A stretch of 34,608 bases of DNA. Source: Candidatus Bathyarchaeota archaeon (lineage in GTDB: Archaea > Thermoproteota > Bathyarchaeia > 40CM-2-53-6 > RBG-13-38-9). Below are positions 1-34,608 of this stretch, in pieces. The stretch lies in contig JAGTQV010000004.1 of assembly GCA_018397035.1 (NCBI GenBank), positions 1 through 34,608 on the forward strand, in the 5' to 3' direction. The notes beneath the pieces are model-generated. The model was not told where the DNA came from. It worked only from the letters and a program-made list of their open reading frames with translations, and searched no databases. A program made the position numbers and the translations under genes. How positions within the stretch are numbered: position 1 is the first letter of the stretch; each line of letters begins with the position of its first letter.

Positions 1-196
1 GTGTGTTAGCGGAACTCCAACCAGCCATGATGTATTGAGACTGGCCGCCAGTAGCTCCTGTGTTTGGGGGGTTCCATTCAACATTCAGGGGCGGAGGTGT
101 TGGCGGTTCACCTTGAACAAATGAAATCATGAGAGTCGCTATGAGGATTTCTGCAAGTGTGAGTGTGCGTAGAAAGTTGGGGTTCAAAGGTTTCAC
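1..196 (-). CDS. N-terminal part of a secreted protein (cut by window edge)
   Basis: This reading frame is open from a GTG at 196 to the left edge of the window, so only the first 65 codons are present. The N-terminus has a short positive stretch (VKPLNPNFLRT), a hydrophobic core (ILIATLMISFVQG) and then a proline-rich mature start (EPPTPPPLNVEWNPPNTGA), which is a typical archaeal Sec signal peptide followed by an extracytoplasmic linker. An A/T-rich TATA-like box (ATTAAATA on the minus strand, near 217-225) lies about 23 nt before the GTG, which fits a leaderless transcript and supports this start. An in-frame TTG six codons upstream is possible but sits too close to the box. The function cannot be told from this fragment. 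Confidence 0.6.
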   Translation of the reverse strand, partial: MKPLNPNFLRTLTLAEILIATLMISFVQGEPPTPPPLNVEWNPPNTGATGGQSQYIMAGWSSANT

Positions 197-480
197 GGAG
201 TTGAATTCAACCAATCTTGTATTTAATGTCTCTTAAGCCTGATCAGATGTGCACTGAGAGGTGACGACCAAGTCCATTGTCCTAAGAACATGTGCATGCC
301 CACAACAGACTTCGACATCCCCTAAGTATCGAGGTGACGGTGAACCGCCGCTGCCTCAGCAACCCGTCAGAAGTAACGGCGCACACGTCCACACACACAT
401 ACTCTTGCGTCCAGATACCATCTGCTTAAAATACGACTTGGAATACTGAGTATCTAGGGGAGCCTCAAGACAAGGAGGTT

Positions 481-1191
481 TTGGAAATCTACCCTCGAGG
501 GCACCAGCACTATCAGCAAGCTTATCCAGGATATCCCCCAAACTGGGCTTCCTGGGGTCAAGCCGGATACCAGCAGCCGGCATATGCTTATCCACCACAG
601 TACGGCCAGCCGCCGTACTACCATCAACAGTATTACCCGCCTCAGTACTATCAGACGCAGCCTCCTCAGGCACCATTTCCTCAACCACCACCCCCTCAGT
701 ATCAAGGTCCACCTCCGCCCCAGTACGGCTATACTCCCCAGCAGCCTTCACCATACGGTTACCCACCACCCTTCCCTCCGTGGTGGATGCCGCAGAGAGG
801 CGGCGCAATCTCAGCAGCCTCTATCCTATTTGTGATCTATGGTGCACTCGGCATCATAGGGAGCACCTTCCTTCTTGCTGCTAGCGTAGCCCAGCCGTCG
901 ATAATCGGACTTCCATTGATCGGGGCTCTCGCAAATGTTGCCGCGTGGATTCTGGCAGCGTTCGGAGCGATTCTGCTCCCCCCCAGCATTCTCGCATTGG
1001 CAGCTGGATACCTCCTGTGGAAGTCTAGGAGGTCAGGAGGGATCTTCGGCATCGTCATCGCGGCCGTGACGATGGCGGTTCTGGCGTTGTTGCTGCTGTA
1101 TCCAGTTTTGTATGTTGTGGGGATCATTGGGATAGCGACATCAGTCATACTTGTGGTGTTGATCAGCGCCGGCTGGAGGTGTCTGCGGTAG
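481..1191 (+). CDS. Q/P/Y-rich membrane protein
   Basis: Residues 1-107 are very rich in Gln, Pro and Tyr (runs such as YPPQYYQTQPPQAPFPQPPP) and probably disordered. Residues 108-236 are hydrophobic and form about four membrane helices (AASILFVIYGALGIIG, ANVAAWILAAFGAILL, IFGIVIAAVTMAVLALLLL, VVGIIGIATSVILVVLI). The design resembles archaeal and bacterial small membrane proteins with a proline-rich cytoplasmic tail, but I do not recognise a function. The only in-frame start is TTG at 481. The strong AAGGAGG at 472-478 lies only 2 nt before it, an unusually short spacing, so the true start is uncertain. A TATA-like TTAAAATA near 426-433 fits a promoter. The low-complexity tail makes all reading frames look open here, on both strands. 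Confidence 0.75.
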   Translation: MEIYPRGHQHYQQAYPGYPPNWASWGQAGYQQPAYAYPPQYGQPPYYHQQYYPPQYYQTQPPQAPFPQPPPPQYQGPPPPQYGYTPQQPSPYGYPPPFPPWWMPQRGGAISAASILFVIYGALGIIGSTFLLAASVAQPSIIGLPLIGALANVAAWILAAFGAILLPPSILALAAGYLLWKSRRSGGIFGIVIAAVTMAVLALLLLYPVLYVVGIIGIATSVILVVLISAGWRCLR

Positions 1192-1244
1192 CGGCGCGCT
1201 GAACAGAGACTTGTCTGGAGCTCTTGGAGCAGAAGATATTTCAG

Positions 1245-1775
1245 TCAAATTTGACCTCGACTTCGAAGTGAAGTCAAGCATCTCTTGCAGAAATCGTCCC
1301 TTTTCCAATCCGTATCAGCTAGCCTGTTTGAGAAATACATTACACAAGTTGGGTCAACGCAATGGCTCAGACCCAGCACATGCCCAATCTCGTGAACTGC
1401 CTCTTTCCCAGCTCTTTCGAGGAGTAGTCTTCTATCGTTCTGTAGACCGTAGAAGCCTTGTCTTAGCCTTGTGACTGATATCACTGCCACTCTATTGATT
1501 GGGTCAGCTTCCCCGAATACGAAGTTTAGCGAATCGACGTACAGATCTACGTCCACAACTCCCAACAGGATGTCTTCGTCAGATTCTTTCCGCACTGAGA
1601 GGGATCGCAACATGTCACTTGACAGGTACTGGCCTCGCGCCTCGTTCCTCCTGAATGCATCTATCGGAAAGTTCTCCGCAACTTCGACCATGATCCCGAA
1701 TTTCTCAGAGGTCAAGTTCGCGATATATTCTGGAATGATTACATCTATCAATCCCATAGGTACAACATGGATCAT
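1245..1775 (-). CDS. amzA: Archaemetzincin, zinc metalloprotease
   Basis: A 176-residue metzincin-type peptidase. The active-site signature is H128-E129-I-G-H132-V-L-G-L-S-H138, followed by C139-x4-C144, the Met-turn Met146, and C163-x2-C166. This is the archaemetzincin pattern with an extra structural zinc site made of four cysteines. In this family Glu129 is the general base and the three His bind the catalytic zinc. Physiological substrates are unknown and the enzyme is thought to act in the cytoplasm; no signal peptide is visible. The length matches archaeal AmzA (about 180). The start is the ATG at 1775, because a TAG lies directly upstream in frame. It converges with the gene ending at 1191, with 53 bp between them. 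Confidence 0.95.
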   Translation of the reverse strand: MIHVVPMGLIDVIIPEYIANLTSEKFGIMVEVAENFPIDAFRRNEARGQYLSSDMLRSLSVRKESDEDILLGVVDVDLYVDSLNFVFGEADPINRVAVISVTRLRQGFYGLQNDRRLLLERAGKEAVHEIGHVLGLSHCVDPTCVMYFSNRLADTDWKRDDFCKRCLTSLRSRGQI

Positions 1776-1890
1776 CTAGGATTCCCCCCACGTCAGGCAT
1801 CGTTGATGCTCAACTCAACTAACCATGGTTCTTCTCGGCGGCAAAGCCTTTTTGGGTTTCACGGAGACCAATGACTTAGGCCTGAAAGGA

Positions 1891-2435
1891 ATGTCAAGAT
1901 CCTCGGTTTTTCAGGAAGTTCAAGAAAAGGATCATACAACAGGATGGCACTTAGAGCCGCAGCCGGCCTAGTACCAGACAACACAGAGATAGAGATCTTC
2001 GATCTTGACTGCATTCCCCTGCTTAGCTAGGACCTGGAAGAAGATCCTCCTGAGCAGGTGAAAGAGTTCAAGAGGAAAATTAGGAAGCTAACGCGGTTCT
2101 GATAACCACGCCTGAGTACAACTATTCGGTCCCTAGAGTTCTCAAGAAGGCGAACGACTGAGCCTCCAGGCCTTATGGCGACAACACTTTCGAAGGCAAG
2201 CCGGCTGCCATAATGGGCGCTTCAGTTGGCACGAGCGGCACAGCGAGTGCACAATACCACCTAAAGAAGATCTTCGTCTTCTTGAACGTGTATACTCCTA
2301 ATCGTCCAGAAGTTATGATAGGCTTCGCGCAAGAGAAATTCGATGCTGAAGGAGAACCTCAAGATGTGGAGACAGGGAAAGATCAGAGCTCTCGTTAGTG
2401 CTCTGGTTAGATCGACTGAGAAGCTAAGGCGATGA
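1891..2435 (+). pseudogene. Broken NADPH-dependent FMN reductase
   Basis: Conceptual translation gives an NAD(P)H-dependent FMN reductase (flavodoxin-like fold, PF03358) in pieces. The first is VKILGFSGSSRKGSYNRMAL from 1893, the N-terminal FMN phosphate loop. Next come ITTPEYNYSVP and, from 2213, a C-terminal stretch with PAAIMGASVGTSG. The gene is disrupted by TAG at 2028-2030, a frameshift near 2080, TGA at 2159-2161 (in place of the Trp of the family's DWASRP-like motif), and a second frameshift near 2375, after which the frame KIRALVSALVRSTEKLRR runs to TGA at 2433-2435. Four independent lesions mean a dead gene rather than sequencing error. The original start is also damaged. Confidence 0.85.
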
Positions 2436-2608
2436 TCGTCTTTCCCGCAAGCAAGGTTTGTCGAGAAACTATGCTGCGCACGGAAGCTAGTTTCCACATG
2501 ACTGGAGAAGAGTAGCAAATCAAGACTAATCACCGTTTTTCTCAGTCCCACTTGCGTCCGCCAATAGATCTATACAGATAGCCAATGCCAGAAATAATCG
2601 AATAGACT

Positions 2609-3601
2609 CTAGAACAGAGTGAAGATCCCTACAAATTCAACAAGAAAGATCGCATAGATCACGAGGAGGACCATACTCTCCTTCGCCCCCAACTTTCTTC
2701 GTGAGAGGAAGTACCAGAGGAATAGGTTGGATATCAACGAGAAGAAAACTAGATCGAAGTATGCGTCTACTCTGGTCGTGATTCTTGAGAAGATGAAGAA
2801 CAAGCCAAGTATTATGGTGAGGTTCGCGAAGCAGCTCCCTATGGCATTCGATAGGGCAAAGTCCATCCGGTTTTTCTGTATGGACTTCAAAGATATGGCC
2901 AGTTCAGGAAGGCTTGTGCCAACAGCGACTATTGTTGCACCGACTAGGGTCCCCGATAGAGAGAAGGCAGCGGCCAGATTTGATGCACTCAAGACTATAG
3001 CGTAGCCGCTCAGGATGACTCCGGCTATTCCCGCGATTGCGTAGGCAGCCCCTCTGAACAAATAGCTCTTTGCTCCGCGTGTCAAGTCATTTGATGAGTA
3101 GGTTTCGGTTCTGGATCTGGAGAGGTGGTAGCTGTAGATGATGAAGATTGCGATGAGGACGAAACCGATGAAGGGCACGTATTTTGTGCTGCGTACCATG
3201 AAAAGTGGGAGTACTGAAGAGATGAATAACCCGAAGAATAGGCTTGAATACTCCTGTTCTGGAAGAGTCAGTCGGCACTCCGCGACTCCGGTCTTTGATA
3301 GACAACCATAGAGGACAGGGATACCAATGATCAAACATACGTTTGCAATATTCGATCCCAGGACGTTTCCTATGGCAAGACCTGCCGCACCTTCGACCGC
3401 AGCAAACAATGAGACAGATGCCTCAGGTAAGGATGTTGAAAGTGCGACAAAAATGAAACCTATGCTACTGTATCGCATCCTAGTAGATCTGGAAATGTCA
3501 GCGGCCCCAGTAATCACAGCGTAGCTCGATCGATCGAGAAGCATCAAGAATACGGAGAGGATTACGGCATTGGTCACAATATGGAAGGGATCCATAATCA
3601 T
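2609..3601 (-). CDS. Na+/Ca2+ exchanger family protein (CaCA)
   Basis: A 330-residue polytopic membrane protein with the two inverted alpha-repeats of the cation/Ca2+ antiporter family. Alpha-1 reads STSLPEASVS followed by GNVLGSNIANVCLIIG. Alpha-2 reads GTSLPELAIS followed by SNAIGSCFANLTIILG. About ten membrane helices are visible, with a short basic loop (SKSIQKNRM region) near alpha-2. Such proteins exchange cytoplasmic Ca2+ for Na+ or H+. In alpha-2 the usual GSN is GSC, a change near the ion site that may alter selectivity. ATG at 3601 is preceded by a TATA-like TTTAAGA about 20 nt upstream, so the mRNA is probably leaderless. A second Met two codons in is also possible. No operon partner. 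Confidence 0.9.
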   Translation of the reverse strand: MIMDPFHIVTNAVILSVFLMLLDRSSYAVITGAADISRSTRMRYSSIGFIFVALSTSLPEASVSLFAAVEGAAGLAIGNVLGSNIANVCLIIGIPVLYGCLSKTGVAECRLTLPEQEYSSLFFGLFISSVLPLFMVRSTKYVPFIGFVLIAIFIIYSYHLSRSRTETYSSNDLTRGAKSYLFRGAAYAIAGIAGVILSGYAIVLSASNLAAAFSLSGTLVGATIVAVGTSLPELAISLKSIQKNRMDFALSNAIGSCFANLTIILGLFFIFSRITTRVDAYFDLVFFSLISNLFLWYFLSRRKLGAKESMVLLVIYAIFLVEFVGIFTLF

Positions 3602-3777
3602 ACTAGAACTCCGCGATGTCTCTTAAAGACCATTCTATAGTCTCACCATGTCCAGCGGCTCTTCTGAAGCAAATGCGTCGACATGGATGCTGAGCGGAAT
3701 GCAGAGTCATAGTAGCCTAGAGGCCGGATATGTTGGGACGTAGAAATGAAGCCCCTCTTTATGACTCTAGCCATTCA

Positions 3778-4149
3778 ATGAAGTTGAGTGAAAGAACTCT
3801 GGTCGACCTTGTTCTGGCGGCAACCTCTTCATCGTTCTAGAGGAGGCCTCCTAAGAGGCTCACAGAGCTACGGATCCAGGAAGGGATCATGAATTACTTT
3901 GAAGATCGAAGAGCACCTATTATCTGTCCTCGAGTATGCTATGTCGAATTAGAACGGAACCATTTTGGACGGTCACTTAGGAAGCTGTGGATTACTATCA
4001 ATCCCGAGCAGTCCACGTGTTCGCGGCAACGATATGGAACTTCCAACAGCGATCTGGTAACCAAGCCTAGAACTGATCAGACATACCGGACGACTGGACT
4101 GGGCAACCTCCCTTTCTCGGACTCCACTAGCCTCAATCTATCTTGGTAA
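3778..4149 (+). pseudogene. Possible remnant of a transcription regulator
   Basis: From the ATG at 3778 the translation MKLSERTLVDLVLAATSSSF resembles the beginning of archaeal winged-helix regulators. It is stopped by TAG at 3838-3840. The same frame then stays open to TAA at 4147-4149, and a neighbouring frame contains ITLKIEEHLLSVLEYAM, which could be the recognition and wing part after a frameshift. The family assignment rests on general resemblance only, so this could be chance. Confidence 0.25.
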
Positions 4150-4341
4150 TCGCGTGTCTTCAATCTTCGATGCAAGTTTTCATATGGGCATAACGATCCT
4201 CTGCTGGAAGTTGGAGAAAAGCCATCCAGCGACTATCGCTTCATGAGAGAGATACCTGAAGGTCTATTCACATATCGGACCATCCATGGACCTTCACGGT
4301 TTTGCTAGGTTCCTGCCCTCAGGCCGCTCGAATGTGGGGCA

Positions 4342-4568
4342 GAATTCTTCCAATTGAAAGGCATATGGCTATCTGGAAATGTTAGTGGCCTCAGCGGTCG
4401 AAGACCTGCGACTATCCTCTTTGGTCTTTTGATTCACGCATTGGTGCCGCTCATCGCTGCAGGGCAGGAGTAGCTACGAGGTATCTAACAGCAGTTCTCG
4501 CTCAATCGCCAATCATTGTGGCCATACTCATTATGATACTTGTGACTCGATATTCAGAGTTGACTTAG
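4342..4568 (+). pseudogene. Possible remnant of a membrane protein
   Basis: Two hydrophobic stretches lie in adjacent frames. The first is TILFGLLIHALVPLIAAG, ending at TAG 4471-4473. The second is YLTAVLAQSPIIVAILIMIL, ending at TAG 4566-4568. Together they look like two membrane helices of one former protein split by a frameshift and a stop. The family cannot be named. Confidence 0.3.
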
Positions 4569-4636
4569 CATGCAGATCTTTCGGATGTTGAACTGCGAAT
4601 TCAACAGCATTGCATTTTCCTGTTTATATGTGCTCT

Positions 4637-5137
4637 CTAGAATGAGGGCGGTTTAGAGGATATTACTATCATGCCGTCTTTGCGTGTTACCCATACCTCC
4701 ATAGAGGATTCAAGCAATACATTGAACAACGCAGACCACGGGAATACCGCTTCGTTCATGACTTGAACCTCGTAGCCTCCGTACTTCGGTTTCACTACTC
4801 CTGTCTCGCCTATTATTCTCTCAATTCTGGACTCCAGATCTCTGTAGGGGATATGAGACGGCTCATGGACATTCAGCGTTATAGTGCCCTTTATGGAGTC
4901 CAAGTCCCTTATTTTGTGTTTAAGAATACTCTCCATTGATTTCTCCGTCTGAGCTTCCACTCTGGCTATGATCTGATATTCTCCTGCAAGAGGATAGGCC
5001 TCTCTGATTCCGTCACATCTAAGCTTCTTGATGATCTCTTCAACGTCTCCTTCTGTCTTTATCAATACGAAAGCTGTGAGGTGCTTGTTTCTCGAGAAAG
5101 AATCGCTCCCGCCGATCAGTCTAGGCGTCTCGTCCAA
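4637..5137 (-). CDS. Stand-alone Lrp/AsnC ligand-binding (RAM) domain protein
   Basis: A 166-residue protein without a DNA-binding helix-turn-helix. Residues about 18-92 (from HLTAFVLIKT through GEYQIIARVEA to DSIKGTITLNV) have the beta-alpha-beta pattern and the conserved G-E-Y/D-shaped core of the RAM domain, which in Lrp proteins binds amino acids or other small ligands and builds oligomers. Residues about 95-166 form a second small domain I do not recognise. The start is TTG at 5137; AAGGTGAT, which spans the stop codon of the permease upstream, is a well-spaced ribosome binding site. The 9-bp gap to the permease shows an operon. A role as ligand sensor for the permease or its regulator is an inference. 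Confidence 0.75.
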   Translation of the reverse strand: MDETPRLIGGSDSFSRNKHLTAFVLIKTEGDVEEIIKKLRCDGIREAYPLAGEYQIIARVEAQTEKSMESILKHKIRDLDSIKGTITLNVHEPSHIPYRDLESRIERIIGETGVVKPKYGGYEVQVMNEAVFPWSALFNVLLESSMEVWVTRKDGMIVISSKPPSF

Positions 5138-5146
5138 TTCTGCTGA

Positions 5147-6535
5147 TCACCTTGGCATCAAAGGCAGCTGCAGGTAGAGCAATAGAATCGCGATAGTTAT
5201 CGGAAGGACTGAAGCTAGCAAGCCCGGTTTTATCCAGTGGATGAAGGTCACGTGGCCCACCCTTCTCCTTTCCATCATTCCGACAGCCACGATGTTGGCA
5301 GTGCTACCGATCATGGTTAAGTTGCCGAAAAAGGTTCCTGCGAACAACGCCCCCCACCATAGGGGGAAAACATGAATACCAATTGATTGAAGATCTTGGA
5401 TGACCGGTATAAATGTGGCTACCGCCAAGACGTTATCCATGAAGGCACTCAGTATGCCTGCTATTGTGATGAAAGAAACAAATAGCCAAGTCTCGTTTCC
5501 TCCTGCCATGAACAGGAGCGAATCTGCCATGACTCTGGTCACACCCGTGAACCTCAGTGTTCCAACAGATGCGAAGAGGATGAGAAAGAATGATAAAGTC
5601 CACCAGTCCACTCTGACCTCGATTAGTGTTCTCGCCTTATCTCTGTCAACTATGAGAGCTACTCCGGCAGCGGCCAAGGCGGTTCCCAGAAGCATTGAAT
5701 TACGCTCCAGATGCAGAAGCTCCTCTACCTGATGATGTAGCACCAGAAAGGTTATGGTTCCCAGAAAGAGTGCGAGTGAAATCAGGAACTCGGGAATATC
5801 GATCGGTGGGCGCTCTTCCAAGTCTCCACTATTCTTGTTGTGTTCTCTCAGATTCCGATCTAACTCTCTGATCTCCCTCCCGAAGAACCTTACAGTAATC
5901 GGTATCGTTGCTGCGAGTGCTACTATCGTGATTGGAGATGCCCACCTCAAGAAGTCGCTGAAAGTGAGACCCGCTTTAAGGGCTATCATAACGCCAATCG
6001 GATTCCCCACGACAGTAGCGCTACTACCGATGTTGGTGGCGAACACAAGCATGATGATAAAAGGAATGGGATTCACTTTGTACCGACCTGCCAGATGGAG
6101 CATGCTTGAGGTCATGAATAGAATAGATGTGACCTCGTCGACTAATGCTGCGAAAAACGCCGCCATAAGCATCATGGCCAAGACAAGTCTGTTTCCATCG
6201 TGTCCAACTAAGTAGATCACCTTGTCTATCAGGATCTCGAAAAATCTTCGTTCCTCGAGAAAGCCTATCACAGTCATCATACCTACCAAAAAGAGGATTA
6301 TGTCAAGACCTGCAAACTCGAGAAGGTGAGGGATGTCTAAGAGGCCTGATACTAGGAACACAGAGATGCTGATGAATGCGAACGCCAACCTAAACCTCCA
6401 GAAGAGAAGGGTTCCAAAAATCAGGCCTGAAAAGACTGTTACGGAGAGGACTTGGTATCTGTCCAGACCTACAACTAGCGACAGAGAAGAAGTTGCAGCA
6501 ATCAACGCCACGTAGGAAACGCCACGACTATCCAC
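5147..6535 (-). CDS. SLC13/ArsB/NhaD-like ion permease
   Basis: A 462-residue polytopic protein of the ion-transporter (IT) superfamily. Two inverted halves are visible. The first carries ALVDEVTSILFM and NIGSSATVVGNPIGVMIA; the second carries LSAFMDNVLAVATFIPV and FFGNLTMIGSTANIVAVG. These paired D-x-V/N and G-N/GST-A-N elements are the substrate- and Na+-site hairpins of SLC13, ArsB and NhaD proteins. About 11-12 helices are present, with a charged cytoplasmic loop in the middle (residues about 225-250). The substrate could be a dicarboxylate, sulfate, arsenite or Na+/H+; the sequence alone does not decide. The ATG at 6535 has GGAGG about 11 nt upstream. It is the first gene of a two-gene operon with the RAM-domain protein. 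Confidence 0.85.
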   Translation of the reverse strand: MDSRGVSYVALIAATSSLSLVVGLDRYQVLSVTVFSGLIFGTLLFWRFRLAFAFISISVFLVSGLLDIPHLLEFAGLDIILFLVGMMTVIGFLEERRFFEILIDKVIYLVGHDGNRLVLAMMLMAAFFAALVDEVTSILFMTSSMLHLAGRYKVNPIPFIIMLVFATNIGSSATVVGNPIGVMIALKAGLTFSDFLRWASPITIVALAATIPITVRFFGREIRELDRNLREHNKNSGDLEERPPIDIPEFLISLALFLGTITFLVLHHQVEELLHLERNSMLLGTALAAAGVALIVDRDKARTLIEVRVDWWTLSFFLILFASVGTLRFTGVTRVMADSLLFMAGGNETWLFVSFITIAGILSAFMDNVLAVATFIPVIQDLQSIGIHVFPLWWGALFAGTFFGNLTMIGSTANIVAVGMMERRRVGHVTFIHWIKPGLLASVLPITIAILLLYLQLPLMPR

Positions 6536-6607
6536 AGGTTGTCCTCCGATAGGTGCTAATATCTCTGCCTTTCGCTGCCGTGACCATCTTATGCGAGGAC
6601 TGCCCGA

Positions 6608-7234
6608 TCACAATCTATTACCATCCAAACTGTATTTCTGAATCGGCATAGCCACTATCTCTTGCACAGTCAGCCTCTTCTCTGGTTGTTTTCCAAAAGC
6701 CTCCTGCTGAGTTGATGTCCTAGTGATGACTGCCGTGTCAACACCTCCTCCAGTACCTCCCACTGCCATAACTCTTGTCTGAGGCTTCATTTTGCCTACT
6801 TCCACAGACACAACCGAGACCTCGACAGCCACCTTCATCCCATGACCGAATGCATATAGTATCTCTCTAGCTGCGGTCCACGCGTCTCCACAGAACGGCA
6901 AGAAGGTCATGTCGAAGACCTCTCTATGCAACTTTTTGCGCTCCAAATCGGAAACCTCCTCCAGACGACTTCTGACAAGGCTCCCGAGGAGGCCTTTGTC
7001 AGAGTAGGCGATACGTTTGCAGGCTGAGATCGCGTCTGTTTCAGAGATCGGGATCACCACGGCCACACCTTGCAGTCTATGAGAAAACATCTCAGCCGTC
7101 TTGCCTGTAGTGAATGGAACAAGAACCACATCTAGGTCTCCAAGGGCGAGCCGTTCTTTCACCGCATCAATCACGAAAACAGTGTTCGCAGGACCAGGAT
7201 TTTCAAAGTAGAATACATTTCTCCTTAGACTCAT
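6608..7234 (-). CDS. Stand-alone pyruvate kinase C-terminal-domain protein (copy 1)
   Basis: A 208-residue protein that matches the alpha/beta C-terminal domain of pyruvate kinase (PF02887) without the catalytic barrel. Visible motifs are FENPGPANTVFVIDAVKERL, VPFTTGKTA and VMAVGGTGGGVDTAVITRTS near the C-terminus. In true pyruvate kinase this domain carries allosteric binding; the role of free-standing copies is unknown. A clear paralogue lies at 13133-13738 in the same orientation. The start ATG at 7234 follows a small run of weak upstream signals; there is no neighbour in an operon. It should not be annotated as pyruvate kinase, since the active-site domains are missing. Confidence 0.8.
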   Translation of the reverse strand: MSLRRNVFYFENPGPANTVFVIDAVKERLALGDLDVVLVPFTTGKTAEMFSHRLQGVAVVIPISETDAISACKRIAYSDKGLLGSLVRSRLEEVSDLERKKLHREVFDMTFLPFCGDAWTAAREILYAFGHGMKVAVEVSVVSVEVGKMKPQTRVMAVGGTGGGVDTAVITRTSTQQEAFGKQPEKRLTVQEIVAMPIQKYSLDGNRL

Positions 7235-7255
7235 TCATACCACAACAGAAGAGAT

Positions 7256-8182
7256 ATGTTCCAGCATTCATACATATCATTAGTGTTGGCTTCATATGAG
7301 TGTCTCGGATCATTGCATTTTTGGCAAAGCGAGAAAGTTACTCAGGGCCTCCGACCGACAAGGAAATCATGCTCGTCCAGTTGGATCTCTCCACCGCGCA
7401 CCAATCAAGGAGATAGTATTCAGACTTTCAAAAAAGAGGATACAATTTTCTCAGAAAAACTCATTACGCCGAAACTTCTGGAGCAGAGACATCTAAGCCA
7501 AGTAGACCTATCATATGAGTAGGACATAATTCAAGGTTCTCGCACCGAAGACTCCTTCGTCATCGAATTTTATGGGCACACATAGATGCTCATCAATACG
7601 CTATCCTCGAGGCTGGATGACATCCACGGCTGCTGCATTGAGTTGTTGACAGACTTCAGACACGTGAAAGAACTCTGGGAAGAGAATTTCTATCCTGCCT
7701 CAGCGCATACTCGATCCCATGGAAGACTCATCATAACCAAAGGAGAAGATGAATGATTGGAGGCCCTGCACGATCCCATTTCAAAGATCGCTATTCTGAA
7801 AAATGTCAACGTCATATCAGACGACTGGTTCTTTGTCTGATTCCTTGCAGAGAGAATGGCTTTTAGCTCCGAATAGAACTTCTGCATCACAACTGACATT
7901 GCAGATACGTGGGGTGAATACAAGAGGTTGGTAGGGAAAGCTGAATTCGATGAAGGCAGAGCTGTGGTAGATGTCAGGCGGATCGTTGGAAAGGAAATAA
8001 TACTGCCAACAGCCTCTCTGCGAACAGACATCTTGCTGAGACATAACCAAACATACACGGCGACGATTGAGGAAACAACACCAAGCGAAGCCACCCACGC
8101 CTACTGGCAAAAGACTCCAGAAAGAAAGCTTTCTCATGGTTTTCCCTCAGCTCCTTCAGACGCCTCAGGATCTATTCCGTAA
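7256..8182 (+). pseudogene. Decayed gene of unknown family with five in-frame stops
   Basis: One plus-strand frame reads with protein-like composition from about 7430 to TAA at 8180-8182, interrupted only by TAG 7520, TAG 7583, TGA 7754, TGA 7838 and TAG 7874. Examples are LIITKGEDE before the stop at 7754, then LEALHDPISKIAILKNVNVI and SDDWFFV before the stop at 7838, and VVDVRRIVGKEIILP near 7960. About 14 stops would be expected by chance in this length. The frame does not shift, so the pieces join naturally. I do not recognise the family. The 5' boundary is uncertain; 7256-7430 may be ordinary intergenic DNA. Confidence 0.45.
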
Positions 8183-8405
8183 ACACAGTATTGCCAACGA
8201 TCGAGGCTCATAAGATGATCAAGCAGATGCCGGGGATGCAGCACCACGTAGCTGGCGAAGATTCTGGATAGATATCTTTCTTGCAGGTGCAAGCTAGACG
8301 AACATAAAGGTTCAGATACCACCTTAAGACAGATCTGTCTACGAATGCTTGTGAGGATCTAGTCTGAGGTAGACGATAACAATGACTGCATTTCAACAAT
8401 ACAAA
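8183..8405. other. Intergenic, nothing recognised
   Basis: Between the decayed gene and galT I see no convincing reading frame, RNA gene or repeat. Short frames on both strands lack composition or start signals of real genes. Confidence 0.5.
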
Positions 8406-9404
8406 TCACACTTCTCGCATGAACTTGGCACTGTCCTCGGGAACAATAGTATTGATGTAGATGCCTGAGCCAATCTCGAAGCCAGCCACAGTCCAGATCC
8501 GGGGAACGATCTGCACATACCAGTGTAAGTGTTTCGCATTCTCCTCCTCGACAGGTGCAGTGTGAAAAACATAGTTATAGTCCGGATTCGCAAGCAAGGA
8601 ATTCATTCGTCTGATGCTTTCTCGTAGAACTTTCCCCAACTCTGAAATGTCAGCAGGCTCAATATTTCCGAAGGAGGCCTGATGGTTCTTAGGCGATATC
8701 CACATCTCGAAAGGGTAACGTGAAGCAAACGGATTGAATACCGCAAACTTGTCGTTACCAAAAACAAGCCTGCTCCCAGACTCTATCTCCCAACGATTGA
8801 TGTCGCAATATAGGCATCTACCAGTCCTATTGTAGTAGCTTCCAGCTATCTCTGATTTCTTTTCCGCACAGGCTGAAACGACAGGAGAGGCGACTATCTG
8901 TGAGTGAGGGTGTTCTAAGGAAGTACCTGCCGTCACACCGTGATTCCTGAATATGATTATCATCTTGACACGAGCATCCCCACTCAGGACTGCATACCTG
9001 TCTCGATATGCCTGTATGAGCAGAGCCACGTGGAGCTCATCCATTTCCGACAGTGTTTCATTATGTCTAGGCGATTCTATAATGACCTCGTGGAAGCCGA
9101 AGCCGCCTCTAGCCTTGAAGTGTGAATCTACGAGCTTCTCTTCTGTTGTGGTTTTGGGTGTCAGGGCGGGAAACATGTTTGGAATGATTCTAATGATCCA
9201 ATTCGATCTGTCTGAATCTCTGTGGTATACGGATATCTCAGGAGGTGTTAACCTCTCGTTGCCAGGACAGAAGGGGCAGTCCTCAACGTGATCTGGGAGC
9301 AACCTGACTTCTCTGTCCAATAAGAAATCATATGGACGTTTAGCTCTTTCACGTGCGATGATGACCCATTCATTGGTCGTAGGATCCTGCCTAAGCTCGG
9401 GCAT
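8406..9404 (-). CDS. galT: Galactose-1-phosphate uridylyltransferase
   Basis: A 332-residue HIT-superfamily nucleotidyltransferase. It exchanges UMP between UDP-glucose and galactose-1-phosphate in the Leloir pathway. The active-site stretch is SLEHPHSQ, with the H165-P-H167 pair; the second His is the nucleophile that is uridylylated, and Gln169 follows. CPFC at 43-46 is the zinc or structural cysteine pair. RNHGVTAG and, near the C-terminus, HLHWYVQIVPR are further family elements. Length fits GalT (about 330-350). Archaeal members of this family may instead act on other sugar phosphates or as ADP-glucose phosphorylases, so the substrate is not certain. The ATG at 9404 is the start. The gene stands alone; galU, whose product makes UDP-glucose, is 18 kb away. 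Confidence 0.9.
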   Translation of the reverse strand: MPELRQDPTTNEWVIIARERAKRPYDFLLDREVRLLPDHVEDCPFCPGNERLTPPEISVYHRDSDRSNWIIRIIPNMFPALTPKTTTEEKLVDSHFKARGGFGFHEVIIESPRHNETLSEMDELHVALLIQAYRDRYAVLSGDARVKMIIIFRNHGVTAGTSLEHPHSQIVASPVVSACAEKKSEIAGSYYNRTGRCLYCDINRWEIESGSRLVFGNDKFAVFNPFASRYPFEMWISPKNHQASFGNIEPADISELGKVLRESIRRMNSLLANPDYNYVFHTAPVEEENAKHLHWYVQIVPRIWTVAGFEIGSGIYINTIVPEDSAKFMREV

Positions 9405-10015
9405 GGAAATGCCTCACAACTTGTATTTCTTGAACGAGTTTTTGCCGCATGTTTCTCTGAAACTCCAGACCGTAGTCACTTTCTTCTAGCTCTTTTCTTT
9501 TTTGCCTAGGGCAAGTCTTTTGCAAGTCACCATATTGCGTGCTTAGTTGCAGTAGTGAAGTCCCCCGACACAGAGGCCCTATCTGATCCGATGTTAAGGG
9601 AGAGTGTGAGGCCGCAGGCCGGCCGCTCCGACGACTGAGAAACGACTTGGAGTCGCTGTAGCTGTCAGCCCACTCGATCGGGTTCACAGAGAACTTCGAC
9701 ACGGCCGCTGCCGATGATTGAAAAGAAGTTGAGGAGTGTGGAAATAGTCCAGAAGTTTTTCTTTGAGGCTGGCACACTGGTTCAATAAGTGACCTTGGAG
9801 AGCCTTAACATACATCAATATTTTGTGCCTCTAAATTGGAGAGGTTAATGGTAGGAGTGGCCGCTATCAGCATTGGAGCGAGCGAACCTAGGGAGGTTTC
9901 TAGAGAAAACTCTTGAATTCGAAGGTTCTCAGGCCGACAATTGTTCATATTGTTTGCAGATGTGCGGCAGATTAAGATCTGGATGGGAGGGAATTGGTTG
10001 GAATCATTTGCGTGG
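9405..10015. other. Intergenic or decayed DNA left of the IS element
   Basis: No intact gene. A plus-strand frame beginning MVGVAAISIGASEPREVSRE at 9849 runs into the IS end with one TGA, and could be a remnant disrupted by the insertion, but the protein is not recognisable. A minus-strand frame just upstream of galT is serine-rich in the manner of a non-coding frame. Confidence 0.4.
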
Positions 10016-10019
10016 GCGC

Positions 10020-10043
10020 GAGCCTCTTGCAATATTACTTTGG
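10020..10043 (+). repeat. Left terminal inverted repeat of the IS
   Basis: GAGCCTCTTGCAATATTACT and four more bases. It pairs with 11120-11143 in inverted orientation with five mismatches. The transposase stop codon (TAA, complement of 10035-10037) lies inside this repeat, an arrangement common in compact insertion sequences. Confidence 0.7.
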
Positions 10044-11039
10044 TCCTGTCAATTTTGTGAGTTGAACTGGTGACCGCATCTTGTTGGTGTGTCCGTGCTT
10101 GATCGCTGATAGGGCTGTTGCCAGCAACGCCAGCAGACAGAGGAGCACATGGGATAAGACGTTTCTTAGGCCCCGGGTTCGAAGCTGGCATAGCCCGTAA
10201 TGTGTCTTGAGTCTTGAGACGACTCTCTCTACAGCAGATTTTTTCCTGTAGAGGCGCCTCAGCCTTGATGGTCCATATGAACGGAACTTTCTGTCGATGC
10301 GGAGAACCTGTTTGCCCCTCATCTGGTTTCTAGGGTAAGGTATGACCGTCTCCACACCACGTCTTCGAGCTTTGATTCTGAAGGCTTCGCTTGAGTACTG
10401 TGAGTCTGCAACCAGGCTCTTCCATCTGTGTCTGTTCTTCATCGCCTTGTAGAGCAGCAGGGGTGCAGCCTTCTTCTCGTTAACGTTTGCAGGCTCCACA
10501 GTTACTGCTAGAGGCATCTCGCTGCCTGCGTCCACAGCCAGATGGACTCCGTAGCCTAGAACCACGTTTCTGGCCTGTTTTCTCAGTCTGGCCTCGGAAT
10601 CGCTGTATCCGCGACTGTTATCTCTTGGGTCTCGTTGGCTGTAAGCTTTGATGAAGGTCGCGTCCAGCACCAGGGTCTCAGAGTCGAGGATGCCTATGCG
10701 GTCAAGCTGCTTGACCAGCCGGTTCACAAGAGATTGAAAACATTCAGGCCCTATTCTGCGTCGAAACCTCAGAAGTATGGAGGGGTGATACGGCTTCTCA
10801 TCCTCCCTGATGATGCATAAGCTTCTCAAAACATCATCAGCCTCGAGAAGTCTGTAGGGCTCCGCGTAGCTCTCGATCCGCCTTAACCGTTTGATGAGCT
10901 CAGCCTTGAACATGCCAAGCAGATTTCTATGGGGTCTGCCAACCCTGCTCCTTTTACCATAGCTTCTTACCAGTCGCTTCTCTACAAATCCTAAATCCAA
11001 CGCTTGAAAGAGATCATACAGAGCTTCATACTCGCTCAT
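10035..11039 (-). CDS. DDE transposase, IS5/IS4 superfamily
   Basis: A 334-residue transposase. The N-terminal region (residues 1-110) contains the DNA-binding part with GMFKAELIKRLRRIESYAEP and HPSILLRFRRRIG, typical of the DUF772-like domain of IS5-related enzymes. The catalytic triad is visible as D126 in LVLDATFIK, D212 in LVADSQYSS and E271 in KKSAVERVVSRLK. The protein is full length and no frameshift is seen, so the element may still be active. It cuts and pastes the flanking inverted repeats. The start ATG at 11039 is the first Met, following a leader of about 80 nt from the right inverted repeat. Confidence 0.9.
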   Translation of the reverse strand: MSEYEALYDLFQALDLGFVEKRLVRSYGKRSRVGRPHRNLLGMFKAELIKRLRRIESYAEPYRLLEADDVLRSLCIIREDEKPYHPSILLRFRRRIGPECFQSLVNRLVKQLDRIGILDSETLVLDATFIKAYSQRDPRDNSRGYSDSEARLRKQARNVVLGYGVHLAVDAGSEMPLAVTVEPANVNEKKAAPLLLYKAMKNRHRWKSLVADSQYSSEAFRIKARRRGVETVIPYPRNQMRGKQVLRIDRKFRSYGPSRLRRLYRKKSAVERVVSRLKTHYGLCQLRTRGLRNVLSHVLLCLLALLATALSAIKHGHTNKMRSPVQLTKLTGPK

Positions 11040-11119
11040 CCTTTCTCACAGAAACAGCATGAGTGGGTATGGAGCTCATCGATCTTGCGATCAAAAACAC
11101 GTATACATCCACATGTCAA

Positions 11120-11143
11120 CCAGAAGAATGTTGCAAGAAGCTC
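11120..11143 (-). repeat. Right terminal inverted repeat of the IS
   Basis: Reverse complement of this stretch begins GAGCTTCTTGCAACATTCTT and matches the left end at 10020-10043 at 19 of 24 positions. Confidence 0.7.
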
Positions 11144-11243
11144 CCGCGTGTAATCAAGCTGGGGGCAGCCTAAACATCCTTCGAAGATCGTAAGTATCCT
11201 TGCCGTCTCAGTAAGCTTAAGTAGAATGTTTCATGAGCGAACG

Positions 11244-12122
11244 ATGGAATACGAGACCGAGGGGGCGGGAGGCATGGTGAACGATATGGGATTGGAGTCT
11301 GCGTCCAGTGACATCAGGCAGGTCGTCAACAAGAAAGTTGATACATTCATCGGCGAAATGTACGGCTTGGTCAGCGCTGGAGGGGAAGGCCTAAGACTTA
11401 GACCTATCACAATCGAGCAGCCCAAGCCTCTCGTTGAGATAGGATCTGTCAAGCGCCCTCTCATCTACTGGAGCATGCTGCCCATGGTTCTCGGTGGAGT
11501 CACGCGCTTTGTAATTGGTTTGAGACACGGAGCAGGCAAGATCAAGGAGAGGCTTCGTGATGGTGGCGAGTTCAGCCAAGATCTAGGTAGACCGATTTCA
11601 ATTACGTATGTTGAAGAACGCGAGCCACTTGGTAGAGCTGGATGCATAAAGTACGGTATTGAGAATGGTTTGATAGATCCGAAAAGGCCTGCTGTGATAT
11701 TCAATGCTTCAGATATCTTAAGGTTGAATTTACGCAGTCTCGTAGGGCATTACTTGTGGCTCAAGGCGTGTCATGGTTTCGATGTTGTTCAGGTCTACAC
11801 GTCTGGTTTTAGAGTCCAATATGGAATAGGAAAAGTTGACTTTTCCACTTCCCAAGTGATCGATTTCAGAGAGAAGCCGGTATTCCAAGACCTAGCAAAT
11901 ACCGCATGCTACATCATCTACGGAAGACTGGAAGATTTCAGAACAGTTCAAAAAATCCCTTCAAATCCCGAGGACGAACTGATATACAAGTGGTTGAAGG
12001 AAAAAACACTAGGTGCTTATGTGATAAGTCATGAGGACATAATCTCAATAAAGTTCCAGAGAGACCTCGATAAAGTGGACAACATGGATCTTGACAGATA
12101 CGTTAGAAGTGCATATGAGTAA
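11244..12122 (+). CDS. Sugar-phosphate nucleotidyltransferase
   Basis: An NDP-sugar pyrophosphorylase of the NTP_transferase family. The signature SAGGEGLRLRPITIEQPKPL is the nucleotide-binding loop with the metal- and phosphate-contacting R and K. VEEREPLGRAGCIKYGI is the conserved product-binding strand and FNASDIL replaces the usual xNGD. Such enzymes activate a sugar-1-phosphate with NTP; which sugar is unknown. The frame opens at ATG 11226, but a TATA-like TTAAGTA near 11217 predicts transcription start near 11244, so the ATG there (MEYETEG) is preferred. Family members usually begin about ten residues before the signature, which would be Met at 11358, so the first about 38 residues are an unusual acidic extension. 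No left-handed beta-helix domain follows. Confidence 0.8.
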   Translation: MEYETEGAGGMVNDMGLESASSDIRQVVNKKVDTFIGEMYGLVSAGGEGLRLRPITIEQPKPLVEIGSVKRPLIYWSMLPMVLGGVTRFVIGLRHGAGKIKERLRDGGEFSQDLGRPISITYVEEREPLGRAGCIKYGIENGLIDPKRPAVIFNASDILRLNLRSLVGHYLWLKACHGFDVVQVYTSGFRVQYGIGKVDFSTSQVIDFREKPVFQDLANTACYIIYGRLEDFRTVQKIPSNPEDELIYKWLKEKTLGAYVISHEDIISIKFQRDLDKVDNMDLDRYVRSAYE

Positions 12123-12336
12123 TGAAATCTCCAGAACTTGGAGTCGAGAACAATTTTGCCCGACCTGATCAACAAGGTGATCCATCGCGATCACGAACGT
12201 TAGAGCGATCGAGAAAAAGGGCCAATACGAAACCATATCGTCACAACGGTTGAGCGGACAGGCTCATACCATAACATCAATTCAAGTTAGGGGATAGTGC
12301 AACAGAAGAACGATTTCACGAAAGTACGGTAGAAAA
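12123..12336. other. Intergenic between convergent genes
   Basis: No gene or clear terminator hairpin found; both flanking genes end facing this interval. Confidence 0.4.
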
Positions 12337-12843
12337 TCAGTTCATGTTTTGAGGCGCGTACTGGTTCCTCAAAATTGTCAATAGACAGACAAAAAACATG
12401 GTTGCTGGTGCCGATGAAAACTCAGGCACTAATACAGCTTCTTTGCTTACTATCATTATTTCGTATCCCGAGATGTTAGCCGGTCTGGCTTTGTCAATGA
12501 CTACTATTTCGTAGGGCACGATGTTCTCGTCCATCACGATTATTTCAAAGGTTGCTTTCTGGCCCGGATCCAAGTCTTGAGGATTAGCGAGACCTGAATT
12601 TGCAGCTACCACCTTACTATTCTCATCATAGCATGTGGCAACGACCTCTGTGAAGGTTGACATTCTGGTCCCGTTGTTCTGCAACTCTCCAGCTATATGC
12701 AACAGTCCGTACCTGTCAACGTACGAGGAATGATTGTCAAGAATGAATGCGTGATTCTACATGCCGACCACATTTGATGCTGAAGAGGTAGAGGCCGAAC
12801 TGATTAGAATCAGCAGTAGAGTGAGACAAAGGCATAGTCGCAA
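12337..12843 (-). pseudogene. FxLYD-type surface protein interrupted by an in-frame UAG
   Basis: From TTG at 12843 the frame starts with a clear signal peptide (LRLCLCLTLLLILISSASTS) and continues SASNVVGM to a TAG at 12757-12759 (codon 29). It then goes on in the same frame as NHAFILDNHSSYVDRYG and LLHIAGELQNNG to the stop at 12337. The latter part is an FxLYD-like domain of archaeal secreted proteins. The C-terminus ends with VPEFSSAPATMFFVCLLTIL and a short tail, like a PEF/PGF-type surface-anchoring helix. Because signal, domain and anchor all share one frame, the UAG is the only defect. It is most simply a recent nonsense mutation (CAG to TAG). Translation of only the distal part from TTG at 12702 would lack a signal and is unlikely to be functional. 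Confidence 0.65.
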
Positions 12844-13132
12844 TTCGCCTTCTGATTGGATAACAGCGAAGTCTGCTTTAAGAATTGAGGTCTAATTATA
12901 CTCTCTCAATAAGGTGAGCTATTCGGAGACTGGCGCACATCTTCGAATCGCATCATAATCGATCCAAACACAAAATGAATACTGTGCAGACAGGAAGGGT
13001 GATGGAGGCTCTTCAGACTTATCAAGGCGATTTCTGTGAATGAACGATCCCCGACTCGAGCGACTTAAACCAAGATAAGTAGGTCCCGTGCTCAGGCAAG
13101 TGATGTGCAAGAATATCGGATTGTGTGCCTTC
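12844..13132. other. Intergenic, nothing recognised
   Basis: Contains the promoter region of the FxLYD gene (minus-strand TATAATTA near 12894-12901 and TTCTTAAAG closer in) and no other recognisable feature. Confidence 0.4.
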
Positions 13133-13738
13133 TCATAACCACTTCATCATCGGCATTGCAACAACTTCTTGTATCACAAGTCGCTTCTCAGGTCTGGGGC
13201 CGAAGGCTTCCTTCCGAGTTGATGTACGAGCAACGATGGCGGTATCAGCGCCTTCTCCAGTGCCTCCCACAGCTACCACTCTGATGTAAGGTCTTGCACG
13301 ACCAACTGCTACCGCTGCCACGCATACCTCAACAGCGACTTTCATCCCTTGTCCAAAAGCGTACAGAACATCCCTCACGACGTTCCAAGTTTTGCCACAG
13401 ATGGGTAGAAGCATCATGTCGAAGATTTGTCTGCGAGCCTCTTTGTCTCTCTCGGAGTCGACTGAAAGATTTCTGCGAACCATTCTGTCAAGCATACTCC
13501 TGTCAGAGACTGGTCTCCGCTCACATACTTCTAGAACTTCATCTTCAGAGATAGCTACCACTTCAGTGTTTCCGAGAGCTTGTTGGAACTGCTGAGCAGT
13601 TCTGCCGGTTGTTGCAGGCACGAGAACGGTCCTCACGTCTCCGAGAGTGAGCCTCTCCTTGACAGCTTCAATCACCAGAGCTGTATTGGCGAAACCTGGA
13701 GTTTCAAAATATGTGACCGTTCTCTTCAAACTGGACAT
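13133..13738 (-). CDS. Stand-alone pyruvate kinase C-terminal-domain protein (copy 2)
   Basis: A 201-residue paralogue of the protein at 6608-7234. Shared blocks are FETPGFANTALVIEAVKERL (FENPGPANTVFVIDAVKERL in copy 1), VPATTGRTA, AVGGTGEGADTAIVARTSTR and PEKRLVIQEVVAMPM. Both fit the PK_C fold (PF02887) and neither has the pyruvate kinase catalytic barrel. The conserved GGTG-x-G-x-DTA segment may be a ligand site. It is divergent from the CPA2 antiporter at 13831, with 92 bp between starts. An AAGGTG about 10 nt before the ATG serves as ribosome binding site. Function unknown. Confidence 0.8.
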   Translation of the reverse strand: MSSLKRTVTYFETPGFANTALVIEAVKERLTLGDVRTVLVPATTGRTAQQFQQALGNTEVVAISEDEVLEVCERRPVSDRSMLDRMVRRNLSVDSERDKEARRQIFDMMLLPICGKTWNVVRDVLYAFGQGMKVAVEVCVAAVAVGRARPYIRVVAVGGTGEGADTAIVARTSTRKEAFGPRPEKRLVIQEVVAMPMMKWL

Positions 13739-13807
13739 TTCTGTGCACCTTGGATCTCAAAGGTTAGGAGGTCACCTGATAGTAACCAATTTTATGAGGT
13801 TCGGAGC

Positions 13808-13814
13808 TATAAAG
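13808..13814 (+). promoter_or_regulatory. TATA box of the CPA2 antiporter gene
   Basis: TATAAAG lies 17 nt before the ATG at 13831, the distance expected for a leaderless archaeal transcript starting at or near the start codon. Confidence 0.6.
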
Positions 13815-13830
13815 AGTCGGTTGAAGCAGA

Positions 13831-16050
13831 ATGAAACTTTTGGCCACTGCGCTTTCGTTTGCAGTCTGCTTGATGATGCTTCAGCCGTCAATCTGTGGAG
13901 GAGTGACTGAGGATAGCTTAAGTCTTCTGCACGGTTACATCTACGAGATCTCGAACGGCAGTCAGCGGCCAGTAGCTTTCGCTTCTATCTCAGTCTCTGA
14001 AGCTGGCAGAGCTCCTGTGAGTCGAAGGATGACTGGAGCAGATGGCTCCTATTCCTTTCCACTTTTTTCAGGAATGTACACAATAAGGGTTGAGAAGCCT
14101 GGTTTCATACCTCAAGGAGCCTTTGTCATACTAGAAGCCAACGATACGGTGAGAATCGATTTCTATCTCGAGAAGAGTAACGCACCCTATGAAGCTCAAG
14201 TGATAATCGAAGGTCTGCCGCCGGGGGTCTATCCCAAACTGTTTCTTGACGGCATATTCCACGGCTGGGTTCTGAATGGGTCAGGCTTCCTCTTCGCGAA
14301 GAACCTCTCCCACACTGTGGAGCTGGGGGAGATCTCAGAAGATGGAGTTCGATACGTTCTAGCAAGCGGCAGGACTCAAACATTCGTGGAGGCAGAGACG
14401 AAAGTGTTTCGATACTCTCGTCAGTTCTACGTAAACTCAAGCACCGACCCGTGGAGAGATGGATGGTACGACGAAGGGTCGGTCATTTTTGAGTCAACGC
14501 CAATTATTGATCTGGGCAACGCAAGCCGTCTAGTCTTTGACATTTGGATCGTGGACGGAAAGATTCTAGATGAGAACCCTGTCAAGATCGAAGTTAACTC
14601 CAGTTTCCAGATAGACACCAAGTATAGACGACAGTATTTCCTTCAACTATCTTCTGACAGAAGCGAGGTGATCGGGGGCGGCTGGTACGACGAGGGGTCA
14701 ACTGCCAAGATTTCTGTGAGAGAAACCACTGTAGGCGCATTGCCGTTCAAGTACATATTTGCAGGTTGGAGAGGGGACCTGGAAAGCAACAATACCTTGG
14801 CTGAGGTTCTTGTCGACGGCCCCAAGAACATACACGCTGAATGGCTAAGGAGTGAGGTTTTGAGGATCGAGAAACTTGATCCGATCTACAAGGCGATAAT
14901 CGACATAAGCCTCTTGATCTCTGCGGCCACGATCCTGAGCGGCCTTTTTGCCAAGATCCATCTGCCTGAGGTTTTAGGGGAACTATCAGCCGGCATGATC
15001 CTGGGGCCCTACGCACTAGGCGGGATAAAGGTGCTGAACGAGCCGCTTGTGGAAATCAGCGAGTATCTGATTATCTTCGCCGAAGTTGGAGCGATACTTC
15101 TGCTCTTCGTGGCGGGACTCGAAGTCAGTTTCGGTAAGTTCAGAGCCGTTGTTGCGAAGTCTTCTGTTGTAGGCATCTTCGGTGTTGTCGCTCCATTCTT
15201 CTTGGGCCTCCATGTTCTCGGCCTCTCCGGATACACTTGGAATGCCTCATTACTTGTGGCAGCAGCTCTCACAGCAACGAGTATAGCCATCACCCTCAGG
15301 ACATTGGAAAGCGCTGGAAGGCTAAACTCGATAGAGGGGAACATAATGATCAACGCCGCGGTCATAGATGATGTGCTCGGCCTAGTCGTTCTGGCAGTAG
15401 TAATGTCAATCGTCGCTTCTGGTGCGGCTTTTCAGCCGTATGATGCAATGTGGATCCTATTCCGAACCGTCATATTCTGGCTGATGTTGCTGGCGGCCAC
15501 GTTAGCGGTGGCTCCCAGAGTTGTGCGTGCTGCCGAGTGGTGGAGGGCAAGAGGCACCGTTGAGGTCGCTGCAACCGCCACCTGCTTCGGCAGTGCCGTC
15601 GCGGCGGCGGCTATTGGGTTATCACCCATCGTAGGAGCCTACGCAGCCGGGATGGCTATAGCTAGCTCCAGAGTAATAGCGAGGATCAGGGACTACATAG
15701 AGCGGCTGAGCATGCTCTTCTCACCCATATTCTTCGCAGTCATAGGGGCTCAGTTCAATATAAGCGCCTTGAGCTGGCAGGGGACTTGGATAATTGCAGT
15801 TCTAATCGCGGTGGCTGTGGTAAGCAAACTTGTGGGATGTGGGCTTCCCGCAGCCATAGCACTGAGAAACTCCAAGAGTGGGCTAAGAGTGGGTGTTGGA
15901 ATGATCTCCAGAGGTGAGATCGGGCTGATCATAGCGGGTCTAGGAGTGACCTCGGGCATCATAGATCAGACTCTTTACGGAGCGGTAATAGCCATGGTGA
16001 TCTTCACTACGCTGGTCACGCCTTTAGCGTTGAGGTGGGTGTACGCTTAA
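13831..16050 (+). CDS. CPA2 cation/proton antiporter with secreted ectodomain
   Basis: A 739-residue two-part protein. Residues 1-24 are a signal peptide (MKLLATALSFAVCLMMLQPS). Residues about 28-110 form a carboxypeptidase-regulatory-like beta-sandwich (GYIYEISNGS, VSRRMTGADGSYSFPLFSG, YTIRVEKPGF). The motif GWYDEGS occurs at 211-217 and again at 284-290, each within a beta-rich repeat like those of archaeal surface proteins. From about residue 350 there is a complete Na+/H+ antiporter domain (PF00999, CPA2/KefB-like) with IHLPEVLGELSAGMILGPYA, the acidic pair D513-D514 in AAVIDDVLGL, and SRGEIGLIIAGLG near the end. The D-D pair suggests electrogenic Na+(K+)/H+ exchange. Ordinary CPA2 proteins of about 390-400 residues have no such ectodomain; the fusion is continuous with no frameshift. 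A TATAAAG precedes the ATG. Confidence 0.9.
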   Translation: MKLLATALSFAVCLMMLQPSICGGVTEDSLSLLHGYIYEISNGSQRPVAFASISVSEAGRAPVSRRMTGADGSYSFPLFSGMYTIRVEKPGFIPQGAFVILEANDTVRIDFYLEKSNAPYEAQVIIEGLPPGVYPKLFLDGIFHGWVLNGSGFLFAKNLSHTVELGEISEDGVRYVLASGRTQTFVEAETKVFRYSRQFYVNSSTDPWRDGWYDEGSVIFESTPIIDLGNASRLVFDIWIVDGKILDENPVKIEVNSSFQIDTKYRRQYFLQLSSDRSEVIGGGWYDEGSTAKISVRETTVGALPFKYIFAGWRGDLESNNTLAEVLVDGPKNIHAEWLRSEVLRIEKLDPIYKAIIDISLLISAATILSGLFAKIHLPEVLGELSAGMILGPYALGGIKVLNEPLVEISEYLIIFAEVGAILLLFVAGLEVSFGKFRAVVAKSSVVGIFGVVAPFFLGLHVLGLSGYTWNASLLVAAALTATSIAITLRTLESAGRLNSIEGNIMINAAVIDDVLGLVVLAVVMSIVASGAAFQPYDAMWILFRTVIFWLMLLAATLAVAPRVVRAAEWWRARGTVEVAATATCFGSAVAAAAIGLSPIVGAYAAGMAIASSRVIARIRDYIERLSMLFSPIFFAVIGAQFNISALSWQGTWIIAVLIAVAVVSKLVGCGLPAAIALRNSKSGLRVGVGMISRGEIGLIIAGLGVTSGIIDQTLYGAVIAMVIFTTLVTPLALRWVYA

Positions 16051-16147
16051 GGGGATCAGGCTGTCGAGCCTTCGTCCTCATTATCTTTGAACTCCGGCAA
16101 GATAGGAATTATCAGAACATTTAACATGTCGTCTAACAGTCTGTTGA

Positions 16148-17416
16148 GTGGGACCTATATCGATGCCGGATCTTGCGATAGTCCATTACACGGCACCACC
16201 CAGAGAGATGGGTGGTGTCGAGATCGTGATTGAGTCCCATGTGAAGTTTCTGTCTGAACTAGGATACAATGTGCGGGTGATCTTCGGCAGCGGTGGAGGA
16301 CTGGACTACCATAACGTCACGGAACACAAGATTCCGTTGCTGTGGCCTAACCACCCCAGAATTCAAGCAGTTCAGGAGGAGCTTCTTCGCGAAGGGAAGA
16401 GTGACGACTTTGACTCAGTAAGAGATGATATCACTGAAGATCTCAGTAAGGCTCTCAGAGGTGTGGATGCATGTATAGTTCATAACATTCCTTCCATGCC
16501 TTTCAATTTTGCTGCGACAGCGGCAGTTAATAATGTCGCGGATAAGTTGAGGAGGACCATATTCTGGGTTCATGACAGCGCACTCCTCAGGGATGAATGG
16601 TCACAGAAGAAGCAGCTTTTCCCCTTCACTTTGCTTAATCACAAATCCAAGAACATATGCTACGTCACTCCGACAGCGGTCAGAGCGAAGGAGCTTGCAG
16701 AGCTCGATGAACCTTACAAGATCGAGAATTCGATAGTCGTCCCTAATGGTGTGAGTATTGAGGAGTTCATCAAGATAGACGAGACTACAAAGCTTCTGAT
16801 GAGGAAACTCGGCCTCTCCTTCGAGAATTATATAATAGTGACCCCTGTCAGAGTTACCCCGAGAAAGAATATTGAACTTGCACTTTTTGTTGTTGATGAG
16901 TTGCAGCATCTTATCGGTAGATCCCGACAGATCAAGTTTCTGATAACAGGTCCACCTGACCACCAAGCCTCAAAACTAGGTAAGGCCTACCTTGAGTACT
17001 TGAGTGAACTTATCGTTAGGAGGGGGCTGACAGAGAACGTGATCTTCTGCCACGAGTTGATAAATCAGAAACGAGAATATCAAAACGGCAGCATCCAGAA
17101 ATGGAGTGTCGCCGATGTCTACAATATTGCAGACCTTGTACTCATCCCAAGCAAGGAGGAGGGTTTCGGCCTGCCTGTGATCGAGGCAGGAGCAGCCCGT
17201 AAACCGATCTTCTGCTCCAGGATCCCCCCATTTCAGGAGCTGATCAGAGACGACATTGAAGGATTCATGTTTGATCTGGCGGAGGATCCGAAGAGCATCG
17301 CATTCAGAATCTACAGGCGATACTTAGAAGACAGGGTTGACAACAACTTCGACAATGTGATCAAGAGATTTACTTGGGAATCGATAATCAAGAAGAAGAT
17401 TATCCCACTACTCTAG
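16148..17416 (+). CDS. GT4-family glycosyltransferase
   Basis: A GT-B fold glycosyltransferase of family GT4. The N-terminal domain starts PDLAIVHYTAPPREMGGVEI, where the GG loop faces the acceptor. The C-terminal donor domain has VVPNGVS, TPVRVTPRKNIELAL (the R..x4..K pair for the donor phosphate) and PSKEEGFGLPVIEAGAAR, the E-x7-E element that binds the donor sugar nucleotide. Donor and acceptor are unknown. The GTG at 16148 is about 26 nt after a TTTAACA box, consistent with a leaderless start; ATG at 16163 is the alternative and gives a more usual N-terminus. It lies 97 bp after the antiporter, likely with its own promoter. Confidence 0.85.
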   Translation: MGPISMPDLAIVHYTAPPREMGGVEIVIESHVKFLSELGYNVRVIFGSGGGLDYHNVTEHKIPLLWPNHPRIQAVQEELLREGKSDDFDSVRDDITEDLSKALRGVDACIVHNIPSMPFNFAATAAVNNVADKLRRTIFWVHDSALLRDEWSQKKQLFPFTLLNHKSKNICYVTPTAVRAKELAELDEPYKIENSIVVPNGVSIEEFIKIDETTKLLMRKLGLSFENYIIVTPVRVTPRKNIELALFVVDELQHLIGRSRQIKFLITGPPDHQASKLGKAYLEYLSELIVRRGLTENVIFCHELINQKREYQNGSIQKWSVADVYNIADLVLIPSKEEGFGLPVIEAGAARKPIFCSRIPPFQELIRDDIEGFMFDLAEDPKSIAFRIYRRYLEDRVDNNFDNVIKRFTWESIIKKKIIPLL

Positions 17417-17454
17417 AAAACATATTGCATTCTGAGATTCCATGGTGTGGAAGA

Positions 17455-18186
17455 ATGTTTGAGGAGCTTATGCCTGGAATATGGACAGAATTCTTACAGG
17501 CAATCCCCAGATTTCTCTTTGCTGTGGCAATCCTAGCTCTCGGATGGGTCACAGGACATCTCTTAGGCAGAGGTCTCTCACTGCTGCTCGTGAGGCTTGG
17601 TTTCGAGAGTCTTCTGCACAGAACAATTCTGGGCAAAGCGCTGGAGCAGTCAGGTACAACATGTGTGAAGTTCTTCGAGTTTACTATAAGATGGATCGTC
17701 TATCTGTTGGCGATTCTTCTTGCACTCGACCTGTTTCAGGTCAGGGTTCTCAGGACTCTCGTTCAGACCATGCCCGAGTATCTTCCTAACATCGTCGCGG
17801 GGCTTCTGGTACTGTTCATAGGGTTTGTTGTGGTGGACTTCATAGCAGACATCGCCAGGGTCATTGGGTCTCAGGCTAGAGTGGAGTTGGCTGGGTTCTT
17901 GTCTATTGGACTGAGGCTGATCGGCTACTACGTCGTCGCCGTCATCGCATTAGGTATGATGAGGATCGACGTCACCATCCTTAACACGATCGGAAACGCT
18001 CTTGCCTGGGGCATCGCGCTTGGAGCAGGTTTGGGCATAGGGATCGCTTTCGGCTTCGGTCTTAAGGACTACGTAGCCAAGAACGTGGAAAACTGGGTCA
18101 GCGCAACAAAGGAAGTCGCTAAAAAGCCGGAAGACTTCTGGTCCTGGTACACCAGGACCAGAGAGGGAAAGGAGTCTGAAACCTAG
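17455..18186 (+). CDS. MscS-type membrane protein (TM-helix repeats)
   Basis: A protein of 243 residues from ATG 17455. It has five or so hydrophobic segments: FLFAVAILALGWVTGHLLG, IRWIVYLLAILLALDLFQV, LPNIVAGLLVLFIGFVVVDF, a third pair around LRLIGYYVVAVIALGM, and a Gly/Ala-rich helix ALAWGIALGAGLGIGIAFGF. The repeating L-x3-P-N/I-x2-A-G-L-L pattern is that of the TM-helix repeat found with small-conductance mechanosensitive channels (PF05552). The C-terminal beta and alpha domains of classical MscS are missing, so channel function is inferred. An upstream in-frame ATG at 17374 would overlap the GT4 gene and gives a polar extension; I prefer 17455. Its stop overlaps the stop of the convergent GT81-like gene. 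Confidence 0.75.
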   Translation: MFEELMPGIWTEFLQAIPRFLFAVAILALGWVTGHLLGRGLSLLLVRLGFESLLHRTILGKALEQSGTTCVKFFEFTIRWIVYLLAILLALDLFQVRVLRTLVQTMPEYLPNIVAGLLVLFIGFVVVDFIADIARVIGSQARVELAGFLSIGLRLIGYYVVAVIALGMMRIDVTILNTIGNALAWGIALGAGLGIGIAFGFGLKDYVAKNVENWVSATKEVAKKPEDFWSWYTRTREGKESET

Positions 18187-19592
18187 ATGACTCTCAGCAA
18201 CCCTGCTTTGCTGAGTCTTGAGAATGTGCTCTGGTTGCTCCTCGTCCGCAGAAGCGAGCTCACGGCAAAGTAGTTGATCTCTGAGCTGAGTTCTCTCCAA
18301 GACGGCAGTAGAAACTGTCCTGCATCAGGATCGTGCAGGAACTTGGCTCTGAACTCCCCGTAGAATCTTCTGAATCTCTGCATATCGATCTCTCTTGAAT
18401 AGTGTATTCTGTGATCAACATCGACTTGTCTCTGGAGAACCTCAAAGCTCCTCCAATAGGCTGGCAGCATGGCCAGTGCTTCTTTCCTATATTGTGAGAC
18501 CACTTTTTTTCTCCTCTCCTTGGAGAGTCGAACTCCTTCAGTTTCCAAGGTCCTGAGAACTCTGTTGGTTATCTGGAATATCATCGCATCGAGTCCTCTG
18601 GCTGTCTGACCGATATGGAGGAACACGTCGAGGTCGACCTGAGCTATGGCTGAAGGGGATAGCCTCCTCATGGATTGGTTCAGAATCGAGAATTCGATGC
18701 TGTAGTCGCTTGGAAAGCGTATGCTCTCCAGCAGCTCTCGTCTAGCCGCGAACTCTCCCGAGAGCGGGTACTTCAGCCGGTCGAATCCTCGGAATATGGT
18801 TGGAAACTCCTTAGTCAGAACCTTCATGAGCGGGATCGCGAAGAGCCTCGTCACCCTTCCTCCAAACGTGTATGATCCATGTGGATACTCGTAGATCATT
18901 GTTAGCCTCTTGTAGTACGCCTTGGTCATCATGAGGCGCCTCCTTCTTCTCCTGAGCACCTCGACGATAGGATGGCACAGTGCCACGGCGAACTCCTTCT
19001 GAAAATTCATGATGTCGGAGTCGAGGAAGCATACGATGTCACCCTTTGTCATGGGGAGGGCAAGCCACAGCGCAGCGCCTTTACCCGGCGGGATGGTTCT
19101 TAGGCCAGCCCTGTTTGAGGCACCGTACTTCTCGAGTACGTGAAACAGGTTCCTGTCGAACTGGTGAACAGCCTTGACTATGAAATCGAAGAATCCTCTC
19201 CTCGAGTGTATGGCCTCTGCACGATTCTCCCTTAGCAGACCTACCTGCCGCCTGAAGAGGTCGAGTTCTTCATAGGCAGTCTCCACGACCTTGACGAGTG
19301 TCGAGAAGTCTGCATTGCCATGCTGATCAAGGGATCCGTCGATGACCAAGATCTCGTCGATATATCCTAGGTCGATGAGTTTGCTACATTCAGAGAGCAC
19401 TCTCTTGAGGACATCCAGTTCGAGTTCACGCGTCTTCCTGCCGACGTCTATCTTGGTAGGTATCACAAGAGAGATCAAGAGAGGCCTCCTGAGGTCTGCT
19501 TCATCACGGATGAAACTATTCAGCTTCCTGTCTAAGCACTCAGCAATATCGAAGTTCCTGTATGAACCCAGGTCGGCAACCTCACGCCGCAA
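18183..19592 (-). CDS. gpgS: Glucosyl-3-phosphoglycerate synthase-like GT81 glycosyltransferase
   Basis: A 469-residue GT-A enzyme, last gene of a four-gene operon. GKGAALW (170-176), the metal-binding D191-S-D193 in CFLDSDIMNF, then GGRVTRLFAIPLM, YPLSGEFAARRELLESI and AIAQVDLDVFLH follow the order of GpgS. That enzyme transfers glucose from an NDP-glucose to D-3-phosphoglycerate, the first step of glucosylglycerate synthesis. The segment SDYSIEFSIL takes the place of the family's GYGVEIGLL, so some divergence in substrate is possible. The protein is longer than bacterial GpgS (about 300-330), with extra N- and C-terminal parts. The start is TTG at 19592; GAGGT 7 nt upstream supports it. Synthase versus related sugar transfer is inferred. 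Confidence 0.75.
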   Translation of the reverse strand: MRREVADLGSYRNFDIAECLDRKLNSFIRDEADLRRPLLISLVIPTKIDVGRKTRELELDVLKRVLSECSKLIDLGYIDEILVIDGSLDQHGNADFSTLVKVVETAYEELDLFRRQVGLLRENRAEAIHSRRGFFDFIVKAVHQFDRNLFHVLEKYGASNRAGLRTIPPGKGAALWLALPMTKGDIVCFLDSDIMNFQKEFAVALCHPIVEVLRRRRRRLMMTKAYYKRLTMIYEYPHGSYTFGGRVTRLFAIPLMKVLTKEFPTIFRGFDRLKYPLSGEFAARRELLESIRFPSDYSIEFSILNQSMRRLSPSAIAQVDLDVFLHIGQTARGLDAMIFQITNRVLRTLETEGVRLSKERRKKVVSQYRKEALAMLPAYWRSFEVLQRQVDVDHRIHYSREIDMQRFRRFYGEFRAKFLHDPDAGQFLLPSWRELSSEINYFAVSSLLRTRSNQSTFSRLSKAGLLRVI

Positions 19593-19603
19593 AAATGATA
19601 ACC

Positions 19604-20257
19604 TCAGTCAAGTCTCTGCTTGAGGAATGCTATCGCTTGATAGAAGTCTTGAACAATAGCATCTGCCTCAGCCTTTATTCTCTCAGTCTTCGGATTGTAC
19701 GCTACTGAGATATTCGCCCCCAGCAACATACAGTAGTCAGAGTCGCCATCACCGATCGCAACCGAGACCCCTCCCAGAGCACTCTGAAGAGACTTGAGAA
19801 GGCGAAGTTTGCAGACAAGATATTCCTTGCAATGAGGGATCTTCAAACAGCCGGGCACTGTAAGAACTTTCCCAGTCAAGCGATATCCGTTGAATTGCAG
19901 CCTATTCGCATACACAAGATCCAGATGAAGTCTGTTCTTCAGCCTGTCGGCTAGAAACTTGTATGAGTCTGTGGCTAGAGCAATAACGAAACCTCTCTCT
20001 CTTAGGAATGAGATGAACTCATGAACTCCTGCGTTCAGGGGGATCGTATCAAAAACATCCTCCAACTCAGACCTCCCCTTACCCGATAGGAGTTCAGCTA
20101 TCCTCATGGTGACCATGGATCTCGGAGCTTCCCTGAAATCAAGATCCAACTGCCTGAGCTTGGACGTGAGGCCAAACCGCTCGCATAGTACGTCAATGGA
20201 TCTCTTCGATAGTATCGTCCCATCCATATCCAGTACGGCGACGCCAACCTTCAACAT
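19604..20257 (-). CDS. HAD-superfamily phosphatase (candidate glucosyl-3-phosphoglycerate phosphatase)
   Basis: A 217-residue HAD phosphatase of the phosphoserine phosphatase type. The nucleophile motif is D10-M-D12-G-T. A C1 cap follows (from about residue 17 to 85). Motif II is LATDSYKF and the acidic motif is GDGDSDY with D170, D172 and D174. These signs suggest dephosphorylation of a small phosphate ester. The position directly before a GpgS-like gene and after a GT4 gene suggests that it removes phosphate from glucosyl- or mannosylglucosyl-3-phosphoglycerate. The ATG at 20257 is preferred, with GAGGG upstream and a 7-bp gap after the GT4 gene; a start at 20296 would overlap that gene. 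Confidence 0.75.
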   Translation of the reverse strand: MLKVGVAVLDMDGTILSKRSIDVLCERFGLTSKLRQLDLDFREAPRSMVTMRIAELLSGKGRSELEDVFDTIPLNAGVHEFISFLRERGFVIALATDSYKFLADRLKNRLHLDLVYANRLQFNGYRLTGKVLTVPGCLKIPHCKEYLVCKLRLLKSLQSALGGVSVAIGDGDSDYCMLLGANISVAYNPKTERIKAEADAIVQDFYQAIAFLKQRLD

Positions 20258-20264
20258 ATATCCC

Positions 20265-21422
20265 TCAAGATTCCAAGACCTCTTTGTACACTTCAAGTGT
20301 CTTCTCAGCAGCTAGGTCCCAGTTGAAGAGAGCCTCAACCCTCTTCCTGCCCTCCGAACCCATCCTCTGGCGCATTTCTGGGTCTCTTAGAAGTCGGATG
20401 ATGCCTGATGCCAACCCCTTATGGTCTGCAGGCCTTGCCAGAATCCCCGTCTCCCCATCTACGACAACCTCAGGGATTGCGCAGTGATTGAAAGCCACGA
20501 CAGGTCTTGCCGTGGCCTGAGCCTCGGCAGGGGTCAGACCAAAACCCTCCCACATGCTGGGGTAGCAGAAGACATCACAGGCCGAGTACAGTTGCGGAAT
20601 CTCTTCGTCAGGCAAATACCCCGTAAAGACAAGGGCGTTGCGAATCCTACTCAGGAGGGATTGACTCATCTTAACCCGATCGAACCTCGTTCCACCCGCT
20701 ATGACGAACTTCGCGTCCGGGCATACCTCCAAGACAAGAGGGACGGCCTTGATCAGATACTGCACTCCTTTGTATGGGTCCATCCTTCCCACGTACAGGA
20801 CAGTCGCTCCGTCAAATATCCCATATTTCTCCCAGATAGCAGAGTTATCTGTTCGCGGATGAAACCTCTCAAGATCGACACCATTGTATACTAGCGATAT
20901 CTTCGCTTCATCGACCTGATAGAACCTAGTCAGTAGTCCCTTGATGTACCGGCTGATCGCGATGACCTTGTCCACGCCTGCATGCAACGCGATGATCGTT
21001 CCGATGTTGTGATCTATCATCTTGAGTTTCTGAGTCGGATTCGACCAGCTTCTGACAGGTGCATATCCGTGGAATGTGAAAACATGTGGGATACCCCTTA
21101 ACGCACGAACATAGTTCCCGACGAATATGCCAGGGTGATACTGAGTATGAATAAGGTCAAAGTCTTTGATGCGGGTGCCGCACTTGGCCATGAATCCGAA
21201 GTGGCGGATGAAGCGGAGCCCTGAACCTCTGAATTTGACTTCGACAGCCTCAACCGGCGATATGTCCTCAAAGGCTTCGCGCGTTAAGACTTTGACTTCG
21301 ATGCCTCTTTCACTAAGCCTCCTAGTAAGTTGCCCTATGTGAACAGTCTGGCCGGAGGCTTTGTGCAGTGTACTTCTAACAACGGCTACCCTCAAATCGG
21401 ATCGTCCTTGGTGTGGCTTCAC
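20265..21422 (-). CDS. GT4-family glycosyltransferase of the compatible-solute-like operon
   Basis: A 385-residue GT-B fold enzyme. The N-terminal domain carries SGQTVHIGQLTRRLSERGIE and THGYAP-like FTFHGYAP; the donor domain has VYNGVDLERFHP, LYVGRMDPYKGVQYLIKAVP and PSMWEGFGLTPAEAQATARP. All are classic for GT4. The GTG at 21422 lies 6 bp after the stop of the gene at 21429, with GGGTGA as ribosome binding site. In Petrotoga-type bacteria a GT4 enzyme (MggA) adds mannose to glucosyl-3-phosphoglycerate beside a phosphatase, so a similar second sugar transfer is a reasonable hypothesis, though GT4 sequence does not fix the substrate. Confidence 0.85.
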   Translation of the reverse strand: MKPHQGRSDLRVAVVRSTLHKASGQTVHIGQLTRRLSERGIEVKVLTREAFEDISPVEAVEVKFRGSGLRFIRHFGFMAKCGTRIKDFDLIHTQYHPGIFVGNYVRALRGIPHVFTFHGYAPVRSWSNPTQKLKMIDHNIGTIIALHAGVDKVIAISRYIKGLLTRFYQVDEAKISLVYNGVDLERFHPRTDNSAIWEKYGIFDGATVLYVGRMDPYKGVQYLIKAVPLVLEVCPDAKFVIAGGTRFDRVKMSQSLLSRIRNALVFTGYLPDEEIPQLYSACDVFCYPSMWEGFGLTPAEAQATARPVVAFNHCAIPEVVVDGETGILARPADHKGLASGIIRLLRDPEMRQRMGSEGRKRVEALFNWDLAAEKTLEVYKEVLES

Positions 21423-21428
21423 TCCAAT

Positions 21429-22670
21429 TCACCCTGTGAAGTAATGTGATAGAAGGAAGGGTTTCTGTTCTTCAAAGACAGCGGCTTCCTGCTCTGTAAA
21501 GCGGTCAGCTTCTTCGTCAGTCATCTTCTCCGTCTCGAGGAGAAAGCTGCATACCTTTCCAAGCCAGAGTCCTCTCAGCGAGCTCAGGAGTTCGTTGAAC
21601 CTCCCGTCATCTGTCTCCCTTGCGCAGGCACAAGCAAATGAGTAGACCGTTCTGGCCCATACCTCAGGAGGGATCGAGATGCGTTGCGAACTCGATGCTT
21701 CGCTCAGGGTCTCAAAAAGATCCTGTTCAAGTACGTCTCTAAGAATTGCCCTCTTGTTTGCAAGGGTCTCTTTGAATCCACTGTGAAGTCTGGAGGGGAC
21801 GACCTTCACCGGCTCCGGTCCAGGAAAGGAGAACGGGTATTCAAGGAGTGGCACGGGTTCGCTACGTGATACTCGTCGCCAATACTCATAGTAGTCTCTT
21901 GCACAAGTGAACATTGAGCCGGCAACCTGTACAAACATCGCCGCGATCTCAGCTCCAGGATCCTTGGCCTCATGGATCTTTGACCCTAGAAAGGCCTCCT
22001 TGACAGTGAAGCCTCGGGCGATGGCTGTATGAGTTATGAATATGTCAACGCCGAATCGTTGGATATACGCGCTTTTCCACAGCGGGCTTTTGAGGAGATT
22101 GGTGACTAGAGAGGCTGAGAGGCCGAAGTCGCCACCAATCGGTTGGCGGACCTTGAGGCCATAGACTGCCTGTGTGAACGGGTAGCAGAGGTTGTTTGTT
22201 ATTGTCCCATCATATTTGTGTCGAATGTAGAGGGGGGCTATGAGGTCTGCCTCGTTCGAAGCAGCCTCAAGAACGATCTTACACCATTCAGGAGTGATGC
22301 TTCGCAGATCAGAATCGAACATTGCGGTGCCTTGCGCATTAAGGGCGGAGGAAGTCTCTAGGATCGCTCTAACAGCAGACCCCTTTCCAGCCAAGCCTGT
22401 GTAAGTGGTGAATAGACGATCCACTCCATCAAGCTTAATCGCCTCGACCACTTGCTTCGTTCCATCTTGCGATCCTCCGTCAGAGATCAGAATTAGTGAC
22501 TTTTGCTCTGGAAAGTACTTCTTGAGCCCTCTTGCCACTTGATGCAAGACGTAGCCTATTGTATGAGCGCAGTTGTAAGATGGTACTCCCACCAACAGAT
22601 CAGTCTTACCGATATGGGATAGCCGTTCTGCCGACTTGGGATCAAGACCAGTGAGTCTCGCTGTGCTCAT
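21429..22670 (-). CDS. GT2/GT78-like glycosyltransferase (mannosyl- or glucosylglycerate synthase-like)
   Basis: A 413-residue GT-A enzyme opening the operon. The donor domain shows GVPSYNCAHTIGYVL, SDGGSQDGT and the metal site D119-S-D121 in AMFDSDL. The stretches RHKYDGTITN (150-159) and VRQPIGGDFGLS (174-185) are the ones I associate with the mannosylglycerate/glucosylglycerate synthase group. Those enzymes join an NDP-sugar directly to D-glycerate, without a phosphorylated intermediate. A C-terminal helical part (residues 280-413) is also present in that group. The ATG at 22670 follows an A/T-rich box about 24 nt upstream. Exact sugar donor and acceptor are inferred from motif memory, not from a database search. 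Confidence 0.75.
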   Translation of the reverse strand: MSTARLTGLDPKSAERLSHIGKTDLLVGVPSYNCAHTIGYVLHQVARGLKKYFPEQKSLILISDGGSQDGTKQVVEAIKLDGVDRLFTTYTGLAGKGSAVRAILETSSALNAQGTAMFDSDLRSITPEWCKIVLEAASNEADLIAPLYIRHKYDGTITNNLCYPFTQAVYGLKVRQPIGGDFGLSASLVTNLLKSPLWKSAYIQRFGVDIFITHTAIARGFTVKEAFLGSKIHEAKDPGAEIAAMFVQVAGSMFTCARDYYEYWRRVSRSEPVPLLEYPFSFPGPEPVKVVPSRLHSGFKETLANKRAILRDVLEQDLFETLSEASSSQRISIPPEVWARTVYSFACACARETDDGRFNELLSSLRGLWLGKVCSFLLETEKMTDEEADRFTEQEAAVFEEQKPFLLSHYFTG

Positions 22671-22782
22671 ACCTTGAGATTAGGGAAAGGTTTCTTATGT
22701 AGTTTCCACAACCGGAGAGATCATTTGATCTCAAAGACTAGAATTATTAGTCAACAGAGACAATTCTGAAGGCGTACTCGTC

Positions 22783-23982
22783 ATGTCTGATGTGTCTCTA
22801 GCACTGTTTCTGACTGCCGCAATAATAGTGGCAGGCTCTCTTGGCAGCTTTCTTTTTCGCAAAACAGGCATCCCCGACATGATCTTTCTCGTGATGCTGG
22901 GTATCCTGCTCGGGCCTGTATCTGGTGTCATTCTGCTGAAGGACATCGAACCGCTTGCTCCTTACTTAGCCATGCTGACCTTGACAATAATCCTGCTTGA
23001 TGGGGGGATGAGCCTCAACCTGCGCCAGACTATCAGGCAGAGTCCTCGTGCTATCATGATTGCAGTCCTAGGGTTTGTCTTGAGCGCAATCACTGTCGCC
23101 TTCTTCACAAGGTTGATGTTAGGGTTGAGCTGGTTGGAGGGACTGCTACTTGGGAGTATCGTGGGCGGAAGCAGCTCAATCGTGGTTGTATCTCTGGCCA
23201 CGAGAATGGGGGTGAGTGAGGAGTGTTCAACCACTCTGGTCTTGGAGTCTGCAATAACTGATGTCCTCTGCACAGTTGCAGCTCTAACCTTGATCGGTGT
23301 GATCTTGTCCGGTTTGCCCACGATGGAGGCGCTGACACAAGTCCTCGCTCAGAAATTCTCGATAGGTGCAATGCTGGGTTTGGTCCTCGGCTTAGTCTGG
23401 GTGGGTGCACTCTCAAGGATGAGGAATGAGCCGTACCGATACATGTTGACCTTGGCCGCACTCTTTTTGGCCTACCTAACATCAGAATCCCTTGGCGGAA
23501 GTGGAGCGCTGTCAGTTCTTGCATTTGGCATAGTACTTGGGAACGAGGAAGCGTTCTCTGGTTTGTCTAGCAGATCAGAAACGCCCATTTGCATCGATGA
23601 GTCATTCAGAAGGCTAGAGTCAGAAATCGCTTTCGTCACAAAGGCGTTCTTTTTTGTTTATCTAGGACTAATAGTCAGTTTTCCCAGCATTTTCTTCGTT
23701 GCTTATGGGCTAATGCTATCGCTTCTTCTGCTTGCTACCCACTACGTCGCTGTCAGCGTGTCAACCCTAGGAAGTCCGCTGCGAAGGGAGAAAGGATTGA
23801 TGAGCGTCGTTTACGCCAGAGGGCTTGCCGCTGCAGTCCTTGCGCTTCTTCCTCAGAAGTTTGGTCTAGGGAACTACCAGATCTATGTTCCAACAGTTCT
23901 TATGGTAATATTAACTACGACACTCATCACAACGATAGGCGTCTTTCACTTCTCACGCAAAACAATGGATACCAAAACGTAA
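22783..23982 (+). CDS. Cation/proton antiporter (CPA1/CPA2-like)
   Basis: A 399-residue membrane protein covering one full PF00999 domain. It has GSFLFRKTGIPDMIFLVMLG, the helix IILLDGGMSLNL, GGSSSIVVVSLATRMG and the ion-site helix LVLESAITDVLCTVAALTLI with D160. The residue before D160 is Thr, where CPA1 proteins have Asn and electrogenic CPA2 proteins have Asp. It therefore may be an electroneutral exchanger with altered cation choice. No cytoplasmic RCK domain follows. It is divergent from the GT78-like gene with 112 bp between starts, so shared control with the compatible-solute operon is possible. The ATG at 22783 has only weak upstream signals. Confidence 0.85.
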   Translation: MSDVSLALFLTAAIIVAGSLGSFLFRKTGIPDMIFLVMLGILLGPVSGVILLKDIEPLAPYLAMLTLTIILLDGGMSLNLRQTIRQSPRAIMIAVLGFVLSAITVAFFTRLMLGLSWLEGLLLGSIVGGSSSIVVVSLATRMGVSEECSTTLVLESAITDVLCTVAALTLIGVILSGLPTMEALTQVLAQKFSIGAMLGLVLGLVWVGALSRMRNEPYRYMLTLAALFLAYLTSESLGGSGALSVLAFGIVLGNEEAFSGLSSRSETPICIDESFRRLESEIAFVTKAFFFVYLGLIVSFPSIFFVAYGLMLSLLLLATHYVAVSVSTLGSPLRREKGLMSVVYARGLAAAVLALLPQKFGLGNYQIYVPTVLMVILTTTLITTIGVFHFSRKTMDTKT

Positions 23983-24077
23983 TCTCTCTGAAGCTGGAAG
24001 AACTGACTATCTTAGCTCACAGAGATGCTCTTTGCTCCAATACACGATTCTTCAAACGGTATTTTCGAATCCTTCTT

Positions 24078-24439
24078 TTATGAAACGTAGCTTGGACCTC
24101 TTCTTGAGTTCCTGTATTCCACCTCAAGTTTCTGAACGAGTTCTACGAATGAATGGTCCTTCTTCATCAATGAATCCAGCTTCTTCTGAAATAGATTCGC
24201 TTCCATCTTGAGTTCCATCATGCCGACTTCAATCTTCAAAATAGCTTTGGCTTTGCCTAGGAGTTGATGGGCTGTTCTTGGATCAACATCTTTCACATTC
24301 TCTGGAGCTTGACTCTAGATGCTGACTGCCGGGCTTCCTCTCCTCTCGCTCTCCCTGAGAATCAGACTCTGAATACTACTCGGACCACTGTACTCTGCTC
24401 GCTCGACACCGTGCTGCTTCAACTCCACGGTGTCGAGCC
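24078..24439 (-). pseudogene. Remnant of a PAC2-family protein
   Basis: C-terminal part of a proteasome-assembly-chaperone-like PAC2 protein. The frame reads ELKQHGVERAEYSGPSSIQS, LILRESERRGSPAVSI, then TAG at 24315-24317, then SQAPENVKDVDPRTAHQLLG and on to the stop at 24078. PAC2 proteins have a conserved Trp right after the PAVS-L/I motif, so the TAG replaces a TGG. The N-terminal about two-thirds of the family are missing. A GTG at 24296 could start a 72-residue tail, but this is unlikely to be a functional protein. Confidence 0.65.
24401..24438. repeat. Perfect 13-bp inverted repeat with 12-nt loop
   Basis: GCTCGACACCGTG at 24401-24413 and CACGGTGTCGAGC at 24426-24438 are exact inverted copies. 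The RNA of either strand could fold into a strong hairpin. It lies at the join of the UPF0175 and PAC2 remnants. Confidence 0.8.
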
Positions 24440-24694
24440 AGTGTGGCGTAAACCTCTTTCTAATCCCCTCCAGAAACTCAGCTAGACCGATCCGGGCCAG
24501 CTCCGCAGCTCGACAGACTTACACGAGACCTCTCTCGCATTGCTCGACTGCAATACCAATTCTGGTTTCCCTGAACCTGAGCCCATCGTTTCGCTGTGGA
24601 GTGTTGACCTCCTAGTCCTCTTCTTAGGTGTCAGGTCATTTATGTTTCTTAACAGGTCATCTGGAATCGAAACAGAGACACGGGCCTTCAACAT
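24440..24694 (-). pseudogene. Remnant of a UPF0175-type antitoxin
   Basis: From ATG 24694 the frame reads MLKARVSVSIPDDLLRNIND, typical of the start of UPF0175 or ribbon-helix-helix antitoxins. After about 30 codons the useful frame changes: RIGIAVEQCERGLV, a TAA at 24519-24521, then AAELARIGLAEFLEGIRKRF, which is the helix-turn-helix-like C-terminal half of UPF0175. One frameshift and one stop show a dead gene. No toxin partner (for example a PIN-domain gene) is visible nearby. Confidence 0.6.
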
Positions 24695-24810
24695 GACTAC
24701 TCTTCATGGAAAGGATGCCTCGTCCATCCTCATTGGCTTCTACGTTCCAGCAAGGATCAAATCTAGACCCTGAATATCCGCACTCATCATCAAGAGCTCA
24801 ACATTTCGCG

Positions 24811-25695
24811 TCAGTTCGGCCTCTTTTCCATGAAGGATTCAATCACATCAACTACCTTCATGAATGCTTTTGCAGCGGGGCTGTCCGGATATTCAGTGAC
24901 GAATGGTCTACCTCTGTCTGAGGCTTCGCTGATTCTTGGATCAAGAGGAATATTTCCGATGAGTGAGACACCGAGATCCTTGGATATCCTTTTGCCTCCT
25001 CCAACATTAAAGATCTGCGATTCTGCGCCACACTTTGGGCAGATGAATCCACTCATGTTCTCTACGATACCGATTATCGGAATCTTGAGTTGACGTGCGA
25101 ATGTTACTGCTTTCTTGACGACTATCTGTGAGACTTCTGATGGGATTGTAACTATCACTACGCCGTCCATTTCTGGGAGAAGTTGCATGACACTTAGAGG
25201 TTCGTCCCCAGTTCCTGGAGGGAGATCTATGAGGAGGAAGTTCAGTTCTCCCCAGATCACCTCCGAAAGGAACTGTCGTATAGCAGACATTTTGAGTGGG
25301 CCCCGCCATATGACTGGAGTTTCATCGTCTGGAAGCAGGAAATCCATGGAGACGACTTCAACTCCGAGAGGCCCAGATACGGGGAATATCCCCACAGGTG
25401 CGGCTTTGAGTTGCCGTCCTCTTATGCCAAGCATCTTTGGAACGGAAGGTCCGTGAATGTCAGCGTCTAAGATACCCACCTTCTTGCGGTGGCCATGCAG
25501 GGCTAGAGCGATGGCCAAGTTTGCAGTAGTAAGGCTCTTTCCAACCCCTCCTTTGCCACTGATTACGGCGATCTTGTGTTTCACCTTGGCCATCCTTTCT
25601 TTGAGCAACTGCTCCTGCCTGTCGACGGATTGTCTTGGGGACAAACTGCATGCTTGATTCTGATTGTAGGAGAACTTTTCCACTTCTGGCCGCAT
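24811..25695 (-). CDS. Mrp/NBP35-family Fe-S cluster carrier ATPase
   Basis: A 294-residue P-loop ATPase of the Mrp/ApbC family, which carries Fe-S clusters to apo-proteins. The deviant Walker A is GKGGVGKS at 47-54. LDADIHGPSVPKML and LLIDLPPGTGDEPL are family signatures. C219-P-K-C222 in FICPKCGAES binds the cluster at the dimer interface. Residues 1-38 are a charged, cysteine-poor extension (one Cys at 16). ATG at 25695 is the start used; a Met at position 35 gives a shorter option. It is divergent from the cupin gene and shares an A/T-rich promoter region around 25752. Confidence 0.92.
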   Translation of the reverse strand: MRPEVEKFSYNQNQACSLSPRQSVDRQEQLLKERMAKVKHKIAVISGKGGVGKSLTTANLAIALALHGHRKKVGILDADIHGPSVPKMLGIRGRQLKAAPVGIFPVSGPLGVEVVSMDFLLPDDETPVIWRGPLKMSAIRQFLSEVIWGELNFLLIDLPPGTGDEPLSVMQLLPEMDGVVIVTIPSEVSQIVVKKAVTFARQLKIPIIGIVENMSGFICPKCGAESQIFNVGGGKRISKDLGVSLIGNIPLDPRISEASDRGRPFVTEYPDSPAAKAFMKVVDVIESFMEKRPN

Positions 25696-25751
25696 GAGTG
25701 CATCCTCATGATCCGAAACAAGTGGCGAAACTCGGTTAATGATCTAAACAC

Positions 25752-25759
25752 ATTTAAAT
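25752..25759. promoter_or_regulatory. Palindromic TATA-like box between divergent genes
   Basis: ATTTAAAT reads the same on both strands and lies between the divergent Mrp ATPase (start 25695) and cupin (start about 25813) genes. It could serve either or both, giving leaders of about 30 nt. Confidence 0.45.
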
Positions 25760-25812
25760 CTTTCCGGTTAAGAGTATATGCGTTCGTCGTCGAGAACGCT
25801 GGTGTAAAGAGT

Positions 25813-26160
25813 TTGATCGTCCTCAACTACTCAGATGTAGAGGCAAAGGAAGCCGGTGAGGGTGCAGTCAACGTTAGAATGAGATGGCTTATTTCAAAAG
25901 AGATTGGAGCGGAGAATTTTGCTATGAGACACATAGAGATCGACCCACAAGGCCACAGTCCGCTTCACAGCCATCCTTGGGAACATGAGATCTTTGTCCT
26001 AGAGGGAGAGGGACTCGTGACCGGTGGAGCGGATGAAAGGAGAGTCAAGGAAGGCGACTTTATCTTTATCCCGCCGAACGAGATGCACCAGACAAGAAAC
26101 ACAAGCCGGAAGACCATGAAGCTTCTTTGCATGATCCCATACAAAGAGAAAAGTGATTGA
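25813..26160 (+). CDS. Cupin-domain protein
   Basis: A single-domain cupin of about 115 residues. Motif 1 is PLHSHPWEHEIFVLEGEG (His, His and Glu ligands) and motif 2 is GDFIFIPPNEMHQTRN (His ligand), so a mononuclear metal site is expected. Such proteins may bind or isomerise small molecules; the substrate is unknown. A TATA-like ATTTAAAT at 25752 lies downstream of the in-frame ATG at 25708, so that start is unlikely, and TTG at 25813 is the only later start that gives the usual N-terminus (LNYSDVEAKEAGEGA). This start is less certain than the rest of the gene. Confidence 0.8.
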   Translation: MIVLNYSDVEAKEAGEGAVNVRMRWLISKEIGAENFAMRHIEIDPQGHSPLHSHPWEHEIFVLEGEGLVTGGADERRVKEGDFIFIPPNEMHQTRNTSRKTMKLLCMIPYKEKSD

Positions 26161-26339
26161 CGAACTGCACCAGAATGTCCTCTGAATACTCATTTCTCTG
26201 TATTCGTTTGCCAATAAACTCCCCTATTCTACCACATAGAGACTCGCCCTCCCTGTACGGCCAATATTTGCTGGAGGCTCGATAACCTTAAGATGTGCAT
26301 GTTACAAAACTTAACCTGAATTCTTCGGCGGATTAAAGC

Positions 26340-26912
26340 ATGTCAAGAAGACTGCTCGACGACATAGATAAGGTCATAGTCTCTGAGTTGCAGAAAGACG
26401 GACGAGTTGCACTCGCCAGCATAGCCAAGAAAACAGGAGTATCACATGTCGCGATCCACAAACGACTGGAGAGGTTGATCAATAAGGAGGTAGTGAAAGT
26501 GTCAGCTTGCCTGAATGTGGAGCCCTTAGATTCAAAAATAGCGGCGATGCTGGTGGAGGTTGAGAACTCGCGGAGACTCAACGAACTAACTGAACTATTC
26601 AAAGATTGCCCGCGTACTGTCCTGTTATCCCCGCTGAGTGCATGCAACCTGTTAACGGTCGTGGTTGGCGAGGACTTCTCAACGCTGGAGAGTGTGATAG
26701 GAGTCTGTTCACTACGTGTCCAGAAAGGGGTCAGGCGGTCAGAAGTCCATATAGGTAAATTGCCGGACTACCCGAAATTCCTACCTATAAGAGTAATTGC
26801 CGAGCGGAAGGAGTCTTCACCCTGCGGGGTGCTCTGCAGTAAATGTGACAGTTTCAAGGACGGGGAGTGTTTAGGATGCCCCGCAACCAAATTCTATAAT
26901 GGACCTCTCTAG
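26340..26912 (+). CDS. Lrp/AsnC-type regulator with C-terminal cysteine cluster
   Basis: A 190-residue protein. Residues 5-55 are an Lrp-type winged helix (LDDIDKVIVSELQKDGRVAL, VSHVAIHKRLERLI). Residues 58-140 resemble a weak RAM domain. Residues 162-180 carry C162-x3-C166-x2-C169-x7-C177-x2-C180 followed by PATKFYNGPL, a possible zinc or Fe-S binding site. The cysteine tail is unusual for Lrp and may make the regulator metal- or redox-sensing. The ATG at 26340 starts it; the A/T-rich ACAAAACTTAACC near 26304 is a possible promoter element. It stands alone, 180 bp after the cupin gene. Confidence 0.85.
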   Translation: MSRRLLDDIDKVIVSELQKDGRVALASIAKKTGVSHVAIHKRLERLINKEVVKVSACLNVEPLDSKIAAMLVEVENSRRLNELTELFKDCPRTVLLSPLSACNLLTVVVGEDFSTLESVIGVCSLRVQKGVRRSEVHIGKLPDYPKFLPIRVIAERKESSPCGVLCSKCDSFKDGECLGCPATKFYNGPL

Positions 26913-26938
26913 ATCAATTATGTGCGCCTCTTTCACTT

Positions 26939-27295
26939 TCAAACTGTAGCTTGATCATACTTTAGATCGACAACATGAAGTCCGCACTTATTGTCGCGCG
27001 TCTCTATGGCGAACCTCCAGACTTCCTTCCTGACAAGCGACTCGTCTCCTGCCCTCAACATTATCCTTTCACGAATCTCTTGCTGGATGGTTACTGATAC
27101 TTCTTCACCTCCGTCTCCCGCCACGTCGCTCCGTAGTTCTGTCAGCACTACAATAACATGAGTATTGAACGATCGACCTTCGAGGAGAAGAAAGTACCCA
27201 CACCTGAATCGGCCTATGACAGAAGAATTCACAAGCCACATGCCATGCACAAAGAATATGGTATCCTTGCCGTAGCCGAGTTGCTGCCACAGCAC
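26939..27295 (-). CDS. Hypothetical 118-residue protein
   Basis: The frame reads VLWQQLGYGKDTIFFVHGMW to WRFAIETRDNKCGLHVVDLK, with a mixed, soluble composition. I do not recognise the family. A TTATATTG box (complement of 27314-27321) about 20 nt before GTG 27295 supports this start as leaderless. An ATG at about 27241 is a possible later start. The frame stays open up to 27706, but that part is antisense to galU and should be excluded. It converges with the Lrp regulator, ending 26 bp from it. Confidence 0.5.
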   Translation of the reverse strand: MLWQQLGYGKDTIFFVHGMWLVNSSVIGRFRCGYFLLLEGRSFNTHVIVVLTELRSDVAGDGGEEVSVTIQQEIRERIMLRAGDESLVRKEVWRFAIETRDNKCGLHVVDLKYDQATV

Positions 27296-27428
27296 GCCGG
27301 GTCGCTGAGTCAACAATATAAGGTGTAGGAGTGTAGAGCAGTTTAGAATGATTGATCGAAACATAGATACTGAGCATAACCAGCGTTTTGAATCGAAGTT
27401 AGTCTGAAGCATGGTAGGCGGCGGATAA

Positions 27429-28295
27429 TTGTTGGTCAGTAAGGCTGTGATCCCGGTTGCGGGTCTAGGTACAAGGCTCAACCCGGCCACGAAGGAGCTC
27501 CCGAAGGAGATGCTCCCGGTCTTCACGAACTCCCCGAACGGCGAGGTCTGCCTCAAACCCTTGGTCCAGCTTATCTTCGAGAATCTGCACAGCTTCGGCA
27601 TCAAAGAGTTCTGCTTCATAATAGGCAGGGGGAAGAGAGTTATAGAAGACCACTTCACCCAGGACCCTGGGTTTCTGCAGATTCTGAGGGCAAGGGGCAG
27701 GGACAAATCGGCCTCTGACCTGAAGAGATTCTATGATAGGCTTGAGAGCTCAAAGATAGTCTGGGTGAATCAGCCCGAGCAGAGAGGATTCGGTGAGGCG
27801 GTTCTAAGGGGAAGGCCGGTGGTAAGCGGCGGAGGATTCCTAGTCCATGCAGGCGACACCTACATCATATCCAAGAACCATGAATACCTGACACATCTGG
27901 TTAACGAGTATCAGAGGCTGAGCGCCGACGCTGTCCTCCTCCTGAAGGAGGTCAGCAACCCAAGCCAGTATGGGGTCGCGGAAGTCGAGAGAATAGGCGG
28001 CGACATGTTAAGGGTCCTCAGCGTCGTCGAGAAGCCGCAGAGGCCGCAGACGAATCTCGCGATAATGCCGATCTACATCTTCGACCCCGTCATATTCAAG
28101 GCATTGGAGAATACTCGACCAGACAGAGGAGGAGAACTCCAGCTGACAGACGCGATCCAGAAATTGATCGAGTGGAACCTGAAGGTGTACGCGATAAGGC
28201 TCAGGGCTGATGAGGTCTGGCTCGACATCGGCAACCCTGAGATGTACTGGGACGCCCTCTCAACCTCATACAGCCGCGCCAAGACCCCAACATGA
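27429..28295 (+). CDS. galU: UTP--glucose-1-phosphate uridylyltransferase
   Basis: A 288-residue enzyme making UDP-glucose from UTP and glucose-1-phosphate. Signature IPVAGLGTRLNPATKELPKE is the GalU nucleotide-binding loop. Others are VNQPEQRGFGEAVL, LVHAGDTYI (metal aspartate), SVVEKPQRPQT and GGELQLTDAIQ. The length is typical of GalU. The first gene of a three-gene operon that leads on to UDP-glucuronate and UDP-xylose; the next gene starts 19 bp after its end. The start is TTG at 27429 or TTG at 27432, both near GGCGG-type weak ribosome binding signals. Confidence 0.92.
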   Translation: MLVSKAVIPVAGLGTRLNPATKELPKEMLPVFTNSPNGEVCLKPLVQLIFENLHSFGIKEFCFIIGRGKRVIEDHFTQDPGFLQILRARGRDKSASDLKRFYDRLESSKIVWVNQPEQRGFGEAVLRGRPVVSGGGFLVHAGDTYIISKNHEYLTHLVNEYQRLSADAVLLLKEVSNPSQYGVAEVERIGGDMLRVLSVVEKPQRPQTNLAIMPIYIFDPVIFKALENTRPDRGGELQLTDAIQKLIEWNLKVYAIRLRADEVWLDIGNPEMYWDALSTSYSRAKTPT

Positions 28296-28314
28296 AGAAT
28301 TAAGGCTCAACGAG

Positions 28315-29370
28315 ATGTTGAACAACATATCACTCGGTGAGCTTGAGGAGATACTGTTAATCCCCAGTCTTGAGAGCCTTAGCGGAGAAAAGATCCTGAT
28401 TACAGGTGGGGCTGGATTCCTGGGCAGCTGGCTCTCAGACTCGTTGATCGAGCTTGGGGCCAGCCTAGTCTGTGTGGACAATCTCTCCTCAGGCTCCATC
28501 AACAACATCGCACACCTAGAGAGATCGAAGAGGTTCAGATTCATCCAGGCCGACGTTGAGGAGTTGGAGAAGGCTGTACATGAACACGGTTTCAAGTATA
28601 TTCTGCACCTCGCCAGCAGAGCCTCCCCAGAGGATTATCAAGCCCACCCTGTGGAGACGTTGACCACGAACTCTCTAGGGACTCTGAGGGCTCTCGAGGC
28701 CGCAAGAAGAGACAACTCAACCTTCCTATTCGCCTCAACCTCAGAAGTCTACGGGGATGCAGAGGTGATACCTACACCTGAAGACTACTGGGGAAAAGTG
28801 AATCCGATAGGCCCACGCTCACCATACGATGAGAGCAAGAGATTCAGTGAGGCACTATGCAAAGCCTACGAGAGAAGGCATGGTCTGGATGTCCGGATCC
28901 TTCGCATCTTCAACTCGTTCGGCCCCCGCCTCAGGCCTGAAGGCCTATACGGCCGCGCCGTCTCAAGATTCATAATGCAGGCGGTTGAAGGAGCCCCAAT
29001 AACGGTCTACGGGGACGGCTCCCAGACCAGATCCTTCTGCTACGTAACAGACACTGTCAAAGGGATCTTGCAAGCCTTGACAAAGGACTCTGCCCGCGGC
29101 GAGGTCTTCAACATTGGGAGGCCTGAGGAGACTAGCATACTCGAACTGGCAAGGAAGATAAAGACCCTCACATGCAGTAACTCAGCGATAACATTCCACC
29201 CACTCCCACAGGACGACCCGAAAAGGAGATGCCCGGACATATCTAAGGCGAAGAGGATGCTGGACTGGCAGCCTGAGATCCAGCTTGAGGAAGGGCTGAG
29301 ACGGACGATCGCTTGGTTCCGGACAGACCACGCAGGACGCCTCCTCAAGAAGAAAATGGGTGAGGAGTAA
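28315..29370 (+). CDS. UDP-glucuronate decarboxylase (UDP-xylose synthase)-like SDR
   Basis: An extended short-chain dehydrogenase of 351 residues. The NAD+ loop is GGAGFLG at 31-37, followed by VCVDNLSSGS. HLASRASPEDY, STSEVYGDAEV and PEDYWGKVNPIGPRSPYDES match the UXS subgroup, with catalytic Y171-x3-K175. UXS oxidises UDP-glucuronate at C4, decarboxylates it and returns UDP-xylose. Its place between galU and UDP-glucose dehydrogenase supports this over a dTDP-glucose dehydratase. ATG 28315 is preferred, with AAGG upstream; earlier in-frame starts overlap galU. Its TAA stop overlaps the ATG of the next gene (TAATG), so the two are translationally coupled. Confidence 0.85.
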   Translation: MLNNISLGELEEILLIPSLESLSGEKILITGGAGFLGSWLSDSLIELGASLVCVDNLSSGSINNIAHLERSKRFRFIQADVEELEKAVHEHGFKYILHLASRASPEDYQAHPVETLTTNSLGTLRALEAARRDNSTFLFASTSEVYGDAEVIPTPEDYWGKVNPIGPRSPYDESKRFSEALCKAYERRHGLDVRILRIFNSFGPRLRPEGLYGRAVSRFIMQAVEGAPITVYGDGSQTRSFCYVTDTVKGILQALTKDSARGEVFNIGRPEETSILELARKIKTLTCSNSAITFHPLPQDDPKRRCPDISKAKRMLDWQPEIQLEEGLRRTIAWFRTDHAGRLLKKKMGEE

Positions 29371-30704
29371 TGAGTCACGTTGCAGTCATAGGCCTAGGCT
29401 ACGTAGGCCTGACGATGGCCGCATGCCTTGCCAGCCGGAGAATAAGGACGATAGGTGTCGACACGGACAGTGAGAAGATGGCTACCCTGGCCTCCGGGAG
29501 ATCCCCTATAGATGAGCCGCGGCTGGAAGGGCTTATCTCAAGAGCTGTCAGGGCCAAGACTCTCCAGGTGACGCAGCACCTAGGGGAAGCTCTGAGAGAC
29601 TCTGAGATCGTCTTCGTGACGGTAGGCACCCCCAGCCTTCCAGATGGGTCTATAGACCTCGGCCAAGTAACTTCAGCCTCTGAATCTATGGGAGAGGCCC
29701 TCAGAGAGGCTGAAGGATACCGCCTCGTGGTTGTGCGCTCCACAGTCGTTCCAGGAACCTGCGATCTAACGGTCAAGCCCCTCCTGGAGAAAGCCTCAGG
29801 GAAGACCTGTGGAAGAGACTTCGGGCTATGCGCCAACCCTGAATTCCTCAAGGAAGGCTCAGCCGTCCAAGACATGCTCAAACCGGACAGACTGGTAATA
29901 GGCGAGTATGACGACAGGTCAGGCGACGTACTCGAGAAGTTCTATCGCAGATTCTACAAGAAGGACCTGCCGACAGTCATACGGACAACTCCTGCGAATG
30001 CGGAACTGATCAAATACGCCAACAACGCCTTCCTAGCCACCAAGATCAGCTTCATCAATATGATGGCAAACCTATGTGAGAGGATCCAGGGCTGCGACGT
30101 CGAGAAGATCGCTGAAGGAATAGGCCTCGACCAAAGGATTGGACCGCTGTTCTTGAGGGCCGGCCTAGGCTGGGGTGGAAGCTGCTTTCTAAAAGATCTG
30201 AAGGCGATCTTGGCGTTCGCGAAGGGCCAGAGCATAGAGCTACCTATCCTCGATGCTGCGTTGAGAGTCAACATGCTCCAGCCTCTCTGGGCAGTTCAGA
30301 CAGCGAGGAAGGCGCTTGGAAGCCTTCAGGGCAGACATGTAGCAATCTTAGGCCTCGCCTTCAAGCCTGACACAGACGATCTACGTGAAGCAGTATCAGT
30401 AAAGATAATAGATCATCTGCTCCAAGATGGCGCAATAGTTAATGCGTACGATCCGGCTGCCATGCAGAATGCTAGAGCAGTCTTCGGAGACAAGATCATA
30501 TATTCCAACACTGCCGAGGAATGCGTACGTGACGCTGACTGCTGCATCCTAGTCACTGAGTGGAAGGAGTTCCAGAGGATCCAGCCTGAGGATTTCAAGA
30601 GGCTGATGAGAAAATCAGTCGTCATCGACGGGAGACGGATATATGATCCTAGAAAGTTCTCAGCTAGGGTTGAGTTCTATGCTGTCGGTTTAGGAGAACG
30701 GTAG
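29370..30704 (+). CDS. UDP-glucose 6-dehydrogenase
   Basis: A 444-residue UDP-sugar dehydrogenase. The N-terminal Rossmann loop is IGLGYVGL. CANPEFLKEGSAVQDMLKPD and AELIKYANNAFLATK (Lys215) are active-site stretches. The catalytic Cys272 lies in GGSCFLKD, with Asp276. LAFKPDTDDLREA binds the UDP-sugar in the C-terminal domain. The enzyme oxidises UDP-glucose twice to UDP-glucuronate with two NAD+. UDP-ManNAc dehydrogenases are close relatives, but the neighbours (galU and a UXS-like gene) favour UDP-glucose. The start ATG overlaps the preceding stop. The operon ends here; the next gene is convergent. Confidence 0.92.
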   Translation: MSHVAVIGLGYVGLTMAACLASRRIRTIGVDTDSEKMATLASGRSPIDEPRLEGLISRAVRAKTLQVTQHLGEALRDSEIVFVTVGTPSLPDGSIDLGQVTSASESMGEALREAEGYRLVVVRSTVVPGTCDLTVKPLLEKASGKTCGRDFGLCANPEFLKEGSAVQDMLKPDRLVIGEYDDRSGDVLEKFYRRFYKKDLPTVIRTTPANAELIKYANNAFLATKISFINMMANLCERIQGCDVEKIAEGIGLDQRIGPLFLRAGLGWGGSCFLKDLKAILAFAKGQSIELPILDAALRVNMLQPLWAVQTARKALGSLQGRHVAILGLAFKPDTDDLREAVSVKIIDHLLQDGAIVNAYDPAAMQNARAVFGDKIIYSNTAEECVRDADCCILVTEWKEFQRIQPEDFKRLMRKSVVIDGRRIYDPRKFSARVEFYAVGLGER

Positions 30705-30816
30705 TCTGACAGACAGCGATTGCTTGTACGCCACTCTCTCCTCAGGATGTCATTCCGCTCTGCATTATCTGGTTATGGACCGCTGTACCAAGCTCAACTT
30801 TACCTCAAAGATCCGT

Positions 30817-31842
30817 CTACTGGCAGCTACGCCTTCTCAGCCCGAATATGGAATCTGTTGCAGCCGCCGCTGTGATAGCGCATGAGGCAACCACAAAGGC
30901 GGTTGAGACGGCTGGCAGTGAAAGGTACAGGAGGACAGTCAACAAGAATAGACTCAGGGTCAACCTTAACGGAAATGGGAGCCTGAACCTGGGCGGCCTT
31001 GCCTCCTTATAGTTCTCCCAGAACAGGTTTCCCACACCTATTACAAGCGCGAAATATGTTAGGATCGCAAGTTGATCAGCGAGACCATGCAGCCTGAGTG
31101 CAAGAGAAAAACCCGCAAGCAGCAAGCTACATATCGCAGAGAATATGAACCTCTGGCCGATCGAGAAGCCATGAAGAACCTCAATCGACCTGTTCTCTAC
31201 ATGCTCCACACAAAAGTCCAGTGAGTGAAGAGTCGATGCAAAATTCCTAAGGTTCGGCCTCACAGACTCCAAGCCGACCCTTCTCACATACGCCGAGACC
31301 GTCAGCAGACCGTAGAGGCTACTGGACAGAAGTAGGGCGAATGTGAGCAACCCCATAAGATAATTGGAGCCACTGATGTAGATCACCAACTCGCAGGGCT
31401 CGAGAGGGTCTAGGCCCTCAGGCTTCGCGACTATCTGGAGAGCGTAGAAGCCTGACGGGGTGATTGTTGGCAGATCTCTCTCTACCACTAGTCTCTCAGT
31501 GACTCCCATCATGTAGGTCCTAGTCGAGTATTCACTCGTCTCCAAGAGACGGAGGCCAAGAAGAGACAGGGCGGTTACTCTTAAGGTGTAGTCTATCCTG
31601 CGGATCGTCTCGTTTCTGAGATTGACAACTTCAAAGTAGAATACGGCCTTCTCGCCAGCGACGTATGAGGTGTTGACGGCGACGCAGGAGATGGCTAAGT
31701 CTTCAGACTGAGAATGATCTATCTCTTTTGTCTCTATGAGCGATGTTCTCGCCGCATAGTAGGATAGGTCATAGAATAGTCCCATGGAGACCGATAGGAG
31801 AAGGATCGCGAGAACTAGTAGGTGGAAGAGTCTGATCCTCAC
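30817..31842 (-). CDS. Membrane protein with extracytoplasmic Ig-like domain, unknown
   Basis: A 341-residue protein. Residues 6-28 are a signal anchor (FHLLVLAILLLSVSMGLF). Residues about 45-155 form a beta-rich outer domain (AGEKAVFYFEVVNLRNETIR and following strands). Then comes YLMGLLTFALLLSSSLYGLL, a cytoplasmic stretch of about 60 residues, and three to four helices such as FSAICSLLLAGFSLALRL and LTLSLFLLTVLLYLSLP. I do not recognise the family. The domain order suggests an export, anchoring or sensing role at the surface, but this is speculation. The nearby TATA-like TTATTTAAA (31939-31949, minus strand) is about 100 nt from the ATG, too far for a leaderless mRNA. Confidence 0.75.
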   Translation of the reverse strand: MRIRLFHLLVLAILLLSVSMGLFYDLSYYAARTSLIETKEIDHSQSEDLAISCVAVNTSYVAGEKAVFYFEVVNLRNETIRRIDYTLRVTALSLLGLRLLETSEYSTRTYMMGVTERLVVERDLPTITPSGFYALQIVAKPEGLDPLEPCELVIYISGSNYLMGLLTFALLLSSSLYGLLTVSAYVRRVGLESVRPNLRNFASTLHSLDFCVEHVENRSIEVLHGFSIGQRFIFSAICSLLLAGFSLALRLHGLADQLAILTYFALVIGVGNLFWENYKEARPPRFRLPFPLRLTLSLFLLTVLLYLSLPAVSTAFVVASCAITAAAATDSIFGLRRRSCQ

Positions 31843-31940
31843 TACGTACTCATCTTCCTGTCCTAGACCCTGAACTGCTCAAGGATCTTCTCAAAATACT
31901 TTGCGTTGTAGTGCTGTGCGTGTGGGGTGGTTATCAAGAC

Positions 31941-31949
31941 TTTAAATAA
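31941..31949. promoter_or_regulatory. TATA-like box in intergenic region
   Basis: TTTAAATAA is a strong archaeal TATA match. On the plus strand it predicts transcription start near 31966, about 100 nt before the zinc-ribbon gene at 32065; a second box (CTTAAGTA, 32014-32021) is nearer to that gene. No gene begins just after the first box. Confidence 0.35.
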
Positions 31950-32064
31950 CTGATGACCGCCAATTGTGCGCTGTCAGTCAGATGTTCAAGAGCCCATAAT
32001 GGTTGGGGGTACGCTTAAGTAGGAAAACTGGCACCATCACAGGTAAAGTGGGAGGAAGATAGCC

Positions 32065-32235
32065 GTGGTTAAGTTGCCTCATATCGGACATGAGAAGCAC
32101 CTATGCAAGATCTGGACAGACACATACGATGTGGATGAGGTTAGACCCCTCGTCAAGAATCCTCAGTTCATCTGCAAGGTCTGCGGCAGAGTGGCTGCGA
32201 ACAGAGAGAACCTCTGCGATCCAACAGCACTCTGA
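32065..32235 (+). CDS. 56-residue zinc-ribbon-like protein
   Basis: The frame from GTG 32065 to TGA 32233-32235 reads VVKLPHIGHEKHLCKIWTDT, then VRPLVKNPQFICKVCGRVAA and NRENLCDPTAL. Cys14, Cys37, Cys40 and Cys51 form a possible zinc site with a central C-x2-C-G-R. Short proteins ending ICxxCGRVAxxxxNLCxP occur in archaea; their role is unknown. A GGGAGGAAG at 32050-32058 gives good ribosome binding spacing and CTTAAGTA at 32014-32021 a plausible promoter. A T-run at 32263-32268 probably ends the transcript. Confidence 0.8.
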   Translation: MVKLPHIGHEKHLCKIWTDTYDVDEVRPLVKNPQFICKVCGRVAANRENLCDPTAL

Positions 32236-32262
32236 AAGCTGCCGCTTTTGCTCCCACACATC

Positions 32263-32268
32263 TTTTTT
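32263..32268 (+). terminator. T-run terminator after the zinc-ribbon gene
   Basis: Six T residues 27 nt after the stop codon, the usual archaeal termination signal without need for a hairpin. Confidence 0.45.
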
Positions 32269-32586
32269 CCTCGAGCCCTGCCGAAGAGGAGACCGCCAAC
32301 CTCTGCTGATTGAAGCCACTCGAGAAGCAGAACATGCACAGTAGCTGGATAGACGCCTGAGGGGTCTGAGCCATACCTCAAGTTCTACGGCGGCGAACGC
32401 CCCCATTGCAGGAGGATGGAGCCTCTTCAGGAACTTCTTGAGTTCAAGTGAACTTAAGATTCTGTGGGTCCCACGACTGTCAGATGCTGGAAGGCGTGGC
32501 CGCTGGGCCAGTGATATGCAATGCACCACTCAGCTTCTGGTTGAGTACTCGAGTGGACAAGCTTCACTCAGAACCTTGTGTCGCGG
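32269..32586. other. Intergenic, no gene recognised
   Basis: About 320 bp between the zinc-ribbon gene and the end of the oxidoreductase gene. A minus-strand frame (32101-32529) is open but overlaps the zinc-ribbon gene and has arginine- and serine-rich shadow composition. No known RNA fold was recognised. Confidence 0.4.
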
Positions 32587-33588
32587 TCAACCATTGACTA
32601 TTCTTGCAGCCGCCTCCTGAGCCTTCAGCGCGTCTTCAGGAGTTACAGTTGGCCTCTTCTTCATCAGGATCGACTCCACGAAGTGCTGGTCCTCTTGGAG
32701 GTGTCCCCAGACCCTAGGTCCCTTCTCCCTGAATATCCACTCCTGCCTGTCAGGCTCAGCCCTGTGGAGGATCACGCGTTCATTACCCTCAGCGATTAGA
32801 CTGTTCAAGCTGTCACAGAGCAGCTCAAGCCTGCTTACGCTCATCGCAGGTCTGACAAGTCCGCTGAACTCCAGTCCGGCCACGGCCCCATTCGAGAACT
32901 TGAGGACTGACAGACGGTTATATCCGATGGTCCCCCCGAACTGCTTCAGCACAACATCCCTCGAGAATGAGCAAACCTCAACGATATCTGCTTGCAGCAG
33001 CCAGCGCAAGAGATCAATAGACCAGATTGAGAGCGTGAATCCTGGGCCCCCGCCGCTTTTCTCCTCGTCCCAAGCCCACGAGTTTGCAGGCCACTGCTGC
33101 GCCAACTCCTCTGCAGCTATAAACTCCCTGTAGAAGGCTGCGACCGGCGCACCTATCGAGCCGGAGGCAATCAACTCCTTCACCTTAACATAGTTCGGAG
33201 TGAACCTGAAGTTGAGACTCGGCATGAAGATGATGCCAGCCGCCTCGGCTTCATCGACTATCTCCTGAGCCTCCTGCAATGTCGGCGCCAGAGGCATCTC
33301 GCACAGGATATGCTTACCAGCCCTAGCGGCGTCGACAGCGATCTGTCTGTGAAGAAAGGTTGGGACAGAGATGACGACCGCATCCACCTCAGGGTCTCTC
33401 ACCAAGTCGATGTGGCTGGAGTATGCTGACTTGACCTTGAACTTCTCAGCCGCTCTCCTGGCCCTTTCCGTATCCACGTCGGCCACGGCCACAAGCCTTG
33501 CGCTTGGAATGGATCTGAAGGATGGTAGGTGTGCTCTCTCACCCACAAAACCCAGGCCGACTATTCCTATGCCGACCCAGCTCTCCAC
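32587..33588 (-). CDS. Gfo/Idh/MocA-family oxidoreductase
   Basis: A 333-residue NAD(P)-dependent sugar oxidoreductase. The N-terminal Rossmann loop is GIVGLGFVGERAH, followed by VAVADVDTERARRAAEKF. GGGPGFTLSIWSIDLLRWLL corresponds to the conserved GGG-x-L-x-D-x-G-H-x-D active-site stretch, and here the order of the catalytic D and H is altered. The usual CEKP at the end of strand 4 reads C96-E-M98-P, so the normally conserved Lys is Met. This suggests a changed or lost catalytic step, or a binding role. Neighbouring UDP-sugar genes hint at sugar-nucleotide metabolism, but it is not in their operon. ATG 33588 is the start. Confidence 0.85.
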   Translation of the reverse strand: MESWVGIGIVGLGFVGERAHLPSFRSIPSARLVAVADVDTERARRAAEKFKVKSAYSSHIDLVRDPEVDAVVISVPTFLHRQIAVDAARAGKHILCEMPLAPTLQEAQEIVDEAEAAGIIFMPSLNFRFTPNYVKVKELIASGSIGAPVAAFYREFIAAEELAQQWPANSWAWDEEKSGGGPGFTLSIWSIDLLRWLLQADIVEVCSFSRDVVLKQFGGTIGYNRLSVLKFSNGAVAGLEFSGLVRPAMSVSRLELLCDSLNSLIAEGNERVILHRAEPDRQEWIFREKGPRVWGHLQEDQHFVESILMKKRPTVTPEDALKAQEAAARIVNG

Positions 33589-33746
33589 GATGAGCCATCA
33601 CTCCTGAAGTCAAGCCGCGTGGCATAAAGGCTTGTGGAGTGCATTTTAGGCGCATGCAGGCGTGAGTGAAGGTCATCCTCCGGCACTGCAGGAAAGGCTC
33701 AAATATGGTCTTGCCTGCTCTGTGGGTAGGTAGGTAGTAACCTGTC

Positions 33747-34397
33747 ATGGTTGAGCTGCTCTGCCAGCACTGCAACTACAGGTGGGACTACCATGGCGAG
33801 ACCAGGTTCTACGCGACCTGCCCGAGGTGCCGGTACAAGGTCAGGATACCTGGAGAGGCCGCCCGCAGAGTGAGGCTGAAGAGGTTGAGGAAGAATATGG
33901 AGAGAGAGGCTGGTGATGAGAAGAAGACTGCAAGACTGATCGGCGTCGCCGCGATCGTGAAGGGGGTTGTGGAGGAGTACAGCCGTGACAGAAGCATGAT
34001 GATACAGGTTCTCCTCAGACTCCAGAAGAGTTTCGGCTGGCTCCCCAGAGATGTACTGACAGAAGCTAGCAAGCAACTGAAAGTCCCCCTCAGCCACGTC
34101 TACCAGATCGCCACCTTCTACAAGGTCTTCTCACTCGCCCCACGTGGAAGACACCTGATCAGGGTCTGCATGGGAACATCATGCAAGGTTCGAGGTGCAG
34201 AGCAGATCCTTGAGCAGATACAGGGGTTACTCAAGATAGAAAGCGGTGAAACCACCCCTGACGGCAACTTCAGCCTTGAGACGACAAAGTGCTTGGGCTG
34301 TTGCGGTCCCGGCCCAGTCATGACCGTTGACGGTAAGTACTACGTCAACCTGAAGCCGGCCGAGGCGAAATTGGTACTGCGCAGATACGTTAGGTGA
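33747..34397 (+). CDS. NuoE/HndA-type [2Fe-2S] subunit with N-terminal zinc ribbon
   Basis: A 216-residue redox subunit. Residues 1-35 form a zinc ribbon (C6-x2-C9 and C25-x2-C28). Residues 60-216 are the thioredoxin-like 24-kDa subunit fold: VLLRLQKSFGWLPRDVL, VYQIATFYKVFSL, and the [2Fe-2S] ligands C141-x4-C146 and C182-x3-C186 in KCLGCCGPGPVM. Such subunits pass electrons between NAD(P)H-oxidising flavoproteins and hydrogenases or formate dehydrogenases. The zinc ribbon is not part of normal NuoE. The ATG at 33747 has three GGTA repeats (33725-33736) upstream that include a ribosome binding site. The next gene, NuoF-like, starts 6 bp after its stop, so they form an operon that continues out of the window. 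Confidence 0.9.
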   Translation: MVELLCQHCNYRWDYHGETRFYATCPRCRYKVRIPGEAARRVRLKRLRKNMEREAGDEKKTARLIGVAAIVKGVVEEYSRDRSMMIQVLLRLQKSFGWLPRDVLTEASKQLKVPLSHVYQIATFYKVFSLAPRGRHLIRVCMGTSCKVRGAEQILEQIQGLLKIESGETTPDGNFSLETTKCLGCCGPGPVMTVDGKYYVNLKPAEAKLVLRRYVR

Positions 34398-34403
34398 CGG
34401 AAG

Positions 34404-34608
34404 ATGGATAATATCAAGCGCGTAAGATCACGTGAAGAGCTCGAAAAACTTCGTCAAAGAATCGAGGCCAAGAAACATTCGAGAAGCCCTATGATCGCGG
34501 TCAGCGTCAGTACATGCGCCATCCCGCTCGGTGCTATGTCGGTTGTCGAGGCGCTCAAGGCTGAATTGATGAAGCAAGGACTGGCGGAGAAAGTGGAGAT
34601 AAAGGAGA
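34404..34608 (+). CDS. NuoF/HndC-type NADH-oxidising subunit, 5' part
   Basis: The first 68 codons lie in the window. The frame is MDNIKRVRSREELEKLRQRI, then PMIAVSVSTCAIPLGAMSVV and EALKAELMKQG. This is the N-terminal thioredoxin-like [2Fe-2S] extension found at the front of HndC-type NuoF proteins of bifurcating hydrogenases, with the pattern V-x-x-x-T-C-x3-x-G-A. The FMN- and NAD-binding parts would follow beyond the edge. The gap of 6 bp after the NuoE-like gene shows coupling. Subunit identity is strong from position and the N-terminal fold, but the partner enzyme is unknown. Confidence 0.75.
   Translation, partial: MDNIKRVRSREELEKLRQRIEAKKHSRSPMIAVSVSTCAIPLGAMSVVEALKAELMKQGLAEKVEIKE

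Follow-up and report, generated by a model that had tools for sequence, protein, structure and literature searches.

A candidate osmoadaptation island with predicted phosphorylating and direct routes to a sugar-glycerate solute in a Bathyarchaeota archaeon

A gene block in the 34,608-nucleotide stretch of Candidatus Bathyarchaeota DNA analysed here (the window) is likely to function in osmoadaptation, producing a negatively charged sugar-glycerate solute through a phosphorylating and a direct module. On the best reading, the phosphorylating module comprises the GT81-like synthase, the HAD phosphatase and perhaps GT4a, and the direct module comprises the GT78-like synthase and GT4b; both a two-step and a one-step start of the solute thus seem to be encoded. 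From the observed families, folds, active-site residues, gene order, conservation and co-occurrence, we infer the chemistry, sugar identities, substrates, sugar donors, regulation and physiological role. The product would be glucosylglycerate and, probably, mannosylglucosylglycerate.

Results

Gene organization

ORF analysis of the window agreed with the tight four-gene minus-strand operon described in an earlier sequence-only reading, with gaps of 6, 7 and 11 bp and the order, from 22670 down, GT78-like, GT4a, HAD-IB phosphatase and GT81-like (Table 1). The operon lies, as also described there, between a CPA2-type and a second cation/proton antiporter, both of which match PF00999. GT4b, a member of the conserved block, follows the CPA2 gene and precedes the TM-helix gene. 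The latter had been called MscS-type, and this description stands in part: a Pfam search of the 17455–18186 protein found the PF05552 'conserved TM helix' only, and not the MscS beta domain PF00924. Family searches with the four operon proteins returned the expected GT78-like, GT4, HAD-IB and GT81-like assignments.

Table 1. Features of the island and nearby sugar-nucleotide genes
Feature	Coordinates	Strand	Annotation
GalT-type hexose-1-phosphate uridylyltransferase	8406..9404	-	possible NDP-sugar supplier
Sugar-1-phosphate nucleotidyltransferase	11226..12122	+	PF00483; possible NDP-sugar supplier
CPA2-type cation/proton antiporter	13831..16050	+	PF00999; N-terminal CarboxypepD_reg domain
GT4b	16163..17416 (ORF from 16148)	+	GT4; likely ATG 16163
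Small TM-helix membrane protein	17455..18186 (ORF from 17374)	+	PF05552, two repeats
GT81-like synthase	18183..19592	-	predicted glucosyl-3-phosphoglycerate synthase; TTG start
HAD-IB phosphatase	19604..20257	-	predicted sugar-phosphoglycerate phosphatase; likely ATG at 20257
GT4a	20265..21422	-	GT4 glycosyltransferase; predicted second sugar transferase
GT78-like synthase	21429..22670	-	mannosylglycerate synthase fold; predicted direct glycerate glycosyltransferase
NhaP-type antiporter (K+/H+ antiporter PRK05326-like)	22783..23982	+	PF00999; divergent from GT78-like gene
GalU, epimerase/dehydratase, UDP-glucose dehydrogenase	27429-30704		UDP-sugar genes, same contig

Two candidate glycerate glycosyltransferases

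The GT81-like protein is predicted, from its sequence and structural model, to be a glucosyl-3-phosphoglycerate synthase. A PDB profile search matched it to GpgS/MpgS at E 8.6e-38, and the top 41 Foldseek PDB matches of its model consisted entirely of GpgS and actinobacterial MpgS structures (E 1.3e-14 or weaker; target TM 0.68–0.81), which bears out its earlier identification as GT81/GpgS-like. All examined GpgS donor, acceptor and metal positions are kept (K171, DSD 191–193, GGRVT 244–248, PLSGE 276–280, Y297, E300, H326 and M337). Among them, K171, D191, D193, E300 and H326 are invariant across 11 homologues and map to K114, D134, D136, E232 and H258 of a characterized GpgS, in which the DxD, Lys and Glu residues form an ion-pair network, a His serves the metal, a Val/Thr motif serves the 3-phosphoglycerate carboxylate and PLSGE is the donor loop (PMC2581804). 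The homologues at loci L021 and L022 deviate, with GGRIC and PLAGE in place of GGRVT and PLSGE. The TTG start is backed by the homologue alignment; the protein, at ~470 aa, is longer than known GpgS in both its N- and C-terminal parts. Since it scored below both NCBIfam equivalog cut-offs (NF010496, 133 against 262 bits; NF040724, 92 against 700 bits), we filed it as GpgS-like and not as an equivalog.

For the GT78-like protein (model pLDDT 91), the top eight Foldseek PDB matches were all mannosylglycerate synthase (E 1.9e-16, TM ~0.7, 403–411 columns), whereas GpgS matches began at E 6.8e-9. The mannosylglycerate synthase fold covers its full length, C-terminal domain included, in agreement with the family first proposed for it. 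Its motif set is kept, namely the DxD, the catalytic Asp, the metal His, the Ile-Thr glycerate-carboxylate motif and the PLGGE-type loop; the residues are DSD 119–121, I157-T158, PIGGD 177–181, D209, H233 and M245, of which D119, D121, I157, T158, P177–D181, D209 and H233 are invariant in 14 homologues. Identity to mannosylglycerate synthase is only ~15%, and the window protein scored 22.9 bits with Pfam MGS_GT, under the gathering score of 27; the same profile matched 12 of the 14 homologues at E<=0.01. Judged from sequence and model, the protein is predicted to be a direct glycerate glycosyltransferase. Lipid or N-glycan families, named beforehand as the placement that would count against a solute operon, were ruled out for both synthases by the fold and profile searches.

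Phosphatase and GT4 proteins

The operon HAD belongs to HAD-IB, with a SerB-like fold in which the catalytic Asp, Lys and Asp are kept. The position of SerB Glu20 (M. jannaschii numbering), the serine-amine ligand, is invariantly occupied by Arg across the 10 operon HADs compared, and the score is below the SerB equivalog cut-off. A separate SerB-like paralogue, also missing Glu20, is present elsewhere in the genome. With Glu20 missing and another SerB-like gene present, a role as the phosphoserine phosphatase of the genome is disfavoured, and a sugar-phosphoglycerate phosphatase is predicted.

The closest known type of GT4a is GlgM/glgA_Coryne. The best NCBIfam match of GT4b is mannosylglucosylglycerate synthase NF041101, aligned end to end at 76 bits (cut-off 640). 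It is the sole NF041101 match genome-wide in each of six genomes, and among 14 control genomes only Thermotoga maritima gave a match. GT4b orthologues (>500 bits) are confined to genomes with GT81 (6/6); one L021 reading frame with an internal stop was left out of the alignment. The sequence-only reading had proposed that a GT4 extends the solute to mannosylglucosylglycerate; this idea is retained, with the plus-strand GT4b, absent from that reading, as the protein nearest to the synthase. As their NF041101, GpgS and SerB matches all lie under the equivalog cut-offs, we regard these proteins as divergent members of their families.

Conservation and genomic context

A search for the same block in related genomes found it, rearranged, in seven other archaeal contigs; a scan of contigs gave two close loci only, and the distribution was traced by a genome search. 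In three families, conservation of the block extends to ion and mechanosensitive genes, the opposite of the missing osmotic linkage that had been named as grounds for doubt. Four other genomes retain the TM-helix gene beside GT4b/HAD/GT81. The close relatives G003, G006 and G008 carry GT81-HAD-GT4a without GT4b or GT78, which suggests that the second module is optional. The core is neighboured by a PF00483 nucleotidyltransferase in G003 and G007 and by a GalT-type gene in G006, G007 and G008. In a separate family (f11), canonical GpgS and an MpgP-type phosphatase occur beside Na/Ca exchanger, MscS and NhaP genes, and a true MscS gene adjoins GpgS at locus L086.

The 1.7 Mb assembly (74% complete) contains two PF00999 matches, both in the window; the probability that two randomly placed antiporters would fall within 5 kb of the operon is ~9e-5. 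A CPA2 homologue is located near the GT81 core in G006 (L025), and in G036, G113, G119 and G138 NhaP relatives are the neighbours of GT78 or GpgS genes. Six antiporters adjoining such loci were observed against 0.3 expected or, counted per family, three against 0.3 (P ~0.001); antiporter linkage is absent in several genomes. The recurrence in seven other contigs and the antiporter placement together indicate an association beyond chance. Mis-binning of the metagenome-assembled genome looks unlikely because synteny with G003 extends over the flanking Mrp, cupin and Lrp genes, and synteny with G007 over Mrp and cupin.

Discussion

In the pathway that we propose, GT81 would glucosylate 3-phosphoglycerate and the HAD would strip the phosphate to yield glucosylglycerate; a second sugar may be attached by GT4a, either ahead of dephosphorylation or following it. 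Free D-glycerate would be glycosylated directly by the GT78-like enzyme, after which GT4b would transfer mannose to form mannosylglucosylglycerate or a closely related compound. This product would act as an osmolyte and as a counter-ion to K+; ions and pressure would be handled by the two antiporters, perhaps together with the TM-helix protein. Under nitrogen limitation, both glucosylglycerate and mannosylglucosylglycerate have been reported to act as counter-ions to K+ (PMC11009771, PMC3694870). More tentatively, an island with both complete starts (GT81-HAD and GT78) and several elongating transferases might lead to mannosylglucosylglycerate or a longer glycerate-primed oligosaccharide; no report of either from archaea was found in the literature searched.

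It is unlikely that only GT81-HAD(-GT4a) makes a glycerate solute while the GT78-like protein and GT4b, adjacent by chance or otherwise, use other acceptors of a surface glycan or lipid. The relatives with the core alone would suit such a division, as would the different context that GT78-like genes have elsewhere in the phylum: in other classes, their neighbours are a sugar ABC transporter, TrmB and GHL6. However, the restriction of GT4b orthologues to GT81 genomes speaks against it, as do the invariant Ile-Thr motif and the exclusive mannosylglycerate synthase matches at the top of the GT78-like fold search. In addition, GT78-like genes in f11 are confined to GpgS genomes (6/7, against 0 of at least 24) and one adjoins GpgS in G143.

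We also consider it quite improbable that GT81 and HAD make a glucosylglycerate primer which GT4a, GT4b and GT78 extend into a longer oligosaccharide, in the manner of methylglucose lipopolysaccharide. Four glycosyltransferases exceed the needs of a one- or two-sugar solute, the closest known relatives of GT4a are glucan-type enzymes, and two further GT2 genes lie beside the core at L021 and L022. Against this, the scan of genes near the core (part of the neighbouring ORFs) revealed no recognisable methyl- or acyltransferase, the ion and mechanosensitive neighbours suit a solute better, and a GH13_18-type phosphorylase adjoining GT81 in G009 suits turnover of a small glucoside; GH13_18 is the subfamily to which glucosylglycerate phosphorylase belongs (PMC11009771). 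An ordinary N-glycan or exopolysaccharide locus is very improbable: NDP-sugar genes do occur on the same contig and surface glycan synthesis commonly employs GT4 families, but the fold and active-site matches of both synthases are to soluble glycerate enzymes, the operon includes a phosphatase, and the scanned window proteins included no recognisable flippase or oligosaccharyltransferase.

The proposed osmoadaptation island offers a concrete and testable mechanism for Bathyarchaeota-like archaea, for which no published sugar-glycerate solute was found in the literature searched; if the proposal is right, mannosylglucosylglycerate-type chemistry would reach into the archaea. GT81 and GT78 genes are seen travelling together, and organic-solute synthesis, K+/H+ antiport and mechanosensitive genes are joined in one rearranging neighbourhood, which supports the idea that anionic sugar-glycerates are K+ counter-ions when nitrogen is scarce.

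The island resembles several known systems. With the GpgS/GpgP glucosylglycerate pathway (GT81; Methanococcoides, mycobacteria and cyanobacteria) it has in common the GT81 motifs DSD, GGRVT and PLSGE followed by a HAD phosphatase, but its ~470-aa GT81 has diverged from the NF040724/NF010496 equivalogs and its phosphatase belongs to HAD-IB, whereas the one that accompanies GpgS in f11 is of the HAD-IIB MpgP/GpgP type. The GT78-like protein resembles Rhodothermus marinus MGS (GT78) in its full-length fold with a C-terminal helical part, DxD, metal His, Ile-Thr motif and PxGGx donor loop; the two differ in the low identity and sub-threshold MGS_GT score given above. The dual pathway of Petrotoga mobilis for mannosylglucosylglycerate consists of GpgS, MggA and a phosphatase on one side and Ggs and MggS on the other. 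A GpgS-like protein, a GT4 and a phosphatase are likewise present here, as is a GT4 nearest MggS beside a candidate direct glycerate enzyme. The present system differs in being archaeal, in its GT78-like direct enzyme and HAD-IB phosphatase, in forming one block with antiporters, and in matches far under the equivalog cut-off. Synthesis of mycobacterial methylglucose lipopolysaccharide also combines GpgS with a GlgM-like GT4; the island differs from it in the methyl- and acyltransferases, which went unrecognised among the genes scanned, and in possessing GT78-like and MggS-like genes.

Gene block in the window

The gene island is real, and the sequence-only reading of it as an operon for glycerate-based solutes flanked by ion-handling genes holds in outline. 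The four minus-strand genes are present as claimed, with spacings of 6, 7, and 11 bp if the ATG at 20257 is taken as the start of the HAD gene, and the flanking antiporters were found to be of the CPA2 and NhaP types. We added a plus-strand GT4 gene (GT4b) absent from that reading. The neighbor described as MscS-type does contain "conserved TM helix" repeats (PF05552), but it is a small protein with those repeats only: a channel-related protein, not a channel. The window is an entire 34.6-kb contig from a 1.70-Mb bin that is 74% complete. The remaining genes tabulated from this contig are side observations; a homolog of the paired ~200-aa proteins also adjoins the CPA2 gene in the archaeal locus L025.

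Features of the window and of two related archaeal loci (L021 and L022)
Feature	Position	Strand
Na/Ca exchanger; CitMHS-type transporter	2609–3601; 5147–6535	
Related pair of ~200-aa proteins, no Pfam match	6608–7234; 13133–13738	
DDE transposase (PF01609), between the GalT-type and nucleotidyltransferase genes of the island	10035–11039	
CPA2	13831–16050	+
GT4b	16148–17416 (likely ATG 16163)	+
TM-helix gene	17455–18186	+
GT81-like	18183–19592	-
HAD	19604–20257	-
GT4a	20265–21422	-
GT78-like	21429–22670	-
NhaP	22783–23982	+
UDP-sugar run (GalU-like, epimerase/dehydratase, UDP-glucose dehydrogenase)	27429–30704	
Extra block genes (two GT2, MgtE-type divalent cation transporter)	L021:11405–12610, L021:6906–8087, L021:15830–17008	
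GT81 with drifted motifs	L021:9983–11392, L022:9980–11389	

Enzymes of the block

The GT81-like protein had no Pfam match and scored 133 bits against the NCBIfam glucosyl-3-phosphoglycerate synthase (GpgS) model (cut-off 262), while a profile of 11 homologs retrieved GpgS from the PDB at E 8.6e-38. The first 41 PDB matches of its AlphaFold model (pLDDT 86.6) were GpgS or actinobacterial MpgS, followed by MpgS of Pyrococcus and Thermus. The residues that PMC2581804 describes in the M. tuberculosis GpgS correspond to K171, D191, D193, V247, T248, PLSGE 276–280, Y297, E300, H326, and M337; all are retained, most being invariant across the family. The motif reads PLSGE and not PLGGE, which by the reasoning of PMC2581804 suggests that glucose is the donor. 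In L021 and L022, the GT81 motifs have drifted to DAD (not DSD), GGRIC (not GGRVT), and PLAGE; DAD and GGRIC may alter the acceptor.

The GT78-like sequence alone matched weakly (MGS_GT, 22.9/27 bits; PDB E 0.026). With a 14-member profile, mannosylglycerate synthase (MGS) ranked first (1.9e-5) and GpgS second, and 12 of the 14 members matched MGS_GT. The top eight PDB matches of its model (pLDDT 91) were all MGS, over ~405 columns (E 1.9e-16; TM 0.68–0.71 by query), with GpgS clearly behind at 6.8e-9. The Ile-Thr pair for the glycerate carboxylate is invariant, as are the DxD, Asp, His, and PxGGx loop.

The HAD protein is SerB-like with a score below the cut-off and retains the HAD catalytic residues; the position of SerB Glu20 is an invariant Arg in the operon HADs. 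A second SerB-like gene elsewhere in the genome also lacks Glu20. In genome G009, a HAD-IA gene lies within the GT81 cluster, and a search of that genome gave no HAD-IB with a similar score; this is consistent with a generic role in dephosphorylation.

GT4a is nearest to GlgM/glgA_Coryne. The top NCBIfam match of GT4b, nearly end to end, was mannosylglucosylglycerate synthase, but its 76 bits fall far short of the equivalog cut-off of 640, so the name is a lead rather than membership. All seven GT4b homologs matched this model. Of 12 genomes searched, six carry GT4b, and in every one of these it alone matched the model at E ≤ 1e-10, with no match in the other six; among 14 control genomes, only Thermotoga maritima matched. 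GT4b orthologs (>500 bits) occur in 6 of 151 genomes, all six with GT81.

Conservation and antiporter linkage

By tblastn of the window proteins, GT81, HAD, and GT4a are co-located in L021–L028 and L031, many of which also have GT78 and/or GT4b in rearranged orders; the TM-helix gene occurs, likewise rearranged, in L026, L027, L030, and L032. Bathyarchaeota archaeon JdFR-07 and M8_bin1642 have the same gene set, with GT81 ~40% identical to that of the window, which points to a Bathyarchaeota-like host. In these named Bathyarchaeota loci, two GT2 genes and an MgtE-type transporter gene are added to the block (L021 coordinates in the table). The Mrp and cupin genes that flank the block in the window also flank the GT4a-HAD-GT81 core in G003 and G007. 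Relative to G003, the window has additional genes at two points: NhaP and GT78 separate Mrp from GT4a, and three genes (CPA2, GT4b, and the TM-helix gene) separate GT81 from the nucleotidyltransferase. This indicates a phosphorylating core plus an optional second module.

PF00999 antiporters number 0–5 per genome. One lies within 5 kb of 6 of 17 loci (0.31 expected), or 3 of 5 families (0.30 expected; P ~0.001, indicative rather than a formal test); the family figure is fairer because the genomes are related and the window that raised the question is itself counted.

Another family, f11, provides independent support. There, canonical GpgS (NF040724, 550 bits) neighbors an MpgP-type HAD-IIB phosphatase (TIGR02461, 236 bits), and the pair adjoins an Na/Ca exchanger (L034, L035, L036, L086), NhaP antiporters (L034, L085, L086), and, in L086, the gene for a true MscS channel. 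GT78-like proteins (>300 bits) occur in 6 of 7 f11 genomes with GpgS versus none of at least 24 without (hypergeometric ~1e-5, calculated by hand, kinship ignored); in the seventh, the only match is a short fragment at the edge of a contig. The GpgS and GT78-like genes are adjacent in G143. In G036 (f3), a relative of the L086 MscS, NhaP, GalT-like, GT78, and GT4a genes stand in a row. In G009, the GT81 gene adjoins one for a phosphorylase of the GH13_18 type (228 bits against sucrose phosphorylase), which among 19 genomes was found only in G009 and G002, both with GT81; glucosylglycerate phosphorylase belongs to the GH13_18 subfamily (PMC11009771). In other classes of the phylum (L120–L124), GT78-like relatives lie in a context unlike the osmolyte block, beside a TrmB-type regulator and/or a ~720-aa GHL6 glycoside hydrolase-like protein and, in L120, L123, and L124, a sugar ABC transporter.

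Proposed pathway

Glucosylglycerate (PMC11009771) and Rhodopirellula mannosylglucosylglycerate (PMC3694870) have both been reported to act as counter-ions of K+ when nitrogen is limiting; such a role of the product would explain the K+/H+-type antiporter neighbors. With the acceptors and donors presumed here, GT81 and HAD would yield glucosylglycerate, the GT78-like enzyme would form a glycerate glycoside directly, and GT4b, perhaps also GT4a, would add a second sugar to give mannosylglucosylglycerate or a similar compound. Such a scheme would parallel the two Petrotoga routes.
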